Origin: a bacterium
Lineage (GTDB): Bacteria > Hinthialibacterota > Hinthialibacteria > Hinthialibacterales > Hinthialibacteraceae
Direction: 5' to 3'
Length of the DNA: 64,000 nucleotides
Assembly: GCA_016125385.1 (NCBI GenBank)
Contig: WGLV01000041.1
Location: 1-64,000 of the forward strand
The stretch's first letter is position 1. Each line of letters starts with the position of its first letter. This document shows positions 1 to 64,000 of the stretch, piece by piece. The translations under genes and the position numbers were made by a program. Under the pieces are notes generated by a model. The model was not told where the DNA came from and did not search any database. It saw only the letters and a list, made by a program, of their open reading frames with translations.

Positions 1-153
1 ATAATATCTAAAAAAAAATAGAGTCAACATATTTTTATCTATTATTTTAAACCAAATAAATACCTTTAAAAGATCTGAAAAGTTACACCATTTTACTGCA
101 TAACAATATCAATGATTAAACAAACCGTCACGGGAAGTCTCGCCTCTCCCAAA
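1..153. other. AT-rich intergenic stretch
   Basis: This stretch is very AT-rich compared with the rest of the window. I see no open frame, RNA gene or clear promoter in it. The gene it belongs to on the left lies outside the window. Confidence 0.5.
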
Positions 154-185
154 CAAAAAAAAGCCGAAGCGTGAGGGGCTTCGGC
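154..185 (-). terminator. Rho-independent terminator of the sigma factor gene
   Basis: Read on the minus strand, an 8-bp perfect stem (GCCGAAGC paired with GCTTCGGC, positions 163-170 and 178-185) with a 7-nt loop is followed by an uninterrupted run of T. It lies 160 bp past the stop codon of the sigma factor gene and is the first terminator met by that transcript. Confidence 0.85.
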
Positions 186-345
186 CAAAACTTGAAGTGT
201 GAGGTTGTACTGCTGGGGGAGGTGGGGTTATTCGCGTATTGCGGTATATCTTTCTATCGGATTTCCCGTTTTTTATTTCATTTTTTCAGAGGTTCCCGCC
301 GCGAGGGCGCCGGTACGGCGCGCCCCCGCGTTCATCGAGCCGTCT

Positions 346-1194
346 TCAGTTCGCGAAGAGCGACTCCATCTTGCCGCGCACGCACGGGCGTCGCAGTTTG
401 TTCATCGCCTGCTCCTCGATGCGGCGTACGCCTTCCGCGCTGAGGCCGAGCTGCTGGCCGACCTTGCGCAGGCTTTTCTTCTTGCCGCCGCCGTTGAGGT
501 TAAAGCGATAGCGAATCACGTCGCGCTCGCGCGGGGTCAGCGAGCCCAGCGCCTCATTGAGGCGGGCGTTAGCTTCTTCCGACCAGATTTCATCGCGGGC
601 GTCGGCTTGTTCTTCATCGATCAGAATCCGCTCCATGCCCGGGTGGTCTTCATCGCGGTGATGCAGCGTCTGAAAAGAGGGCGCGTAGTCGCACAGTTGC
701 TCGATCTTCGCGGCGTCCATGCCGAGGTGATCGGCGATCTCATCCACGTAAGGCTGGCGGCCCCGCGTCGAGACGAACATCCGCTCGAAGCCGCGCACCT
801 TGCGCAACGTTTCCAGTTTGTTGATGGGCAGGTTGATCTGGCGAGATTTCTGTTCGATGGCGCGCTGGATGTAGAGCCGGATCCACCACGAAGCATACGT
901 GATCAGGCGGCATTCGCGCGCCGGGTCGAATTTATCGATCGATTCGATCAGACCGAGTACGCCTTCCTGAATCAGGTCGGAGAGGCTCAGCCCCTGCTGA
1001 CGCTGTTTCATCGCCAGTTTCACGACGAAGCGCAGGTTTGACTCGATCAACCGCCGGCGGGCGTTTTCATCGCCGGTTTTCTTATAGCGCAACACCAGGC
1101 GAACCTCTTCCTGGGCGCTCAGGGGATCGGTCGGCGAACCATATTTGATGTAACGGTTTATGGTATCGTAATCCATGGCCCCACTCACTTTCAT
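346..1194 (-). CDS. RNA polymerase sigma-70 family factor (short RpoD/RpoS/RpoH-like)
   Basis: This 282-residue protein has the order of a group 2/3 sigma-70 factor and lacks region 1.1. Region 2 covers about residues 50-120: the core-binding segment around LSDLIQEG, then a -10 recognition part with ITYASWWIRLYIQRAI. Region 3 is about 135-190. Region 4, about 210-270, ends in a helix-turn-helix (QQLGLSAEGVRRIEEQAMNKL). It should direct RNA polymerase to a promoter subset. I chose the ATG at 1194 because GGAG lies 11 nt upstream; an ATG at 1176 is also possible, while the longer TTG start has a poor ribosome site. A promoter and a terminator flank it, so it looks monocistronic. The regulon cannot be told from the sequence. 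Confidence 0.93.
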   Translation of the reverse strand: MKVSGAMDYDTINRYIKYGSPTDPLSAQEEVRLVLRYKKTGDENARRRLIESNLRFVVKLAMKQRQQGLSLSDLIQEGVLGLIESIDKFDPARECRLITYASWWIRLYIQRAIEQKSRQINLPINKLETLRKVRGFERMFVSTRGRQPYVDEIADHLGMDAAKIEQLCDYAPSFQTLHHRDEDHPGMERILIDEEQADARDEIWSEEANARLNEALGSLTPRERDVIRYRFNLNGGGKKKSLRKVGQQLGLSAEGVRRIEEQAMNKLRRPCVRGKMESLFAN

Positions 1195-1288
1195 TCCAGT
1201 GTGAACTCCGTTTCCTGATTCAGGTAAATACAAGCCTCATGCCAAGGCGGAACCGAAATCTCATTTGGTAACGGATTTTTTTTCACAA

Positions 1289-1318
1289 ATCATAAAAACA
1301 GTTTTTTGAGCATGTTAA
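1289..1318 (-). promoter_or_regulatory. Putative housekeeping-type promoter of the sigma factor gene
   Basis: On the minus strand TTAACA (1313-1318) and TATGAT (1289-1294) are separated by 18 bp, each one mismatch from the sigma-70 consensus. Transcription would begin near 1282, giving a leader of about 90 nt before the chosen ATG. Confidence 0.5.
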
Positions 1319-1637
1319 TGAAACCGCCATCCAGCCAAAATTTTTAAATCAATCGATTATTAACCCGGCCAAGTAAACATCTGATGCGCCCGGCGGCCTC
1401 CAGGTGTGAGCCGGGGTTCACAGCTGTGAGCTTTTCTTCGCACCTGATTGAGAGAAATTCCGCGCGGCGGGAGATGAATTCGAGGCGGGCTGGAACATAT
1501 CGCGTACAGCGCTGACTAATACTATATTGTAAAGCGGTATGATTTATGACATGATGAATTGAACAGGTAATTCACCAATCATCCCCCATTGGGATGAGGC
1601 GTTATTTCAAAATAATCCAATCAAACGGGATGGCACG
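1319..1637. other. Intergenic region between divergent sigma factor and molybdenum hydroxylase genes
   Basis: Between the divergent units I see AT-rich sequence near 1340-1370 and 1520-1560 but no open frame. A weak plus-strand promoter-like pair (TTGTAA, 17 bp, CATGAT) precedes the hydroxylase genes. No operator or riboswitch is recognisable. Confidence 0.35.
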
Positions 1638-2117
1638 ATGGCTGAAACGATCACCTTGAACGTCAATGGAACCGATCGCGCCGTCAAGGCGAGCCCCGAC
1701 CGCATGCTTCTCTGGGTATTGCGCGACGAACTCGGCCTGACGGGAAGCAAGTACGGATGCGGCGAAGGGCAGTGCGGCGCCTGCACGGTGCTGGTCGACG
1801 GTTCTCCCCGCCGCTCGTGCATCACCCGCCTCTCCAGCGTGGCGGGCAAGCGCCTCACCACCATCGAAGGACTCGCGCAAAACGGCGAGCTCCACCCCCT
1901 TCAACAGGCTTTTATCGATGAAGACGCCCTGCAATGCGGCTATTGTACGCCGGGCATGATCGTGGCGGGCGCGGGCCTGTTGATGAAAAAACCCGACCCC
2001 ACCGTCGATGAGATTCTCGACTCGATGCAGGGCAACGTCTGCCGTTGCGGAACCTACAACCGCATCGTGAAGGCGATTCAGCGCGCGGCCAAAGCGATGA
2101 AAGAAGCGAGACCATGA
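1638..2117 (+). CDS. (2Fe-2S)-binding small subunit of a xanthine dehydrogenase family molybdenum hydroxylase
   Basis: This 159-residue protein carries both iron-sulfur clusters of a molybdenum hydroxylase. The plant-ferredoxin type cluster is bound by C41, C46, C49 and C61 (motif GCGEGQCGAC). The second, all-alpha domain uses C100, C103, C135 and C137 (QCGYCTPG and VCRCGTY). The length and the absence of a separate FAD subunit match the IorA type of isoquinoline 1-oxidoreductase and related aldehyde oxidases. It passes electrons from the molybdenum site of the large subunit to an acceptor, probably a cytochrome. Its TGA overlaps the ATG of the large subunit (ATGA), so the two are translationally coupled. 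The substrate is not determined. Confidence 0.93.
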   Translation: MAETITLNVNGTDRAVKASPDRMLLWVLRDELGLTGSKYGCGEGQCGACTVLVDGSPRRSCITRLSSVAGKRLTTIEGLAQNGELHPLQQAFIDEDALQCGYCTPGMIVAGAGLLMKKPDPTVDEILDSMQGNVCRCGTYNRIVKAIQRAAKAMKEARP

Positions 2118-4255
2118 CTGATGACAAACGACTCGAAACGATCCTCGAACCGGAACGCTACGAGCTGAGCGCGGGGCCGCTGTATTGCTTCGAGCTCGAC
2201 CGCCGCGAGTTCTTTCAGTTGATGGGCTGTGGCCTGGCGGTGTTCTGCCTGACGCCCCGCGCCGAGGGCGCCGAAACCATCGACGAGCGCAGTTTCGCGG
2301 CGGGCCAGCGCCAGCCCGCGCAGATCGCCGCCTGGCTCCACATCGGCGAAGACGGCGTCATCTCGGTTTACACCGGAAAAGCCGAAATCGGTCAGAATAT
2401 CCGGACCTCGCTGGCGCAGGCGTTAGCCGACGAGTTGCCCGCTCCGTTTGACTCCATCCGTATGGTCATGGCCGACACCCGGCTCACTCCCTATGACGCG
2501 GGAACCTTCGGCAGCCAGACGACGCCGCGCATGTCGCCCATACTGCGCAAAGCGGGGGCGGCAGCGCGCGAAGCGCTCATCCAGCTGGCCGCCGAACGGT
2601 GGGGAACCGGCGCTAAAGACCTCAAAGCCGAAGACGGAAAAATCACCGGGCCCGGCTCGAAATCCATCTCGTACGGCGAATTGACGAAGGGTAAGCAGCT
2701 GATGGAGTCGATCGCCGGCGATCCGGAAATGAAACAATCCTCCGATTGGGCCGTCTCGGGACGCTCCATCCCCAAGGTAGGCGCGTGCGAGTTCGTCACC
2801 GGTGAGCACCGCTACGCCAGCGATCACGCCTTGCCCGGCATGTTGATCGGCAAGGTCTTGCGCCCGGCGTTTCTGGGCGCCTCGCTCAAGTCGGCTGACC
2901 TCTCGGCGGCTCAGGCGATGGAGGGCGTCACCGCCGTTCAGGACGGCGACTTCATCGGCGTCGCCGCGCCAGACCTGCCCACCGCCGAAGCGGCTCTGCT
3001 CGCCATCAAGGCGGAATGGACCAGACCCGATTCCATCTCGTCGAAAGAGCTTTACTCTCACCTCGTCTCGACCGCGGGGCGTAGCGACGGGGCGAAAGAG
3101 TCCGGCTCGCTCGAAACCGGGTTCTCCGCCGCCGCTCATACGCTGGAGGCGGAATACACAATCGCCTATATCGCCCATACCCCGCTTGAACCCCGCGCCG
3201 CCCTCGCCGTATGGCAAGACGGCGGTCTGATGGTCTGGACCGGCTCGCAACGCCCCTTCGGCGTGCAGGAGGAACTTCAACGGGCGTTTCGCCTTCCACC
3301 TGAAAAAGTCCACGTCATCGTTCCTGATACCGGCTCGGGCTACGGTGGAAAACACACCGGCGAGGCGGCGGTGGAGGCCGCGCGTCTGGCCAAAGCGGCG
3401 GGCGCGCCGGTCAAAGTGATCTGGACGCGTACTGAGGAATTCTCCTGGGCATACGTCCGCCCGGCGGGCGTGATCCGGATAAAAGGCGGCGTCGCCGAAG
3501 ACGGCTCGGTCGCCGCGTGGGAGGCGCACAACTATAACTCCGGCTCGTCGGGCCTGCGGCCCATGTACGAGTTCCCCAATCAGAGCAACGTGTTCCACCG
3601 CTGCGATTCCCCGTTGCGCCAGGGCTCATACCGGGGGCTGGCCGCCACCGCGAATCACTTCGCCCGCGAATCGTTCATCGACGAGCTGGCTCATGCCGCC
3701 GGTATGGACCCGCTGGCCTTCCGCCTCAAAAACATGCGCGACGAGCGCTTCATCGGCGTGCTCACCGCGGCGGCGGAGCGCTTCGGCTGGAAAGAGTCGA
3801 AATCGACGCCCGAGCGCGGCTTCGGCCTCGCGGCGGGATTCGAAAAAAACAGCTACGTGGCCACCTGCGCCGAAATCGAGATCGATAAGAACAAAAAGCG
3901 CGTCCGCGTGGTGCGTGTGGTCGAGGCCTTCGACTGCGGACCGGTTATCAATCCCGATCATCTCAACAACCAGATTGAGGGTATGATCCTGATGGGTATC
4001 GGCGGCGCCCTGTTTGAATCCATTGAGTTCGCGAACGGAAACCTCACCAACGGCCGTCTTTCACAATACCCCGTCCCGCGCTTCAAAGACGCGCCGGCCA
4101 TCGAGACGGTGTTGATGAACACCCAGGGCATCTACCCCGCCGGCGCCGGCGAGACGCCCATCGTGGGCATCGCCCCCGCCATCGCCAACGCGATCTTCTC
4201 CTCCACCGGCAAACGAATCCGCTCCATGCCGATTCAACCCGAACTCTTCGCCTGA
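2114..4255 (+). CDS. Molybdopterin-binding large subunit of a xanthine dehydrogenase family oxidoreductase (IorB type, Tat-exported)
   Basis: This 713-residue catalytic subunit should bind molybdenum cytosine dinucleotide and hydroxylate an N-heterocycle or aldehyde. Visible are the cofactor loops GSGYGGKHTGE and QGSYRGLAAT and a C-terminal GAGETP whose glutamate (E680) corresponds to the catalytic base of the family. Near the N-terminus DRREFFQLMGCGLAVFCL (about residues 29-46) is a twin-arginine signal, so the folded complex is probably exported with the small subunit attached. The start is the ATG that overlaps the upstream TGA. No FAD subunit or maturation factor (XdhC/CoxI) is nearby. 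IorB-like proteins usually hand electrons to periplasmic cytochromes; that acceptor is inferred, not seen. Confidence 0.92.
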   Translation: MTDDKRLETILEPERYELSAGPLYCFELDRREFFQLMGCGLAVFCLTPRAEGAETIDERSFAAGQRQPAQIAAWLHIGEDGVISVYTGKAEIGQNIRTSLAQALADELPAPFDSIRMVMADTRLTPYDAGTFGSQTTPRMSPILRKAGAAAREALIQLAAERWGTGAKDLKAEDGKITGPGSKSISYGELTKGKQLMESIAGDPEMKQSSDWAVSGRSIPKVGACEFVTGEHRYASDHALPGMLIGKVLRPAFLGASLKSADLSAAQAMEGVTAVQDGDFIGVAAPDLPTAEAALLAIKAEWTRPDSISSKELYSHLVSTAGRSDGAKESGSLETGFSAAAHTLEAEYTIAYIAHTPLEPRAALAVWQDGGLMVWTGSQRPFGVQEELQRAFRLPPEKVHVIVPDTGSGYGGKHTGEAAVEAARLAKAAGAPVKVIWTRTEEFSWAYVRPAGVIRIKGGVAEDGSVAAWEAHNYNSGSSGLRPMYEFPNQSNVFHRCDSPLRQGSYRGLAATANHFARESFIDELAHAAGMDPLAFRLKNMRDERFIGVLTAAAERFGWKESKSTPERGFGLAAGFEKNSYVATCAEIEIDKNKKRVRVVRVVEAFDCGPVINPDHLNNQIEGMILMGIGGALFESIEFANGNLTNGRLSQYPVPRFKDAPAIETVLMNTQGIYPAGAGETPIVGIAPAIANAIFSSTGKRIRSMPIQPELFA

Positions 4256-4280
4256 TCGCTCATTCACACATACGATTAAG

Positions 4281-4312
4281 AAAAAGGCGCGTTGCAATAA
4301 CGCGCCTTTTTT
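4281..4312. terminator. Bidirectional Rho-independent terminator
   Basis: A perfect 8-bp stem (GGCGCGTT, 4286-4293, with AACGCGCC, 4299-4306) and a 5-nt loop are flanked by five A on the left and six T on the right. It can therefore end both the plus-strand hydroxylase transcript and the minus-strand glycosidase transcript. Confidence 0.88.
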
Positions 4313-4433
4313 CGGCTCACTGACAAGAGATGCGCTCGCAGGATCATGCTTTTGCATGCGAATACGGCGATGGGGGGAACTCCGCCTGAGCGGGAAAAGT
4401 GTTACCCCAAAGAGCGCGTTATTCTACCCCCCT

Positions 4434-6704
4434 TCACCGCGTCAGCGTCACAACCTCGCCCGGCTGCATGGGAATAGTAAGGATATTCCGCTCGCCGCCG
4501 TTATCATCCGCGAACGGATCGGCGAGGCGCAGTTCCCCGCCCTTCTCCGACCGCACCGTCACTTTCACCGTCGCGCCGTCCTTTCTCTCCGCGCTGACCA
4601 CAAACGCTCCCTCCGCGCGCAGGCCGCTGAACGACGCGTCCCGCCACGCGGCCGGAATGGCGGGAAACATCTCGACGAAGCCCGCGTGGCTCTGCAACAG
4701 CATCTCCTGAACGCCCATCGCGAAGGCGAAGTTGCCCTCCAGCGTGAAGGGCCGGTAGGTGAATTTCGAATACCCCTTGCCCGACTGATCGCCGTTGACG
4801 TGGAACGAGTTGGGCAGACAGAACGCCTCCGCGAAAATCTTGAGCGAGTGGGTGGCGTTGTCGCCCTCATGGTTGCGCGCGTACAGACAGCCCTGCCAGG
4901 CGAAGGAATACCCCGTCCACCAGTCGGTCCCCAGCCGTTCGAGATCGCGTAGCGAGGCGTCGACGATGCGCTCATCCGCCTCGTTTCGATCGGGATCGAC
5001 CAGCCCCAGCGGATAAATCCCCATCAGGTGCGAGAAATGGCGGTGCGACGCCTTCAGCGGATACCCGGGCGCGACCAGCAGGCGCCCATCGTCGGCCGAC
5101 GTCGCCAGCTCGGGCCACTGGGCCAGTACGCCGCGCCAGCGCGCGGCGTCGTCCGCGCGGCCCAGTTCATCCGCCAGCTCGGCGGCGGCGCCGAACAGCC
5201 AGCGGATCAGGGCGAGGTCGTAGTTGGTGGTTTGGGTGAACCACGCATCGATGCGGTTGTCGTTGATCTCGGGCGACGAGCTGAGGCGAAGTTTCCGTTG
5301 TCCGTTCTCCATCACTGAATGCGATTCGAGAAACGCCGCGCATTCGGACAGCCACGGATAGGCGCGCGTCTTGAGATAATCGCGGTCCATGCTGTAGCGC
5401 CAGTGAAGATAAAAATGCTGCGCCAGCCACGCGCCGGTGGTCGATGAAAGCGAATACTGGCTCCATCCGCCCATCGGGTCGCCGTGAATCGTGGTGACGC
5501 CCGGCGCGTTCAGCCCCCCTGCGCCGTAAAAGCGATGGGTCCAGTCTTCGAGCACGGGTTTAATCGACCATAACCAGTCGAGAAAACCGAGCCCCTCTTC
5601 CAGATGATTGGCCGAATAACAGGGCCAGTAGCTGAGCTGGGTGTTCAGGTCGTGATGAAAGTCGCCTCGCCAGGGCGGGATGCGGCGTTCGTCGGCGGTC
5701 CACACCGCTTGCAGCGAGATGGGCGGCGCGCCTCGCCGCGCGGCGGCGCCGAACTTGTATTGCTCCAGCCGCCACTGTTTTTCAAGTACGCGGTCGGGCA
5801 GGTGAATATCGCTCTGTTTCCAAAATCGGCTCCACCATGCGAGATGGGTCTTGAGGTCTTCATCAAATCCACGCCGCGATGCTTCCCGCACGGAACGCGC
5901 GGCTTCGGCGGCGGGGTCGCCGCCTTCCTCGGTTGAGGCGATCGACCAGACGCCTTCCAGCGAGCCGTCATCCAGCCGGCGCCATTGCGTCACGATGGCG
6001 AATCGGAATCCGCCCCATCCCTGCTGGACGTACTGAATCGAGTCGCCATCCCTCGTTACATCAGGCGCGGGGTAGCCCAGCAGGCGCAGATCGTGACCGC
6101 TCACCGAATTGGCTGTGGTTTCATCGCTTTCGCCTCCAAACGGTGGCGGAACGATTTTGACGGAGGTTTCAGCGGGAACACCCGTCAACCGGAACCAGCC
6201 GACCGGCAGCTCGGCGTGAACGAAGGTCTCAAGCCGCGTTCCGTTTTTCCACGAGACCCGGCAGACCGCATCATCGAGATTCAGTTCCGCCGACGTGACG
6301 CGATCCAGTCCGGAGGCGTCGAACTCCAGCCGCCCGGCTGGGATCTTGGTGGGCGCGGGGTCGCGTTCATAAGGAAGATCGCACAGTTTCTGTACGCTGG
6401 CGAGGTCGCCTTTCGCGATCCGCTCGGCCATCCAGTCAAAGGTGAACTCGGGCCGCTCGAATTCCGGAACGGGGCGGTTATCCCACAGATCGGCTCGATC
6501 GAGCGAAAAACGCAGCACGTCGCCTTCGCGCCACACCAGCGCGCCCAGCATGCCGTTACCCAGCGGCAGGGCTTCATCCCAGCGCGCGGCCAGATCGGGA
6601 AACGCCAGCCGGTGGAGCGATTCGTCTTCGGCATGAATCGCCGACGATGCGGTTAACATCAGAATCAAAGCAACCGAAATGCGAAAAATGGGAACGTGGT
6701 TCAT
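4434..6704 (-). CDS. Secreted glycoside hydrolase, GH95 (alpha-L-fucosidase)-like
   Basis: This 756-residue protein begins with a Sec signal peptide (about residues 1-25, hydrophobic ISVALILMLTASS then HAED). The N-terminal domain starts with the GH95 hallmark PLGNGMLGALVW and continues with FSLDRADLWDNRP, equivalent to the N-terminal beta-sandwich of family 95. A helical (alpha/alpha)6-like catalytic part follows (GGWSQYSLSSTTGAWLAQHF; WWTGYSFAWQGCLYARN), then a C-terminal beta domain. Family members release fucose or galactose from glycans; the substrate here is unknown. The start has GAAGG upstream. It lies 93 bp downstream of the periplasmic-binding-protein genes on the same strand and could be read through from that operon. 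Confidence 0.85.
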   Translation of the reverse strand: MNHVPIFRISVALILMLTASSAIHAEDESLHRLAFPDLAARWDEALPLGNGMLGALVWREGDVLRFSLDRADLWDNRPVPEFERPEFTFDWMAERIAKGDLASVQKLCDLPYERDPAPTKIPAGRLEFDASGLDRVTSAELNLDDAVCRVSWKNGTRLETFVHAELPVGWFRLTGVPAETSVKIVPPPFGGESDETTANSVSGHDLRLLGYPAPDVTRDGDSIQYVQQGWGGFRFAIVTQWRRLDDGSLEGVWSIASTEEGGDPAAEAARSVREASRRGFDEDLKTHLAWWSRFWKQSDIHLPDRVLEKQWRLEQYKFGAAARRGAPPISLQAVWTADERRIPPWRGDFHHDLNTQLSYWPCYSANHLEEGLGFLDWLWSIKPVLEDWTHRFYGAGGLNAPGVTTIHGDPMGGWSQYSLSSTTGAWLAQHFYLHWRYSMDRDYLKTRAYPWLSECAAFLESHSVMENGQRKLRLSSSPEINDNRIDAWFTQTTNYDLALIRWLFGAAAELADELGRADDAARWRGVLAQWPELATSADDGRLLVAPGYPLKASHRHFSHLMGIYPLGLVDPDRNEADERIVDASLRDLERLGTDWWTGYSFAWQGCLYARNHEGDNATHSLKIFAEAFCLPNSFHVNGDQSGKGYSKFTYRPFTLEGNFAFAMGVQEMLLQSHAGFVEMFPAIPAAWRDASFSGLRAEGAFVVSAERKDGATVKVTVRSEKGGELRLADPFADDNGGERNILTIPMQPGEVVTLTR

Positions 6705-6797
6705 GGCGCCTTCTCGATTCCATAAAGTAGTGGAGACGATCATACCATGCGAATCAGCGGCTTGCATGTGAATCGTGCCGTGAACGGTGCGCGGGCT

Positions 6798-7973
6798 TTA
6801 ATCCTTGAATGGGACATTGATCTTGACGACCGGATCCGAGCCGATATTCGAGCCGCCATTGTCCCAGCGGATCGCACCGCTGACGCCGGTAAAGTCATTC
6901 AGCCCCGCGATGCGCTCGCGCAAAACGCTCCGCGTGACGCCCCCGGCGCGCACGCCTTCCACGATCAGCCGCACGGCGTCGTACCCCAGCATGGCGGCCC
7001 GGTTTGGCGCTTCATGAAAGCGTTTCTGATATCGCGCGGCGAAGGCGGCGTTTCCGGATGATTCACATTCAGATAAAGGCGGCCAATCGACGGTGATGGC
7101 GCCTCCCGTGGGATGAAACCATTCCGGCATGGCGCGATCCGCCTTCCAGGGCAACAGCCAGCGGCATTCGGCGCCTTTGCGATACGATTCGCGCAGCAAT
7201 TCATCACGCCGTTCGTCCGGCAGGCATGTCCACACCGCATCCGGCTTGAATTCAAGCACGTCCGCGATGGCCCGTTTGATGGAGGCCGGGTCATCGGTAA
7301 CCACGGCCTCGAACGCAATACTTTTTTGAGTGTGAGCAAGCGCCTTGCGCATCGCTTCGGCGGCGCTCCGCGCGTCATGCCGGGTGGAATACGCCAGCCC
7401 AACCGTTTCGCAGCCATTCAAGCCTTGGATCAGGATTTGAGCGATTCGATCCTCGCCGGGTGGCAGGCGAAAAATCCACGGAACGCGGGTCTGATTGAGG
7501 GTTTCATCGGTGGAGAGCGGCGCGATGACAGGAACGAACGCCTTAAGCGCGATCTGTTCAAGCAGATGCGTCTCAGCCGATCCTGTGGAGCCCACCAGGG
7601 CGAGTACGCCGTCGTCATAGATCAGCCTTACGATCTCGCGCGCCCCGCCGCTCCACGGGTCGTCCGCCCAGCGCCGCATTATGCGAAACGAACGGCACGG
7701 ATTAGCGTCATTCGCCTCGCTGGCGGCGAGGATGGCGCCGCTAATCAACCCGCGCGCCAAAGAGCCGCTCTCAGGCGGCGGCGAAAAAAGCCCGATGCGG
7801 ATTTCATCGGTCGGCGTCCCGAGCGAAGGGCCGGTGAACTCAAGCGGATCATCAAGCATGCGCTTGTACGGCGCCGTCTCATCGCTCCACCCGCGCGGCG
7901 CAATGATAAACGCCGTTACGGCGATAACGGCGAGAAATCCAAGGCGCGCGCGGCGATTACTTGAATACTTCAT
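6798..7973 (-). CDS. Type-I periplasmic ligand-binding protein (Leu/Ile/Val-binding family), second copy
   Basis: This 391-residue protein has a signal anchor/peptide (hydrophobic residues 11-26), then a short segment with PLEFTG that also occurs in its upstream neighbour (PLEYTG). A type-I periplasmic binding fold follows (IRIGLFSPPPESG; ALVGSTGSAETHLLEQIA; VPVIAPLSTDETL). Family members bind amino acids, amides or other small molecules for ABC importers or act as sensors. No permease or ATPase is encoded nearby, so a sensing or carrier role is possible. Its start lies inside the end of the preceding gene (17-bp overlap). It diverges strongly from that copy, with about 30% similarity by eye, and may bind a different ligand. 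Confidence 0.88.
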   Translation of the reverse strand: MKYSSNRRARLGFLAVIAVTAFIIAPRGWSDETAPYKRMLDDPLEFTGPSLGTPTDEIRIGLFSPPPESGSLARGLISGAILAASEANDANPCRSFRIMRRWADDPWSGGAREIVRLIYDDGVLALVGSTGSAETHLLEQIALKAFVPVIAPLSTDETLNQTRVPWIFRLPPGEDRIAQILIQGLNGCETVGLAYSTRHDARSAAEAMRKALAHTQKSIAFEAVVTDDPASIKRAIADVLEFKPDAVWTCLPDERRDELLRESYRKGAECRWLLPWKADRAMPEWFHPTGGAITVDWPPLSECESSGNAAFAARYQKRFHEAPNRAAMLGYDAVRLIVEGVRAGGVTRSVLRERIAGLNDFTGVSGAIRWDNGGSNIGSDPVVKINVPFKD

Positions 7974-9282
7974 CCTGCGTCAGAATGTTGAAACGCCCGT
8001 CTTCAAGCAGCGCCAGCGTCGCCGGGCTTCGGTTGGTATAGATCGCGTCGAATACCTTGTCGCCGGTCACGCCATGCCATGTCTTGACGGCGGCGAGCTG
8101 ATCGCGAATCAGCGCGCGGTTTAACCCGGCGCGCTCGATGGCTTCGATCACCAGCGTCATGCCGTCATAGGCGTGCGCGGCGTACTGATCGGGAGACTCG
8201 CCATATTTTTCCCGATAGGCGTCTTGAAATTGATTCCACTTGGGATCGTCGCGCGTCGGATCGAAGGGGAATCCCGCCGCCACCTTGCCCGCCTTGAGCG
8301 CGTCGCCCGCAAGTTGAATAAACTCGTCGGACACCATCCGGTCGCTGCCGATGAACCACTGATCCATCCCCATGTCGCGCATCTGCCTGAGCACCAGCGC
8401 CGACTCCTGCGCGTCTCCGTAGGTTACGACCACCTCGGGGTTCAGCGCCTTGAGGCGTTCAAGTTGAGGGCGCATGTCGGTCGAACCCAGCGGATACTGC
8501 AACTCTTCGAGAAATGGATACCCCAGCCGCTTCGCCGCGTCGCGGAACTCGTCGATGCTCATTCGGCCATAGCGGTTGCCCGCGCGCAGGGCGGCGACCC
8601 GGGTGAGTTTGAGTTTCTTGAAAACGAAATCCGCCAGCAGATAACACATCTGGCGGTCGTCAGTGATGCAGCGGAACACCCAGGGAATGTTGGTTTCAAT
8701 AAACGTGGGGTCGGTGTCGCCGGTGTTCATAACGGGAACCTCGCATTTGAGCGCGACGCGGATGGCGATATGACTGTTCGCTCCATCGATGGTGCCGAGT
8801 ATGGCCCAGCATTTTTCCTTGTAGACCATATCGACGATCTCGCTGCCCGAGGCCCCCCACAGACCGTTATCGTTATGAACCATCAGTTCGTAGGGCGTCT
8901 TTCCATGATAGCCTCCGCGCCGGTTTGCGTCCGCGATGGCGAGCCGCGCGCCGTTCAGCATCTGCACGCCAAGCGGCTCTTCATGAGAGACGCCGCCGGT
9001 CGCGACGGAGACCGTCGACTCAATGGGACCGATAAAACCGATGCGAACCGTATCGACGTGTTCGGGCTCGGGGATGTGGCGTCCATAGCCCGTATATTCC
9101 AGCGGCGTAAGAAAAAACGTCTTGTAAGGCTGAGTAAAATTGCCGAACGGGACGTATTCCTTCGGCGTGTCGCCATAGGTTCCGCTGGCCGGCGCGGGTT
9201 GCGCTCCATCCTGCGCGAACGCGAATCCAATGGCCAGACCGGCGAACAGCGCCGCGATAAAGAGTGTACGATAGCGCGTCAT
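7957..9282 (-). CDS. Type-I periplasmic ligand-binding protein (Leu/Ile/Val-binding family), first copy
   Basis: This 441-residue protein has a Sec signal peptide (TLFIAALFAGLAIGFAFAQ), an extension of about 55 residues ending in PLEYTG, and a full type-I binding fold starting at VRIGFIGPIES. Typical landmarks include WAILGTIDGANSHIA, ALRAGNRYGRMSIDEF and YAAHAYDGMTLVIEAI. I start it at the ATG at 9282, which has GGGAGG upstream and overlaps the stop of the beta-propeller gene (ATGA). A longer frame upstream is only overlap with that gene. There is no lipobox, so it is probably soluble in the periplasm. Its pairing with beta-propeller and cytochrome genes recalls the PQQ-dependent alcohol dehydrogenase clusters, which include a binding protein and a YVTN propeller. 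Confidence 0.9.
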   Translation of the reverse strand: MTRYRTLFIAALFAGLAIGFAFAQDGAQPAPASGTYGDTPKEYVPFGNFTQPYKTFFLTPLEYTGYGRHIPEPEHVDTVRIGFIGPIESTVSVATGGVSHEEPLGVQMLNGARLAIADANRRGGYHGKTPYELMVHNDNGLWGASGSEIVDMVYKEKCWAILGTIDGANSHIAIRVALKCEVPVMNTGDTDPTFIETNIPWVFRCITDDRQMCYLLADFVFKKLKLTRVAALRAGNRYGRMSIDEFRDAAKRLGYPFLEELQYPLGSTDMRPQLERLKALNPEVVVTYGDAQESALVLRQMRDMGMDQWFIGSDRMVSDEFIQLAGDALKAGKVAAGFPFDPTRDDPKWNQFQDAYREKYGESPDQYAAHAYDGMTLVIEAIERAGLNRALIRDQLAAVKTWHGVTGDKVFDAIYTNRSPATLALLEDGRFNILTQDEVFK

Positions 9283-10451
9283 GGTTGAGCCTCCCGCTCC
9301 CGCCCCGGTAAAGCGAGCGAGGTTTTGCCGGTTTTCAGACCGGGCCAGTACCCGGCGCCGCTTGCGCGGGCGAGGCCGTGGCCGGTCCCGATCCAGAGAT
9401 CGTCCCCGAGAAAGTCGCAGGTGATGATGAAATGATTGGGCAGCGTCAATTCGACCGGTTGGGTCCGAACGGTATCCGCGCCGATGGAGATCTTCGCCGT
9501 CCAGCTCTCGGCTTCGTCGGACTCCCGGTAGTACGAAACCCACGTATCGGTCTCGAAATCAACCAGTGCGGAAAGCCCCTTGTCGGTGCAGTTATAAACC
9601 GTTGTCGCGCTGCGGCCCTTGGCGAAGTTGATAAAGTTGCTGCGCAGCCCGCTGTCGTGGTCCATATAGCCGCGCCAGTGTCTTCCGTCATAACGGCTGA
9701 GACCGAAGTAGGTCGACGCCCACAGAATACGGTCGATGAAAGATACCGAGGTGGTGATGATGTGAATGAGACCGTCATCGCGGTAGAGGTCGATTTCCAT
9801 CTCGCCGTCGGGGTCGTGATGATCGGTCCAGCGGTCGGCGGCGACGTCGTACTCAAGTACGCCCCCGCCCCACACGGCCAGGTATACCTGATTGGTCTCC
9901 TTGCATGAATCGATGTTATAACACCAGATTTCATCCATCGGCGCGTTCTTTTCGGTATAGATGTTCCATTCGCCTGTGACGGTGTTATACCGGCTGGTTC
10001 CCGCCGTGGTCGCGATCCAGACGTCGTCGTTCAGAATGGTGAGGCCATAGACGACGTCGTTGACCAGTCCGCTGTTCAATTGAGTGAAATGATCGAACCG
10101 GCCGCCGCTGAACCGCGCCACGCCGCCGCCGAACAGTCCGAGCCAGACCTCGCCGGTTTTTTCTGAAACGGCGATGCCGCTCACCACGCGCCAGGGCAGT
10201 CCATCATCTTCGGTCCAGCTCGTCCAGCGTCCCTCTTCATACAGCGCGAGTCCCCCCTCGGTCCCGGCCCAGAGGCGGTCGCCATCGGCTTTGAGTGAGA
10301 AGATGTGGTCGTTCGGCAAGCCGTCTTTCACGTAAAACGTTTGCCAGTCGGCATAGACGAACGGCTCGCCTTTCAGTTCAACGCCAATAGCGTTCAACAT
10401 CGGAATCATCGCCAGTACCGAAATCAGCCCGATTATCCATCGCCGAACCAT
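9279..10451 (-). CDS. Exported beta-propeller protein (two-component-regulator propeller repeats)
   Basis: This 390-residue protein starts with a hydrophobic signal peptide (WIIGLISVLAMIPMLNAIG). A repeated unit of about 45-50 residues follows with the pattern DGLPNDHIFSLKADGDRLWAGTEGGLALYEEGRW. This is the reg_prop unit found in the periplasmic sensor of hybrid two-component systems, but no kinase or membrane domain is attached. At least six such blades can be followed. The ATG at 10451 has AAGGAG seven bases upstream; two earlier in-frame ATGs sit on or before that site. It lies 42 nt after the ten-haem cytochrome gene and overlaps the next gene by 4 nt. A docking or sensing scaffold is a reasonable inference. 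Confidence 0.85.
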   Translation of the reverse strand: MVRRWIIGLISVLAMIPMLNAIGVELKGEPFVYADWQTFYVKDGLPNDHIFSLKADGDRLWAGTEGGLALYEEGRWTSWTEDDGLPWRVVSGIAVSEKTGEVWLGLFGGGVARFSGGRFDHFTQLNSGLVNDVVYGLTILNDDVWIATTAGTSRYNTVTGEWNIYTEKNAPMDEIWCYNIDSCKETNQVYLAVWGGGVLEYDVAADRWTDHHDPDGEMEIDLYRDDGLIHIITTSVSFIDRILWASTYFGLSRYDGRHWRGYMDHDSGLRSNFINFAKGRSATTVYNCTDKGLSALVDFETDTWVSYYRESDEAESWTAKISIGADTVRTQPVELTLPNHFIITCDFLGDDLWIGTGHGLARASGAGYWPGLKTGKTSLALPGREREAQP

Positions 10452-10493
10452 CGTCATTCTCCTTCTCATCGCGCCGCTTATTTCATGAGGCTT

Positions 10494-13331
10494 TCAGAGC
10501 GTTTTCAAAAACTCGACCAGATCGTTCAACTGGTCTTTCGTCATGTCGTTGGTCACGCCGTGCGTATCGTACGGGTTAAATCGCGTCCAGATTTCCTCCA
10601 GCGATGGCACCCGCCCGTCGTGCAGATAGGGCGCCGTCTGGTAGCAGTTGTTCAACTGCGGCACGTCAAACTCGCCATGCACGTCGAGCGGCGATTGCGT
10701 CCCCACGTCGGCGACCTCACGGCTGGTATAAAACGGAGCGGGGTGACAGGTGGAGCAGCGATTCGCTTCGGGAATCTCTTCGCCGCGGTTATTCGTTGTA
10801 CGGTAAAAGATCGCTTTACCGCGCCGCTGAGGATCGGTCAGCTGATCACCGGTGCGAAAACGGTTGGGCGGCAGCGGAATCGTGCAGATGTATCGGTCGA
10901 GCGCCTGCGCCTGCTCGGGCGTGAAAGGATCGATCCGCGTGAAAAAGACGGCCAGACGCGGGCCGCACTGCCGCTTCAGCGTCGGGTTGGTACCTTCCCA
11001 TTTGAACGGCGCGGTATCGAGAATGCCGCGCAAAGACCGGTTATCGACGGGTTGCACGCCGATGCCGTCGGGCTCAATGTCATACGTAATCGCGTCGATG
11101 CCGCCGTCGGGGTGACACGAATGGCAGGAGAACTGCCGCCCGAAGGTCACCAGTGCGCTGTGGAAGATGCGTTCGCCCTCGCGCGTTTCGGTAATCTCAC
11201 GCGGCCCGCCCAGATCGATAACACGGACGCGTTGCTGCGTCCGCGCGTCGATGACCGAGATCGCGTCATCAAGGCCGTCCGCTACGTAGATAAAACGCCC
11301 GTCAGGCGAAGCAGCCAGGCCGCGCGGAGAGTTCCCCACCGGGATGCGCGCGATGACGTATTCAGTGCTGACGCCGAAATGGTTCGGCAGCCGTTCTTTC
11401 CGATCCCGGTCGGAAGCCGCGTTTAACACGGCTTTCAATTTCTCCACGTCGATCACCGCGACCTGGTTAACCCCGCCGCCGCTGACGTAGGCGTAACGTC
11501 CATCCGCGCGGAAAACCACGTCCGTCGGATCGGCGAAAAAACGGTCCGGCCCATCGATCAGCAGTTGATCGGTGCGCCCGTCTTTCCAGATGACGCCCAA
11601 TCCATTGGTCATCACCCAGCCTTGCGTAACACGCGTCATCGGGACGAGATTCTTCGTGCGGATCAGCGTACAGAGCGTGATCTCGCCATCCGGCGAAGCA
11701 GCCACGCCTTGAATGAGATTGGCGCCGGAAAACATCCGGCGGTCGCGCACCACGCCGCGCCGGGCGTCGATGACCGAAACCTCCGACAGCGAAGGTTCCC
11801 TGAAGCCGACGAAGTGAGAAAGATTGTTGGTCACGAACAGGCGGACGCCATCCGCCGAAGGCATTATGGCCCACGCGCCGCGCGCGGCGGTGAGGCGCTT
11901 GCTCTCCAGACCGGAGGCAAGATCGATTACCGAAACGTCTTCCGAACCGCAGTTGACCACATAAAGCGTTTTCCCATCCGGCGTGGCGTACAGCCCGTGA
12001 GGTTCATCGCCGGTGGAGAGCGTACGCAACACGTCGAATGTGGCCGCGTCAATCTCCGATACTGAATCCGAACCGCGGTTCGATACATACACCCGCCGTT
12101 CGTCGGCGGAGAGACAAACCCCATGTGGCTGGTTCTGAATCTCGATCTCGCGAAGAACGGCGCCCGATTCCGTATCAACCACCATCAGGCTGTCCGACGC
12201 CTCACACGCCACATACAGCGTCTTTCCATCGTGTGAAACAGCGAGATTCCAAGGCGTTTTGTATTCCGGCTCGGTCGCGTATTCGGCCTTGGGCGGACGA
12301 ATGGCCAGCATGGCGGCGCCGGGATCGAATGCCTTTCCGTGTGCGCGCTCAGACTCATGACAACCGACGCAGGTTTGCTCGCTCACCTCGCGCAGACCGG
12401 CTTTGCGCGACGCCTCCCGATCCAACATGACCTCGCGTGAGGCGTATTCGCTTCCCGGCCCGTGGCAGCTCTCGCACTGCACGCCATCCGCCGCGTCGAA
12501 TGATTCCAGAAAACGCCCGGCGGGCTCGCCGAAACCGGCGGTGTGACATTCCAGACAGACGGGCGCGTCCTGCGGATTGGAGGTGATCCCTCGCTCCAGC
12601 GCGAGTTCGCGGGCGCGCGCCGTTCCCAGCGCGGCGTAGGCGAACGAGTGTTTCCGCGTCCGCCACAGGCTGAATGAACACGCCGCCTCCCCGGCTAGAT
12701 GGCACTCGGAGCAGGCCAGCGCACCAATGTACTTCGGGCCTTCCAGCGGCGCGGTTTTTTCACGCGATCGATGTATGAGAGGGCCGTCCTCGCCGAGATG
12801 TTGAATTTCCTTCAGAGCGTCTTCATACACAAACGGCTTTGAGCCCAACACGGATGTATGCGAGCCTTTATCCTTATGGCAAATCAGACAAAAACGCTCT
12901 CCCGGCATACGCAGTCCGGCGGCGCGGGCGGCGACGGGGTTCTTCATGATCGCTTCATCCATATACTCGCTGCCGGGGCCGTGACAGGCTTCGCACTGCA
13001 TGCCGTCTTCAAAGTGAAATCCCGCGTCGCGCCGCCAGGCTTCCGTGTCCGGCGCGGTGGTGTGACAACCAAGGCAGATGGGACTTTTGAAGGGATCGAC
13101 GTCGACGCCGGAGAGCCGAGCGATCTCGGCGGCTTCGGGCTTGCCCAGCGCGGCGTAGGCGGCGGCGTGTTTCGACAAGCGCCAGCGGTTGAACTGATTG
13201 CGGTAGGTCACATCGTTATGACATTCCCGGCACGCGGCTTCGCCCATATATATGCGATCCACCGCGAACGCGCCCACCGCCGCGGCAAGCAGTACTGCCC
13301 CGATAACAAAACAACCAGCCGCGCGCATCAT
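10494..13331 (-). CDS. Ten-haem c-type cytochrome fused to a YVTN beta-propeller and a di-haem peroxidase-like module
   Basis: This 945-residue exported protein combines three modules. Residues 30-330 hold eight CXXCH motifs (C34, C86, C113, C148, C207, C259, C286, C321) in two similarly spaced sets of four, so the N-terminal tetrahaem unit has been duplicated, as in cytochrome c554-like multihaem proteins. Residues about 345-720 are a YVTN/NHL beta-propeller (TPDGKTLYVVNCGSEDVSVIDL type blades). The C-terminal 230 residues carry two more CXXCH (near 738, and 859-863) in a cytochrome-c-peroxidase/MauG-like context (SCHPDGG; TAPYLHDGRVPSLEE). A signal peptide is present. It overlaps the upstream gene by 4 nt. 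It should move electrons in the periplasm or at the cell surface; the substrate is unknown. Confidence 0.92.
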   Translation of the reverse strand: MMRAAGCFVIGAVLLAAAVGAFAVDRIYMGEAACRECHNDVTYRNQFNRWRLSKHAAAYAALGKPEAAEIARLSGVDVDPFKSPICLGCHTTAPDTEAWRRDAGFHFEDGMQCEACHGPGSEYMDEAIMKNPVAARAAGLRMPGERFCLICHKDKGSHTSVLGSKPFVYEDALKEIQHLGEDGPLIHRSREKTAPLEGPKYIGALACSECHLAGEAACSFSLWRTRKHSFAYAALGTARARELALERGITSNPQDAPVCLECHTAGFGEPAGRFLESFDAADGVQCESCHGPGSEYASREVMLDREASRKAGLREVSEQTCVGCHESERAHGKAFDPGAAMLAIRPPKAEYATEPEYKTPWNLAVSHDGKTLYVACEASDSLMVVDTESGAVLREIEIQNQPHGVCLSADERRVYVSNRGSDSVSEIDAATFDVLRTLSTGDEPHGLYATPDGKTLYVVNCGSEDVSVIDLASGLESKRLTAARGAWAIMPSADGVRLFVTNNLSHFVGFREPSLSEVSVIDARRGVVRDRRMFSGANLIQGVAASPDGEITLCTLIRTKNLVPMTRVTQGWVMTNGLGVIWKDGRTDQLLIDGPDRFFADPTDVVFRADGRYAYVSGGGVNQVAVIDVEKLKAVLNAASDRDRKERLPNHFGVSTEYVIARIPVGNSPRGLAASPDGRFIYVADGLDDAISVIDARTQQRVRVIDLGGPREITETREGERIFHSALVTFGRQFSCHSCHPDGGIDAITYDIEPDGIGVQPVDNRSLRGILDTAPFKWEGTNPTLKRQCGPRLAVFFTRIDPFTPEQAQALDRYICTIPLPPNRFRTGDQLTDPQRRGKAIFYRTTNNRGEEIPEANRCSTCHPAPFYTSREVADVGTQSPLDVHGEFDVPQLNNCYQTAPYLHDGRVPSLEEIWTRFNPYDTHGVTNDMTKDQLNDLVEFLKTL

Positions 13332-14968
13332 GGCCGGGAGGCGCCTCCTTCGCGTGGTTCGGTCACGGTTAACGACTGATTCGCTTTGACGCTCTCAAGA
13401 ATCTGCGTCTCGCCGCCCGGCCAACGGATTTCAATATGCTCCGCTTCACCGGCGTTCCCCAGCCCGAAATGCTGCATCCGGCTGCTTTGCGAAAGATAGC
13501 CGGAACTGCTGGTTACATAGCGCGTCTGCGTAAGCCCACCGGCGGTCAGGCGAATTACCGCACCGTAGGCGTCGCGGTTTCCGGTGGTTCCCACCAGCAG
13601 AATTTTCAGCCACGATCGCGCGGTACCGCCATCGTTTCGCAATAACCGGACGCGATCGTTGAGATTGATGGTCAATAGATCGAGATCGCCGTCGCCGTCA
13701 TAATCGGCCAACGCGGAACCGCGCGTCACGAATTTGCTTTGAAAGGCGTCTCCCAAAGCAGACGATACGTCTTCAAACCGCTCGCCATGACGGTTGAGAA
13801 AGAGCAGGTCTTCTTCGGGATCGAGTTTGTGGCTGTCGCCGTTCGACAGGAATATGTCGATCCACCCATCGCGGTCGAAGTCAAAAAAGTTACCCGACCA
13901 GCTGGTGTATTGTCCGCAGACGGAGGCGACGCCCGCCTTGTTGCTCATTTCTTCGAAATATCCCTGGCCGGTATTTCGGTAGAGGCAACAGTAGGTCATG
14001 TCGGGCACGAGCAGATCGAGAAAACCGTCGAGATTAAAATCGCCGAACTCGGGCCCCATCGCCGCCTGCGCCTCGCCGTTCTGGCCAAAGGCGGTGGCGG
14101 TGGTGAGTGCGATGTTCTCAAACGTCCCATCGCCGTTGTTGTGATAGAGATAGTTTTCCATCGCGTCGTTAGCGACGAAGATATCCACCCAGCCGTCGTT
14201 ATCGATGTCGCTGGTCGCGACGCCCATCGCACGTCCATCGGGGTTGATCAGCCCGGCTTGTTCGGTCACGTCTTCAAAGGTCCCATCCCCGCGATTGTGA
14301 TACAACACGTCCTGCACGCCGGGGTACGACAACGGCCCGGGAAACTTGTCGGGCGCATAATAATATGTGTAATTGGGGTCCCACTTCAGATAGTTGCCGA
14401 CGTATAGATCGAGCCAGCCGTCACGGTCGTAATCGAAGAATGAACAACCGATGCCCCATCGGTCGTCCACGACGCCCGCCGCCTCGGTTACGTTCGTGAA
14501 GGTTCCATCGCCGTTGTTGCGGTAAAGCGCGTTGGGGCCGTAGTTGGTGACGAACAGATCGTCGTCTCCGTCATTGTCATAGTCTCCCGTCACGCAACCC
14601 ATGCCGAATCCCGCATCCCCCACCCCCGCCGCTTCGGTTACGTCCGTGAACGTTCCATCTCCGTTATTGCGGTAGAGCGCGTTATGCAGTTTCCCTTCAT
14701 TGAGCCGCCCCCGAATATTGCTGACGCCCTTCAGATAACACCCATTAACGAGATACACGTCGGGCCAGCCGTCGTTGTCGTAATCGAAAAACGCGCAACC
14801 GGCGCCGGTCGATTCGATGATGTTGTCGAGCGCGTCGTCGCCGATGCTGTGACGAAAAACCAGTCCCGCCTCGGAGGTCACATCGGTGAAATGAGGAAGT
14901 TCATCCCCATATCCCGCCACGGCGGCGACTCCCATGAAGATCGCCATTGATACGAACGACTGCTTCAT
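13328..14968 (-). CDS. CRTAC1 family protein: FG-GAP/VCBS beta-propeller with ASPIC/UnbV C-terminal domain
   Basis: This 546-residue secreted protein has a short signal peptide, then seven or so FG-GAP repeats with calcium-binding DxDxDG loops (FFDYDNDGWPDVYLVNG; GDYDNDGDDDLFVTNYG). Between them sits the motif LYRNNGDGTFTDVTEAAGV, nearly identical in consecutive copies. The C-terminal part (about 455-530) is an ASPIC/UnbV domain (WLKILLVG; DAYGAVIRLT; LGLGNAGEAEHIEIRWPGG type). Such proteins are common in Planctomycetota and Acidobacteriota and are thought to act in binding or adhesion. The ATG at 14968 overlaps the upstream TGA by one base, with GGAAGG upstream; a GTG three bases earlier is an alternative. 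Confidence 0.92.
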   Translation of the reverse strand: MKQSFVSMAIFMGVAAVAGYGDELPHFTDVTSEAGLVFRHSIGDDALDNIIESTGAGCAFFDYDNDGWPDVYLVNGCYLKGVSNIRGRLNEGKLHNALYRNNGDGTFTDVTEAAGVGDAGFGMGCVTGDYDNDGDDDLFVTNYGPNALYRNNGDGTFTNVTEAAGVVDDRWGIGCSFFDYDRDGWLDLYVGNYLKWDPNYTYYYAPDKFPGPLSYPGVQDVLYHNRGDGTFEDVTEQAGLINPDGRAMGVATSDIDNDGWVDIFVANDAMENYLYHNNGDGTFENIALTTATAFGQNGEAQAAMGPEFGDFNLDGFLDLLVPDMTYCCLYRNTGQGYFEEMSNKAGVASVCGQYTSWSGNFFDFDRDGWIDIFLSNGDSHKLDPEEDLLFLNRHGERFEDVSSALGDAFQSKFVTRGSALADYDGDGDLDLLTINLNDRVRLLRNDGGTARSWLKILLVGTTGNRDAYGAVIRLTAGGLTQTRYVTSSSGYLSQSSRMQHFGLGNAGEAEHIEIRWPGGETQILESVKANQSLTVTEPREGGASRP

Positions 14969-16425
14969 CACGGCTTTTCCTTCCCTTCCAGAACGACCCT
15001 GGATGCCGGCGTCAACAATTTGACGGGGGGCTTGGTCACCGCCTGAACCAGACGGTTCGGCGGCGCCAGCTCGGGGTCTTCATGACAACCGATGCATCCG
15101 CGCCGTTCGCCAGGCCTCACCCAAGTCCAGGCGGCCTGTGTCGCGACGGTGTTCCCTTCTGAATCGAGCAACTGAAACGCCAGCGGCGAATTCGCCGGAA
15201 CGAGCAGATGAAACGAGCCGTCTTCTTCCACCGGCGCATCGCCCAATAACCAGGCGGCGCCGGTCTCCGGCGCGGCGGTGAGGACGCGCACCTGTTTGAT
15301 GGAACCGGGCTGCAATCCGCTGACATCGGGGAGCTGGCTCTCATATACGTTCAGGCAATAAATTTCTCCGGCGTCTTTCTCGATATTCACCACGCTCGAA
15401 CGCCCGCTGGGCGCGGCGTGAGCGCGCTGAATCGCCGCGCCGAAACAGTGCCATTCATGCGATGCGAAAACCGAGGACCATGAGGCCTCATCCGCATCCA
15501 TCGTAAGCAGCGCGTAAGGTTCTTCGTCGCCATCTCTACGATGCGAAACCAGCAGGGCGCCCTCATCGATTGCGCATGGATCGAGAAACGTTCCGTCATC
15601 CGACAGCAGGCGTTTCGAGTGCATGGGACGCTGTTGTGAAACGCTGGCGAGCGCGCCGCCGCCAAGCCCGTCGGGCGAATCGCTTTCAATGAAGTACAGC
15701 GTTTCATTAGAAGACGCGGCGGGCTGAACTGCATACCGCGTAAAACCGGCGCCGATCGCGTATGCCATACCGTCTGTGCCGTCGATGTTCACCGCCAGCA
15801 GAGAAAACGCATCCCGCGCTCCGGGAAATGCCGTGCGGCTTGAATAAACCACGCGCCCATTGGGGAGAAGCGCGGGGGTGCAATCGTCGCCCATATTGCT
15901 GGTGATTCGCTGGACGCCGCTGCCATCCAGTCCGCAGGCGAACAGGGCGAGCGCGTTGGCCCGCGCGTCCGGCGCGGCGAAAATCAGGCGTAGGGTGGGG
16001 CTGGCGTCGTTCAGATGAAACAGCGAACCGGCGTATCGCGGCGAAATCGCGTTCTCTACGCCGGTCTGGATGGGGTGTGCTTCCAGATCGCCCAGATTCA
16101 TCCGCCACAGCGACCACGCATCACCGGGCGCCCGCCGCGCGGTGAAAAGCATCTCAGCGCCGTCGAATGAAATCTCCGGATCGAGCGCTGATTCAAAATC
16201 ATCCGTCAGCGTCTGAATATCCCCGTTCACCAGCCGAACGATTCGGCAGCCATCCACATAACGAGCCTGCGGGCTGTAGGGCTCGGTGAGATCGATCGCG
16301 CCGGCTGGCGCCTGAACGAAAATGATGGGGGCGCTCGCCCATGCGGACGCGATCAATCCGAGCCACGCTCCCAACAACGCGAACCGCGCGCCCCACCGTT
16401 GAAAGCATGCGATCGGGCGGTTCAT
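14968..16425 (-). CDS. HzsA-related monohaem protein (hydrazine synthase alpha-subunit-like) with PD40-type repeats
   Basis: This 485-residue exported protein has a signal peptide (FALLGAWLGLIASAWASA), then a WD40-like/PD40 beta-propeller. The C-terminal segment PANSPLAFQLLDSEGNTV... WTWVRPGERRGCIGCHEDP is the signature of the HzsA middle/C-terminal domain and carries one c-type haem site, C444-H448. Real hydrazine synthase alpha subunits are larger, with two haems and partner subunits HzsB/HzsC, which are absent. This is therefore a relative, not evidence of anammox. Its ATG overlaps the stop of the Rid-like gene by one base (TAATG). It probably works in the periplasm with the cytochrome encoded downstream. 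Confidence 0.85.
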   Translation of the reverse strand: MNRPIACFQRWGARFALLGAWLGLIASAWASAPIIFVQAPAGAIDLTEPYSPQARYVDGCRIVRLVNGDIQTLTDDFESALDPEISFDGAEMLFTARRAPGDAWSLWRMNLGDLEAHPIQTGVENAISPRYAGSLFHLNDASPTLRLIFAAPDARANALALFACGLDGSGVQRITSNMGDDCTPALLPNGRVVYSSRTAFPGARDAFSLLAVNIDGTDGMAYAIGAGFTRYAVQPAASSNETLYFIESDSPDGLGGGALASVSQQRPMHSKRLLSDDGTFLDPCAIDEGALLVSHRRDGDEEPYALLTMDADEASWSSVFASHEWHCFGAAIQRAHAAPSGRSSVVNIEKDAGEIYCLNVYESQLPDVSGLQPGSIKQVRVLTAAPETGAAWLLGDAPVEEDGSFHLLVPANSPLAFQLLDSEGNTVATQAAWTWVRPGERRGCIGCHEDPELAPPNRLVQAVTKPPVKLLTPASRVVLEGKEKP

Positions 16426-17558
16426 TACGCTTCTCCCGGCAACACCAGCGCCGCATCCATCTCAAAGAGCAGTTCATCGCGGCATACGTCGGCGATGGTG
16501 ACCACGATCGATCGGAAATCGAGCCCCATGCTGGTGGCGATACGTGAAAACGCGGCAAGATCTTCGGCTCGTTTGAGAAACGCCGTGCCCTGATGAATTT
16601 GCGACAGCGCGGCGTGCTCGGTTTCGAGCAATACCTGAATGTTCAACAGCGTTCGGCGCGCCTGCGCTTCAAAATCGCCTTCATGCACGCTCTCGCCGTG
16701 CTCGTCAATCGACGCCGCGCCCGAAACGAAAATCGAGCGGCTTTCCGGCGAGCGGATCGAAATCGCCCGTGAAAACGCCGACCCGTATTCCGTCGCTTCG
16801 TTCTGCATGGGGTTAACCATACGCTTGACCTCCAGCGGCCGCCCCGGAATCTTGCGGATGGCGAGAAGGTCGAGCGTACAGCAATGTCCTTTGGGGTTAC
16901 GGCCCCAAATTCCCGTGCTGGCGGGAATCTCCGCCAGCGCCTTGCCGTTCATGATCCCCCATTGGGTAAAGAGCGCGTTTCGCGCCCGGTTGAAATCGGA
17001 ATACCAGTCCAGAATGTTTTCAAGATAAAACCAGGTGCGCTTGACGTCGGAAAACTCCCATCCTTCGTCACGCAGAATCTCATCCGCCAGCGCCATCGTG
17101 TCGCGCGCCGTTTGGCCTCGTCCCCTCGGCGCGACCGGCAACCCGGCGCCCGCGTCGGAAAGGAACAGATATTCGGCGTCCCGTCCTGTTATCCTCCGCC
17201 CCGCGCAACGCCCCGCGTGACGAACCGCTTGATCGAGCGAGCAGTTCAATCGCGGCGCCGCGATCAGATGAACGCCGGCGATCCCTTGCCCCTGCGCGGG
17301 AGCGCCTTCGATCCAGGTGGGCGACGGCGAGACCCGGCTCAGTTCGCCATACGCGGAGGCGCGCATTTCAAGCGCTTCCAGCGCGGTATCCGCCGAGCCG
17401 AAAATCCGCTCCTGCAACAAAACCAGATTACGCGCCCGCATAAACGCGGCGATATCATTAAACAACGCCCGGGCGCTTTCTTCCCTTGAAATGGATTTGG
17501 AATCCGGAACAGCGGTGATCAGAACCAGATCGAAGGATGAGTAGGATGCAAAAATCAT
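16425..17558 (-). CDS. Rid (YjgF/YER057c/UK114) superfamily protein, possibly chorismatase (FkbO/Hyg5)-like
   Basis: This 377-residue cytoplasmic protein opens the seven-gene operon. The C-terminal half resembles a Rid domain (SRSIFVSGAASIDEHGESVHEGDFEAQARRTLLNIQVLLE...). The N-terminal half is a weaker second Rid-like fold with FSDVKRTWFYLENILDWYSDFNRARNALFTQWG at the centre. Total length and the two-part organisation resemble the FkbO/Hyg5 chorismatases, which are Rid-fold enzymes that hydrolyse chorismate; simple RidA deaminases are about 130 residues. I cannot confirm the chorismate site. There is no signal peptide, which is odd because every other protein of the operon is exported. GGAG lies about 10 nt before the ATG. 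Confidence 0.78.
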   Translation of the reverse strand: MIFASYSSFDLVLITAVPDSKSISREESARALFNDIAAFMRARNLVLLQERIFGSADTALEALEMRASAYGELSRVSPSPTWIEGAPAQGQGIAGVHLIAAPRLNCSLDQAVRHAGRCAGRRITGRDAEYLFLSDAGAGLPVAPRGRGQTARDTMALADEILRDEGWEFSDVKRTWFYLENILDWYSDFNRARNALFTQWGIMNGKALAEIPASTGIWGRNPKGHCCTLDLLAIRKIPGRPLEVKRMVNPMQNEATEYGSAFSRAISIRSPESRSIFVSGAASIDEHGESVHEGDFEAQARRTLLNIQVLLETEHAALSQIHQGTAFLKRAEDLAAFSRIATSMGLDFRSIVVTIADVCRDELLFEMDAALVLPGEA

Positions 17559-17851
17559 TGATGCCGATTCTCCAAATCAGGATGGAAAAACTCTTGGATG
17601 GGGAGATCGAACAAGCTGGGCTGCTGCTCAAACAGCATCAAAAAAAACGCCGCCATGACCAAGTCCGGAATCGAGCCTGAAACGATCGGCGAACAATCAC
17701 GTTTAACGCACAATTCCCGCCTTTAAAAACCCGAACACGCCCTTGGCGAACTCAAAATCCCCATTCATTACAATAAAATCATGTGATTTAATTCTAAACA
17801 AAACTGCATTCCGCTTCAACAGGATGAAAGCAAAAAACCGCTCATTCGAAT
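17559..17851. other. Upstream region of the seven-gene operon
   Basis: This non-coding region precedes the minus-strand operon, so it must hold the operon promoter. AT content rises from about 17760 leftwards to the inverted repeat at 17852. I could not pick a convincing -35/-10 pair and saw no open frame or RNA gene. Confidence 0.35.
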
Positions 17852-17879
17852 ATATATTAAATTGATTTATTTAATATAT
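17852..17879. repeat. Perfect 11-bp AT-only inverted repeat
   Basis: ATATATTAAAT (17852-17862) is mirrored by ATTTAATATAT (17869-17879) around a 6-nt centre. It lies 18 bp past the stop codon of the minus-strand membrane protein gene and upstream of the seven-gene operon. It could be a weak terminator for the former or an operator for the latter; a pure A/T stem is poor for termination. Confidence 0.5.
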
Positions 17880-17897
17880 TTAGTAAACTATACTTTT

Positions 17898-18794
17898 TTA
17901 ATTTTGAGGGATTTCTACCGTGGCTCCCGGCTCGGCTGAAGCGGATTCAACCGCCGCCGCCGTTTCAGGGTCTTCCAGATCAGGGATATGGGTGGATGGA
18001 CTTTGCGTTGAGGCGGATGGAGTACGTTGGTCATCGGGGAAAGCCGATTCCTTTTCAAAATCTGGACTGAAAATTGAATCGACAAACCCAGCGCCATTCT
18101 GACTCTGCAACTGCGCGAACGATACGCCGATTAGAATAAAAATCAGAAAAATCACCAGACGTCCCAGGTTCGTCTTGAGAAAAAACGTCAAAAGCATCCG
18201 GTATGTTCGAATAAATATCCAATCCGGCCGATGAGCGGATGACGACGTATCGAGCTTGGCCGCGCTGGGTGGATGATTCGTTATATGCCCTACCCCCTCT
18301 CCGCTCGGGTGGTAGGATGATGCCTGCCCTCCCTTTTTCGATCGGAAATGCGACAAAATGGCCTTCACGTCTTCCGACAGCGATTCGTCTTTTTCAATAC
18401 GCTCCAGAATGCGGTGATACACCTCTTCCAGCAGGGGGATCGCTTTGGCGTCGTTCAAACCGCGCGCGATATACAGCCGCTGAAACTGAAAACAGCGCTG
18501 ACGTTCCGCCGCGTTCCGGTCGTGCAGTTTTTTCAGACGCAACCCGGTTTCTTCATGCAGTTCTCCGCTGGCATTTTCCTGAATTTTATCGAGAATCGAA
18601 TTGTACATGTTCATGTACTCGATAAACTGATTGATAAATGCAATGACTTCATCGGGTTTATCGAGCAATGCCGACTGTGTTTTGATGTTGGATATAGAAC
18701 TCTCCAGCGCCGCCCGGGTTTGATCGTTCCACTCGCGGCGCTGGCTTGACCGGCGCTGAAAACCTTCAAGCCAATCAGGAGAAAGAGGATTCAT
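17898..18794 (-). CDS. Unrecognised single-pass membrane protein
   Basis: This 298-residue protein matches no family I know. Residues 1-150 are predicted helical and charged (WNDQTRAALESSISNIKT; LHDRNAAERQRCFQFQRLY). A linker rich in S/H/P follows, then one membrane segment at about 210-229 (LGRLVIFLIFILIGVSFAQL), and a low-complexity tail rich in P, S, E and A. The helical part is thus probably cytoplasmic and the tail outside. The ATG at 18794 has AAAGGA eight bases upstream; an ATG at 18803 overlaps that site. It is transcribed away from the receiver-like gene at 18939 and may share its control region. Confidence 0.7.
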   Translation of the reverse strand: MNPLSPDWLEGFQRRSSQRREWNDQTRAALESSISNIKTQSALLDKPDEVIAFINQFIEYMNMYNSILDKIQENASGELHEETGLRLKKLHDRNAAERQRCFQFQRLYIARGLNDAKAIPLLEEVYHRILERIEKDESLSEDVKAILSHFRSKKGGQASSYHPSGEGVGHITNHPPSAAKLDTSSSAHRPDWIFIRTYRMLLTFFLKTNLGRLVIFLIFILIGVSFAQLQSQNGAGFVDSIFSPDFEKESAFPDDQRTPSASTQSPSTHIPDLEDPETAAAVESASAEPGATVEIPQN

Positions 18795-18938
18795 GTCAGC
18801 CATCCTTTGCTTTTCATGGCGGCCGGTCGTTCGCTTTCCGGCGTTCCAGCCTTCAGAACCGGTCGCCCGCATGAACTTGTGATATCGTTATTATACAGGA
18901 TTTTCACGGAATCACGGCGCCTGAGAAAGGAGACCATC

Positions 18939-19364
18939 ATGTCAGCCAACGGCGTTCTCTCCAGATACAAAATTTTCGTCTACACAAATGATGCCGCGCT
19001 GTTCGGCCGGATACGAAACGCGCTCGATCCCCGAGGAGCCGTATTATTTTACAGCAATCAGCCCGCGGAAGCCATCGCAAAAATGCTGTCGGTCAATCCC
19101 GATCTGCTGATTGTCGATGAAGACGCGCCTCTATTTCATAATTCGACGGTCCTCTCGGTGGTACGAAAACAAAAACCTCGCCTGCGGGTCATGTTGGTGA
19201 CGCGCCACGAATCGCCGTTGCGCAGCATCGACGTCAGCTGTCAGGGTGTTTCATTCAGCCTGGCGCATGATTCGAATGAAGAGTCGATATACAACGGCGT
19301 CAAACATAGCCTGTCCATTTCCAGCGTCCCGAGAGTTGAAACCTCCTCGGCGGCAAGCGCGTAA
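18939..19364 (+). CDS. Degenerate response-regulator receiver domain protein
   Basis: This 141-residue stand-alone domain has the alternating beta/alpha pattern of a CheY-type receiver. Strand 1 is KIFVYTND, strand 3 is PDLLIVD with the aspartate D60 at the phosphorylation position, and strand 4 is RLRVMLVT with T88 at the switch position. The acidic pair after strand 1 is reduced to one residue, and the invariant lysine after strand 5 is replaced (FSLAHDSN). It may therefore signal without normal phosphorylation. AAGGAG lies 8 nt before the ATG. No kinase is adjacent; the divergent membrane protein gene is the nearest candidate partner. Confidence 0.68.
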   Translation: MSANGVLSRYKIFVYTNDAALFGRIRNALDPRGAVLFYSNQPAEAIAKMLSVNPDLLIVDEDAPLFHNSTVLSVVRKQKPRLRVMLVTRHESPLRSIDVSCQGVSFSLAHDSNEESIYNGVKHSLSISSVPRVETSSAASA

Positions 19365-19372
19365 AAAACAAA

Positions 19373-19401
19373 TTGACTCCATCGACCCGGGGGTTCATAC
19401 T
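19373..19401 (+). promoter_or_regulatory. Putative promoter of the GT-C-like membrane protein gene
   Basis: TTGACT (19373-19378) and CATACT (19396-19401) are separated by exactly 17 bp and lie about 40 bp before the ATG at 19440. A small hairpin (GGGACT, 4-nt loop, AGTCCC) lies in the short leader just before the start codon and could affect translation. Confidence 0.5.
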
Positions 19402-19439
19402 GAGAAGAAATAACGGGACTCGTCAGTCCCCCCGGAACG

Positions 19440-20939
19440 ATGAAAAACCCCGTCGCCGCCGGCGAACGGTCCACTGGACCAATCTCGCCGGCCCTGTACA
19501 TTCTGACCGTCTTCACCGTCTCCCGCATCATGGTTTTTCTCGCCGGCGTCCGCTTTGACGCCGCGCGCCTGGGCTCGCTCCATCAATTCATCGACCCTCA
19601 ACTATTGAAAACGCGCCTGCTTGAAAGCCTTTTCTACCTTCATGGCCAACCCCCTCTATTCAATCTTTACCTTGGCCTGGTGTTAAAATGCTTCCCGCAT
19701 ACCTACGGGTATGTCTTTCATCTCGTTCATATCATCCTCGGCCTGACGATGACCTTCGCCGCATACCGCCTGATGACCGGGCTGGGCGTGAATACGCGGA
19801 TCGCGGCGCGTGCATCCGCGCTGCTGGCCGCCAATCCCGCCTGTATATTGTATGAAAATTGGCTTTTTTATACTTACATGACCTGCTCTCTGTTATGCGT
19901 CTCGGCGTGGGTGCTGCATTGCTGGATGCAATCTGAAAAAAAAAGATATGGCCTGCTGTTTTTCAGCCTTTTAGCCGGTATCGGCCTGATTCGTTCGATG
20001 TTCCATCTGGTGTGGTTCATCGGGGCGGTGGGCGTTGTGCTGGCGGCGTCTCGTGGGCGATGGAGGCGGACTATGGCGCTGGCCCTGCTTCCGCTGGCGC
20101 TGCTCATGTCCGTTTACGTCAAAAACTATGTTTTATATGGAGAATTCACTACTTCAACCTGGCTTGGAATGAACCTGTTCCAAATCACCGGACGTCAGAT
20201 GCCGCGCAACCTGAGACTCCAGTACATTCAATCCGGGCTGATGTCGCCGTTGGCGTTAAAATCTACGTTCAGACGCTTGAGGATATACAAACCATGCATT
20301 TCAATGCCCTCGAAAACGGGAGAGCCGTTGCTGGATAATCCGCTCAAAACCACCGACGCGAAAAACCTGAACGACCTGGCGTTCATTGAAATTTCAAAGC
20401 GCTATTATCAAGACTCGGTCGCCGCCATCGTCCACGATCCGCCCGCCTATGCGAAAGGAATCGCTAAAGCGTGGTATCTCCATTTTGTTCCATCGACGTA
20501 TTATTTATACTTACATCAAAACCGCATGAAAATCCTGCCATATATTCGCGTATACAACACGCTGATTTACGGCCAGATGAACGAGCATTTCGTCATCGAC
20601 GATTACGACGGTTCACCCGGCGAAACGGTTAAAGCGATTGGCCACCTCGGTCTTTTTCTGATCGTCGCTTATGGGGTAAGCCTTGCGTTCGGCGCGGCTC
20701 AAATCAAGCGGCTGATACGATCCGGTGATTACGCTCGCTCGGCGGTGATCGCCTATATGCTCTGGACGATTCTTTTCGTTTCGCTGACGGGCAATTCACT
20801 GGAAGTGGATGAAAACAATCGCTTTCGTTTCCTGATCGATCCATTCCTGTATATTCTGATTGCGTATTTCATTTCAAATTACGCTCAACGATGGATAAAT
20901 CATCACCATTTGGGTACACGAAAAACGCCTTCGCGATAA
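19440..20939 (+). CDS. Polytopic membrane protein, GT-C/glycosyltransferase family 39-like
   Basis: This 499-residue protein has about ten membrane segments, for example YGYVFHLVHIILGLTMTFAAY and ALALLPLALLMSVYV. A loop after the first segment contains LHGQPPLFNLYLGL, the position and style of the acceptor/donor motif in GT39 (ArnT/PMT-like) glycosyltransferases. It would transfer a sugar from a polyprenyl-phosphate donor on the outer face of the inner membrane. The acidic catalytic residue usual in loop 1 (D/E pair) can only be guessed as the FD or D of FDAAR. The stop codon TAA lies in the loop of its own terminator. Alternative: a membrane protein of unknown function. Confidence 0.62.
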   Translation: MKNPVAAGERSTGPISPALYILTVFTVSRIMVFLAGVRFDAARLGSLHQFIDPQLLKTRLLESLFYLHGQPPLFNLYLGLVLKCFPHTYGYVFHLVHIILGLTMTFAAYRLMTGLGVNTRIAARASALLAANPACILYENWLFYTYMTCSLLCVSAWVLHCWMQSEKKRYGLLFFSLLAGIGLIRSMFHLVWFIGAVGVVLAASRGRWRRTMALALLPLALLMSVYVKNYVLYGEFTTSTWLGMNLFQITGRQMPRNLRLQYIQSGLMSPLALKSTFRRLRIYKPCISMPSKTGEPLLDNPLKTTDAKNLNDLAFIEISKRYYQDSVAAIVHDPPAYAKGIAKAWYLHFVPSTYYLYLHQNRMKILPYIRVYNTLIYGQMNEHFVIDDYDGSPGETVKAIGHLGLFLIVAYGVSLAFGAAQIKRLIRSGDYARSAVIAYMLWTILFVSLTGNSLEVDENNRFRFLIDPFLYILIAYFISNYAQRWINHHHLGTRKTPSR

Positions 20940-20953
20940 CGCGAAGGCGTTTT
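20921..20953. terminator. Bidirectional Rho-independent terminator containing a stop codon
   Basis: A 10-bp perfect stem (CGCCTTCGCG, 20926-20935, with CGCGAAGGCG, 20940-20949) has loop ATAA and is flanked by A-run and T-run. The TAA stop codon of the plus-strand membrane protein is inside the loop. On the other strand it ends the gene at 21002-21403. Confidence 0.9.
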
Positions 20954-21001
20954 GAACTCATCATACAATCAGCCGCTGAAAACTTACATTCGATCCTGTG
21001 T

Positions 21002-21403
21002 TTAGAAGCCGCGAAAACGATCGGTGAATTCGCGGCCGCCGAAAAAGGCCTTTTTGCGGATATCGATCATCATGCGGATGGTTTGCGCCTTGACGCCGTC
21101 CGGCAAACCGCTGGCAAGCACCCGCTGAGTCTCGGAACGGGCGAGCTGATCGAACATGGGCAGCGAAACAAGCGCCTCGCGAGGTTCAATCATCCCTTTT
21201 TTGTTTACCAGCTGGGTCATGACTTTTTCTTCATAGTCACTGAAGCCCAGCGCCTTCATCTCCTCATGAAGACGACGGCGCTTTTGCGCGGCTTCGAAGA
21301 AATGGATTGTGACCTCGATTGAAAGAATCGCCAGAACGGCGATCAACAACACGGGAGTCCAATGGATGTGATTCAGGAATGCGCTCCATAAATCCAATGA
21401 CAT
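21002..21403 (-). CDS. Small single-pass membrane protein of unknown function
   Basis: This 133-residue protein has one N-terminal membrane segment (about residues 15-37, TPVLLIAVLAILSIEVTIHFF), then a charged cytoplasmic part (FFEAAQKRRRLHEEMKALGF...). In the middle, ALVSLPMFDQLARSETQRVLASGLPDGVKAQTIRMMIDIRK looks like helices without a known motif. AAAGGAG lies nine bases before the ATG, so the start is firm. It ends at a shared terminator. I do not recognise the family. Confidence 0.68.
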   Translation of the reverse strand: MSLDLWSAFLNHIHWTPVLLIAVLAILSIEVTIHFFEAAQKRRRLHEEMKALGFSDYEEKVMTQLVNKKGMIEPREALVSLPMFDQLARSETQRVLASGLPDGVKAQTIRMMIDIRKKAFFGGREFTDRFRGF

Positions 21404-21632
21404 GAGAGCTTTCTCCTTTGTTTCGCGCGGGCGGCTCCGAATCGGTCCCCATGGACGCCGCCATGATCCAATACAAACACGCCCAACGGGGGGCGTAAGT
21501 AACAGATGATCTGATTGAAAGTGTATCTTAAATTTCGGAAGGTGGGGACGGATTTTTAAGTTTTTTTTACCCGAATTGAAAAAATGTCATGAAACGAAAC
21601 AAAAAAAGGCGAATATCATCCGATGCCAATTT

Positions 21633-21968
21633 TTATTCATCACTCTCGCTGTCTTCTGGTTCAGCCAATATATCCTGTACACCAATAAATATCTTTAGCG
21701 AATTAACCACGTCTTTCAGCGCTTCATCAGGATCGATACCGAGAATGATGCGGTTCTTCGCTCCGGAGACGTCGGCGAGCAGCGCTTCAGCCCATGTACG
21801 GTAACGACCGAATGCATTGGAGAAGTGTTCCCGAGCGGCGCCGTTGCAGTTTTTCCAGAGTTCGAGTTGATCGAGGCTGGCTTTTTCCAGCCGTTTCACC
21901 TGATCGGGACGCGGATCGAGCGTCATAACTCGTTCAATTTGCTCGGCGTATTGATCATTTTTCGGCAT
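21633..21968 (-). CDS. Small soluble protein of unknown function
   Basis: This 111-residue protein is predicted mostly helical, acidic at both ends (tail AEPEDSESDE) and without signal or membrane segment. Sequence such as LEKASLDQLELWKNCNGAAREHFSNAF resembles no family I can name. GGAG is eight bases upstream of the ATG. The gap of about 230 bp to the next minus-strand gene is AT-rich and probably holds that gene's promoter. Confidence 0.62.
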   Translation of the reverse strand: MPKNDQYAEQIERVMTLDPRPDQVKRLEKASLDQLELWKNCNGAAREHFSNAFGRYRTWAEALLADVSGAKNRIILGIDPDEALKDVVNSLKIFIGVQDILAEPEDSESDE

Positions 21969-22232
21969 GACGTTCTCCAGACTTCATGGGCGGCGATCAA
22001 TCCAGATCGTACACAAGGCATACAACTTTTCACTACGAATGTCAACCGGATTTTTCGACAGGAAACTTTTTTATGAAAATTCGGTTCACGGCATTCTGAT
22101 AAAATCCGATTGGACGTATCATTATACATCAAATCAGGCGGATCAATCATTGATTTAAGATGCCGCCTGACTCTACCGCCTTGGATTCGCATAACCCGTT
22201 AAAATACAACAAGTCAGGCTGTTTTCATTCTT

Positions 22233-22982
22233 ATGGAGAACCGCCGCCGCACATCGATGAAAGACCTGTTGACTAATGTGGTGATCCAGGTGAACGCGCG
22301 CGCCAAACGCGTGTTGCTTAAAGCGTCCGCACGAGGCAATCTCGTGGTGGTTATTCCTCGATGGTTCCGCCGGTCTTTAATTCCACAGATTCTTGAAGAC
22401 AACCGCGAATGGCTTGAAGCCACCCAGCGCCGTCTGCGCCGCCAGATGAAAGAACTCGAAGCCGAGTCGATGGGGCGTCCGGCGAAAATCATCCACCTGC
22501 GCGCGATACAGGAAACCTGGTCCGTGCGCTACCAGACTCCCCTGGATGGCCGGTATTTTGTACAGGAACTGCACAAAGGTTCCCTGCTGGTTCACGCCTC
22601 TGAGCGCAAGCATGATTTATGCGAAACTCTGCTGCGCAACTGGCTGCGTGAAAAGGCGCGCATCCACCTCCTGCCCTGGCTCGACGAGGTGAGCGAACAG
22701 GTCGGTTTGCCTTTTGCCAGCGCGTCGATTCGCAATCAGCGCACCCGCTGGGCGAGTTGCTCCCGCCGCAAAACCATCAGTCTCAATCAGAAACTCCTGT
22801 TTTTCCCGCCGGAACTGGTGAGGTATATCTTCATTCACGAATTGTGCCACACCATCCATCTCAACCACTCGCGACGATTCTGGAAACTGGTTGAAATGCT
22901 GGAGCCGGAGTATCGCCTCAGCGAAATCGACTTGCGCAACGGTTGGCGTTACGTCCCGGTCTGGAGCGACCGCGAAGCCTGA
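22233..22982 (+). CDS. YgjP/SprT-like zinc metalloprotease (DUF45)
   Basis: This 249-residue protein has the YgjP-type zincin signature HELCH at 202-206 with a third ligand H212 (LNHSRRFW). It is preceded by the family motif TRWASCSRRKTISLN (about 171-185). The N-terminal 120 residues form the usual positively charged beta-rich part (IRNQR... RRSLIPQILEDNREWL). Family members are cytoplasmic, single-domain, and often linked with restriction or DNA-repair genes, but no such genes are adjacent here. The ATG at 22233 has only a weak ribosome site; an ATG at 22257 is possible. Target proteins are unknown. Confidence 0.88.
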   Translation: MENRRRTSMKDLLTNVVIQVNARAKRVLLKASARGNLVVVIPRWFRRSLIPQILEDNREWLEATQRRLRRQMKELEAESMGRPAKIIHLRAIQETWSVRYQTPLDGRYFVQELHKGSLLVHASERKHDLCETLLRNWLREKARIHLLPWLDEVSEQVGLPFASASIRNQRTRWASCSRRKTISLNQKLLFFPPELVRYIFIHELCHTIHLNHSRRFWKLVEMLEPEYRLSEIDLRNGWRYVPVWSDREA

Positions 22983-23018
22983 CCGCCGTCACAATGGCCT
23001 CACTCATACGACGCCCCC

Positions 23019-23044
23019 GTCGAGGAGATTCTCGACCCATTTTT
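23019..23044 (+). terminator. Possible terminator after the YgjP-like gene
   Basis: GTCGAG (23019-23024) pairs with CTCGAC (23031-23036) around a 6-nt loop, followed after three bases by five T. The stem is short, so the call is tentative. Confidence 0.4.
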
Positions 23045-23152
23045 AATGTTCCTCGCCCATTCTCGGCGCAATGCCTTTATAATGAATGTGAACCGTTTTC
23101 AATTCGATCGGTCATTCACGATGAAGAGAATTTGAATCTTCAGGGGGATACT

Positions 23153-24568
23153 TTGACTGTCAGTTCGAATCCACCCAAAACCAGCCCGATCCTCGGCGAG
23201 GCGTTGCGGGAATTGAAAGCCATTTTCGGCGAACGGGTCTCCACACGCGAAGAAGACCTGCTCACCTATGCGTTTGACGCCACCCGTCAGGAATATCCGC
23301 CGCAGGCCGTCGCCTGGCCGATGAATGAAGATGAAATATCCGCCCTGATGCGTTGGGCGAACCGCCATCACGTCCCCATCTATCCACGCGGCGGCGGAAC
23401 CGGATTCACCGGCGGAGCTCTGGCGCTGAACGGCGGCGTTACCGTATCGCTCGAAAAAATGGAGGCACTGATTGAAATCGATGAAACCAACCGCCTGGTT
23501 ACAGCGCAGCCCGGCATCCCTCTGGGCGATTTGAAATCCGCGCTGCAAAAAAAAGGCCTGTTCTATCCGCCCGATCCCTCCAGCGCGAAAACAGCTTCCC
23601 TGGGCGGAACGCTGGCGGAATGCGCGGGCGGTCTGAATTGCGTTAAGTACGGCGTAACGAAAGACTGGGTTCAATCCATCCGCGCGGTTTTGCCAAATGG
23701 AGAAATCACCCAGGTCGGAACCAAAGCCAGAAAGAACGTAGTGGGGTACGATCTGCTGCCTCTGTTGATTGGCTCGGAAGGCACGCTGGCGATCATCACC
23801 GAATGCACGTTGCGTTTGATTCCGTACCCGACTCGACGCGCGGCGTTCATCGCGTTGTACGATAAAGTTTCTGAAGCAATGACGAGCGTACAGGCCATCC
23901 TGATGAGCGGGGTGACGCCATCGGCGCTTGAATTCATCGACCGCCGTTGTCTCGAAGCCGCCAACGCCCACATCAAAGGCGCGGACATGCCACTGGCTGA
24001 AGCCATGTTGCTGGTCGAAACGGACGGCTTCGAAGATCAACGCGTTCGCGATGATCTGAACCGCCTGCAAGCAGTCTGCCGCGAACGTGGCGCGCGTGAA
24101 ATTCGCGACTCGCAAAGCGAGGAAGAGCGAATGAAACTGTGGTCGATCCGCAAAAACCTCAGTCCCGCCATGCACGCCATCGCGCCGTACAAAACGAATG
24201 AAGACATCTGCGTCCCCATCTCGGAAATCTCCGGCATACTGGACGACGCATACGCCATCGGAGAGCGCTATCAAATCGCGACGCTGTGTTTTGGCCACGC
24301 GGGCGACGGCAATATACACGTCAACTTCATGACGCATGTCGAGCACGACCCCAACGTCGAAAAGGCGGTTGCGGAATTATTCGAAGCCACAGTGAAACGC
24401 GATGGATCGATCTCGGGCGAACACGGTATCGGCGTAACCAAAGCGCCATACATATCGTTGGAGATAGGAGAATCCACGCGAGAGCTGCTCGCCGGACTCA
24501 AACGTCTCTTCGACCCCAATGACGTGCTGAATCCAGGCAAGATCGCCTTCAGCCCGCAAGCCATTTAA
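23153..24568 (+). CDS. FAD-binding oxidase, GlcD/D-lactate dehydrogenase type
   Basis: This 471-residue enzyme has an N-terminal PCMH-type FAD domain with the pyrophosphate loop PRGGGTGFTGGAL and a C-terminal domain ending SGEHGIGVTKAPYI, the GlcD signature with a catalytic-site histidine. It would oxidise a 2-hydroxy acid such as glycolate or D-lactate. The iron-sulfur subunits GlcE and GlcF are not encoded nearby, so it may work alone as a D-lactate dehydrogenase-like enzyme. The start is a TTG with GGGGG five bases upstream; the frame is open further upstream but has no good start. GGCGGCGG stretches are ordinary for this genome. Confidence 0.9.
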   Translation: MTVSSNPPKTSPILGEALRELKAIFGERVSTREEDLLTYAFDATRQEYPPQAVAWPMNEDEISALMRWANRHHVPIYPRGGGTGFTGGALALNGGVTVSLEKMEALIEIDETNRLVTAQPGIPLGDLKSALQKKGLFYPPDPSSAKTASLGGTLAECAGGLNCVKYGVTKDWVQSIRAVLPNGEITQVGTKARKNVVGYDLLPLLIGSEGTLAIITECTLRLIPYPTRRAAFIALYDKVSEAMTSVQAILMSGVTPSALEFIDRRCLEAANAHIKGADMPLAEAMLLVETDGFEDQRVRDDLNRLQAVCRERGAREIRDSQSEEERMKLWSIRKNLSPAMHAIAPYKTNEDICVPISEISGILDDAYAIGERYQIATLCFGHAGDGNIHVNFMTHVEHDPNVEKAVAELFEATVKRDGSISGEHGIGVTKAPYISLEIGESTRELLAGLKRLFDPNDVLNPGKIAFSPQAI

Positions 24569-24598
24569 TAACGCAGGCGTTCAAAAGGGGGAACGATC

Positions 24599-25696
24599 AT
24601 GCGAATCCTTGCTTTCCTGTTCGGCTCCGGATTGGCGCTTTTGGCGATAATCCACGCGCCCGCCGCACGTTCACAGGCGATGCCCTCCCTGCCCCCGTTG
24701 ACCGGCGAAGAAGACGACTTATCCAGTTCCAAATCATTCATGGACCTGTTGCGCCGCGACCTGATGCAGCGGATCGAAGACGCCCGCAAGCAGAATCAGG
24801 CGGGCCAGGCGGGCTCAACATCCCATCGCGTCACGCGCCCCGAGCCGGAGCTGGGGCAGCGCCCCTCCGCACAAAGCGATCCCGTTGATCTGAGCAAATA
24901 CATCGGGCCGGATGGAAACCCGCAAAAGACGCTCGATAAGTTGATTGAAAAAGGCGTGATTCCCAAACCCGCGTCACTTAACATTCCCCAACCCACCAAA
25001 TCCCTCGACAAACAGTGGGACGGCGTTGAAATCGGCAAGCGCCTGAAATACGCGGAAGACCTCGTGGAACGGCGCAAACCGCAAACCGCGTTGGAAGAAC
25101 TTGGCGCGATTCTCGATTCGGGCGAATTGAATGAAGATCAGAAGCTCAAAGCGTTGACGCTGCATGAAAAGGCGCTGTTGCTCAGCCGCGAGTACAAACA
25201 GGTGCAGGAGGATTATTACAGACTGAAGGCGTATTACCCAAACAGTGATGAAGTCAACCGCCTCAAAGATTATTATGAAGAAGAAACCGGCCTGACTCCG
25301 TTGCAGGACGCGGTGAAGAAAGATCCCGCCAACGTCGAAGCTCATCGTGCGCTGCTTGAAAAATACTTCCAGCTCGGTTGGCTCGATTTCGCCGAACAGT
25401 TTTTTGGCGATGAAATGCGCGACACCTCCGTCGCGACGTTTAAAAGCCTGAGCGACATCTATTACCGCAAAAAAGAGCTCGACATGCTGATCCAGCTGTC
25501 TCAGGCAGGCAAAACCCTTCACCCCGACACGCCCGATTTCTTTTATAACGAGGGAGTCGCGTTGTACGCAAAGGGCGACGCCCTCTCCCGCAAGGCCGCG
25601 CGCGAACAATTCATGCAGGCGAAACAGATCTCCCGCGACCCGGCTCTTAACGTAAAAATCAACTGGTACCTGCAACACCTGCCGGTGACACGGTGA
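24599..25696 (+). CDS. Exported tetratricopeptide-like protein of unknown function
   Basis: This 365-residue protein has a signal peptide (residues 1-26, ILAFLFGSGLALLAIIHAPAARSQA), a linker of about 110 residues rich in P/Q/S, and then helical hairpins of TPR type from about residue 140. Examples are RLKYAEDLVERRKPQTALEELGAI, HPDTPDFFYNEGVALYAKGD and ALSRKAAREQFMQAKQI. It is likely a periplasmic interaction protein. It starts 30 bp after the oxidase gene, with AAAGGGGG upstream of the ATG, and is probably co-transcribed with it. Confidence 0.72.
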   Translation: MRILAFLFGSGLALLAIIHAPAARSQAMPSLPPLTGEEDDLSSSKSFMDLLRRDLMQRIEDARKQNQAGQAGSTSHRVTRPEPELGQRPSAQSDPVDLSKYIGPDGNPQKTLDKLIEKGVIPKPASLNIPQPTKSLDKQWDGVEIGKRLKYAEDLVERRKPQTALEELGAILDSGELNEDQKLKALTLHEKALLLSREYKQVQEDYYRLKAYYPNSDEVNRLKDYYEEETGLTPLQDAVKKDPANVEAHRALLEKYFQLGWLDFAEQFFGDEMRDTSVATFKSLSDIYYRKKELDMLIQLSQAGKTLHPDTPDFFYNEGVALYAKGDALSRKAAREQFMQAKQISRDPALNVKINWYLQHLPVTR

Positions 25697-25766
25697 ACTT
25701 GGAGAGGTATGATCTTCACCCTTATGGTTTCAAACCATCGATCAATGAGGGTAAGGAGTCAGACCA

Positions 25767-26360
25767 GTGGACATCATTCCCATTCGGCAGGCGATACTGA
25801 GCGTGTTTGACAAGACCGGCGTGGTCGATCTGGCGCGGGCGCTCAAAGACCATGGAGCCAACCTGCTTTCGACCGGCGGAACCGGACGCGCGCTCTCCGA
25901 ACACGGCGTCGAGTATCAGGAGGTCAGCCAGTATACCGGCTCGCCTGAAATGCTTGGCGGACGCGTCAAAACCCTGCATCCCATGATTCACGCCGGGCTC
26001 CTCTTTAAGCGCGAAGACCCTGCTCAGGCGGCCGAAGCGGCTGAATATGGCGTCAAAGCGATCGACCTCGTGGCGGTCAATCTATATCCATTCCAGCAGA
26101 CCATCGCCAAACCCGGCGTTACGCTTGACGACGCCACCGAAAACATCGACATCGGCGGCCCCACCATGATCCGCGCCTCCGCAAAAAATTTCGTCTCCGT
26201 GACGGTCATCACCGACCCTACTGATTACCCCGGAGTCATGGCGGAGATTCAGTCCAAAGGCGGCGTTTCATACGAAACCCGCAAGCGGCTGGCGGCGAAG
26301 GCGTTCGCTCACACCTCCAGCTACGATAAAGCCATCACGGAATACCTCGGCGGGTTATAA
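25767..26360 (+). CDS. Stand-alone IMP cyclohydrolase domain (N-terminal half of PurH)
   Basis: This 197-residue protein corresponds to the MGS-like IMP cyclohydrolase domain that forms the first 200 residues of PurH. It contains the conserved FDKTG, STGGT, TGSPEMLGGRVKTLHP and ENIDIGGPTMIRASAKN, which build the FAICAR/IMP site. It would close the ring of FAICAR to give IMP. The AICAR formyltransferase domain (about 320 further residues) is missing, and the frame ends in a clean stop. No formyltransferase lies nearby. The start is GTG with AAGGAG eight bases upstream. The protein appears intact rather than decayed. Confidence 0.88.
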   Translation: MDIIPIRQAILSVFDKTGVVDLARALKDHGANLLSTGGTGRALSEHGVEYQEVSQYTGSPEMLGGRVKTLHPMIHAGLLFKREDPAQAAEAAEYGVKAIDLVAVNLYPFQQTIAKPGVTLDDATENIDIGGPTMIRASAKNFVSVTVITDPTDYPGVMAEIQSKGGVSYETRKRLAAKAFAHTSSYDKAITEYLGGL

Positions 26361-26465
26361 TCCCACTGCCGGCTCTTGAGATATCCGATCAGCGACGACC
26401 TGACTTAAGCAGGTGTCCATATAACCATTTTCAGAACCGTCTTTTTGCATAGAAGTGTTTGCTTG
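26361..26465. other. Start of a 680-bp non-coding gap
   Basis: No terminator is obvious after the cyclohydrolase gene, and I see no trace of a formyltransferase domain in any frame. The gap continues with the DnaA-box cluster and an AT-rich zone. Confidence 0.4.
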
Positions 26466-26680
26466 ATTCATCCACCTGAATACACAGAAGTTCTCAGTTA
26501 CTCCACAATTTATCCACAGGAAGAACCACTTAGGTATACATTTATAAGACACTTATTTATTTGATATTACATAATATCGACGCATTTCCTGCCACTCCAT
26601 CCACTAACACAACGTTACAGCGAAATATATTATAATTTTATGTCCTTCATGTAATCCGTATTTCCAGGTTTATTTATATT
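26466..26680. other. DnaA-box cluster next to an AT-rich block (origin-like)
   Basis: TTATCCACA at 26510-26518 is a perfect DnaA box. Three 7/9 matches in the same orientation lie just before it (26468-26476, 26478-26486, 26499-26507). An AT-rich stretch (about 26525-26670) follows, suitable as a duplex-unwinding element. It is in a long non-coding gap. DnaA boxes also occur at regulated promoters, so an origin is only a possibility. Confidence 0.35.
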
Positions 26681-27038
26681 TCATCCAACTCGAATCCACC
26701 GGGAGATGCGAATTCCAGCCCCAGATGTTGAATAGACGCTTTGGGAGGCCATCAAACCCCGGTAAGTCTGCCAAAACCAGAGGGATGCTTTTTTGGCACA
26801 ATGCCCAAAGCCAGGCTCCGCCAACCGCGCCATATTGACCAGCCTCACACCAGACTTCTATTCATTCCCACCAGTCAAATCTCGTCATTAAGTCATGATT
26901 ACAAAGATATTTACATCACAATCCGCATGATGGAATATTCCTTGCAAGCCACTTTTCAAGCAATGAGTGAATCCATATGTTTAAGGAATGCCTTGGATTC
27001 ATGCTCCCAATGTCAGACAAACTATCGGATTGAGGACT
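26681..27038. other. Non-coding leader region of grpE
   Basis: I see no CIRCE repeat (TTAGCACTC-N9-GAGTGCTAA) and no convincing heat-shock sigma promoter. Short frames in this region have no ribosome site and differ from the codon use of the neighbours, so I do not call a gene. Confidence 0.4.
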
Positions 27039-27680
27039 ATGTCGAATCAACAGCAACCCGCAACGGATCTGAACGATCCGATTCAAAACGCCGCCGCTGA
27101 CAACGGCCAGGCTCAGACTGACGCGCAATGGCCGGACGGCGCGGGCGAATCGAGTTCCACGGAAGCCAATGATAAGCCCAGCGGCGACGCTCTGCTTGAT
27201 GAAATCGACGCCCTGCGCAAAGAACGCGATGAATATCTTCGTGACTTGCAACGCCTTCAGGCGGAGTTTGAAAATTATCGCAAGCGCATGCTGAAAGAGC
27301 GTAGCGAGATGAAAGAGTTGATGCTTCAGGACGTCATCACCCGCCTTCTGGACGTGGTTGACAATCTGGAGCGTGCGCTCGATACGGATCCGGCTCATGA
27401 AAACGCCGAATCGTTCAAATCCGGCGTCAAAATGATCCATCAGCAGTTAAACGCGCTGCTCGCCGAACAGGGTCTTGAGCGTATCGAAGCGGTGGGCCGT
27501 CCGTTCGATCCGCGCTTCCACGAAGCGGTCATGCAGCAACCCAGCGCCGATCACGAGCCCGGAACCGTGCTGGCCGAGTTCCAGCCCGGCTACCGGCTGA
27601 AAGACCGGGTTCTGCGCGCCTCAAAAGTGCAGGTGTCTCAGGCGGCGCCGGGCAGTGAAAACAACGAAACGCGAAAGTAA
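27039..27680 (+). CDS. grpE: Nucleotide exchange factor GrpE
   Basis: This 213-residue protein releases ADP from DnaK. An unstructured polar N-terminus (1-60, rich in Q, N and D) is followed by the long dimerising helix (LLDEIDALRKERDEYLRDLQRLQAEFENYRKRM begins near 65). The C-terminal beta domain contains GLERIEAVGRPFDPRFHEAVM, the family signature. It stands 27 bp before dnaK, so both are one operon. dnaJ and hrcA are not present here. GAGG precedes the ATG by five bases; a longer upstream frame has no ribosome site. Confidence 0.96.
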   Translation: MSNQQQPATDLNDPIQNAAADNGQAQTDAQWPDGAGESSSTEANDKPSGDALLDEIDALRKERDEYLRDLQRLQAEFENYRKRMLKERSEMKELMLQDVITRLLDVVDNLERALDTDPAHENAESFKSGVKMIHQQLNALLAEQGLERIEAVGRPFDPRFHEAVMQQPSADHEPGTVLAEFQPGYRLKDRVLRASKVQVSQAAPGSENNETRK

Positions 27681-27707
27681 GCGAAAAAACAATAAGGAGT
27701 TAACAAC

Positions 27708-29648
27708 ATGGGTAAGGTAATCGGGATCGATTTAGGCACGACGAACTCGGTGGTCGCCGTGATGGAGGGTGGAGAACCCGTCGTGATCACGAACGCCGAA
27801 GGCAATCGTACGACGCCGTCCGTGGTTGCCTTTACCGACAGCGGAGAGCGACTGGTGGGCCAGGTCGCCAAGCGGCAGGCCATCACCAACCCCCACCGGA
27901 CCATCTTTTCCGCCAAGCGCTTCATCGGTTTGAAATATGAAGAGCTGGGCAAGGAAGTGGCGCGCTATCCGTACAAGGTCGAAAAGGCGTCCGACGGAAT
28001 GCCCGCGTTCTCCATCGATGGAAAGCACTACAAACCGGAGGAAATCTCCGCGCGCGTCCTGCAGAAAATGAAACAAACCGCCGAAGACTACCTCGGTCAG
28101 GAAGTCACCCAGGCGGTCATCACCGTCCCGGCGTACTTCGATGACAGCCAGCGCCAGTCGACCAAAGACGCGGGCCGCATCGCCGGGCTTGAAGTTCTGC
28201 GCATCATCAATGAGCCCACCGCCGCCGCGCTGGCCTACGGCATGGACAAAAAGAAAGATCAGAAGATCGCGGTCTACGACTTCGGCGGCGGAACCTTCGA
28301 TATCTCCATTCTGGAACTGGGCGAAGGCGTGTTTGAAGTCAAATCGACCAACGGTGACACACACCTCGGTGGTGACGATATCGACCAGATCCTGATCGAC
28401 CACATCGCCGACGAGTTCAAAAAAGAGAACGGCATCGACATCCGCAACGATCCGATGGCGTTGCAACGCCTCAAGGACGCGGCGGAAAAAGCGAAATGCG
28501 AACTGTCGAGCACGATGGAAACATCGATCGACATTCCCTTTATCACCGCTGACTCGACCGGGCCTAAACACCTTCAGATGAAACTCTCGCGCTCGAAATT
28601 CGAGCAGCTCGCGGGCCCGATCATCGACCGTACCATCGAGCCCTGCAAAAAGGCGCTCGCCGATGCGAGTTTGAAGGCGAACGAGATTGACGAAATCATT
28701 CTGGTTGGCGGCTCGACCCGCATCCCCTACGTGCAGAAGATCGTCAAAGACCTCTTCGGCCGCGATCCCCACCGGGGCGTCAACCCCGACGAAGTCGTCG
28801 CGATCGGCGCCGCGATCCAGGCGGGCGTGCTCAATAAGGAAGTCAAGGACGTCCTGCTGCTCGACGTGACCCCGCTCTCGCTGGGCATCGAAACCCTCGG
28901 CGACGTTTTCACCCGGCTGATCGACCGCAACACGACGATCCCCTGCCGTAAGAGCCAGGTCTTCTCAACGGCGGCCGATAACCAGCCGGCGGTGTCGATT
29001 CATGTCCTGCAGGGCGAGCGCGAAATCGCCTCGCATAACAAGTCGATCGGACGTTTCGATCTGGTCGGCATCCCTCCGGCGCCGCGCGGCATGCCGCAGA
29101 TCGAGGTGACCTTTGACCTCGACGCCAACGGCATCCTGCACGTCTCCGCGAAAGACCTGGGAACCGGCAAGGAACAGAAGATTCGCATCGAACAGTCGAG
29201 CGGTCTCTCCGAGGCGGAGATTCAGCAGATGGTCAAGGACGCCGAGGAACACGCCGACGAAGACCGCCAGAAAAAAGAACAGGCGGCGTTGCGCAACGAA
29301 GCCGACAGCCTCGTCTATACGGCGGAAAAATCGCTGAAGGAATACGGCGATAAATTGAAGCCGGAAGACAAACAGGCGGTTGAAACTTCGATAGAAGAAT
29401 TGAAGAAGGCGCTCGAGTCGAACGACTCCGCCCAGATCAAAGCGAAGAAGGAAGCCCTCGAGCAGACTTCACAAAAACTGGGGCAGGCGTTATATGAAGA
29501 AGCCGCCAAACAACAGCAGGCGGCGGGCGCGGCTGGCGGAGCGGGCGGCCCGGGCGAGTCAGGCCCCGGCGCTGAATCGCAAACCGGCGGCGCGCAATCG
29601 TCAAACGAAGACGATGTGGTCGACGCGGAATACACCGTCGAAAAGTAA
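27708..29648 (+). CDS. dnaK: Chaperone DnaK (Hsp70)
   Basis: This 646-residue ATP-dependent chaperone is full length. The ATPase domain (1-385) shows the phosphate loop GIDLGTTNS near residue 5, [13 protein letters not shown] and the adenosine motif VGGSTRIP. The linker [16 protein letters not shown] leads to the substrate-binding domain and helical lid. [12 protein letters not shown] tail and a DDVVDAEY end, as in most bacterial DnaK, complete it. A strong hairpin follows the stop. A CIRCE element is not visible, so heat control may be by a sigma factor. Confidence 0.99.
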
Positions 29649-29660
29649 AAACATTCCGAT

Positions 29661-29693
29661 GCGGCTGGCTCGTTTTGAGCCAGCCGCGATTTT
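29661..29693 (+). terminator. Terminator of the grpE-dnaK operon
   Basis: An 11-bp perfect stem (GCGGCTGGCTC, 29661-29671, with GAGCCAGCCGC, 29677-29687) with a 5-nt loop is followed by a short T tract. The stem is very stable although the T tract is only four bases. Confidence 0.78.
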
Positions 29694-29768
29694 ACCCTGC
29701 TGGACGATCGCGGATACGAATCGAAGCAATCAATCCATTCGCCCCGCCGCCCGGCTATGGAGGTCGTG

Positions 29769-30083
29769 ATGCCTACGTATGATTATGTCTGTGACAAATG
29801 CGGGTATGAATTCGAGATGTACCAGTCGATGAAAGACGACCCCATCAAGAAGTGTCCCGAATGCAAATCTCAGAAAGCGCGCCGGTTGATCGGTTCCGGC
29901 GGCGGCATCATCTTCAAAGGCTCTGGCTTCTACGAAACCGATTACAAGCGCAAATCCCAACCCTCCAGCGAATCGAAATCGGAAAACAAGAGCGAGAGCA
30001 AAACCGAATCGAAGAGCGAAACGAAAACCGAGAACAAGTCCGAGTCGAAAACCAAAGCCACAGCGGGCGCGGCGGCGAAGTAA
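29769..30083 (+). CDS. FmdB family zinc ribbon protein with a K/S/E repeat tail
   Basis: This 104-residue protein has the FmdB zinc ribbon in its first 40 residues (MPTYDYVCDKCGYEFE; C8, C11, C29, C32), then GGGIIFKGSGFYETDYK, the conserved end of the FmdB core. Instead of the usual short tail, about 40 residues of S-E-x-K repeats follow (SESKSENKSESKT pattern). FmdB proteins are small putative regulators of unknown mechanism. GGAGG six bases before the ATG fixes the start. The repeat tail is copied at DNA level, suggesting slippage. Confidence 0.9.
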   Translation: MPTYDYVCDKCGYEFEMYQSMKDDPIKKCPECKSQKARRLIGSGGGIIFKGSGFYETDYKRKSQPSSESKSENKSESKTESKSETKTENKSESKTKATAGAAAK

Positions 30084-30103
30084 CCACGGGCCCCGCGATC
30101 ATC

Positions 30104-30502
30104 ATGCCATCAGCCGAATCGATACGACCCAACCGGAAGCGCTGGCTGGCGGCGGCGCTTGCCGCGGCGTTCATCGCCGGAGCGCTGATCCTCAGGCTGG
30201 GGCTGTTGTCATCGTCTCATCTCGGCGAAGCCGCGAATCTCTCGAAGCGGGGCGATTATCTCGCCGCGCTCGACGCGTATACCGATTCCATACGCAATTA
30301 TTTCCCCGGCAACCCATGGTCGCGGCGCGCCGCCGGCGAGGCTTTCCAGATGATCCGATCCGCCTCGCGCGAAGCGCAGGCTCGCCGCCGCGATTTGGAA
30401 CAACTGCGCGGATCGATTCTCGCGCTGAGATCGTTTTATCAGCCGTATTCATCGATTTTAAACGAAATCCAAACCGAATTGGGCGAGAATAACTCGCCCT
30501 GA
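30104..30502 (+). CDS. Small membrane-anchored protein of unknown function
   Basis: This 132-residue protein has one N-terminal membrane segment (about residues 12-32, WLAAALAAAFIAGALILRLGL). A periplasmic helical part follows with a TPR-like hairpin (AANLSKRGDYLAALDAYTDSIRNYFPGNPWSRRAA) and a helix rich in R and E. It starts 20 bp after the FmdB gene and is probably co-transcribed, although the ribosome site is weak. Its last seven codons and stop form the operon terminator. I do not recognise a family. Confidence 0.65.
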   Translation: MPSAESIRPNRKRWLAAALAAAFIAGALILRLGLLSSSHLGEAANLSKRGDYLAALDAYTDSIRNYFPGNPWSRRAAGEAFQMIRSASREAQARRRDLEQLRGSILALRSFYQPYSSILNEIQTELGENNSP

Positions 30503-30509
30503 TTTTTTT
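30481..30509 (+). terminator. Rho-independent terminator overlapping the end of a gene
   Basis: GGGCGAG (30481-30487) pairs perfectly with CTCGCCC (30493-30499) around AATAA, followed by seven T after the stop codon. The hairpin encodes the C-terminus of the preceding small protein. Confidence 0.85.
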
Positions 30510-30720
30510 ACGTCAGGTTCCGCCATCGGTTCCGTTACCTGATGAAATACCAATCGTAACCGTATGCGGACTCAATCAATTCCGATGACTGACGAGGCGA
30601 TGTACAAGCCGGGCCGCGCTTGGCGCGAAGGCTTCGCCTTGCTATCGTGTGACGGCCCATCCATGTTTCAACAACCCTGACGCGCCGTCGCCATATCAGC
30701 CCGATCGAGGAGGTAGGTTA

Positions 30721-31721
<1,001 letters not shown>

Positions 31722-31725
<4 letters not shown>

Positions 31726-32633
31726 GCGAGGCCGCGGACGCACGCCCCTTCATCTCAACCGTGGTCCGGACCTACAACCGTCCGGAACGGTTGCGCGAAT
31801 GCCTGCGAAGCCTTGCGGCGCAGACGTTCGATTCATTTGAAGTGGTGATCGTCAACGACGCGGGCGTGGATGTGGCGGACGTTGTCGAAGACGAGTTGTC
31901 CGGCGCCGCCCATCAGTACATCCGCAATTCCGAAAATCGCGGCCGCACCGCCGCGCTCAACATCGGCGTGGATGCCGCGCGCGGTGAATTCGTCTCGTTT
32001 CTCGATGACGACGACGGCGCGCGTCCCGATTACCTTGCCACGCTGGCTGAGACCGCGCGAACCAGCGGAGTGCCGGTGGTCTACAGCGACGTACTCAACG
32101 TCACCTTTCAACGCGATCCGCAAAGTCAGGAATGGCGGCGCGTTCAGGAACAGTTGATCTATTCGTTTGACTTTGAACGCGACAACTTTCTTCTGGCCAA
32201 TTACATCCCCATCAACTGCCTGCTGATCCGCCGCGACTGTTTCGACGCCGTTGGGCCGTTCGATGAATCGTTGACGGTTTTTGAAGACTGGGAATTCCTC
32301 ATTCGCCTGTCGCGCAAATTCGATTTTCAACACGTGCGCAAGGTCACCGGCGAATACCGCCGCCGCGACGATAACAGCAATATCCTCGAACAGGATTCAT
32401 ACAAAGCCAACGAACGCGTGGTTAAACGGCGATACCGGCTCCACCGCGACGGGCGCTTCGACGATATCTTCAAACGCACCTTCCAGCTGCAACGCGAAGC
32501 GCGTCAGGCCAATCAACAGGCCCAGTCGCTTAATCAGCAAAACCAGATCATGCGCCAGCAGTTGCAGGAGGCGCAACGAATGATTCAGCAGTTACAGATT
32601 GAGTTACAGCGCGCGCGGGGAGGTCAGCTATGA
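31722..32633 (+). CDS. Family 2 glycosyltransferase with a C-terminal glutamine-rich coiled coil
   Basis: This 303-residue protein is a GT-A fold transferase: STVVRTYNRPERLRECLRSL at the N-terminus, VVIVNDAG, and a DXD-type FLDDDD at 93-98. A conserved FDESLTVFEDWEFLIRLS acceptor-side motif lies near residue 190. From about 245 a Q-rich coiled coil follows (QNQIMRQQLQEAQRMIQQL). No membrane segment is present. It overlaps both neighbours by 4 nt (ATGA), so it is translationally tied to moxR and the DUF58 gene, an unusual position for a glycosyltransferase. The sugar donor and acceptor are unknown. Confidence 0.9.
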
Positions 32634-33505
32634 TTCCACGCGAGATGCTGAAACACATCCGGCGCATCGAAATCCGAACCAAGCGCATGGTGAACGACGT
32701 GCTGGCGGGTGAGTATCACTCCGTCTTCAAGGGCCAGGGCGTCGAGTTTGAAGAAGTGCGCGAATATCAGCCCGGCGACGATATCCGCACCATCGACTGG
32801 AATGTGACGGCGCGTATGGGCGAGCCGTTCGTTAAACGCTACCGCGAAGAGCGCGAACTGACCGTCATGCTGGTGGTTGACGCCTCTTCATCAAGCCTTT
32901 TTGGAACCACCGGCAAACAGAAAGCCGAACTGGCGGTCGAACTGTCCGCCGTGCTCGCCTTTTCCGCGATCAAAAATAACGACCGCGTCGGCCTGATCCT
33001 GTTCACCGATCGCGTTGAAAAATTCTTCCCGCCCAAGAAGGGCAAAAAACACGTCTTGCGGCTGATCCGCGAACTGCTGTCGTTCGAGCCGGGCGGCGGC
33101 GCGACCAATATTCAAAACGCGCTGGAATTCCTCGGCCGCCTGACCAAACGAAAGAGCGTTGTATTTCTGATTTCTGACTTCATGAGCGGCGGTTATCAGG
33201 ATGCGTTACGTCTGGTCAATACCCGGCACGATCTGGTCGCGATCAGCGTCTCCGATCCCCGGGAACTGGATATGCCGCCTATCGGACTACTGGAACTGGA
33301 AGACGCCGAGACCGGCGAGATCGTCGTGATCGACACTTACGACCGCGCGTCGATGCACCTGTTCACCAAGTCCGCCTCCGAAGACGTCCAACGGTTGGAA
33401 AACGAGATGAAACGTCTCAACGTGGATCACGTTTCCATCCGGACCGATCTGTCGTACGTCGATCCATTGATCCGGTTTTTTCAACAACGAGCCAAACGAT
33501 ATTAA
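32630..33505 (+). CDS. DUF58 domain protein (VWA-like, MoxR partner)
   Basis: This 291-residue protein has the DUF58 signature EFEEVREYQPGDDIRTIDW at about 40-57. A VWA-like fold follows: LVVDASSSSLFG at 81-92, a MIDAS-like DxSxS with D84. It ends SYVDPLIRFFQQRAKRY. There is no membrane segment, unlike many DUF58 proteins. It sits directly behind moxR in most genomes, and here the glycosyltransferase intervenes with ATGA overlaps. It probably works in the MoxR/Bat complex on the cytoplasmic face of the membrane. Confidence 0.95.
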   Translation: MIPREMLKHIRRIEIRTKRMVNDVLAGEYHSVFKGQGVEFEEVREYQPGDDIRTIDWNVTARMGEPFVKRYREERELTVMLVVDASSSSLFGTTGKQKAELAVELSAVLAFSAIKNNDRVGLILFTDRVEKFFPPKKGKKHVLRLIRELLSFEPGGGATNIQNALEFLGRLTKRKSVVFLISDFMSGGYQDALRLVNTRHDLVAISVSDPRELDMPPIGLLELEDAETGEIVVIDTYDRASMHLFTKSASEDVQRLENEMKRLNVDHVSIRTDLSYVDPLIRFFQQRAKRY

Positions 33506-34567
33506 ATGCGCATGAATTCGATTCGCCGTATATTGATCGTTTCCATTGTTTCACTGACGCTGGCGGCGGGCGCCGCGCGGCTCGGCTACTGCCAGGCGGA
33601 AAGCGTCGTTTCGGCCTCTCCAACAATCACAACCACCGCCGACAGGCAGGATATCCTGATCGGGGACGTGATTCATCTGACCGTTACGGTCACTCATGAC
33701 CCTGCCATTGAAGTCATGCAGCCCGGCCAGTCGATCGACCTGAACGAATTCGTACTGCTGGGCGTGGAACCCGGCGGCGAGTCTAAAACTCAAAACGGAC
33801 TGATCGCGACGGCCTTCAACCTGTCGCTCAGCATCTATAAAACCGGCGATTTCAAAATCCCCGAGTTTCCGGTCGCTTACTCGCTCGACGGCGAACGCGG
33901 CGAACTCCTCACCGAAGCCGTTGAGATTCACGTCGGCAGCCTGCTGCCCACCCCCGCCGCGGCGGGAATACCCGGCGCGACCACCGGCGTCGCCATTCAG
34001 GAGATCAAACAGCCGCTGACGCCGCGCGGCGTATTCTTATGGTGGGTGCTCGGGCTGGGAGCCCTGATCCTGCTGATTGTGGCGATTCTCGCCTGGCTGG
34101 CGTATCGGGTCATGAACAAAAAACCGGTTCTGCCTCCCGCGCCGCCCGTCCCCGCTCATGAACGCGCTCTTCAGGCGCTGGCCGCGCTGAGACGGGATAA
34201 ACGACTATTTGAAGAACGCCGGTTGGAGGAATTCACCGTCAAAGTCACCGAAATTCTGCGCGGCTACCTTCAGGAACGCTACGGCTTCGCCGCGCTGCAA
34301 TACACCACCGACGAGATCGTTCACGCGCTGAAGCGGATCCAGCTGCCGTATGAACGAATCGCCGATTTCAAGGATTTCTCGCAGGAATGCGACCTGATCA
34401 AATTCGCTCGTCATGAAGTGGAAACCACGGAGATGACGCGGCTCATCGACATCGCCGAAGCCTTCGTCAAAATCACGCGCCCCGTGGAAGAAGCCGCGCC
34501 GGCGCCGGAACCCGCCGGCGACGCGCGGCCAAAGTTGAACTCGTCAGGAACGGACACGAAAGACTGA
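33506..34567 (+). CDS. Membrane-anchored Bat-operon protein with periplasmic beta domain (BatD-like/DUF4381-like)
   Basis: This 353-residue protein has a signal peptide (1-30), a periplasmic Ig-like beta domain (TADRQDILIGDVIHLTVTVTHDP...), one membrane segment at about 178-200 (WWVLGLGALILLIVAILAWLAY) and a cytoplasmic helical part of about 140 residues (ALAALRRDKRLFEERRLEEFTVKVTEILRGYL). The same order is seen in proteins between DUF58 and BatA in Bacteroidetes and planctomycete Bat operons. The ATG follows the previous TAA directly. It overlaps the next gene by one base (TGATG). Confidence 0.82.
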   Translation: MRMNSIRRILIVSIVSLTLAAGAARLGYCQAESVVSASPTITTTADRQDILIGDVIHLTVTVTHDPAIEVMQPGQSIDLNEFVLLGVEPGGESKTQNGLIATAFNLSLSIYKTGDFKIPEFPVAYSLDGERGELLTEAVEIHVGSLLPTPAAAGIPGATTGVAIQEIKQPLTPRGVFLWWVLGLGALILLIVAILAWLAYRVMNKKPVLPPAPPVPAHERALQALAALRRDKRLFEERRLEEFTVKVTEILRGYLQERYGFAALQYTTDEIVHALKRIQLPYERIADFKDFSQECDLIKFARHEVETTEMTRLIDIAEAFVKITRPVEEAAPAPEPAGDARPKLNSSGTDTKD

Positions 34568-35580
34568 TGCACTTCGCGTATCCAGGATTCTTGTTTCTCT
34601 TATTGCTGATTCCGCTGTTGATCGCGCGCTATGCGCGCGGCGCGGCGGGCGCGCCGCTGGTCTACTCCGACATCAAGCGGGTTAAAAACGCGCTTCGCCT
34701 TCGGGGCGGCGGAGTACGCACGCGCATCGCGGGCGACGGCTTGTTCGCCCTGCGCTTGATGGCGCTGATTCTCTTCATCCTCGCCATGGCGCGCCCCCGC
34801 ACCGAACTGGTATCGACGCAGGTCTACTCTGAAGGCGTCGACATCATGTTGACCGTCGACGTATCGGGAAGCATGAACCTGATCGATCTGGATATGCAGA
34901 ACCAGCGCACTCGCCTTGAAGTCACCAAAGACGCGGTCAAGCGCTTTGTGAACGGGCGCGGCAACGACCGCATCGGCATGACCGTCTTCGCGACCGACGC
35001 CTACCTGCAATGCCCGCTCACCATCGATTACGACATCGTCGACGCCCTGATCGATCAGGTCCACATCGGCATGGTGCCTGAAAACAGCACCGCCATCGGC
35101 AACGCCCTCGCCTCATCGCTCAATCGCCTGCGCTACAGCGAAACCAAGAGCAAGGTGATCGTGCTCATCACCGACGGCGCCAATAACGACGGACAGATCG
35201 ATCCCTTCACCGCCGCCGAACTGGCGAAAACGCTGGGCGTGAAGATATACACCATCGGCGTCGGCGGGCTCGGTACGCCCTACGTCAAGGTCACCACCAT
35301 TCTGGGCGAGCAGCTGCGGCCCTACCCAGAAGCCGAACGCATCGACGAAAAGAGCCTGCAGAAGATCGCCGACATCACTGGTGGACAGTATTTCCGCGCG
35401 GTTGACGTCAACCGCTTTCAGGAAATCTTCGACGAGATCGACCGTCTTGAAAAAACCGAGATCAAATCCGAAGCCCATCGCCGCTATAACGAAATGTTCG
35501 GGTATTTTCTCATACCCGCGCTTTGCCTGCTGGCGCTGGAAGTCGGATTATCGCAAACCCGATACAGAAAGTTGCCGTAA
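34567..35580 (+). CDS. batA: VWA domain membrane protein BatA
   Basis: This 337-residue protein has two N-terminal membrane segments (FLFLLLLIPLLIARY; LRLMALILFILAMA) around a short loop, then a VWA domain whose MIDAS DVSGS is at 98-102 (IMLTVDVSGSMNLID). A C-terminal membrane segment follows (YFLIPALCLLALEVGL). This is the BatA architecture: an inner-membrane protein with its metal-binding VWA domain facing the periplasm, part of the aerotolerance-associated complex. The Bat role in oxygen or stress tolerance is known from Bacteroides and remains mechanistically unclear. Confidence 0.94.
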   Translation: MHFAYPGFLFLLLLIPLLIARYARGAAGAPLVYSDIKRVKNALRLRGGGVRTRIAGDGLFALRLMALILFILAMARPRTELVSTQVYSEGVDIMLTVDVSGSMNLIDLDMQNQRTRLEVTKDAVKRFVNGRGNDRIGMTVFATDAYLQCPLTIDYDIVDALIDQVHIGMVPENSTAIGNALASSLNRLRYSETKSKVIVLITDGANNDGQIDPFTAAELAKTLGVKIYTIGVGGLGTPYVKVTTILGEQLRPYPEAERIDEKSLQKIADITGGQYFRAVDVNRFQEIFDEIDRLEKTEIKSEAHRRYNEMFGYFLIPALCLLALEVGLSQTRYRKLP

Positions 35581-35586
35581 ACGATC

Positions 35587-36636
35587 ATGCGTTTCGCGTC
35601 GCCTGAATATCTCAATCTGCTCTGGCTGCTGGTTCCGCTCGCGCTCTTTTTGCGATGGGCGTGGAAGCGGCGGCTGCGCGCGCTGGAGCGCTTCGGCCAG
35701 GTTGAACTGGTCCAGCGCCTGCTTGACAGCGTGAGCCGCGAAAAACAGAAAGCGAAATTGTGGATGATCTTCGCCGTGTTCGCGTTGTCGTTGTTCGCGC
35801 TGGCGCGGCCCATGTGGGGCATGAAAGAACAGACGCTGGTCTCGCGCGGCAACGATATCTTCATCGCGCTCGACGTCTCGCGCAGCATGCTGGCTGAAGA
35901 CATCAAGCCCAACCGGCTCGCTCGCGCCAAATTTGAAATCGCCAAACTGATCGACCGGATGAAGGGTCACCGCATCGGCCTGGTCACCTTCGCGGGCGAC
36001 GCCTTCGTACAATGTCCGCTGACGCTCGACTATGCGGCGGCCAAGATGCTGCTCAATGAAGTTGACGAGAACTCGATCCCTGTCGGCGGCACGGCGATTC
36101 AAAAAGCGATCGGCAAGGCGCTCGACTCCTTCCCCCCCGGCGAACGCGAATCGCGCGTCATCATCCTGATTACCGACGGCGAAGACACCACAGGCGATCC
36201 CATGAAAGCGGCGGAGCGCGCCAAAGAAGACGGCGTCCTCATCTACGCCATCGGCATCGGCGATCCGGCGGGCGCTCCCATCCCCGAGCGCGGCGACGAC
36301 GGCGCTCTGAAAGATTACGTCAAAGACAAAGCGGGCGACGTCGTCTACAGTAAAATGGACGAAGACGCCCTGAAAAACATTTCGCTGGAAACCGGCGGCG
36401 CCTATTACCCGGTGCGGTCCGCCGATTTCGGCCTGAACGCGATTTACGATCACATGGAGCAGCGCCGCCAACAGCGCCTGCTCGAATCGCGCTTCGTCAC
36501 CCAGTATGAAGAACGGTTCGAGTTTTTCCTGTTCCCCGCTCTGCTGCTGCTTCTGGTTGAAATGATGATCTCCGACCGCAAACGAGCCCGCCGCATGACG
36601 ATGGGCGGTTACAAGGCTGGGGAAGCCGGCGAATAA
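35587..36636 (+). CDS. batB: VWA domain membrane protein BatB
   Basis: This 349-residue protein is a paralogue of BatA with the same layout. N-terminal membrane segments (LLWLLVPLALFLRWAW; LWMIFAVFALSLFALARP) are followed by a VWA domain with MIDAS DVSRS at 96-100 and a C-terminal membrane segment (FEFFLFPALLLLLVEMMI). It starts six bases after BatA stops. It probably pairs with BatA and BatC in the periplasm. Confidence 0.94.
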   Translation: MRFASPEYLNLLWLLVPLALFLRWAWKRRLRALERFGQVELVQRLLDSVSREKQKAKLWMIFAVFALSLFALARPMWGMKEQTLVSRGNDIFIALDVSRSMLAEDIKPNRLARAKFEIAKLIDRMKGHRIGLVTFAGDAFVQCPLTLDYAAAKMLLNEVDENSIPVGGTAIQKAIGKALDSFPPGERESRVIILITDGEDTTGDPMKAAERAKEDGVLIYAIGIGDPAGAPIPERGDDGALKDYVKDKAGDVVYSKMDEDALKNISLETGGAYYPVRSADFGLNAIYDHMEQRRQQRLLESRFVTQYEERFEFFLFPALLLLLVEMMISDRKRARRMTMGGYKAGEAGE

Positions 36637-36701
36637 CAAGGTACACTATGAATAAGACCGATTTCGAATCGTCGCAGCGTCAATACAAAGGAGACGGCCT
36701 G

Positions 36702-37550
36702 ATGAAACCGAACGTTTTGCTTTTCGCGGTCGCCATCGCCGCCCTCTCATCTTTCCAGATCGCGTGGCTGAATCCGATCAAGGATGAAACCATTAAGGCG
36801 AATCAGAAATACCAGGCGGGTCAATATAAAGAAGCCCTGCAGGATTACACGGATCTCGCCGCGCGTCATGAACCGGAAGCGAGCCTGATGCACTTCAACA
36901 TGGGCGACGCCTGGTTCAAGCAGGAAGACTATGAAAAGGCCATCGCCGAGTACAAACAGGCCCTCAATCAAAACGACCCGAAACTCAGCGCCATGTCTCA
37001 CTACAACATCGGCAACTCGTATTTCAACATGGAACAATACGACAAGGCGATTCAGTCGTACATCCAGTCTCTGAAAATCGATCCCGATGACAAGGACGTA
37101 AAATATAACCTCGAAGCCGCGCTGCAAAAATTGCAGCAGCAGAAACAACAGCAACAACAGCAGAACCAGAATCAGAAAAATCAGGACAAACAGGATCAGC
37201 AGCAACAACAGCAACAGGACCAACAACAGCAGGACCAGCAACAGCAGAAACAGGATCAACAGCAGCAGCAACAAGACCAGCAGCAACAGGATCAGCAGCA
37301 ACAGGACCAGCAGCAGCAGGACCAACAGCAGCAGCAACAAGACCAGCAGAAACAGGATCAGCAACAGCAGCAGCAGGATCAAAAAGAAAGTCAGCGGCAA
37401 GACGCCCAACAGGCGCCGAAAAACGATGAACTGACCAAAGAGCAGGCGATGCAGATCCTGAAAAACTTCGAGCAGGACGAAAAAGACACCCGCAAACAGA
37501 TCAAGCGGCAACAACAGCCAACCAACGTCCAGGTGGAGAAAGACTGGTAA
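36702..37550 (+). CDS. batC: BatC-type TPR protein with a long Q/D-rich tract
   Basis: This 282-residue protein has a signal peptide (LLFAVAIAALSSFQIAW), then three TPR units (YQAGQYKEALQDYTDLAAR; AWFKQEDYEKAIAEYKQALN; SYFNMEQYDKAIQSYIQSLKIDP). About 90 residues consisting almost only of Q, D, K and N follow (around 37126-37385). The C-terminal segment KEQAMQILKNFEQDEKDTRKQIKRQ is conserved in BatC. I start at 36702, where AAAGGAG is nine bases upstream and a signal peptide begins at once; an ATG at 36648 is possible. The Q tract is encoded by varied CAG/CAA codons, so the protein, not just the DNA, seems selected. Confidence 0.88.
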   Translation: MKPNVLLFAVAIAALSSFQIAWLNPIKDETIKANQKYQAGQYKEALQDYTDLAARHEPEASLMHFNMGDAWFKQEDYEKAIAEYKQALNQNDPKLSAMSHYNIGNSYFNMEQYDKAIQSYIQSLKIDPDDKDVKYNLEAALQKLQQQKQQQQQQNQNQKNQDKQDQQQQQQQDQQQQDQQQQKQDQQQQQQDQQQQDQQQQDQQQQDQQQQQQDQQKQDQQQQQQDQKESQRQDAQQAPKNDELTKEQAMQILKNFEQDEKDTRKQIKRQQQPTNVQVEKDW

Positions 37551-39403
37551 TGAAAGAGAGGTTCGGCTTGCGTTTTCACGGTCTGTATACGCGCTTTTTT
37601 ACGGCGCTGGCCATCGCCGTGATGATGATCGCCGCGCCGGCTCACGCCGATGTGACGGTGAGCGCCGCCGTCTCGCCCGCGATGATCCACGTAAACGAGG
37701 GCGCCAAGCTGTCTGTCACCGTCAACTCCAACGCCAACGATCAACTCAATCCTCCCACGGTTCCTCAAATCCAGGGGCTCAACATCAGTTACCGCAGTCA
37801 GCAGAGTTCGACCTCGTGGTCGATGGTCAACGGCCAGACCACCACGTCACGCTCGCTGATTTATGAATACGACGTACTGGGGCTCGCCGAGGGCGATTAC
37901 GAACTCAAAGATATCCGCGTCCCCACCGCAAATGGATTCGTGGCGGCGAATCCGGTTTCACTGAAAGTGCTGGCGGCGGATGCGCCCGCCCCCACCGCTG
38001 AACCTCAATCTCAGAGCCAGACGCCCGACACCAGCCAGCAGAGCAACCCGTATGGCGTGTATTTCGTGGGTCAGCTCGATAAAGAAGAGGCCTATGTCGG
38101 CGAGCAGGTAATCCTGACCTATTACCTCCTCATCCCCCGCGAACGCGAGGGCGACGTTTCCATTGATAACGTCGACGAACAACAGGGACAGTTTCAGGGT
38201 TTCTGGGTTGAGAAGCACGACCTCGGCCGCAATTTTGAACCAGAGTACCGCTCCGTAAACAACCGGATTTACAAAAAGTATACGATCCTGCGCTACATCC
38301 TCTTTCCGCTGAAAGCCGGCGAACAAACGATACCCGCGCTGAAACTTCAGGGCCGCGTCTCGCGCGCGATGGGCTTTTCCGTTTTCCGCCAGTCCGACGC
38401 GGCGGTGTTTACCTCTACGCCAATCACGCTGAAGGTGAATCCTCTTCCCGAAGAAGGCAAACCGGCGGTCTTTCAGGGCGCGGTCGGCGGATTTGAACTG
38501 AGCGATTCCGTCGATTCCAAAGAGGTAAAAGTCGGCGATCCGGTCACCCTCAAGGTGACGCTCTCCGGTTCGGGCAATATCCGAAACGCACCCTCGCCCG
38601 TGCTTCCCGACCTCTCCATGTTCGACCAGTTCGACCCGACCTCATCACAGGAGGTCAATGTCACCCGCGAGGGCGTGAGCGGAAAGGTCGAATACACCCA
38701 TGTGCTCATTCCCCATGACGTAAACGCCAACGAGATCGGCCCGGTTCAGTTCGCCTATTTCGATCCTCAAAAAAAAGAATACGTCACGCTCAAAACACAA
38801 CCCATCGAGCTCACCGTCAGTGATGCGGCCAACGTGCATGGGCCTTACAGCTCGGGCGCGAGCCGGCGCATCATCACCCGCGTGGGCGACGACTTCCGCT
38901 ATATCCATGACACTCCGCTCGCCTTGAGCGTGATCCCGTTGAGAATGTATCGCGGCGCGGGATTCTGGTTGCTGGCGTTGTCGCCCCTGTTGATCGTGGG
39001 CGGCGCGTTCGCGTGGCGCCGGCGTCAGGACTACCTGTCAGCCAATCCCGACGTGGCGCGCAGCCTCAAGGCGCCGGCGGTGGCGCGCAAATTCATCACC
39101 GACGCGCGTGAAGCGTTCGCCGCGAATGACGCTCACCGCGTCTACGCCGCGTTGGGCAAGGCCATCGAACAGACCGTCGACCATCGCTGGAACCTGGCCG
39201 CCGCGGGATTAACCACGGCCCAGTTGAAGGAACGCCTGCTCGAACGCCAGGTCGACGCGGAATGCGTGGACGAAACCACCCGCATGATGCGGACGGTCGA
39301 CGGCGCGCGCTTCTCCGGTGCGGCGGGTTTTGATCGCCACTCGATCCAAAACGATATCGAGCGGACCGAGTCGATCCTGCAAACGCTGATGAAACAGAAA
39401 TAA
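37550..39403 (+). CDS. batD: BatD family membrane protein
   Basis: This 617-residue protein has a signal peptide (about 1-28, FTALAIAVMMIAAPAHA) and three or more periplasmic beta-sandwich domains with the BatD pattern (ATVNEGAKLSVTVNSN... SYRSQQSSTSWSMVNGQ...). A membrane segment at about 465-487 (GFWLLALSPLLIVGGAFAW) and a cytoplasmic helical tail of about 130 residues follow. It starts one base inside the BatC stop codon (TAATG). BatD is the large partner of the BatA/B VWA proteins. Confidence 0.93.
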   Translation: MKERFGLRFHGLYTRFFTALAIAVMMIAAPAHADVTVSAAVSPAMIHVNEGAKLSVTVNSNANDQLNPPTVPQIQGLNISYRSQQSSTSWSMVNGQTTTSRSLIYEYDVLGLAEGDYELKDIRVPTANGFVAANPVSLKVLAADAPAPTAEPQSQSQTPDTSQQSNPYGVYFVGQLDKEEAYVGEQVILTYYLLIPREREGDVSIDNVDEQQGQFQGFWVEKHDLGRNFEPEYRSVNNRIYKKYTILRYILFPLKAGEQTIPALKLQGRVSRAMGFSVFRQSDAAVFTSTPITLKVNPLPEEGKPAVFQGAVGGFELSDSVDSKEVKVGDPVTLKVTLSGSGNIRNAPSPVLPDLSMFDQFDPTSSQEVNVTREGVSGKVEYTHVLIPHDVNANEIGPVQFAYFDPQKKEYVTLKTQPIELTVSDAANVHGPYSSGASRRIITRVGDDFRYIHDTPLALSVIPLRMYRGAGFWLLALSPLLIVGGAFAWRRRQDYLSANPDVARSLKAPAVARKFITDAREAFAANDAHRVYAALGKAIEQTVDHRWNLAAAGLTTAQLKERLLERQVDAECVDETTRMMRTVDGARFSGAAGFDRHSIQNDIERTESILQTLMKQK

Positions 39404-39412
39404 CGGATTCGG

Positions 39413-40282
39413 ATGAACGGAAAAAACCTGATCGCAATCTCTATCGCGTTTTGCTGGCTGGCGGCCATGACGCCCAGCGTCTCCGCCCAGACCGCCGCTC
39501 AGACCGCCGCGCTCACCGCGCCGGCCACGGGCGCCGCGTCCGTCAATCCCGCGACGTCCGCCTACGCGGTCGGCGCCGGCCCGGATGAGATTCTCCGCCA
39601 GGCCAACCAGTATTATCACGACGGCCGGTTCGACGCTGCGCTGACGGGGTACATGACGCTTGCCGAGGGCGGCGCCGAAAACGGACACCTCTTTTTTAAC
39701 ATCGCCAATACCGAATTCATGCTCGGCCGGCTGGGTGAAGCGATCCTGTGGTATGAACGCGCTCAACGCTACCTACCGCGCGATGAAGACGTCCGCACCA
39801 ACCTGCAATACGCGCGCAATCAGCTGGTCGACGAAGGCTTCAAACCCCCAAAACAGAACGGAACGCTGGGCGCCCTGCTCTGGGTGTACGATAGTTTCAA
39901 CATCCGCGAGTTGTTGAAAATGGGCCTGTTCGCTCTCTGGGTCGCGGCCATGCTGGCGTCGGCCATGATCCTGATCCGAAGTGAAGCGATCCGGCGCTGG
40001 CTGCGCATCCCTTGTTGGGTGGCCCTGTTCGCCTTTATACTGTTTGTTTCGTGCGCGTGCGCCAGAATTTACGTCTACGAAACCGTGGTGGAGGCTGTGA
40101 TCGTCCAGTCGGCGGTCGAAGTCAGAACCGCGCCGGTCGCTGACGCCTCAACCGCGTTTTCATTACATGAAGGCACTACCGTACGTATCCAGCAACAGCA
40201 GAATGACTGGGTATTTGTCCGCCTCCCCGGCGACGCCTCGTTAAACGGCTGGATGAAACGCGATTCGCTTCGCGTGATTTGA
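39413..40282 (+). CDS. batE: BatE-type TPR and SH3 domain protein
   Basis: This 289-residue protein has a signal peptide (1-25), a low-complexity A/T segment, a TPR pair (ILRQANQYYHDGRFDAALTGYMTLAEGGAENGHLFFNIAN... AILWYERAQRYLPRDED), two membrane segments (LKMGLFALWVAAMLASAMILI; WVALFAFILFVSCACARIYVY), and a C-terminal bacterial SH3 domain (AVIVQSAVEVRTAPVADAST... GWMKRDSLRVI). That is the BatE arrangement, and it closes the Bat operon. No clear terminator follows before groEL, only a small GC hairpin (GGAGGC/GCCTCC). Confidence 0.9.
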   Translation: MNGKNLIAISIAFCWLAAMTPSVSAQTAAQTAALTAPATGAASVNPATSAYAVGAGPDEILRQANQYYHDGRFDAALTGYMTLAEGGAENGHLFFNIANTEFMLGRLGEAILWYERAQRYLPRDEDVRTNLQYARNQLVDEGFKPPKQNGTLGALLWVYDSFNIRELLKMGLFALWVAAMLASAMILIRSEAIRRWLRIPCWVALFAFILFVSCACARIYVYETVVEAVIVQSAVEVRTAPVADASTAFSLHEGTTVRIQQQQNDWVFVRLPGDASLNGWMKRDSLRVI

Positions 40283-40379
40283 CGCATCGATTCACTGACT
40301 CTTGAGAACCAATCAAGCGGAGGCGGCGCCTCCGCGGCGAAACCATACTGAATCCATTTACGGATAAGGAGACGTATCG

Positions 40380-42017
<1,638 letters not shown>

Positions 42018-42040
42018 GCAAGAAAGCGAAAGGCGACCCG

Positions 42041-43408
42041 ATGAAACGCATCGCCGCCGATCCCCCTCTGACGCAACGCAACGGCCCGTGGACTCCCGCG
42101 GGCCGTTTTTTGCATCGCTTCCCCGCGCTGGCGGCGATGGGCGCGTTCGTGTTGTTCTGGTTGTATCGCTCGCGCGTGTTTTCCGGCGACGGCGACCAGC
42201 TCGCGCGCCTGATCGACTCGGGGCTGTGGATGGTTCAGACCGAAATTCTCTCTCACGCCGCGTTTCAGGGTACCTACCAGTTGCTTCACCCGTTCGGCTG
42301 GGACGCGCTCAGCGTCATCAACCTGGTTTCCTGCATCGCGGGCGCCGTCTGCGTGTGGATCGTCCTCCGCTTCAACCGCGACTTCACGGGTTGCGATCCG
42401 GTATGGGCGATGGGGCTTTTTTTCTCGTCAGGCCTGCTGATTTTGAGTTGCGGCCACACCGAGTATTACACCATGTTTCTCGCGGGCCTGCTGCTGTACG
42501 GCTATGAAGGCGCGGCCTATCTCCATGGCCGGGGCGGCGCCTTACGGGCCGCGCTGGCTTACTCCTTCGCGATCTGGCTCCATCTCGGCATTCTGTTCGC
42601 GCTGCCGTCGCTGCTGATCCTCCCCTGGCTCAAGGGCGAGATAAAAGATTACAAAGGGCTCGCCCAGGGCTTCATCCCCACCATCGCCGCTTTTTTATTC
42701 AAGGAATTCCACGACGCGTTGGGAATCGCGATTCAAGGGCTCTCCCCCTCGTCCAATTTCATCCCGCTGTTTTCCGATCCGGCCGGCACGCGTTTTTACA
42801 CGATGTTCGAATGGGGTCATCTCGTTGACATCCTGTATGCGTGGTCGATGCGTTCATGGATCTTCTGGCCGTTGATCCTGATCTGCGCGGCGATGTACGG
42901 TTGGCGCGCGTTCTTGCGAAGCGACCGGCTTTTTCTATTAACGTATACGCTGTGCTTCACATTCTTCTGCCTGGTATGGCATCCCAATTTGGGAATCGAG
43001 CAGGACTGGGATCTCTTCGCTATCGAAGCAGCCCCCAGCCTGTTGCTGGCGATGACCTTTTTGCCCGCGTTTCTGGCCAGTTCATTCCGCCGCTGGGCGC
43101 TGGCGATTCCCTTGATCGCTTCGTTCCTGATTGTCTATCACCAGATCGTTGAAGAAGCCCATTTTGGACGCCGGGGTTACGGCGGCGTCAAGATCGAACT
43201 GTCCGAGGACGTCGATTACTCGCTGACCCTGAACGGCGCCATGAAGACGCTCGATTCTCCCACCATGACCGAGGGCGTCTACGCCGTCCGCTTGATAGAC
43301 CGCACTCACCGGCGCACGGAAGAACGATACGCCGTCGTCGTCCCTGGAATGACGACCGTCGTACCCATTGATGTCTCCGCCAGCGCTTCCGCTGAGTCCG
43401 TCCAGTAG
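42041..43408 (+). CDS. Polytopic membrane protein of unknown function
   Basis: This 455-residue protein has about ten membrane segments (AALAAMGAFVLFWLYR; VWAMGLFFSSGLLILSCGH; IFWPLILICAAMYGW) and a C-terminal soluble domain of about 75 residues (KIELSEDVDYSLTLNGAMKTL...), predicted beta-rich. Motif HTEYYTMFLAGLLLYGYEG and PNLGIEQDWDLFA resemble GT-C-type membrane proteins. The ATG at 42041 has AAAGG upstream, but a terminator-like hairpin lies in codons 14-24, so the true start may be the ATG at 42137 or expression may be attenuated. Confidence 0.72.
   Translation: MKRIAADPPLTQRNGPWTPAGRFLHRFPALAAMGAFVLFWLYRSRVFSGDGDQLARLIDSGLWMVQTEILSHAAFQGTYQLLHPFGWDALSVINLVSCIAGAVCVWIVLRFNRDFTGCDPVWAMGLFFSSGLLILSCGHTEYYTMFLAGLLLYGYEGAAYLHGRGGALRAALAYSFAIWLHLGILFALPSLLILPWLKGEIKDYKGLAQGFIPTIAAFLFKEFHDALGIAIQGLSPSSNFIPLFSDPAGTRFYTMFEWGHLVDILYAWSMRSWIFWPLILICAAMYGWRAFLRSDRLFLLTYTLCFTFFCLVWHPNLGIEQDWDLFAIEAAPSLLLAMTFLPAFLASSFRRWALAIPLIASFLIVYHQIVEEAHFGRRGYGGVKIELSEDVDYSLTLNGAMKTLDSPTMTEGVYAVRLIDRTHRRTEERYAVVVPGMTTVVPIDVSASASAESVQ
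42081..42111 (+). terminator. Terminator-like hairpin inside the start of the membrane protein gene
   Basis: ACGGCCCG (42081-42088) pairs perfectly with CGGGCCGT (42099-42106), 10-nt loop, followed by six T (42106-42111). It is 64 bp past the groEL stop and would make a good groEL terminator, but it sits within the predicted coding sequence of the next gene. Confidence 0.7.
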
Positions 43409-43482
43409 CCCGCTTTCACCCGCCCGAAGCGCTTTGTTTCACTCCTCGTTTGCCGTAGAATGAAACCCGCGTCAGCTTTCGT

Positions 43483-43509
43483 GAGAGACGATGATGGTCT
43501 CTCCGTTTG
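43483..43509 (+). terminator. Weak terminator candidate after the membrane protein gene
   Basis: GAGAGAC (43483-43489) pairs with GTCTCTC (43497-43503) around a 7-nt loop; a T-rich but interrupted stretch follows. It lies between the membrane protein and the sugar-transport operon, where a terminator is expected. Confidence 0.4.
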
Positions 43510-43648
43510 TTGATTCGAAAACCGATTTTCACAAAGTTCCACTTGTTTTCTTTTTGCGCTTGTCAGAATACCGTTCGGAATGAACCCCGGTCCACTCGGT
43601 GAACCCGAACGTCGCTTTGGCAACAAAAAATACTGGGAGGATTCAATC

Positions 43649-44662
43649 ATGAAAGTCCGCAACCTGAGTCGCATCGCCGGTTCATTATTCATCGCCTCCA
43701 TCCTGACCGTCTCCCTGTGGAGCTGCGGCGGCCAGAACGATCAACCCAAAGAAAACGCCTCCGCTCCCAGCGACGGCAAACCCGTCATCGCGGTCGTTCC
43801 CAAAGGAACCGCCCATATCTTCTGGCAGTCCGTTCACTCCGGCGCGGTGAAAGCCGGTGAAGAATTCGGCGCGCGCATCGAATGGCTTGGCCCCCAGACC
43901 GAAACAATGAAAGACCAGCAGATCTCCATCGTCGACGACTTTATCACGCGCGGCGTGGACGGCATCGTGCTGGCGCCGCAGGATCAGAACGCGCTGGTCC
44001 CCGTCGTGGAGCGCGTCGCCGCCGCGGGCATTCCCTGCGCGATCTTCGACTCGGGCATCGCCACCGATAAATACCTCTCTTTTGTGGCGACCGACAACTA
44101 CAAGGGCGGCGTGAAAGCCGCTCAGGAAATGGCCCGCCTGCTCGATAACAAGGGGACCTGCATCATCACCCGCGTCGACCCCGGCAGCGACTCCACCATC
44201 CAGCGTGAAAAGGGTTTTGAAGAAACGCTGGCTAAAGACTACCCCGATATCAAAGTGGTTGACGCACAGTACGGGTACAGCGACCGCGAAAAGTCGCGCG
44301 CCGTCACCGAAGACATGCTGACCGCTCACCCCGACGTGGACGCCGTCTTCGGTCCCAATGAATCGAGCACTTTCGGCGCCCTGCTGGCGTTGCAGGCTCG
44401 TCAGATGGCGGGCAAAAAAGTCTTCGTCGGCTTCGATTCCTCCGACGAACTGGTCGAGGCTCTGCGCAAGGGCGAGATCCAGGCGCTGGTGTTGCAGGAC
44501 CCGGTGAACATGGGCTATCGCGGCGTCGAAGCCATTATGAAACACCTGAAAGGTGAAGAAGTACCCAAGCGGATCGACACCGGCGTCTATGTCGTGACGG
44601 CTGAAAACATGGATCAGCCTGATTACAAACGGCTGCTCGAACCGGAACTGCTGGACGAATAA
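43649..44662 (+). CDS. Sugar-binding lipoprotein of a ribose-type ABC importer (copy 1)
   Basis: This 337-residue substrate-binding protein has a lipoprotein signal (SILTVSLWSCGG; C27 would be lipidated) and the RbsB/LacI-type periplasmic fold (VIAVVPKGTAHIFWQSVHSGAVKAGEEFGARI... QISIVDDFITRGVDGIVLAPQDQNALVPVVERV). Such proteins bring pentoses, hexoses or autoinducer-2 to the permease. It opens a four-gene transporter operon. GGGAGG eight bases before the ATG sets the start. A 32-residue block from QYGYSDREKS to DAVFGPNE is identical in the following gene, showing a recent duplication. Confidence 0.94.
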   Translation: MKVRNLSRIAGSLFIASILTVSLWSCGGQNDQPKENASAPSDGKPVIAVVPKGTAHIFWQSVHSGAVKAGEEFGARIEWLGPQTETMKDQQISIVDDFITRGVDGIVLAPQDQNALVPVVERVAAAGIPCAIFDSGIATDKYLSFVATDNYKGGVKAAQEMARLLDNKGTCIITRVDPGSDSTIQREKGFEETLAKDYPDIKVVDAQYGYSDREKSRAVTEDMLTAHPDVDAVFGPNESSTFGALLALQARQMAGKKVFVGFDSSDELVEALRKGEIQALVLQDPVNMGYRGVEAIMKHLKGEEVPKRIDTGVYVVTAENMDQPDYKRLLEPELLDE

Positions 44663-44677
44663 CCGGAGCCTTTCGGA

Positions 44678-45697
44678 TTGAAAGCGAACCCAATCATGAA
44701 TGGAATTCCACGTTCCATCGTTAGCGGCGTTTTCTGTTGCGCGGCGGTTTTATTCGCCGCGCTTTCATGGATGGGCTGCGGCGCGCAGCCCGATCGGGAA
44801 AACGGCGCTTCGCTGACCATCGGCATGGTTCCCAAAAGCACCGCGCATGTCTTCTGGAAAACGGTTCACGCGGGCGCGCTGGCCGCCGCGAAAGAAGCCA
44901 ACGCCGAGTTGATCTGGATCGGCCCTCCGACCGAAACCGAAAAGGACCAGCAGGTCGCCATCGTCGACGATCTGATCACCAAACGGGTCGATGGCGTCGC
45001 GCTGGCGCCGCAGGATCAGGAGGCGCTCGTCCCCGCCGTCGAACGTGTCGCCGCCGCGGGAATCCCATGTGTGATCTTCGATTCCGGCCTCAGCTCTGAC
45101 AAATACGCTTCCTTCGTCGGGACGGACAACTACCTCGGCGGCGTCAAGGCGGCTCACGAAATGGCCCGTCTGCTGAACAACAAAGGCGGCGTCATTATCG
45201 TCGGCGCTCATCCCGGCAGCGAATCGAATACCCAGCGCGAACGCGGATTTGAAGAAACGCTCGCGAAAGAATATCCAGATATTCACGTCATCGATAAACA
45301 ATACGGCTACAGCGATCGCGAAAAATCACGCGCCGTCACTGAAGATATGCTGACCGCTCATCCCGATGTGGACGCCGTCTTTGGCCCCAACGAACCGTGC
45401 ATCTTCGGCGCACTGCTCGCTCTGCAGGCTCGCCGGATGGCCGGTTCGAAAACAGTCGTCGGCTTTGACTCCTCCGACGAATTGATCGACGCGATGAAGA
45501 CCGGCGAAGTCCACGCCTTGATTTTGCAGAACCCGTACCGCATGGGCTACATGGCCATTCAAACCATGATCGAGGCGATCCACGGCGAGACTACGCCCAA
45601 ACGTATCGACACCGGCGTATACGTCGCCACGCCGGATAACCTGGAAGAAGCGGATATTCAACAGCTGCTTCATCCCGATCTCAAAGGCGATCTGTAA
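44678..45697 (+). CDS. Sugar-binding lipoprotein of a ribose-type ABC importer (copy 2)
   Basis: This 339-residue paralogue of the preceding protein has the same fold and a lipobox (FAALSWMGCGAQ). The two differ mostly at the N-terminus and around the ligand pocket (for example SSTFGALL versus PCIFGALL), so ligand range may have shifted. The start is TTG with GGAG nine bases upstream; an ATG six codons further is possible but lacks a site. The gap to copy 1 is 15 bp, and both are read into the ATPase gene. Confidence 0.92.
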   Translation: MKANPIMNGIPRSIVSGVFCCAAVLFAALSWMGCGAQPDRENGASLTIGMVPKSTAHVFWKTVHAGALAAAKEANAELIWIGPPTETEKDQQVAIVDDLITKRVDGVALAPQDQEALVPAVERVAAAGIPCVIFDSGLSSDKYASFVGTDNYLGGVKAAHEMARLLNNKGGVIIVGAHPGSESNTQRERGFEETLAKEYPDIHVIDKQYGYSDREKSRAVTEDMLTAHPDVDAVFGPNEPCIFGALLALQARRMAGSKTVVGFDSSDELIDAMKTGEVHALILQNPYRMGYMAIQTMIEAIHGETTPKRIDTGVYVATPDNLEEADIQQLLHPDLKGDL

Positions 45698-45736
45698 CCG
45701 GCGCCGCCGGCCGTCAGCGAAGAAGGAAGAGTGATT

Positions 45737-47248
45737 ATGCCCCCGTTACTGCGAATGCAGGACATTCATAAGTCGTTCGGCGCCACCCGCGCGCTGAGGG
45801 GCGTGAATCTGGAAGTGGAAGCGGGTCAGGTGCATATCCTCGCCGGAGAAAACGGCGCGGGGAAGAGCACTCTGATGAAAATCCTGACCGGCGTCCATCA
45901 GCCGGACCGGGGATCGATTGAGTTTCAGGGCCAGCCCTTCCGCGCTCACCATCCCAAAGAGGCGTTGCTCAAGGGCATCGCCATGATCTATCAGGAATTC
46001 AACCTCGCCCTTCACCTGCCGGTTCACGCCAACATCTTCCTCGGTCACGAACACGGCGGACGATGCCTGCTTGACTTCACCGCTCAGCGCCAGAAAACGC
46101 GCGCCCTCTTTGAACGCTTCGGGCTGGATATCGATCCGGACGTCCCCGTCGGGCGGTTGGGCGTTTCTCAGCGCCAGATGGTGGAGATCGCGAGGGCGCT
46201 GAGCGTCAACGCGCCGCTTATCATCATGGACGAACCCACCGCCGCGCTATCAAAAAAAGAAACGGCGAAACTGTTCGACGTGATCCGCGCCCTCCAGAAA
46301 GAGGGCGTCGGAGTGATCTATATTTCCCATTACCTCGAAGAATTCGATGAAATCGGCGACGTGGTGACGGTGCTGCGCGACGGGGAACCGGCGGGCTGCA
46401 TGCCGATGAGCGAAGCGAAACCCGAAACCATCATCCAGATGATGGTGGGCCGCAAAATCGAAGAACTCTACCCCGCCCACAACCGCGCGCCCGGCGAAAC
46501 GGTCTTCTCCGTAAAAGATCTCAACAGCACCAATGGAACACGGGGCGTCTCGTTCGAGGTTCGCGCCGGTGAGATCGTCGGCGTCGCCGGGCTGGTGGGC
46601 GCGGGACGCACTGAAATGCTGCGCGCCCTGTTCGGCCTCGACCCGAGCCAGGCCAGTGAGATCGCGGTGAAAGGCGAACGCGTGCTCCGCCCCACGCCTC
46701 GCGCCTTGACGTTGCGCCAGGTTGGCCTGCTATCAGAAGACCGATCCGGCGAGGGCCTCGCTCAATATCTCAGCATCGCGGTCAACCTGACTCTGCCCGT
46801 GCCAGAAAAAATCAGCCGCAACGGCGTGGTTTCAAACCAGCGCCTGCATGAGCTGTCCACTTCGCTGATGCGCGAGATGAACGTCAAAGCCGAATCGCCC
46901 GGTCAGCGGATCAACCAGCTGTCGGGCGGCAATCAACAGAAGGTGGCCCTCGCCCGGCTGCTGGGCGCCGGCGCCAGCGTCTTGCTGCTGGATGAACCAA
47001 CCCGCGGCATCGACGTGGGTTCGAAGGCGGAGATCTACCGCGTCATCAACCGCCTCGCCGATGAAGGCAAAGGCATCGTGATGGTTTCCAGTTACCTGCC
47101 TGAACTGCTTGGCATGTGCGATTCAATCTGCGTCATGCACAACGGGCGATTAAGTCGAAAATACCCGGTCCGCGAAATCGACGCGGACCGGATCATGGCG
47201 TTGGCGACCGGGCTCTCCGAAGACGAAGCCCTCGGCGCCACCGCGTAA
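45737..47248 (+). CDS. Sugar ABC transporter ATP-binding protein (RbsA type)
   Basis: This 503-residue protein holds two fused ATPase domains, as in RbsA/MglA. The first has Walker A GENGAGKST, a degenerate signature LGVSQRQMVEIARAL and Walker B PLIIMDEPTAALS. The second has Walker A replaced by GLVGAGRTE and signature SGGNQQKVALARLL, LLLDEPTRGIDVG. That asymmetry is normal in the family, where only the first domain hydrolyses efficiently. It energises the import of a monosaccharide. The ATG at 45737 is six bases after an in-frame GTG that could also start it. Confidence 0.95.
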   Translation: MPPLLRMQDIHKSFGATRALRGVNLEVEAGQVHILAGENGAGKSTLMKILTGVHQPDRGSIEFQGQPFRAHHPKEALLKGIAMIYQEFNLALHLPVHANIFLGHEHGGRCLLDFTAQRQKTRALFERFGLDIDPDVPVGRLGVSQRQMVEIARALSVNAPLIIMDEPTAALSKKETAKLFDVIRALQKEGVGVIYISHYLEEFDEIGDVVTVLRDGEPAGCMPMSEAKPETIIQMMVGRKIEELYPAHNRAPGETVFSVKDLNSTNGTRGVSFEVRAGEIVGVAGLVGAGRTEMLRALFGLDPSQASEIAVKGERVLRPTPRALTLRQVGLLSEDRSGEGLAQYLSIAVNLTLPVPEKISRNGVVSNQRLHELSTSLMREMNVKAESPGQRINQLSGGNQQKVALARLLGAGASVLLLDEPTRGIDVGSKAEIYRVINRLADEGKGIVMVSSYLPELLGMCDSICVMHNGRLSRKYPVREIDADRIMALATGLSEDEALGATA

Positions 47249-47278
47249 AATCGAAACACATCCTTGGGAGGCGTCGCC

Positions 47279-48337
47279 TTGGAAGGCCAATCCAAAACAC
47301 GCAAATCCGCCGGCCTGATTTTTAAACTCGCCGGAAAACTCGGGCCGTTACTGGCGCTGATCGTCATCCTGCTCGTCTTTACGGTGATCGACGTCTTCTT
47401 TATTTCAAAAGGCGTTTCGAACATGAAGTTCCTCACTCCAGGCAACTTCAGTCAGGTCATCGGTCAGACGGTGGTGATCGCCATCGGCGCGGTGGGCATG
47501 ACCTTCATCATCGTCAGCGCGGGCATCGACCTGTCGGTCGGGTCGCTGGTGGCTTTTACCGGCGTCACCTCCGCCTGGGCGATTACCGGTCTGCTGAAGA
47601 TGCAATGCCCTGAAGCGCTCGCCATGCTCGTAGGGCTGAGCGTCGGCCTTATGACCGGCGCCGCCGTGGGCCTGATCAACGGAGCCGCCATTAACCTGGG
47701 CAAATTGCCGCCATTCATCGTCACCCTGGGCATGATGGAGATCGTGCGCGGCGCCGCGCTGCAATGGACCAACGGCGTCCCCATCTACGGTCTGCCCGAT
47801 TCATTCCGCGCGCTGAACAACGCGGGGCTGACGTTCCCCATGATGGGCCAGACGATCCAGATCCCTTATTCGCTGTTTTTTCTGATCGTTGTGGGGGTGG
47901 CCGGCGCGTTCATTCTGCGCAAGACGATCTTCGGTATGCAGGTCTACGCGGTCGGCTCGAATGAAAACACCGCGCGCCTGTGCGGCGTTAACGTCGAGCG
48001 CGTAAAACTTTTCGTTTATACGATCGGCGGGCTGACGATGGGCGTGGCGGGCATTCTCCACGCCTCGCGCCTCAATTCAGGCCAACCCAGCGAGGCCGTC
48101 GGCATGGAGCTCGAAGTCATTGCGGCGGTGGTCATCGGCGGCGGCAGCCTGATGGGCGGCGAGGGCACGGTATCGGGCGCGATTATCGGAGCCTTCATCA
48201 TCAAGTTTCTGCGCAACGGCTGCAACATCGTCGGCGTATCGCCGTACATTCAGCGCATTGTGATCGGCCTGATCATCATCATCGCGGTGTACATCGACCA
48301 GCTCCGCCGGCGATCCGCCAGCGCATCGAAGGGGTAG
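47279..48337 (+). CDS. Sugar ABC transporter permease (RbsC type)
   Basis: This 352-residue protein has about nine membrane segments and the permease signatures of the ribose family: SAGIDLSVGSLVAFTGVTSAW, a TLGMMEIVRGAAL segment and AVVIGGGSLMGGEGTVSGAIIGAFII. It forms the channel with the ATPase and the two binding lipoproteins. It starts at TTG with GGGAGG seven bases upstream; the frame extends upstream to another TTG without a site. It ends the transporter operon, 15 bp before a small unknown gene. Confidence 0.94.
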   Translation: MEGQSKTRKSAGLIFKLAGKLGPLLALIVILLVFTVIDVFFISKGVSNMKFLTPGNFSQVIGQTVVIAIGAVGMTFIIVSAGIDLSVGSLVAFTGVTSAWAITGLLKMQCPEALAMLVGLSVGLMTGAAVGLINGAAINLGKLPPFIVTLGMMEIVRGAALQWTNGVPIYGLPDSFRALNNAGLTFPMMGQTIQIPYSLFFLIVVGVAGAFILRKTIFGMQVYAVGSNENTARLCGVNVERVKLFVYTIGGLTMGVAGILHASRLNSGQPSEAVGMELEVIAAVVIGGGSLMGGEGTVSGAIIGAFIIKFLRNGCNIVGVSPYIQRIVIGLIIIIAVYIDQLRRRSASASKG

Positions 48338-48352
48338 AAAGCAACTGCTCTG

Positions 48353-48880
48353 ATGACTGACTCGCTTTGGGCCTTTTTCACGGATCCAAATTATGGCTCG
48401 GCGGCGAGCGTTCTCGGTGTTATACTATCGGTAGCAGGGTTCACGGTTACGATTTGGAATATTCAACGATCCAAACGAGCCGCGGACTTGGCGCGAAAAG
48501 CGGCGGAATCGGCGCGGGAAGAAATCAGACGAACCAATACCATCGCTGATTTTTCCTCCGCCATCTCCATCATTGAGGAGATACGCCGTCTACAGCGCGA
48601 ACAGGCGTGGAGAGCGCTTCCAGACAGATACACATCGTTGATTCGAATTCTTCTGGCGGTTCTCTCATCCGAACTCAATTTGAACGATGAGGAAAAAAAC
48701 GCGATTCGCACCGCGATCCAGCACTTCAGAACCATTGAATACCGGATTGATGAATTACTTCAGGACGACGGAGCCGTGCTAAACATCGCCAAAATTAACG
48801 CCGTCCTGATGCTGCAAATCAGCAGAATCATCCCGATACTGGAATCGCTTAAATCGAGGCGGCGACATGATGCCTATTAG
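48353..48880 (+). CDS. Small membrane-anchored helical protein (two-gene cassette, first gene)
   Basis: This 175-residue protein has one N-terminal membrane segment (about 16-34, ASVLGVILSVAGFTVTIWNI) followed by a long amphipathic helix (KRAADLARKAAESAREEIRR) and further helices. The style, a transmembrane helix then an Ala/Arg-rich coiled coil, is common in accessory-gene proteins of unknown function. The gene overlaps the next by 14 nt and both are more AT-rich than their neighbours, suggesting they travel together. I do not know a function. Confidence 0.6.
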   Translation: MTDSLWAFFTDPNYGSAASVLGVILSVAGFTVTIWNIQRSKRAADLARKAAESAREEIRRTNTIADFSSAISIIEEIRRLQREQAWRALPDRYTSLIRILLAVLSSELNLNDEEKNAIRTAIQHFRTIEYRIDELLQDDGAVLNIAKINAVLMLQISRIIPILESLKSRRRHDAY

Positions 48881-49205
48881 TGATAAAGAACTTGAGCTTC
48901 TGAATCGTATTCAGGAGAAGACGCATGGACATGAGATGGGTTGGGAGGCGACGGCCGACGAAAATACGTTTATCGCCGCGGTTCCGGAATTCTCTCTTTC
49001 CATTTCATACAGAAAACCAAAATATGAAAATTCATTTTATTATTCATTAACCATTTCCAACCATCTCGGCCAGATCGTCGCCGAAATCAAAGCCTCGCAA
49101 TACGACGAAAATAAAGACGCGCTCCAGGCGATCTTCGAAGGCGCCCGCCGGGTCGCGTTCAACGCGGATGGCGAAATTGAAAAACTGTTGACAGCCCTTG
49201 GGTAG
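48867..49205 (+). CDS. Small soluble protein of unknown function (two-gene cassette, second gene)
   Basis: This 112-residue protein has an alpha-beta pattern: an N-terminal helix (DKELELLNRIQEKT), beta strands with alternating hydrophobics (FIAAVPEFSLSISYRKP; FYYSLTISNHLGQIVAEI) and a C-terminal helix (ALQAIFEGARRVAF). Proteins with this pattern occur in genomic islands and lack an assigned function. It begins within the end of the membrane-anchored partner, so co-translation and interaction are likely. It ends just before a convergent GNAT gene. Confidence 0.6.
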   Translation: MMPISDKELELLNRIQEKTHGHEMGWEATADENTFIAAVPEFSLSISYRKPKYENSFYYSLTISNHLGQIVAEIKASQYDENKDALQAIFEGARRVAFNADGEIEKLLTALG

Positions 49206-49213
49206 TCTCCCCT

Positions 49214-50047
49214 TTACCCCAACTCAAACGTAGTCACTCCAAAGACCTCGCCGATCGAGACGGCGGGGTCTTCTTTCGTGTACATGCGGGCGGTTTCAAA
49301 CACCATCGTCATACCCAGCCGCTCGGCCAGTGCGACCGCGCTGGCGTTGACCTCGGGCGTATCCAGGTAAAACGGCTCGCCCTTCGCGTGCTGAAGCAGT
49401 CCACGCAGCAATTCCTCAGCGCCTTCATCCGAAGTGGCGTACAGCGGCCCGATCTTGAAACCGCTGTAACACGAACGGATCACGCCGAATCCGGTCAGTT
49501 CCCCATGTTGAATCATGCCATACGCGCTGGCGTTGGGCATCATCAGCCATGCGTTTAAAAATCGCCTCCTTGAGACGGGATGACACCGGTCGTCGAACTC
49601 CACAATGCGCTCCAGTGGAATCTCGCGCGCCGGCACGAGTTTGGATGAGGCCTTCCCTTCGGCCCGGCCTTCATAACGCCGGTTCCGGTATGCGAGATGA
49701 AAGCCTGACTTCTGATAGTTCGCCTGCTGGGCGACGACGCCGTCGAGCCCGATCCGGCGCCCCCCCAGGTACTGCATGGCGTGTTTCCAGATGGCGTAGC
49801 CGTATCCATTGCCGCGATGCCCGGGTTTGACGATATAAAACCCGATAAAGCCGTACGTATCGTCATACGCCACGGCGGAGATGCACGATACAGGCTCGCC
49901 ATCCAGTTCTCCGATGAAAAAGCCGTTGGGATCGGTCAGATAAAACGGGTCGCCGTCATACAGGCCGGGATTCCACCCTTCTTCAGCCGCCCATTCAATC
50001 GCGGTTTCGAGATCGTTTCGGTTCATGGTGCGTATCGTATACGCCAT
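49214..50047 (-). CDS. GNAT family N-acetyltransferase (two-domain, YitH/YitI-like)
   Basis: This 277-residue protein has an N-terminal GNAT domain with the acetyl-CoA loop GHRGNGYGYAIW at about 76-87, after IGFYIVKP. A second, degenerate GNAT-like domain lies at about 140-277 (FLNAWLMMPNASAYGMIQHGELTGFGVIRSC; EELLRGLLQHAK), matching the family with PF18014-type C-terminus. The substrate is unknown. It is transcribed divergently from gmhB and ends almost on the unknown cassette. Confidence 0.9.
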   Translation of the reverse strand: MAYTIRTMNRNDLETAIEWAAEEGWNPGLYDGDPFYLTDPNGFFIGELDGEPVSCISAVAYDDTYGFIGFYIVKPGHRGNGYGYAIWKHAMQYLGGRRIGLDGVVAQQANYQKSGFHLAYRNRRYEGRAEGKASSKLVPAREIPLERIVEFDDRCHPVSRRRFLNAWLMMPNASAYGMIQHGELTGFGVIRSCYSGFKIGPLYATSDEGAEELLRGLLQHAKGEPFYLDTPEVNASAVALAERLGMTMVFETARMYTKEDPAVSIGEVFGVTTFELG

Positions 50048-50226
50048 ATCAGTATCTCCCCCTGCGATGCCAGGATGTTATTTCATTATACGGGAATCCG
50101 TTCGAGATTTCGATGAAAATCGCGCTCATTTTCATATTGAATCGGAGCCGGATCAGCGGTCAACCGCGATTGCCTTTGAGACGGCATTCTGTATACTTTC
50201 GGGAACGACGAATGGAAGTAAATGCC

Positions 50227-50787
50227 ATGAATGAAAACGCCCGGACGAAAAAACCGGCCCTGTTTCTCGACCGTGACGGAACCCTCATCGTCGATGTGGG
50301 GTACCCCAAAGACCCCGCCTTGGTCGAGCCCGTCGAAGGCGCAATCGATGCGATGCGAACGCTGTCCGACGCGGGATATTCTCTGGTCGTGATCAGCAAC
50401 CAGTCGGGCGTGGGCCGGGGTATGATCGCACCGGCGGAAGCCCGCCAGGTTCATCTTCGCTTCGTCGAAGTCTTTCGTCATGAAGGCGTCGAGTTCGATG
50501 GCGTATATTATTGTCCTCACGCGCCCGAAGATCGTTGCGAATGCCGCAAGCCGTCTCCCTACATGCTGCTGGAGGCCGATCGGGAAATAGGCGTCGATTT
50601 TTCGCGTTCCTTCGTCGTGGGCGACCGCCTGGGCGACGTCGAAACCGGCAAAAACACGGGATGCCGCGCTATCCTGTTCCCCAGCCAGTACGTCGACGAT
50701 CCCGGCGATCTTCCCGATTTCGTCTGTAACGGGTGGAGCGAAGCCACGCCGATTCTTCTGAAGGCTCTACATGAATCCAACGTCTGA
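50227..50787 (+). CDS. gmhB: D-glycero-beta-D-manno-heptose 1,7-bisphosphate 7-phosphatase
   Basis: This 186-residue HAD-IIIA phosphatase removes the 7-phosphate of heptose bisphosphate on the way to ADP-heptose for the LPS core. The nucleophile motif FLDRDGTL (D15, D17) and the zinc loop (CPHAPEDRCECRKP) are intact. GGAAG nine bases upstream supports the ATG at 50227; ATGs at 50212 and 50113 are possible. The stop overlaps the kinase gene, so the two steps are co-expressed. gmhA is not nearby. Confidence 0.93.
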   Translation: MNENARTKKPALFLDRDGTLIVDVGYPKDPALVEPVEGAIDAMRTLSDAGYSLVVISNQSGVGRGMIAPAEARQVHLRFVEVFRHEGVEFDGVYYCPHAPEDRCECRKPSPYMLLEADREIGVDFSRSFVVGDRLGDVETGKNTGCRAILFPSQYVDDPGDLPDFVCNGWSEATPILLKALHESNV

Positions 50788-51745
50788 ACTCAATTCCGCT
50801 GTTCTCGATCGTTTCAATAACCTGTCCGTGCTGATTGTGGGCGACGTCATGCTGGATGAATATATCTGGGGCGACGCCGACCGCATCTCGCCCGAGGCGC
50901 CCGTGCCGGTGGTGAACATTCATCGCAGGACGTGGGGCGCGGGCGGCGCTGCGAACGCCGCCGCCAACATCGTGGGGCTGGGAGGCCGCGCCTTGCTGGG
51001 CGGGCTGATCGGCGACGACTATCACGGCGATAAACTGAAAGGTATTCTCAATGAAGCGGGCGTCGACGCCGAAGGCCTGATCAAAGACGCCGGCCGCCCC
51101 ACCACCACCAAGACGCGTATTCTCGCCCGCAGCCAGCAGATGGTAAGAGTCGACGCCGAAAACCGCGACCCGATTCCCCCCGCGCATGAAGACGCCCTGC
51201 TCGAATGGGCTGAATCGCACATGCGAACCTGCGGCGCGTGCATCCTTTCCGACTACAACAAGGGCGCGCTGAGCGAGCGGGTTTCACAGGGCGTCATCCA
51301 GATGGCGCGGCGCGGCGGAAAACCGGTGGTGGTTGATCCCAAGGGCGTCCATTACGCGAAATACCGCGGCGCCTCGGTGATCAAGCCCAATCTTCACGAA
51401 GCGGTTGAAGCCATTGGCAAGCCCATTGAAAACGAAGACGAGTTGCTCAACGCAAGCCGCCGCATTCTCGACGTGGTCGGCGACAGCGCGTTGCTGATTA
51501 CGCGTGGAGGCGACGGCATGTCGCTGTTCCAGCGCGATGAGGCGGTTCGTCATATCCCCGCCGTGGCGCGCAACGTATACGACGTGACTGGTGCGGGCGA
51601 TACTGTCGTAAGCGTTCTCGCGATGGCGCTGGCGGCCGGTGCGCCTCTGCTTGACGCAGCTCATCTGGCGAATCGCGCGGCGGGCGTCGTGGTCGGCAAG
51701 ATCGGCGCCGCGCCCATCCTGCTCGGCGAATTACGGCAGGGATAG
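50771..51745 (+). CDS. hldE: D-glycero-beta-D-manno-heptose-7-phosphate kinase (stand-alone HldE domain I)
   Basis: This 324-residue PfkB-type kinase phosphorylates heptose 7-phosphate at C1. It contains the RfaE domain I pattern: SVLIVGDVMLDEYIWG, APVPVVNIHRRTWGAGGAANAAANI, and the catalytic loop DVTGAGDTVVS. The nucleotidyltransferase domain II that completes bifunctional HldE is absent, so a separate adenylyltransferase should exist elsewhere. It overlaps gmhB by 17 bp. Gene symbol reflects the domain only. Confidence 0.9.
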   Translation: MNPTSELNSAVLDRFNNLSVLIVGDVMLDEYIWGDADRISPEAPVPVVNIHRRTWGAGGAANAAANIVGLGGRALLGGLIGDDYHGDKLKGILNEAGVDAEGLIKDAGRPTTTKTRILARSQQMVRVDAENRDPIPPAHEDALLEWAESHMRTCGACILSDYNKGALSERVSQGVIQMARRGGKPVVVDPKGVHYAKYRGASVIKPNLHEAVEAIGKPIENEDELLNASRRILDVVGDSALLITRGGDGMSLFQRDEAVRHIPAVARNVYDVTGAGDTVVSVLAMALAAGAPLLDAAHLANRAAGVVVGKIGAAPILLGELRQG

Positions 51746-51840
51746 GTTCAAGATCACTTGTTCATTACACGCGGCGATCCTCATCACCGGCTCTGACTCA
51801 TCCCCCCCGCGTTATCCAGTAGAATGCAAAGGGTATTGCT

Positions 51841-52203
51841 ATGCCAAAACTGATCGAAACGCCCACTCGCGTCGAAGCGGCGGGCAACAAACCCAAACTG
51901 ATCGATGAATTCGTGGGCCGCGTCAACACGGGCGACGCGGGTGTCAGCGTCGCCCACATGCGCTCGCCCGGCGGATGGGTCGAACCCGGCCAGACCCCCG
52001 AGTTCGACGAATACACCGTCGTCATCCGCGGCGTCTTGCACGTCGAATACAAAGGCGGCGCCTTTGACGTCAAAGCCGGACAGGCGGTTCACGCCGAAGC
52101 CGGGCAATGGGTGCAATACAGCACTCCGTCCGAGGAAGGCGCCGAATACATCGCGGTCTGCCTTCCGGCGTTTTCGCCTGAGACCGTCCATCGCGACGAC
52201 TGA
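51841..52203 (+). CDS. Cupin domain protein
   Basis: This 120-residue protein forms a single small cupin barrel. The cupin motifs are reduced: first DEYTVVIRGVLHVEYKGGAFDVKAGQAV, second EAGQWVQYSTPSEEGAEYIAVCLP. The usual histidines (HxH) of the first motif are absent, replaced by EFDEYT, so metal binding may be lost or use E/D. The function is unknown, possibly sugar-related given the neighbours. AAAGGG lies before the ATG. Confidence 0.8.
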   Translation: MPKLIETPTRVEAAGNKPKLIDEFVGRVNTGDAGVSVAHMRSPGGWVEPGQTPEFDEYTVVIRGVLHVEYKGGAFDVKAGQAVHAEAGQWVQYSTPSEEGAEYIAVCLPAFSPETVHRDD

Positions 52204-52258
52204 CGTACCTCGGCCTGATTCCCGCGATTTCGTTCGATCACATCCAGGAGACGGCATC

Positions 52259-53629
52259 ATGACCCGAAACGCAAACAGGGTTCTCTTCCGCGTGACGATG
52301 TTCTCAGTAGCGGCATTATGCCTGCTTTGCGCGCCGCTCGCCGCCATGCCGGAGGAACCAACCATTCAGACCTTTCACGCAAGGGCGATGCAATCGGACG
52401 CCACCGCTGACGCCGTAGGCGTGAACACGCATCTGAATTACCGTGGTTCCATCTATGACGCTCATTACGAAGACATCATCAAACCACGCCTGATCGAGCT
52501 TGGAACGCGGCATATCCGTGATCACATCGCCAGGCCCGGCGATGGAAATCCCGCGAACGCTCGTTATGAAGAACTGGCGATTCGCCATGGAATCCGCCTG
52601 CTGCTGATTCATCATGACGGTGGCGCCGATTTGCAGTGGTCGTTGAATGAAGTCAAACGGATGAACGCGATTGCTCCGGACCAACCGGTCGTTGAAATGA
52701 TCGAGCCCGCGAATGAACGCGACAATGGATGGAAACAGGATTGGCCGCGTCTATGTAAACACCTGCAGTCGGTCTGGATGAATTATCAATCCGATCCAGC
52801 GACTCGTGATCTCCCCATCGCGGGGCCGTCTTTCGCCAACACGAAAGAAAGCGCGAAACGCATGGCGGCGGCCTGTACCGGCGCGGCGCAATGGATGGAT
52901 TACGGAAATCTGCACGACTACAGCGGGCTGTATCCGGAATCTCCTCTCGCCGGCGGCTGGGGAATAAGCCTGGATGAGGCGATTGAATGTTACCGTGCGT
53001 TATGCGGCAGCGTTCCGCTGATCTCCAGCGAAACCGGCTTCAAACTGTCGGAAGGCGGCTCCGGCCATCCCTCCGTCTCTGAACGCGCGGCGGCGAAATA
53101 TTCGCCTCGTCAGGTTCTGGTGAGATTGCAGCGCGGCTACAAGCGAGTTTATTTCTACCAATTGATCAACAACTCCGAAGATTTCGGGCTTTTGAACGAC
53201 GACGGATCGCCTCGGCGGCAATTCACCGCGTTAAAAAACCTGATCGCGTTATTTAACGATCCTGGCCCGCCGTTCAATCCTGATGAACTCGCCTATTCGC
53301 TAGAGGGCGACTTGAACGATGTCCATCACTTGCTCTTTCAACGGCGTAATGGCGATTTTTTGCTCGCGTTGTGGCTGGGAGTCAACGGCGCGACAGCCTC
53401 CTCCGGCGATCGATGGGCGCATAACCTTGATCTGGAACCCTCTGAACGCCCCATCCATATCACATTTCCGCGTGAATTTGCGCACGCCGCCGCATATCGC
53501 CCCAGCTTCGACTCGAAGGAAGAAGGCGGCTCGGGCCAGACGCCGGCGCAACGCTGGATTCACGCGGACGAGGTTGACGTGAATATCCCCGATCATGTCG
53601 TCGTACTCGAGTTGCGCTTCGCGGATTAA
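52259..53629 (+). CDS. Exported clan-A-like glycoside hydrolase
   Basis: This 456-residue protein has a signal peptide (about 1-30, VTMFSVAALCLLCAPLAA) and looks like a TIM-barrel glycosidase of clan GH-A. The acid/base pattern EPANERD has the NE pair at 152-153, and the nucleophile pattern SSETGF places E258 at the end of a later strand. A C-terminal beta domain follows (NGDFLLALWLG). The substrate is unknown. AGGAG lies nine bases before the ATG. It leads a cluster of sugar-catabolic genes. Confidence 0.7.
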   Translation: MTRNANRVLFRVTMFSVAALCLLCAPLAAMPEEPTIQTFHARAMQSDATADAVGVNTHLNYRGSIYDAHYEDIIKPRLIELGTRHIRDHIARPGDGNPANARYEELAIRHGIRLLLIHHDGGADLQWSLNEVKRMNAIAPDQPVVEMIEPANERDNGWKQDWPRLCKHLQSVWMNYQSDPATRDLPIAGPSFANTKESAKRMAAACTGAAQWMDYGNLHDYSGLYPESPLAGGWGISLDEAIECYRALCGSVPLISSETGFKLSEGGSGHPSVSERAAAKYSPRQVLVRLQRGYKRVYFYQLINNSEDFGLLNDDGSPRRQFTALKNLIALFNDPGPPFNPDELAYSLEGDLNDVHHLLFQRRNGDFLLALWLGVNGATASSGDRWAHNLDLEPSERPIHITFPREFAHAAAYRPSFDSKEEGGSGQTPAQRWIHADEVDVNIPDHVVVLELRFAD

Positions 53630-53705
53630 TGGTTCCCCTTCCCCACTCGCGCGGGAAAGGATGATTCTGATAAAATAATCAAATTCCAATTCGGGGAGAG
53701 ATGGG

Positions 53706-54617
53706 ATGACGAATCACGCCCAACGCCTGCAAGGCGTTTTTTTACCGGTGACCACGCCGTTCCGCGAAGATATGAGCGTTGATTACGAGGCGCTCAAGGT
53801 CAACGTTCACCTGTATTCCCGCAGTGGAGCGCACGGCTATCTGGCGCTGGGCAGCAACGGTGAAAACCGCTGCCTGCGCGAAGACGAAAAACGCCGCGTT
53901 CTTGAAACGATTCTGAAATACAAACATCCCGGCCAGATCGTCATGGCCGGTTGCATCTACGACAGCACGCCTCTTACCGTTGAATTCATGCGCTTCGCCA
54001 AAGACGCGGGCGCCGATTACGCGACCCTGCTCTCCCCCTCCTACTTCCGCAAACAGATGACGCACGAAACGCTGATTGATTACTTCACCGAATGCGCCGA
54101 GAGTTTGCCTCTCCCCGTTTTGCTGTACAACGCCCCCGGTTTCACCGGCGTCAATCTCGCGACGGAAACCGTCCGCGAACTGGCCGGTCATCCTAACATA
54201 GTGGGCATGAAGGACAGCGCGTCCGAGGGCATCGAACGCTTTTATGAATTACAGAGCGAGACCTTCAGCGTGATGGCGGGCTCCGCCAATTTCTTCTACC
54301 CGTCCCTGACTCAAGGGCTGCGCGGCGGCGTGGTCAGCGTGGGCAATTACCTGCCTGAAGCGGCGGTGGACCTCTGGACGCTCGGCATGAGCGGCGTCAG
54401 CGAAGAAGGCGATGAGTTCCATGCGCGCATGGTCGCCTTAAACAAAGCGGTCTCCGGCGCATGGGGTGTACCGGGCGTGAAATGCGCGATGGACCTCTGT
54501 GGGAAGGCTGGTCTGTGGCCGCGCAAACCGCTGAAGCGGCTGTACGGCGACGCACGCGACTCCATTCAGCGGGCGCTGCATGACAGTGGCCTCCTCTCCA
54601 GAGCCGATCATGACTGA
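53706..54617 (+). CDS. DapA family aldolase (dihydrodipicolinate synthase-like)
   Basis: This 303-residue class I aldolase has the family marks: GSNGE at 49-53, the proton-relay tyrosine in LLYNAPGFTG (Y141), and the Schiff-base lysine in NIVGMKDSAS (K169). Dihydrodipicolinate synthase normally carries GTTGE, so this one is more likely a keto-acid or keto-sugar-acid aldolase such as those of uronate or N-acetylneuraminate degradation. It overlaps the kinase gene by 8 bp. Confidence 0.92.
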   Translation: MTNHAQRLQGVFLPVTTPFREDMSVDYEALKVNVHLYSRSGAHGYLALGSNGENRCLREDEKRRVLETILKYKHPGQIVMAGCIYDSTPLTVEFMRFAKDAGADYATLLSPSYFRKQMTHETLIDYFTECAESLPLPVLLYNAPGFTGVNLATETVRELAGHPNIVGMKDSASEGIERFYELQSETFSVMAGSANFFYPSLTQGLRGGVVSVGNYLPEAAVDLWTLGMSGVSEEGDEFHARMVALNKAVSGAWGVPGVKCAMDLCGKAGLWPRKPLKRLYGDARDSIQRALHDSGLLSRADHD

Positions 54618-55971
54618 TTCGTACGTCCTCGCCGTCGACGCCGGCACGACCAGCATGAAAGCCGCCGTGGTAAAAAACGGCGCCGAAGTGCTCGCTCAGG
54701 CCAGCGTGTCGTATCCGCTCAACATTGATGGCGACGCCATCGACATCGACCCGATGCACTGGTGGAACGGCTTGCTCGCCTGTTGCCGTGAATTGGGCGG
54801 CGCAAAAAAACAGGTTCAGGCGATTTCGTTTTCGGTCTCGACGCCGGGCGCGATGGCCTTCGACGAAAACGGCGTCCCGCTTACCCCCGCCGTCCTGTTC
54901 ATGGACGGCCGCGGCCGCGAACAGGCGCAACGCATCCGTGACGTCATCGGCGAAGAACGCCTCCTGCGTGAAACCAGCAACCTGCCCGTCTCCGGCGGTT
55001 GCACCGCCTCCACGATCCTCTGGTGGAAAGACCATCAGCCCGGCGTGTTCACCCGCGCGGCGTTTTTCGGTCACACCAATACCTTTCTCGTCCATAAACT
55101 GACCGGCGCCTGGGGCATGGACCCATCCACCGCGTCATTGACCGCGCTTTACAACACCACGCGCAACGACGGCCGTTGGAACGAGCCGATCTGCGGCGAA
55201 CTGGGCGTCCAGTCGGATCGTCTCCCCCCTATCATTGACAGCTGGCGTCCGGTGGGCGCGCTGCTCGGCGAACCGGCGCGCGAAACCGGCCTGCCCGAGG
55301 GCGTCCCCGTATTGATGGGCGGCAACGACGCCATGTGCGCGGCGCTGACCGGCGGCGTCACCCGCGAAGGCGCGGTGATGAACGTTTGCGGTACCTGCGA
55401 AATCCTCTGCGTGGGGTTGTCCCGTTCGATCCCCGGGAGTGAATACAACGTGCGCTGTCACGTGATTCCCAATCTGTGGTCGACCCTGTACGTACTGAAC
55501 ACCGGCGGCAAAGCGCTTGAATGGTTCCACCAGAACTTCCGGCGCGACCTGACGCGGGACGCGTTTTTTCAGAACTGTCTCCCGCGCGTCATTCACGACT
55601 ACTTCGATTCGGGAGCATCCTGGACGCTCCCCGAGTACGAGGTCTTTCTCGCGGGCGACCGCTACAGCACCGAGCCTCGGCGCGCGGCGTTCACCGGCCT
55701 TCGTCTTGAAACCACCGCCGACGCCATGCTGCTCGCCATGATCCGAGGCAACAATCGCTACATGGCCCGCCACCTCGGCGTGATGCGTGAACGGGTAAAA
55801 CTATCGCCACGCGTCCACCTGACCGGCGGGGGATTGCCGCCCGCCCTGATCCGGTGTAAAAAAGAATGGATGGGCGATTTTGACTATGTTTTGCGCGAAA
55901 ATTCTTCCATGCTGGGCGCCGCGCAACTGGCGCATTACGCCGTCACTGGCGAAGCCGTGTGGGACGAATAA
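54610..55971 (+). CDS. FGGY family carbohydrate kinase
   Basis: This 453-residue sugar kinase starts with the phosphate loop LAVDAGTTSMKAAVV and contains the FGGY signature-like region TGGKALEWFHQNF. The later LTGGGLPPALIRCKKEW is the adenosine site. Family members phosphorylate xylulose, glycerol, ribulose or similar. Substrate choice is not visible. It is coupled to the aldolase upstream by an 8-bp overlap and precedes a class II aldolase, as in ketose degradation pathways. Confidence 0.9.
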   Translation: MTDSYVLAVDAGTTSMKAAVVKNGAEVLAQASVSYPLNIDGDAIDIDPMHWWNGLLACCRELGGAKKQVQAISFSVSTPGAMAFDENGVPLTPAVLFMDGRGREQAQRIRDVIGEERLLRETSNLPVSGGCTASTILWWKDHQPGVFTRAAFFGHTNTFLVHKLTGAWGMDPSTASLTALYNTTRNDGRWNEPICGELGVQSDRLPPIIDSWRPVGALLGEPARETGLPEGVPVLMGGNDAMCAALTGGVTREGAVMNVCGTCEILCVGLSRSIPGSEYNVRCHVIPNLWSTLYVLNTGGKALEWFHQNFRRDLTRDAFFQNCLPRVIHDYFDSGASWTLPEYEVFLAGDRYSTEPRRAAFTGLRLETTADAMLLAMIRGNNRYMARHLGVMRERVKLSPRVHLTGGGLPPALIRCKKEWMGDFDYVLRENSSMLGAAQLAHYAVTGEAVWDE

Positions 55972-56029
55972 AGCGATCCACTGATATACAATCCTGCTGG
56001 ATAACCTTTGAACCAATGAGGGAGACGCC

Positions 56030-56905
56030 ATGCCACTCATCAGCATGAAACCCATGCTCGCCGCCGCCCGTGAACAGGGGTACGCGGTAGGAGCCTTCAA
56101 TATCGTCGACTATCTCTCCGCCAGAGCCGTCATTCAGGCGGCGGAACGCCTCGACGCGCCGGTCATCATTCAGACCTCGGTCAAGACGGTCAAATTCTGG
56201 GGCCAGGCCGCCATCGTATCCTGGCTCAAACAGCTTGCTCAGGATTCAAAAATCCCTGTGGCGTTGCATCTCGACCACTGCAAGGACGTCGAATTCATCC
56301 AGCAGTGCATCGACGCGGGCTGGACCTCGGTGATGATCGACGCCTCCTCCCTGCCCTATGAAGAAAATCTGGCGGTCAGCGAAGAAGTCGTCCGCCGCGC
56401 ATCCTCCGCGGGCGTCGGTGTGGAGGCGGAACTCGGCGAGATTGGCGGCGTGGAAGAAGACATCGTCGTCGATGAAGCCGACGCTCATCTGGCCGATCCC
56501 GCCAAGGCGATCGCTTTCTGCGAACGCATGCCGCTGGCGGTGTTCGCGCCAGCCATCGGCACCGCGCACGGCGTCTACAAGGGCGAACCACGCATCGCGT
56601 TCGATCGGCTCGAAACCATCTCCCGCGCGGTTTCGACGCCGCTCGCCCTGCATGGCGGCACCGGGCTGACAGACGACGTCTTCAAGCGCTGCATCGCGCT
56701 GGGGTGCGCCAAGGTAAACATCTCAACCCAGATCAAACACGTCTTCATTGACAGCTTCGTGCAATATCATCTGGAGAAAAAAGAATACGAACCTCTCAAA
56801 CCGCTGGGCGCCCAACTGGAAGCCATCGAGCGCGAAATGGCCGAGCATATCGTACGCTTCGGCGGCGAAGGCCGCGCCAGCAAAGACGCGCCCCGCTATC
56901 AGTAA
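56030..56905 (+). CDS. Class II ketose-bisphosphate aldolase
   Basis: This 291-residue zinc aldolase has VALHLDHCKD with D82 and zinc ligand H83, GTAHGVYKG with H180, and ALHGGTG with H208. The family includes fructose-, tagatose- and other ketose-bisphosphate aldolases, so it would cleave the product of the FGGY kinase after a second phosphorylation, or act in glycolysis. AGGGAG is near the ATG. Its last codon and stop lie inside the left copy of the tandem duplication that follows. Confidence 0.93.
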   Translation: MPLISMKPMLAAAREQGYAVGAFNIVDYLSARAVIQAAERLDAPVIIQTSVKTVKFWGQAAIVSWLKQLAQDSKIPVALHLDHCKDVEFIQQCIDAGWTSVMIDASSLPYEENLAVSEEVVRRASSAGVGVEAELGEIGGVEEDIVVDEADAHLADPAKAIAFCERMPLAVFAPAIGTAHGVYKGEPRIAFDRLETISRAVSTPLALHGGTGLTDDVFKRCIALGCAKVNISTQIKHVFIDSFVQYHLEKKEYEPLKPLGAQLEAIEREMAEHIVRFGGEGRASKDAPRYQ

Positions 56906-57120
56906 CACAGCATGGGCAGGCGGGTAAAAAAGAATTTATGCTCCAGCATCAGCATCAGTGTGGGTATGGATGTGGATGTGGATGTGGATGTGGGACCGGC
57001 GCCCTCGCCGGTCTCGCCGGTCTCGCCGGTCTCACCGATGGTTTTCAAACATATTTCTGAAAATAACAACAAAACACAAGGATCGAAACCATGATCGACG
57101 CACTCATCTTCGACTGTGAC
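56899..57120. repeat. Tandem duplicated intergenic element, left copy (222 bp)
   Basis: This copy and the right one at 57121-57321 (201 bp) are nearly identical and directly adjacent. The unit spans the end of the aldolase gene and the first 30 bp of the HAD gene, so the HAD start is duplicated. The left copy has four GGATGT hexamers (56968-56991) and four CTCGCCGGT-type nonamers (57004-57039), the right copy two and three; those 21 bp explain the length difference. A hairpin with stem GACCGGCG/CGCCGGTC lies at 56994-57013. Confidence 0.9.
56912..57094 (+). CDS. Possible small protein with DV and SPV repeats (left copy)
   Basis: A 60-residue frame runs through the left duplicate: the hexamers code for DV repeats and the nonamers for SPV repeats, and its TGA overlaps an ATG (ATGA) that copies the HAD start. 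No clear ribosome-binding site precedes its ATG. It may be only a consequence of the repeats. Confidence 0.3.
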   Translation: MGRRVKKNLCSSISISVGMDVDVDVDVGPAPSPVSPVSPVSPMVFKHISENNNKTQGSKP

Positions 57121-57261
57121 TCAGTAACACAGCATGGGCAGGTGGGTAAAAAAGAATTTATGCTCCAGCATCAGCATCAGTGTGGGTATGGATGTGGATG
57201 TGGGACCGGCGCCCTCGCCGGTCTCACCGGTCTCACCGACGGTTTTCAAACATATTTCTGA
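57091..57261 (+). pseudogene. Chimeric remnant of the HAD gene start
   Basis: Thirty bases copied from the start of the HAD gene (57091-57120) run straight into the right repeat copy, making a 56-residue frame that ends at 57261. It keeps the first ten HAD residues, including both aspartates of the nucleophile motif, then leaves the HAD frame. Confidence 0.6.
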
Positions 57262-57321
57262 AAATAACAACAAAACACAAGGATCGAAACCATGATCGAC
57301 GCACTCATCTTCGACTGTGAC
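57121..57321. repeat. Tandem duplicated intergenic element, right copy (201 bp)
   Basis: This is the copy that carries the functional start of the HAD gene (ATG at 57292). The matching small frame here is 53 residues (ATG 57134) and again ends by overlapping the HAD ATG. Frame is preserved across the length changes in hexamers and nonamers. Confidence 0.9.
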
Positions 57322-57999
57322 GGCGTACTGGTCGATACCGAAAAAGACGGCCATCGCGTAGCGTTCAACCTGGCCTTTCAGCAAAAAGGCCTCCCGATCG
57401 AGTGGAGCGAAGCGAAATACGGCGAGCTGCTGAAGATCGGCGGCGGGAAGGAACGCATGCGCCATTTTTTCGATGAAGAAGGCTGGCCCGCCGACGAGCC
57501 TGACCGCGACGCCTTCATCCTCGAACTGCACCATCTCAAAACCGATCTGTTTATGCAATGTATCGAAAGCGGCCGCCTGCCGTTGCGCCCCGGCGTGGCG
57601 CGACTGATCGACGAAGCCATCGCTCAAGGCGTCACCCTGGCGGTATGTTCAACCTCAAATGAGCGCGCCGTCACCCGCGTGGTCGAGACGATGCTCGGCC
57701 CTGAACGCGGCGAAAAGATTCGTATATTCGCGGGCGACATGGCCAGACGCAAAAAACCCGATCCCGAGATATACAACCTCGCCAGTCGGACGCTGAGCCT
57801 CGACCCCGCCCGCTGCATGGTGATTGAAGACAGCCGCAACGGCCTGCTCGCCGCCAAAGCCGCAGGAATGAAATGCATCGTCACCAAAAGCGCCTATACA
57901 GTGGATGAGGATTTCAGCGAGGCGGACCGCGTGGTCGACTGCCTCGGCGACCCGCCCGGCGTCAACGTCACAATCGAAGAAATTCAGAAAATCATCTGA
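57292..57999 (+). CDS. HAD family phosphatase, CbbY/beta-phosphoglucomutase type
   Basis: This 235-residue enzyme starts with the HAD nucleophile motif IFDCDGVLVDTE (D8, D10), has motif II VCSTSNE and motif III with the catalytic lysine KKPDPEIY, and motif IV IEDSRNG. The cap domain is of the C1 type. It could be a phosphatase on sugar or nucleotide phosphates, such as xylulose-1,5-bisphosphate for CbbY. It is in a sugar cluster. It begins within the right duplicate. Confidence 0.9.
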   Translation: MIDALIFDCDGVLVDTEKDGHRVAFNLAFQQKGLPIEWSEAKYGELLKIGGGKERMRHFFDEEGWPADEPDRDAFILELHHLKTDLFMQCIESGRLPLRPGVARLIDEAIAQGVTLAVCSTSNERAVTRVVETMLGPERGEKIRIFAGDMARRKKPDPEIYNLASRTLSLDPARCMVIEDSRNGLLAAKAAGMKCIVTKSAYTVDEDFSEADRVVDCLGDPPGVNVTIEEIQKII

Positions 58000-58012
58000 T
58001 TCGGAGACAATA

Positions 58013-60202
58013 ATGATACGGCTTCCCGGCGATGGAATCGAAACACCAGGAATCAGACGATTTGTGAATGCGTTTCTATTCACGGCGATTCTAGCCTGCG
58101 GCTCGACGATTGAAGCGAAAACCATCCACGCGGTTCTGAAAGCCGATTCGCCGCTCATTCAGTATGGATTATCCAGACTGGAAACCGCCTTGCTGGCGCA
58201 TGATCACCGGCTCCAGTTTGAAACCGGCGCCAGTGCAACCCACCCCGATCTGATCGTCGAAATCGGCGGAGTTGACGATCTCAACACGCTGGGCGCTGAA
58301 GGATTCCATCTGGCGAGAGTGAATCGGGAGAACGGATCGACTCTCCAATTGACCGGCGCTGATGAACGGGGCGCGATGTACGGACTGCTCGATCTCACCG
58401 ACGAGGTTCGCTTTGGAGCCGGCATCGGCGATATTACCGAAAAAACCGTCAAAGCCCGCGTCTCCTTCCGCGCGATCAAATTTAACCTGCCCTGGATGTC
58501 ATACCGCACCGGCGAATCGCTGCAACTTCACATGGAGACATGCCGCGATCTCGAATTCTGGAAATCGTTTCTTGACATGATGGCCGAAAACCGCTTCAAC
58601 GCTCTGACGCTGTGGAACCTTCACCCGTTTACTTTCATGATTCGCCCCAAAGACTTCCCCTTGGCCTGCCCATTCAGCGATGAAGAACTGGCCGATTGGC
58701 GCCGGTTCTGGCGCTCGTTGTTCGCCATGGCGAAAGAACGGGGAATCGAGACCTATATCGTCAACTGGAACATATTCACGTCGCCTGAGTTCGCCGAACA
58801 CTACGGCGCCGCCGATTACAGTAAAGACTGGAGCTTCTTCGGCTCGGGCGATACGTCAAAGCAGGTCGAGCAATATACCCGTGAATGCGTCACGCAAGTG
58901 ATCGATGAATACGAAGACCTGACCGGTCTTGGCGTTACCCTGGGTGAACGCATGGGCGGCATGACCGCCGCCCAGCGGCGAGACTGGCTCGACCGGACGT
59001 TCATCTCGGGCATGAAAGCCGCCGGTCGTAAAGTTAAGTTTATCCATCGCGCGCCCCTCTCCGCGAATACGGGGTCCGGCGGTTCCACCAGCAAATCGAC
59101 CGAACAGATTACACGCGAAGCCATTGAAAAAATGGACGTGGATGAACCCATCTGGGTTTCGTTTAAATACAACTGGTCTCATGGCCACTCGTCGCCCGAC
59201 CTTCAAATCGTCCATGGCGGCGAACTGACCGATACCTACTGGAACCCCGCGCCCCAAAACTACAAAATCGTCTGGACGATCCGCAATGAAGATTTTTTCG
59301 TCTTGCGCTGGGGTCAACCTGAATTTATTCGTAACCTCATCGCCAACAACGGGCAGAATTACGTCGGCGGATTGATTATTGGCTCTGAGTGCTACATCCC
59401 GGCCAAAGACTATATTCATCAGCACAACAGCCATCAAACGTGGACGTACGCGTTTGAACGGCAATGGCTCTTTTATTCTCTGTGGGGCCGCCTGCTCTAT
59501 GATCCCTCCACGCCGGATTCGTTTTTCGCCCGTCAGCTGGAGAGCAGGTTTTCCATATCCTCAGGGCCCGAGCTGCTCGACGCATGGGGCCTGGCCAGCA
59601 AGACGCCCTTGCGGTTAGCCTCGCTTTACCAGGGGACGTGGGATGCGACGCTATATAGCGAAGGCTTTCTTCGAGATGCTCCAAACGGTTCCGCGGGTTT
59701 TATTGATATCGACCGCTTGATCGATCGGCCGGTGCTGGATCCCGCGTATGTGTCGATACACGATTATGTCGAATCAGGCGGGTACGTTGACAGGGGTCAT
59801 ATCTCCCCGATTCAACTCGCGGATTCGCTTGAAAGAGATTGCATGAAAGCAATGGAGTTGGTCGCCCAGATCAGAGCCAGTGAAACCGTCACGCCGACGC
59901 TCGATTGCGAACTGCTCGACATCGATACATGGTCACAACTGGGCCTCTATCTAGCGAACAAAATTCGGGGAGGCGTCGCGCTGGCGACGCTTCGCAATAC
60001 CGGCGGCGAATCAGAAAAACAGTCGGCGATTGACGCCCTGACCCGTGCCGCCGATCATTGGCGAAGCGTCATTCAACTCGTCGAATCGCACGACAACGCC
60101 GTTATTCCATACGTATTTGATGAGCGGTTTTCGTGGCGAAAATATCTTCCCGACGTCTTGAATGATATCAAAATCGCCCAGGATTCTCGTCACGGCGGAT
60201 GA
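58013..60202 (+). CDS. Large exported glycoside-hydrolase-like protein (GH67/GH20-type N-terminal domain)
   Basis: This 729-residue protein has a signal peptide (about 15-38, FVNAFLFTAILACGSTIEA). An alpha/beta domain of about 120 residues follows (VLKADSPLIQYGLSRLETALLAHDHRLQFETG... DERGAMYGLLDLTDEVRFG), as precedes GH20 and GH67 barrels. A TIM-barrel-like core comes next (FRAIKFNLPWMSY; FLDMMAENRFNALTLWNLHPFTFMIRPKDFP; LTGLGVTLGERMGG), then a C-terminal helical part. Glucuronidases or hexosaminidases share this order; catalytic acids are not certain. GGAG is eight bases before the ATG. Confidence 0.68.
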   Translation: MIRLPGDGIETPGIRRFVNAFLFTAILACGSTIEAKTIHAVLKADSPLIQYGLSRLETALLAHDHRLQFETGASATHPDLIVEIGGVDDLNTLGAEGFHLARVNRENGSTLQLTGADERGAMYGLLDLTDEVRFGAGIGDITEKTVKARVSFRAIKFNLPWMSYRTGESLQLHMETCRDLEFWKSFLDMMAENRFNALTLWNLHPFTFMIRPKDFPLACPFSDEELADWRRFWRSLFAMAKERGIETYIVNWNIFTSPEFAEHYGAADYSKDWSFFGSGDTSKQVEQYTRECVTQVIDEYEDLTGLGVTLGERMGGMTAAQRRDWLDRTFISGMKAAGRKVKFIHRAPLSANTGSGGSTSKSTEQITREAIEKMDVDEPIWVSFKYNWSHGHSSPDLQIVHGGELTDTYWNPAPQNYKIVWTIRNEDFFVLRWGQPEFIRNLIANNGQNYVGGLIIGSECYIPAKDYIHQHNSHQTWTYAFERQWLFYSLWGRLLYDPSTPDSFFARQLESRFSISSGPELLDAWGLASKTPLRLASLYQGTWDATLYSEGFLRDAPNGSAGFIDIDRLIDRPVLDPAYVSIHDYVESGGYVDRGHISPIQLADSLERDCMKAMELVAQIRASETVTPTLDCELLDIDTWSQLGLYLANKIRGGVALATLRNTGGESEKQSAIDALTRAADHWRSVIQLVESHDNAVIPYVFDERFSWRKYLPDVLNDIKIAQDSRHGG

Positions 60203-60242
60203 TCGACACATTCTCAACCATAAATACGTAAACATAGTCATA

Positions 60243-61553
60243 TCAATACATCATATAATCATTGACGCCGGTCTCCGCGATAAATGTAACAACCAGTTTC
60301 GGCGGGCCGAACGATTCTGAACCCTCTGACGCGCTGAATGAAACCAGGTCGCCTGTGGTGGGTTCCAGCAGCCAGCCATAGTTTGGCGCCTGACCCGCCA
60401 CCCACTTCTTCACGCTGCTGGTCACGTCGAAGTCAACTTGCGAAAAAGCGGCGGGTATAAAATCCGTCACTGGCGCTTCCGCGATCTCAACTCCGTATTT
60501 GGGATAAACGCCGTCTTCGACAAAGTTTTCATACGTCACGCTGCTTTCGTCAAAATATGTATTGACCATCACGCCCAGCACTTCAGCCGAAAAAGGCAAA
60601 ATCTCGTTCACGTAGACCAGCCGTCCGCCATCCTGAACCCAAAGCGACACCTGCGCCGAATTGACTGTCGCGCCGGATGGAATCTGGTTGGGTCCATCGC
60701 CAACGATATCGTCAAAGCGTAACAGCCCCAACGAAACGTTATCATCCGCGTTGCGATCGATTTCGATCGACTGGCGTTCTCCGTAGTTCGTATAAAACCG
60801 CTCCGCGTTGCTTCCGATCCACGCATCCCTGACTCCCTCATACCCGTCCACGCCTTCTTCGAAAGAAAACACCCCAGCGGACGTATCCACCGTAAGCCGC
60901 GTCACCGGTTTGGAGAGCGGCGTCTCGGATGAGTAATGACCGAATCCGTTGGTCGATTCAAGGCTGGGCACGATCACGAATCCGTTGTTGGCGAGACCGT
61001 CCGACCACTCCTGAACCAGCGGCGTAATCTCACCTTTCCACGCCTGCCCGGCATTGCTCGGGTTGTGAAATACCTGGACGGAGGTCTCGCTCACCTGCTC
61101 GCCGATCAGCGGGTCTTCCACGTCGTTCAGACCGGGAAAAACGCTGTCAAACGTCGCGGTTTCCTGCGACCACTCCACCAGCAGGTCGTATATTTTCGAT
61201 GACTGGTTCGATGAACCGGCGTTAGATACCGTCGTTTCGACGTACGCGTTGACGATCTGAGCGCCGGGTGGAATCTGATTCGGCCCATCGCCAAAAATAT
61301 CCTTGAACTTCATCAGGGCGAAGTTACGCCCGCCGCCGTCGCTGCCATCCCACTCGAATTCGTATTTCGCCCCGCCGGAGTTGTTTTCAAAATTTCTGTT
61401 CGCGTCTCGCTCGGATGACATCACGTAGGTGTCTTCAGTCCCTTCGTATCCATTCAAGCCATTCTGAAAAATGAGCGTCTTTTCCGCCGCGAGGCTCATG
61501 AGCGGCATGGCCGCGGCCAGGGCGGCGATCAGGCCGAATCGCGCGTATTTCAT
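60243..61553 (-). CDS. Exported protein with two DNRLRE domains
   Basis: This 436-residue protein has a signal peptide (RFGLIAALAAAMPLMSLAAE) and two successive DNRLRE domains, each opening with an NGYEGTEDTYVMS or DGYEGVRDAWIGS segment and containing DGPNQIPPGA or DGPNQIPSGA. DNRLRE units are extracellular beta-sandwiches with an internal Asn-Arg-Leu-Arg-Glu type motif. They may function in cell-surface or polysaccharide binding. AAAGGA is nine bases upstream of the ATG at 61553; a further upstream start has none. It follows the DUF1501 gene by 70 bp. Confidence 0.84.
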   Translation of the reverse strand: MKYARFGLIAALAAAMPLMSLAAEKTLIFQNGLNGYEGTEDTYVMSSERDANRNFENNSGGAKYEFEWDGSDGGGRNFALMKFKDIFGDGPNQIPPGAQIVNAYVETTVSNAGSSNQSSKIYDLLVEWSQETATFDSVFPGLNDVEDPLIGEQVSETSVQVFHNPSNAGQAWKGEITPLVQEWSDGLANNGFVIVPSLESTNGFGHYSSETPLSKPVTRLTVDTSAGVFSFEEGVDGYEGVRDAWIGSNAERFYTNYGERQSIEIDRNADDNVSLGLLRFDDIVGDGPNQIPSGATVNSAQVSLWVQDGGRLVYVNEILPFSAEVLGVMVNTYFDESSVTYENFVEDGVYPKYGVEIAEAPVTDFIPAAFSQVDFDVTSSVKKWVAGQAPNYGWLLEPTTGDLVSFSASEGSESFGPPKLVVTFIAETGVNDYMMY

Positions 61554-61623
61554 CAGACCGGTTCCTTTCATGACAAACGAATACAAGAAAACATGGCTAT
61601 GGCTGAAAATTGGTAACTTCATT

Positions 61624-62952
61624 TCAGTTCACCCCCGCCGCAACGCCTGCGGCCGGCGCTTTGATCAATGGAATTTGCGATAGATCGTTGCGGATCGTGT
61701 TGTCGTACACGGATTGTCCAAAAACGGGAACCGCGCTGGAGCCGAACCAGCCCTCGATCATCTGCGCGTACACCGAGCGGAAATCGACCTTGTAACGCAG
61801 GTTGCCGTGGTCGGTGTCGATCAGATCGGGTTGCCCGCCGTACACGCCTGCGTTAATCCCGCCGCCCATCACGAACAGGCAGTTGGCGGCGCCGTGATCG
61901 GTACCATTGCTGCCGTTCTCCCTGACCCGGCGTCCAAATTCCGAAAACGTCATAACCATCACGCGGTCGAGGTTCCCGCTGTCTTTCATCTCCGTCAGAA
62001 AAGCGTGCATGGTCTGATCGAACCGGTCGAGCAAGCGCGGCAGGGTCCCCGCCTGCAAGGGCGCTTCGATCGACGCCTGATTGGCGTGCGTATCGAAGCC
62101 GCCGTGTGAGGCGTAAAAGATCTTCGTGCTGAATCCGGCGCGGATCACCTGCGAGATGAGCCTCATCCCCTTGCTGAAGGTATCGTTTCCGTAAAGCCCT
62201 GAACTGGGCAGCGCCGCCGCCGTCGCGATATCGCTGATCGAGGCGTGAACCAGGTTGGCGCTGCGTTGCAGAAACGCCTGCTGGGGGTTGTTGGTCTGAA
62301 CCTGATTGATGTCGTAGATTGCGCGCAACCGCGCCTCTTCGTCTTCATTGGCGCGCAATGAATAGTCGGCCGGGTTATTGATGGCGGGCGGCTGGTAAAA
62401 ATCGGCCCCGGAGAGTGAATCGGGTACGCTGGTCTTACCGCCCACCAGCATATCCATCGGATTCGGCTCGCAGCCGTTGCACTGGCTGTCGTAATAGCGC
62501 GCCGCCCACCCCTTCAGCAGGGGGTATTGCAGTGGATTCTGGCCGTATTCATAGATATCCGTCGAAGTGAAGTGCGATTGATTCGGGTTCTCATACCCGA
62601 CGTTGTTCACCACGCCAAAACATCCCTGCTGATACCACTCCGCCAGGTTGACCATGACTGGATGCAGCCCGTTCAGCCCGTCGAGGTTGATGTCGAGTCC
62701 TTTTGGGACGCGAATGGTGGGCCGCGTCTGATCGTCGTAATACACGTCGTCGGTCCGGGGAATGACGACGTTAAGCCCGTCCATGCCTCCGCCGAACTGC
62801 ACGATCACCAGAATGCGGTCATCGGCGGCGTTGTTCTGTTGAGCCATCGCGTTCGCCGCCTGGATGATCCAGTTGGGCGTCGTCGCGGCGGTGGAGTAAT
62901 AAGCCATGCTCGACAGGCTGGCTTTGAGCATATCGCGGCGCGTATAGTTCAT
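61624..62952 (-). CDS. DUF1501 domain exported protein
   Basis: This 442-residue protein has the DUF1501 pattern: a twin-arginine-like start (YTRRDMLKASLSS), VIVQFGGGMDGLNVVIPR, and SEFGRRVRENGSNGTDHGAANCLFVMGGG. The alkaline-phosphatase/sulfatase-like fold is inferred from the family; the function is unknown. It is usually next to DUF1800 genes, as here. It is probably exported via Tat. It follows the DUF1800 gene by 65 bp. Confidence 0.93.
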   Translation of the reverse strand: MNYTRRDMLKASLSSMAYYSTAATTPNWIIQAANAMAQQNNAADDRILVIVQFGGGMDGLNVVIPRTDDVYYDDQTRPTIRVPKGLDINLDGLNGLHPVMVNLAEWYQQGCFGVVNNVGYENPNQSHFTSTDIYEYGQNPLQYPLLKGWAARYYDSQCNGCEPNPMDMLVGGKTSVPDSLSGADFYQPPAINNPADYSLRANEDEEARLRAIYDINQVQTNNPQQAFLQRSANLVHASISDIATAAALPSSGLYGNDTFSKGMRLISQVIRAGFSTKIFYASHGGFDTHANQASIEAPLQAGTLPRLLDRFDQTMHAFLTEMKDSGNLDRVMVMTFSEFGRRVRENGSNGTDHGAANCLFVMGGGINAGVYGGQPDLIDTDHGNLRYKVDFRSVYAQMIEGWFGSSAVPVFGQSVYDNTIRNDLSQIPLIKAPAAGVAAGVN

Positions 62953-63017
62953 TCCGGTTCTCCCGAATGGTTTGTTCGTGTCAGCGATTCGATGATGTGG
63001 ATTCAGAGAAGGAGTGG

Positions 63018-64000
63018 TTATTTCAATTGATACTTGGGCATGGTCATCATGATATGAACCAGGCCGTTGACCTTGCGGCGGAACACGTCCCGCCCGCCTG
63101 TCACTTCGGCGGCGAAGCGGCGCAATACATCCATCTCGTCACCGCTCAGCGGTTGCTGAATGAGCCTTGCCCGCAAAAACTCGATGATTCCATCGTGATC
63201 GTTTTCATCGCGCGCGTACCCGGAATCAAGAATCGACTGCGCCCTGGCGCGGTGCATGATGACTCGCCGCGATAAGCGGTTGGCGTAGTTAAAACGCTCG
63301 ATCAGGTTGGTTGAGTTGATCCAGGCGCGGCCGTGGTTCCATCCCGCCACATTGGGCGGCGCGAACAGCCTCATGCCCATCGAAGCCATGTATGACCGCA
63401 TTGTGCCGGTGTAGTCGGTTTCTTCGACGTCGAGTTGCCTCACCGCGTTCACAACGAAATCGGCGGGATGCTTGAACATCCCGAAACGGTACTCGGCGTC
63501 GTAAAAAAAAGTCGATTCAAACAGCGTCCTCAGACATTCGCGCACGTCATAGATATAGCCGTTCGGCTTCTCCCGGTAAAATTTCTCCGCCAGTTCCACC
63601 ACGGCGGGGTGGTCGATGCGGATATCCTCCGAAACAAACCAGGTGATGAATTTCCAGGCCATGAAGATCGCGGTCGCGGGCAGCCGCGCGTGCGCCGGGC
63701 TGATCCCGCTGTTGCTGACCCGGTGCATGACCAGATCGACGACGAATTCCGTGTCCTGGCCCCGGCCCGGCTGATTGAAGGTGACGCCGAACACCGTCTT
63801 GGGATCGCGGTCGTGCAGATTGGAATGGAAGTAGTAGGTATAGGGATAATCGAGCGAACAGGCGGTTTTGACCGATTCGCCGGTCAGGGCGCGCGCCACT
63901 TCACGAACGTCGTCTTCGCTGTAATTTCCTACGCCCATGGTAAAGAGTTCCATCAATTCACGGGCGTAGTTCTCCTGCGCGCGGCCTTTGTAATTGACCC
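63018..64000 (-). CDS. DUF1800 domain protein (5' end outside the window)
   Basis: The visible 326 codons hold the C-terminal two thirds of a DUF1800 protein. The family motif NYARELMELFTMGVGNYSEDDVREVARALTG sits at the right edge, the frame stays open to base 64000, and motifs PPNVAGWNHGRAWINSTNLIERFNYAN and AEVTGGRDVFRRKVNGLVHIMMTMPKYQ follow. The function is unknown, but the pair with DUF1501 is a conserved unit in Planctomycetota and relatives. A start at 63956 would be wrong because coding similarity continues upstream. Confidence 0.93.
   Translation of the reverse strand, partial: VNYKGRAQENYARELMELFTMGVGNYSEDDVREVARALTGESVKTACSLDYPYTYYFHSNLHDRDPKTVFGVTFNQPGRGQDTEFVVDLVMHRVSNSGISPAHARLPATAIFMAWKFITWFVSEDIRIDHPAVVELAEKFYREKPNGYIYDVRECLRTLFESTFFYDAEYRFGMFKHPADFVVNAVRQLDVEETDYTGTMRSYMASMGMRLFAPPNVAGWNHGRAWINSTNLIERFNYANRLSRRVIMHRARAQSILDSGYARDENDHDGIIEFLRARLIQQPLSGDEMDVLRRFAAEVTGGRDVFRRKVNGLVHIMMTMPKYQLK

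Follow-up and report, generated by a model that had tools for sequence, protein, structure and literature searches.

The seven minus-strand genes at positions 6798–17558 of the window (the whole stretch of 64,000 nucleotides that was analysed) form an operon whose core, judged from its sequence, is a distant homologue of hydrazine synthase (HZS). HZS is the key enzyme of anammox and, to our knowledge, was long held to have no relatives. The operon probably makes no hydrazine. It is best explained as a dedicated, exported multi-haem redox complex with an HZS-homologous core, working as proposed below, a reading to which a probability of about 0.5 is given.

All seven genes were confirmed as open reading frames, and neighbours overlap or nearly touch (Table 1). 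Along the minus strand the order is Rid-like P0001, HzsA (P0002), UnbV (P0003), HzsBC (P0004), Reg_prop (P0005) and the binding proteins SBP1 (P0006) and SBP2 (P0007). A preliminary description of this DNA had reported seven coupled genes, and the coordinates agree with it for the overlaps Rid/HzsA (1 bp at 16425), UnbV/HzsBC (4 bp), Reg_prop/SBP1 (4 bp) and SBP1/SBP2 (17 bp). Two further junctions depend on the start codon. The 1-bp overlap HzsA/UnbV holds with the ATG at 14968 chosen there and widens to 4 bp with a start at the GTG of 14971; the 42-nt gap between HzsBC and Reg_prop holds with the third ATG (10451), also chosen there, and shrinks to 24 nt with the first (10469). Sec-type hydrophobic segments at the N-terminus of six proteins, and none in the Rid-like P0001, are consistent with the export of six of the seven that had been predicted. 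As also described earlier, no permease, ATPase or kinase is present among the seven genes. No recurrent permease or ATPase family of the kind that defines an ABC importer stood out among the neighbours of 80 loci. Terminator and promoter scans gave results no better than chance. No expression or biochemical data for the operon were found in the literature, and the accessible part of the Syntrophobacter fumaroxidans proteomics gave nothing on the cluster. A GH95-type glycosidase gene, absent from the preliminary description, is located on the same strand 30 bp past the operon (4434–6767).

Table 1. Features of the operon and of its multi-domain proteins, with positions in the window.
Feature	Position	Strand	Supporting matches and motifs
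Rid/chorismatase-like P0001, 377 aa	16425..17558	-	PF01042 1.6e-12; TIGR04444 1e-15 (below cut-off)
HZS-alpha-like P0002, 485 aa	14968..16425	-	Propeller at the N-terminus; single c-haem (CIGCH, residue 444) in the middle domain that follows
HZS_alpha middle domain of P0002, residues 393-449	15079..15249	-	PF18582; haem alpha-I motif GCIGCHEDPE
FG-GAP/UnbV_ASPIC (CRTAC1-type) propeller P0003, predicted exported	13328..14971	-	PF13517 1e-56; PF07593 9e-21
Ten-haem fusion c554-c554-HzsB-HzsC P0004, 945 aa	10494..13331	-	PF13435, NF052342, NF052340, NF052341, 5c2v_B, 5c2v_C
Two tetrahaem cytochrome c554 domains of P0004, residues 33-330	12342..13235	-	PF13435 in two stretches; eight CXXCH
HZS-beta-like seven-bladed propeller of P0004, residues 356-696	11244..12266	-	NF052340, 5c2v_B
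HZS-gamma/MauG-like di-haem domain of P0004, residues 714-945	10497..11192	-	5c2v_C; CXXCH 736 and 859, Trp778, Cys789
Reg_prop-type propeller P0005, predicted exported	9279..10469	-	PF07494; PDB 4a2l 7e-21
Type-I periplasmic binding protein 1, P0006	7957..9282	-	PF13458 4e-46; conserved EYxGxGR extension
Type-I periplasmic binding protein 2, P0007	6798..7973	-	PF13458 6e-22; much more divergent

The homology to HZS extends over two proteins. The sole significant PDB match of the P0002 sequence is HZS alpha (5c2v_A, 2.7e-16), which is also the top match of its predicted fold (E 2.8e-28, TM 0.75); the PF18582 match has a value of 7e-22. The relatedness of this protein to HzsA had been recognised before, while the beta-gamma homology of P0004 had gone unnamed. 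P0004 matches the profiles NF052342 (hydrazine_BC, 3e-55), NF052340 (4e-49) and NF052341 (5e-19) and the structures 5c2v_B (3e-39, or 6e-51 with a profile) and 5c2v_C (6e-15). The propeller of P0004 aligns to HZS beta along its entire length, which argues against the nearest analogue proposed earlier, the binding protein and YVTN propeller associated with PQQ-alcohol dehydrogenase. Such a pair occurs in both systems; however, TIGR03866 reaches a score of 122 where its cut-off is 287, a PQQ dehydrogenase is absent from the operon and the binding proteins are of the Peripla_BP_6 type. This association was rejected. The curated NCBIfam cut-offs for HZS were not reached (NF052339, 88.5 vs 800; NF052342, 187.6 vs 1250).

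P0004 carries ten CXXCH motifs (residues 34, 86, 113, 148, 207, 259, 286, 321, 736 and 859), and the c554 motifs are kept in about 80 of 85 homologues. The c554 module is fused in P0004, whereas in the loci L178–L180 a separate tetrahaem gene follows beta-gamma; this ties the c554 wire to the enzyme.

The operon shares with Kuenenia HZS (5c2v) an alpha propeller followed by an HZS_alpha domain with CXXCH, a seven-bladed beta propeller and a di-haem gamma domain with a third cysteine. It differs in that the alpha gene lies upstream of beta-gamma, in the fused octahaem c554 and the four accessory proteins that are added, in the lack of an identified HAO/HDH-type gene, and in four unconserved residues: the tyrosine of alpha-I and the zinc cysteine in alpha, and Asp168 and His144 in gamma. 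The motif GCxGCHEDxE was kept in all 67 P0002 homologues covering the site; CHEDxE replaces alpha Tyr591, the proximal ligand of haem alpha-I, and none of the 67 has a tyrosine within six residues after CXXCH. The zinc ligand Cys303 of alpha sits in an insertion relative to P0002 and has no counterpart there; it is missing in Scalindua too, according to the consulted part of PMC12758564. The second alpha haem (alpha-II) is missing in P0002, which has one CXXCH, while 56 of 68 homologues show CXXCH or CX4CH. The C-terminal haem domain that relatives carry is lacking in the HzsA of the window, a point unmentioned in the preliminary description. In the gamma-like domain, Cys789, the candidate third thioether cysteine equivalent to gamma Cys165, is present in 85/85 main-group homologues; the same part of PMC12758564 describes Cys165 as unique to HZS. 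Glutamate takes this position in L178–L180, so that the crosslink is not essential across the whole group. Trp778 stands in place of His144 (84/84). No acidic residue corresponds to Asp168, for which a role as proton donor in NO reduction has been proposed (PMC12607021); CG[PA]RLA is found in place of CGRD, with the invariant Arg792 close by.

Anammox outside Brocadiales has been suggested for related Phycisphaerae genomes (PMC10732223), and the alpha plus fused beta-gamma architecture and the retained gamma Cys165 would suit a genuine HZS. Against this, three residues of HZS are lacking (alpha-I tyrosine, zinc cysteine and gamma Asp168) and a search for hydrazine dehydrogenase found none, which makes a true HZS unlikely. 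In the genome of the window no HAO/HDH-type gene was detected, the only PF13447 match being P0004 itself, below cut-off. Furthermore, the Phycisphaerae genes L113 and L117 share the CHEDxE motif without tyrosine, and PMC12758564, as far as consulted, reached an equal conclusion. True HZS activity was rejected as very improbable.

In December 2025, Hagglund et al. (2025, PMC12758564) described an HZS-like core, accompanied by CRTAC1 and two binding proteins, under the name 'clade I'. In the part consulted, alpha is followed by CRTAC1/FG-GAP and c554x2-beta-gamma, ABC binding proteins lie downstream, eight haems are additional, Cys165 is kept, Trp stands for His144 and Tyr591 is absent; all these features are shared by the operon. 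By gene order, as opposed to placement in the tree of that paper, the operon follows 'clade I', including the two downstream binding proteins; the alpha of the window differs in having no C-terminal haem domain. That part of the paper leaves the Reg_prop propeller and the Rid/chorismatase gene unnamed and covers few RefSeq genomes. The present analysis adds to it the spread of the operon, Reg_prop and Rid as partners, and the occurrence of the c554 module either fused or separate.

Within the family, five further genera have all seven genes, one of them with SBP2 elsewhere. The set was traced at about 80 loci; going by record titles, these belong to at least six phyla. Among cultured bacteria, Aquisphaera insulae (L097) has the set, and Thermogutta terrifontis and Paludibaculum fermentans are further carriers named in PMC12758564. 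Six genes (alpha, FG-GAP/CRTAC1, c554-beta-gamma, Reg_prop and the two binding proteins) are shared, in largely constant order, with Planctomycetota, Acidobacteriota, Verrucomicrobiota and other groups. The preliminary description had named recurrence of at least four of the seven genes in distant genomes as support, and this number is exceeded. Where the contig reaches, partners are present as follows: HzsA 49/49, UnbV 57/60, Reg_prop 66/67, SBP1 49/53 and SBP2 40/46. A search with SBP1 only yielded ten positives among 386 genomes, and all ten encode HZS-like alpha and beta-gamma homologues on the same contig. In the four positive genomes outside the family, Reg_prop and SBP2 occur in all and UnbV in three, the fourth being cut by the contig end; the UnbV or Rid position is shifted. 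Pairwise distances of core proteins correlate (HzsA–HzsBC r 0.88, UnbV–HzsBC 0.84, HzsBC–SBP1 0.81), although shared ancestry alone raises such values. The association is more than chance, with set and order kept across genera and phyla, and recurrence in many unrelated bacteria indicates a real redox machine of uncharacterised function.

The gamma-like domain shares its di-haem fold and the Trp at the His144 position with MauG and bacterial cytochrome c peroxidase (CcP), where this Trp is catalytically important (PMC12758564, part consulted). An oxidative enzyme was considered, in which peroxide or a high-valent haem would oxidise either a protein partner or a small molecule, such as an amine turned into an imine that Rid then hydrolyses, with the c554 haems carrying electrons away. 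The missing Asp168 and the invariant Arg beside the gamma-I site would fit, as would the repeated proximity of Rid-family genes: of 80 loci, about 25 have a Rid or chorismatase-like gene directly adjoining the set. Imine deaminase activity is described for Rid proteins, which can also accelerate an amino-acid dehydrogenase reaction (PMC5619798, part consulted). In P0001 itself, three YjgF-like units are predicted, and the top fold match is the chorismatase Hyg5/FkbO (E 2e-20, TM 0.65). Hyg5 is a CH-II chorismatase, a type that converts chorismate to 3-hydroxybenzoate. The CH-II marker residues (PMC7170507), converted here to Hyg5 numbering, are all present in P0001 as equivalents of Glu334, Cys327 and the two glycines Gly173 and Gly240, while TIGR04444 reaches 57.9 bits against a cut-off of 325. 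Fold and markers are alike, whereas the operon context is unrelated to that of Hyg5/FkbO and a single-domain Rid stands in at many other loci. MauG and CCP_MauG matches are far weaker than that to HZS gamma. The third haem-linking cysteine, kept throughout the main group, the beta propeller fusion and the alpha-like subunit, present wherever assessable, also set P0004 apart from MauG/CcP. The oxidative reading is judged rather unlikely.

The preliminary description had further proposed a periplasmic or surface redox/sensing system. The coupled exported redox set is strongly supported; sensing found no support beyond the absent transporters. A surface or periplasmic scaffold for sensing or extracellular electron transfer, without catalysis of its own and with binding proteins and propellers serving to report or to route electrons, would accommodate two binding proteins without permease or ATPase, the ten haems within one chain and the resemblance of Reg_prop to sensor-kinase propellers, as 4a2l is the propeller part of a hybrid sensor kinase. 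No recurrent kinase or regulator was found among the neighbours, the catalytic-type haem pockets are strictly conserved, and HZS, to which the core is homologous, is an enzyme rather than a conduit; such a scaffold appears improbable. SBP1 is the more constrained binding protein, with 151 positions at least 90% conserved (63 sequences) against 24 in SBP2 (64 sequences). The shared PLEYTG-like N-terminal extension noted earlier was recovered: Y63, G65, G67 and R68 show little or no variation among SBP1 orthologues, and many SBP2 show a similar EY/EFxG motif. In an alignment with 4gnr, Ser79 and Thr102, which we take to be the LivJ-type pocket sites, correspond to Asp166 and Asp191 of SBP1, a hint, not used as evidence, of a ligand other than an alpha-amino acid.

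For the HZS-homologous redox complex, reductive chemistry on nitrogen oxides is favoured. P0002 would be the alpha-like subunit and P0004 a beta-gamma fusion with its own octahaem c554 wire. Electrons would travel down the c554 haems, enter the gamma domain at its outer haem and, passing Trp778, reach the inner gamma-I haem; there they would reduce a small nitrogen-oxide substrate (nitrite, NO or hydroxylamine). The product may travel via the beta propeller to haem alpha-I and there meet a second small organic or amine ligand, possibly brought or sensed by SBP1/SBP2, a role for which support is weak. The CRTAC1 and Reg_prop propellers would be structural or assembly subunits, and the cytoplasmic Rid/chorismatase-like neighbour may act on a linked metabolite. 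In the genome of the window, NrfA is matched over its full length (5e-133), and a PF00115 protein has the size of qNOR; NCBIfam gives the latter no name. An obligate link to nitrite ammonification was rejected: NrfA is strong in G000, G001, G003 and G294 and absent or marginal in the other six genomes tested, so that no fixed link to nitrite reduction exists. This patchiness counts against the favoured explanation, together with the lost Asp168, alpha-I tyrosine and zinc cysteine, Trp for His144 and the Glu of L178–L180; in its favour count the HZS matches, the recurring gene set, the c554 fusion and separation, the kept Cys165, the distance correlations, NrfA and the qNOR-sized protein. Taken on its own, a nitrogen-oxide reaction stays tentative. 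It is a long shot that this widespread non-anammox complex couples an organic amine, caught by the binding proteins, with a reduced nitrogen oxide, a periplasmic N–N (or N-oxide to amine) chemistry related to HZS and perhaps ancestral to it.

The finding cautions against inferring anammox from HZS-like genes in metagenomes. Because a complete and strictly conserved operon with an HZS-like core exists in at least six phyla, among them cultured Planctomycetota, the origin of HZS and the chemistry of its haem family can be tested outside slow anammox cultures.

The seven minus-strand ORFs of the preliminary description were found with their coordinates and strand as claimed. The claimed stop/start coupling was likewise recovered, with overlaps of 1, 4 (1 with an ATG start), 4, 4 and 17 bp and a single short gap, which measures 24 or 42 nt depending on the start codon. 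From the 5' end, the genes encode a Rid/chorismatase-like protein (P0001), a protein similar to the alpha subunit of hydrazine synthase (HZS) of anammox bacteria (P0002, HzsA), an FG-GAP/UnbV protein (P0003), a ten-haem fusion protein (P0004, HzsBC), a Reg_prop propeller (P0005) and two type-I binding proteins (P0006, SBP1; P0007, SBP2). A GH95-type glycosidase gene lies 30 bp downstream of SBP2; it is possibly co-transcribed with the operon and is outside the conserved set. Two genes without Pfam matches are located upstream, and look-alikes recognised by eye precede the operon in G001, a relative in the family, with which synteny may reach past the seven genes.

Coordinates of the operon and of other features (G000, genome of the window)
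Feature	Sequence	Position	Strand
Seven-gene operon	window	6798-17558	minus
Region of the HzsA end	window	14968-15030	minus
GH95-type glycosidase gene	window	4434-6767	minus
Upstream genes without Pfam match	window	17898-18872; 18807-19364	
Xanthine-dehydrogenase type, 2Fe-2S subunit (Fer2/Fer2_2) overlapping molybdopterin-binding large subunit (MoCoBD)	window	1638-4255	plus
Look-alikes of the upstream genes	G001, L031	3123-3983; 2445-2861	
Full-length NrfA match (strong)	G000, C51	156670-157872	
PF00115 protein, 795 aa	G000, C70 (L154)	1171-3558	

P0002 matches the HZS alpha middle domain PF18582 (7e-22), and the alpha chain of Kuenenia HZS (5c2v_A) is its sole significant match among all PDB sequences. 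The predicted structure (pLDDT 89) also matches 5c2v_A best (E 2.8e-28, TM 0.75), followed by TolB propellers (1e-13). Of 68 homologues, 56 have a motif (CXXCH or CX4CH) for a second alpha haem. In family relatives it is carried by a C-terminal domain of ~110-170 aa which is missing from P0002 of the window; the protein ends before the motif, and the start of P0003 sits right at its stop. P0004 contains ten CXXCH motifs. Besides two cytochrome c554 domains, it has a propeller that aligns with HZS beta (5c2v_B) over its whole length (3e-39; 6e-51 when the family profile is used), and its C-terminal domain matches HZS gamma (5c2v_C); it was therefore defined as an octahaem-beta-gamma fusion.

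Named genomes were scanned for P0004 relatives using P0004 motifs, giving 136 matches, of which 80 loci were kept. They are labelled Planctomycetota, Acidobacteriota, Verrucomicrobiota, Candidatus Omnitrophota, Aminicenantes, Gemmatimonadales and Deltaproteobacteria. Where the contig was long enough, the partners were HzsA (49/49), UnbV (57/60), Reg_prop (66/67), SBP1 (49/53) and SBP2 (40/46). Of 39 complete loci, 32 follow the strict six-gene order; seven depart from it, two of which (L084, L103) seem to do so only because ORFs were delimited from stop to stop. Within the family, five other genera harbour all seven genes in one order, except that SBP2 of G003 is on another contig. In G005 the operon is present twice with identical scores (contigs C124 and C153), probably an assembly duplicate. 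The P0004 tree groups by phylum (8 changes versus a mean of 30 for shuffled labels), and the set is therefore mostly inherited, with a few possible transfers. The window falls in a well-supported group together with Omnitrophota, Aminicenantes, Gemmatimonadales and one Acidobacterium. Among the named genomes, those closest to it carry the label Candidatus Omnitrophota and may be Hinthialibacterota in newer schemes.

Apart from Rid-family genes and, in some loci, extra FG-GAP genes, no other coding family recurred at the cluster beyond a few of the 80 loci. A Rid-family gene adjoins the cluster in about 25 of them, either beside alpha or directly following SBP2, and only two of these genes do not share the orientation of the cluster. 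Its product in the window's group is a long protein that has a predicted fold matching that of chorismatases and retains the Hyg5 marker residues (PMC7170507); many loci outside this group have a single Rid-type domain instead. Both forms may have imine chemistry in common.

Because the first scan had selected by P0004 motifs, a search with SBP1 only was done in 386 genomes, mostly one per family. Ten were positive, and all ten carried HzsA-like and HzsBC-like genes on the same contig. Four of these loci are outside the family (L178-L181), all with Reg_prop and SBP2. UnbV is present in three, where it precedes alpha; the contig of L180 stops inside the HzsA gene. Reg_prop and SBP1 are separated by a Rid-family gene in L181. 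The gene set is kept even under changed order. The beta-gamma proteins of L178-L180 have their own two haems only, and the next, separate gene encodes four CXXCH motifs and matches part of the profile, unlike P0004 of the window, which joins c554 repeats and beta-gamma in one protein. As some genomes encode them apart from beta-gamma and others in the same protein, the c554 haems would serve this HZS-like enzyme.

HZS homologues in non-anammox bacteria were described in December 2025 (PMC12758564). Clade I combines alpha and CRTAC1 with a beta-gamma that has eight additional haems at its N-terminus; two downstream ABC binding proteins were mentioned, and the members were judged not to be hydrazine synthases (PMC12758564). 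The Phycisphaerae MAGs OFTM5 and OFTM285, proposed as possible anammox bacteria (PMC10732223), correspond to L113 and L117. Both are placed apart from the main set in the P0004 tree, have no UnbV or binding proteins near their HZS-like genes, and share with the window's operon the CHEDxE motif and the absence of the alpha-I tyrosine. This argues against that proposal. The family members G005, G001, G004 and G003 have, elsewhere in the genome, another and different pair of genes, one HZS-alpha-like (ORFs of 796-1072 aa) and one beta-gamma-like (625-649 aa) (L182, L183, L184 and L185, respectively), with no UnbV, Reg_prop or binding proteins nearby; the window's genome gave no second beta-gamma match at E 1e-40.

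In HZS, gamma Cys165 forms a third bond to haem gamma-I (PMC12758564, PMC12607021). The corresponding Cys789 of P0004 is conserved in 85/85 homologues; L178-L180 have Glu instead. Trp778 occupies the gamma His144 position in 84/84 homologues, a count partly forced by the search motif FKWEGTN, which includes that Trp; the Trp also occurs in L178-L181, found independently of this motif. The proposed proton donor is gamma Asp168, which lies at a distance of 4.1 A to the iron (PMC12607021). No acidic residue is found at its position in the P0004 family, where the stretch reads CG[PA]RLA with Arg792 in 85/85 homologues (the alignment there is uncertain by one residue). The alpha motif GCxGCHEDxE is present in 67/67 homologues, and an equivalent of alpha Tyr591 is absent from the 67 checked. 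An oxidative, MauG-like role is a possible alternative, given that Asp168 is lost and that the Trp resembles that of peroxidases. Reductive nitrogen-oxide chemistry is speculatively favoured, as it is performed by the nearest characterised relative and as the haem with the third Cys has been retained. The proteins would be exported and form a complex, in which electrons may pass from c554 via gamma-II and Trp778 to gamma-I.

The window's genome has a strong NrfA match, and NrfA is not common to all operon carriers; the PF00115 protein has the size of a quinol NO reductase, which we take it to be from its sequence. No HAO/HDH-type protein was found in this genome. The operon is real, conserved, uncharacterised and HZS-like; its core is already in print, and the present analysis extends the description to the full gene set and its spread.

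Follow-up and report, generated by a model that had tools for sequence, protein, structure and literature searches.

The window, a 64,000-bp stretch of DNA (positions 1 to 64,000 of contig WGLV01000041.1), carries on its forward strand a gene for a class II ketose-bisphosphate aldolase and, downstream of it, a gene for a HAD-IA hydrolase (Table 1). The region between these two co-directional sugar-metabolism genes consists largely of a tandem duplication, which a preliminary description had put at about 210 bp and which is composed of one copy of 222 bp and one of 201 bp, adjoining without a gap. As that description had stated, the duplicated unit takes in the spacer together with the opening 30 bp of the HAD gene (HAD start at 57292, end of the unit at 57321); on its other side it opens within the final codons of the aldolase gene, whose TAA stop is at 56903-56905. 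Alignment of the two copies recovered the announced differences of two hexamers (GATGTG) and one nonamer (CTCGCCGGT), seen as indels of 12 and 9 bp, and added three substitutions. The intact HAD gene has its own AAGGA-type ribosome site, recognized by eye in copy 2. No microhomology was found by eye at the duplication junction. The genome of the window (G000) is a draft of 77 contigs and 5.53 Mb, estimated to be 95.8 percent complete, and the genome-wide search for further copies that had been proposed found no other copy of the whole duplicated element in this draft; the palindrome that it contains recurs by itself on contig C71. Elsewhere in the window, at 37180-37378, lies a long CAG/CAA-rich tandem repeat with units of 15-66 bp, which if read would give a Gln/Asp-rich protein in one frame.

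Table 1. Features of the aldolase-HAD region, in window coordinates.
Feature	Position	Strand	Remarks
Class II ketose-bisphosphate aldolase gene, upstream neighbour	56030-56905	+	Pfam PF01116, E 7e-89; TIGR00167 above cut-off; stop codon within the duplicated unit
Tandem unit, copy 1	56899-57120	+	222 bp; copy alignment
60-aa open frame	56912-57094	+	judged not a gene; no Pfam or NCBIfam match
Hexamer array (TGTGGA)n, copy 1	56959-56993	+	GTGG tag in every unit; tandem-repeat scan
REP palindrome 1	56989-57013	+	GTGG tag, GACCGGCG-CCCT-CGCCGGTC
Nonamer array (CTCGCCGGT)n, copy 1	57004-57037	+	repeats of loop and 3' arm; tandem-repeat scan
Truncated HAD-start copy	57091-57261	+	56-aa frame; residues 1-10 as in the HAD protein
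Tandem unit, copy 2	57121-57321	+	201 bp; ends 30 bp inside the HAD gene
53-aa open frame	57134-57295	+	judged not a gene
Hexamer array, copy 2	57181-57203	+	two units fewer; tandem-repeat scan and alignment
REP palindrome 2	57199-57223	+	identical 25-mer
Nonamer array, copy 2	57214-57238	+	one unit fewer; tandem-repeat scan
Intact HAD-IA hydrolase gene, 235 aa	57292-57999	+	PF00702, E 1.4e-26; TIGR01509 above cut-off

The hairpin with an 8-bp perfect stem that had been noticed in each copy is present in both as GACCGGCG-CCCT-CGCCGGTC. It reads TGTGGGACCGGCGCCCTCGCCGGTC, that is, a GTGG tag, an 8-bp stem and a 4-nt loop, and as single-stranded DNA the hairpin of copy 1 folds better than 200 of 200 shuffles (z -3.24). 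The structural rule given for REP (repetitive extragenic palindrome) elements in the available text of PMC6006769, GTAG or GTGG located 0-2 nt 5' of a hairpin with a stem of 7-20 and a loop of 2-5 nt, describes this palindrome with GTGG at 0 nt. The 25-mer TGTGGGACCGGCGCCC(T/C)CGCCGGTC occurs in six perfect copies in the draft genome, two in the window and four at C71:76312-77177, while two further matches at 3 mismatches, of which one is a window copy read in reverse, were set aside. The element shares with REP elements the GT[AG]G tag immediately preceding an 8-bp stem that closes a 4-nt loop, an extragenic position (in the window, downstream of the aldolase stop and upstream of the HAD start for both copies), and the presence of the same palindrome around a gene for a REP-associated tyrosine transposase (RAYT) of the genome, represented by the four copies on C71. 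Its head resembles the heads TGTGGGAG and GTGGGAG that are printed for Pseudomonas REPs (excerpt of PMC2817692), and its tag, by which alone the two are likened, recalls the GTAG-20 repeats of Opitutus terrae, where the tag is mutated to GTGG in most members (excerpt of PMC3733652). It differs from REP elements in number, with six copies in this draft, or six and three of the sister type described below at no more than 1 mismatch, versus tens to hundreds; more than 100 copies per genome are usual for REPs according to the available part of PMC2817692, a typical trait that stands outside the structural rule. Given this low copy number, unlike that of most REPs, we classed the element as a low-copy REP-type palindrome. 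The inverted palindrome pair of a REPIN or BIME was not found, both window palindromes being on the + strand. Head-to-tail repetition of a palindrome along with its flanks, as in the window, is known from tandem REP/REPIN clusters (in the portions of PMC3733652 and PMC3116915 available); the window unit is distinguished from these by a flank that takes in the 5' end of the next gene, and by a single REP instead of an inverted pair. The window element is thus a REP-type palindrome with a tandem duplication, of which the general type, tandem REP clusters with flanking DNA, is already in print.

The gene on contig C71 that is surrounded, within 0.9 kb, by four copies of the 25-mer scores 80.3 bits against NF047646 (REP_Tyr_transpos), the curated cut-off being 80, and 81.3 bits in the genome-wide family search (match at 76609-77013); it also matches Pfam Y1_Tnp. 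Its protein keeps the HxH motif and the Tyr before NP (by eye) of the RAYT/TnpA-REP family NF047646, from which it departs in being barely above the cut-off. A sister palindrome, GACAGCCG-CCCT-CGGCTGTC (stem ACAGCCG), is found in inverted orientation on both sides of this RAYT gene, one copy being mismatched, and once more on contig C26. Two palindrome types are present on each side of the gene (L004:1598-2239). In other genomes of the same phylum (L045, L046, L054), the RAYT genes are flanked by different palindromes, such as GGTGCGCACCGCGCACC and GACAGGCCTCCGTGCCTGTC, which form long direct arrays.

The preliminary description had drawn attention to small frames of 60 and 53 residues, which run through the two copies and stop over the HAD ATG, and had proposed either selection for a small coupled protein or a repeat element family with coding capacity. 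Both frames exist, and each ends in a TGA inside the ATGA of a HAD start; the stop falls over the ATG because of this TGA, and the frame is kept because the slipping units measure 6 and 9 bp. It is highly improbable that the small frame encodes a genuine protein, translationally coupled and with its frame kept by selection. The frame is open in both copies, and closed ATG frames of at least 60 residues occurred in a fraction of 0.006 of first-order Markov shuffles of one copy (0.036 for at least 53), a null that breaks up the stop-free repeats and the sole result in favour of the protein. Against it, unit lengths of 6 and 9 keep any frame, and all three forward frames run stop-free through the repeat arrays. 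The 60-aa frame has no match in Pfam or NCBIfam, and by eye there is no ribosome site before 56912. Substitutions between the copies are 2 nonsynonymous and 1 synonymous, too few for a firm test and no sign of purifying selection. In four relatives of the same family (G001-G004), the adjacent aldolase and HAD genes are separated by a short spacer, or by none, and no palindrome lies there, so that there is no orthologue of the small frame. REP clusters elsewhere can likewise be read as frames of 43-82 aa (PMC3733652, in the part available). On the family search of the 60-aa frame, the spacer comparison with the four relatives and the substitutions between copies, the small-protein reading was rejected. 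Of the repeat element family with coding capacity, the first half stands, as a REP-type palindrome with a RAYT in the genome, and the coding capacity does not.

The hexamer corresponds to a tag-side repeat (ATGTGG) and the nonamer to the loop and 3' arm; both arrays are therefore built from pieces of the palindrome, which they adjoin. Considered as a whole, it is highly likely that a REP arrived, that its hairpin rendered the flanks prone to slippage, and that a tandem duplication including the gene start followed. The REP-type palindrome would have arrived in the aldolase-HAD spacer in this lineage, probably through presumed mobilisation by the RAYT of contig C71. The hairpin and tag would then have made the flanks prone to replication slippage, which may have multiplied the tag side into ATGTGG hexamers and the loop plus 3' arm into CTCGCCGGT nonamers, before a larger tandem duplication of 222 bp took in the palindrome and the opening 30 bp of the HAD gene. 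The two copies would later have drifted by repeat units and the three substitutions, the HAD gene keeping its intact start and ribosome site in copy 2 and copy 1 being left with the 56-aa frame as a presumptive decoy. Such a history looks like ordinary instability of DNA driven by repeats and involves no new small protein. The six 25-mers, four of them around the RAYT gene, the short or missing spacers of the four relatives, and the tag-side arrays and UBA6118 duplications described below count in favour of this course; the low copy number, the 49 loci without duplications, the 3' side with its lack of array enrichment and the genomes in which the palindrome came without a RAYT match count against it.

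A quite unlikely alternative is that the duplication was produced by assembly, two strain haplotypes of a single-copy spacer having been joined in tandem. The genome is a draft of many contigs, the copies differ as strain alleles might, and the junction shows no microhomology; however, the join is gapless and inside a contig, and similar duplications surround the same palindrome in UBA6118, although UBA6118 is itself a MAG and may suffer from the same fault. Of the 31 loci of UBA6118, 12 have a local duplication of at least 60 bp that holds the palindrome, where 1000 rotations as a null gave a mean of 2.2 and a maximum of 6; none of the 49 loci in other named genomes does, among the loci listed. 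Since duplications are absent at these 49 loci, the instability is not general to the palindrome family, and no general tendency of such palindromes to cause local duplications is claimed. As a separate observation, UBA6118 (L144, L128, L097, L109), a MAG rich in the element, displays direct arrays of whole palindromes at a regular spacing of 33-58 bp, besides larger duplications.

An effect of the palindrome on the regulation of the HAD gene is possible. On the messenger, the palindrome would form an intergenic hairpin, perhaps affecting decay, and it is conceivable, if doubtful, that it has been kept because it regulates the HAD gene through messenger stability, attenuation or spacing. The stability of the hairpin as a single strand and its position between co-directional genes are in line with such a role, and roles of this kind are ascribed to REPs in the available text of PMC3733652; its absence from the four relatives speaks against it, as do the outcome of a terminator scan and the unremarkable fold of the whole unit. 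That scan detected no terminator-like site on the + strand, and the terminator reading was rejected. The reading of the whole unit as an RNA element was given up as well, the 222-bp unit having a fold z of -1.00, with 34 of 200 shuffles as good.

Arrays built from half a palindrome are also found at other loci. On C71 (L039:9109-9165) 4.4 repeats of a 13-bp unit, TGTGGGACCGGCA, lead up to an intact palindrome, which is followed by 14- to 15-bp units of the 3' arm, and on C26 (L034:1453-1522) 15-bp units of tag and arm precede the sister palindrome. Among the named genomes, arrays of the tag and 5' arm with units of 13-19 bp lead into intact palindromes at L073, L095, L099, L128 and L136, and at L232 a 17-bp unit of tag and arm occurs twice. 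When one random core was taken per locus and compared with non-ORF control windows (70 of the 80 listed loci, 10 having been dropped for short flanks), short tandem arrays touched the tag side at 10 of 70 loci versus 69 of 1879 controls (Fisher p 3.7e-4). On the 3' side, with loci counted once, there was no enrichment (4 of 70 loci, p 0.33). A count by core gave 20 of 121 on the tag side and 11 of 121 on the 3' side, for 88 of 3041 in the control, with cores that are clustered (121 of 132 cores, 11 dropped for short flanks); the notion of a two-sided enrichment was abandoned, the per-locus count leaving the tag side alone. Long stop-to-stop frames are common by chance in G+C-rich DNA, and therefore nothing is drawn on extragenic position from the 51 of 70 cores that lie inside such frames of at least 150 codons. 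A probe count of half copies within 24 bp yielded 6 on the tag side and 4 on the arm side of 131 cores, with arrays of whole REPs giving 19 and 17 in the cross controls, and nothing is drawn from this count. Half-REP tandem arrays adjoining intact palindromes may be undescribed: the available portions of the REP literature (PMC3733652, PMC8266576, PMC6006769, PMC3116915, PMC2817692) hold no mention of them, which is not proof of absence in print. In a speculative generalization that we think unlikely to hold, REPs of the GTGTGG/CCCT type would amplify by halves in several unrelated genomes, arrays of the tag and 5' arm (13-19 bp, up to about 11 copies) running into an intact palindrome, with the hexamer array of the window as the smallest form.

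Exact half duplications were counted in 12 genomes, giving 13 on the tag side (G000 1, G061 8, G068 4) and 5 on the other side (G000 3, G061 1, G068 1), and reversed control patterns had no match in the same genomes. As these matches can nest, the polarity is a hint alone. The excess on the tag side, 12 versus 2 when G000 is left out, and the proposal that RAYT drives BIME dynamics (in the part of PMC2817692 available) are what favours an amplification of the tag and arm repeats driven by RAYT cutting at the tag, as opposed to passive slippage at the hairpin. We give this RAYT-driven amplification a low probability: the matches are nested inside arrays, all of them stem from 3 of the 12 genomes, G000 shows the opposite bias with 3 on the 3' side versus 1, and G061 (UBA6118), which has the most arrays, contains only distant matches to the RAYT of G000 (best E 6e-6). 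Passive slippage at the hairpin explains the arrays and duplications most simply, with a role of the RAYT being possible.

At no more than 1 mismatch, the 25-mer is found in 1 of 14 genomes of the phylum, that of the window, and is absent from the 13 others; among 386 genomes sampled as relatives it occurs in two, G000 and G184, the latter of which looks like the same genome as the BRC1 record G069 (RAYT match at identical coordinates). A scan of named genomes found the 25-mer in at least 119 stretches, and the 80 loci listed from it belong, among the matches listed, to eleven MAGs labelled Hydrogenedentota, Sumerlaeota/BRC1, Armatimonadetes or just bacterium. A protein matching the G000 RAYT is encoded by 6 of the 12 palindrome-bearing genomes, the closest among these 12 being those of SJ408 (52 percent), SJ204 (52 percent) and an Armatimonadetes MAG (55 percent over part). 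In the other 6, no protein resembling the G000 RAYT was found, and RAYT and palindrome are thus not always together. In a tree of 43 rows, the G000 RAYT groups with those of SJ408, SJ204 and the Armatimonadetes MAG (support 100/99). Each of these four genes has GTGTGG-tagged, CCCT-loop hairpins in its flanks, the identical 25-mer being also present on the 5' side of the Armatimonadetes MAG gene, and RAYTs elsewhere have other palindromes, or none that were found. From a RAYT and a palindrome common to such distant labels we infer horizontal transfer.

With the palindrome recognized, a duplicated gene start with an in-frame repeat, puzzling at first, becomes recognisable as the scar of a mobile palindrome, and this serves as a warning against naming a small protein at the locus. 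The palindrome is identical over 25 bp (with one free base) in MAGs labelled with three phyla, among the matches listed, and RAYTs from two of these labels cluster with that of G000, which makes a compact case of REP/RAYT pairs common to distant bacteria. The half-palindrome arrays pose a testable question, whether slippage or the transposase shapes REP loci. If their growth were polar and RAYT-dependent, they would represent an undescribed mode of REP-locus expansion, one that also generates spacers of variable length and duplications of gene starts.
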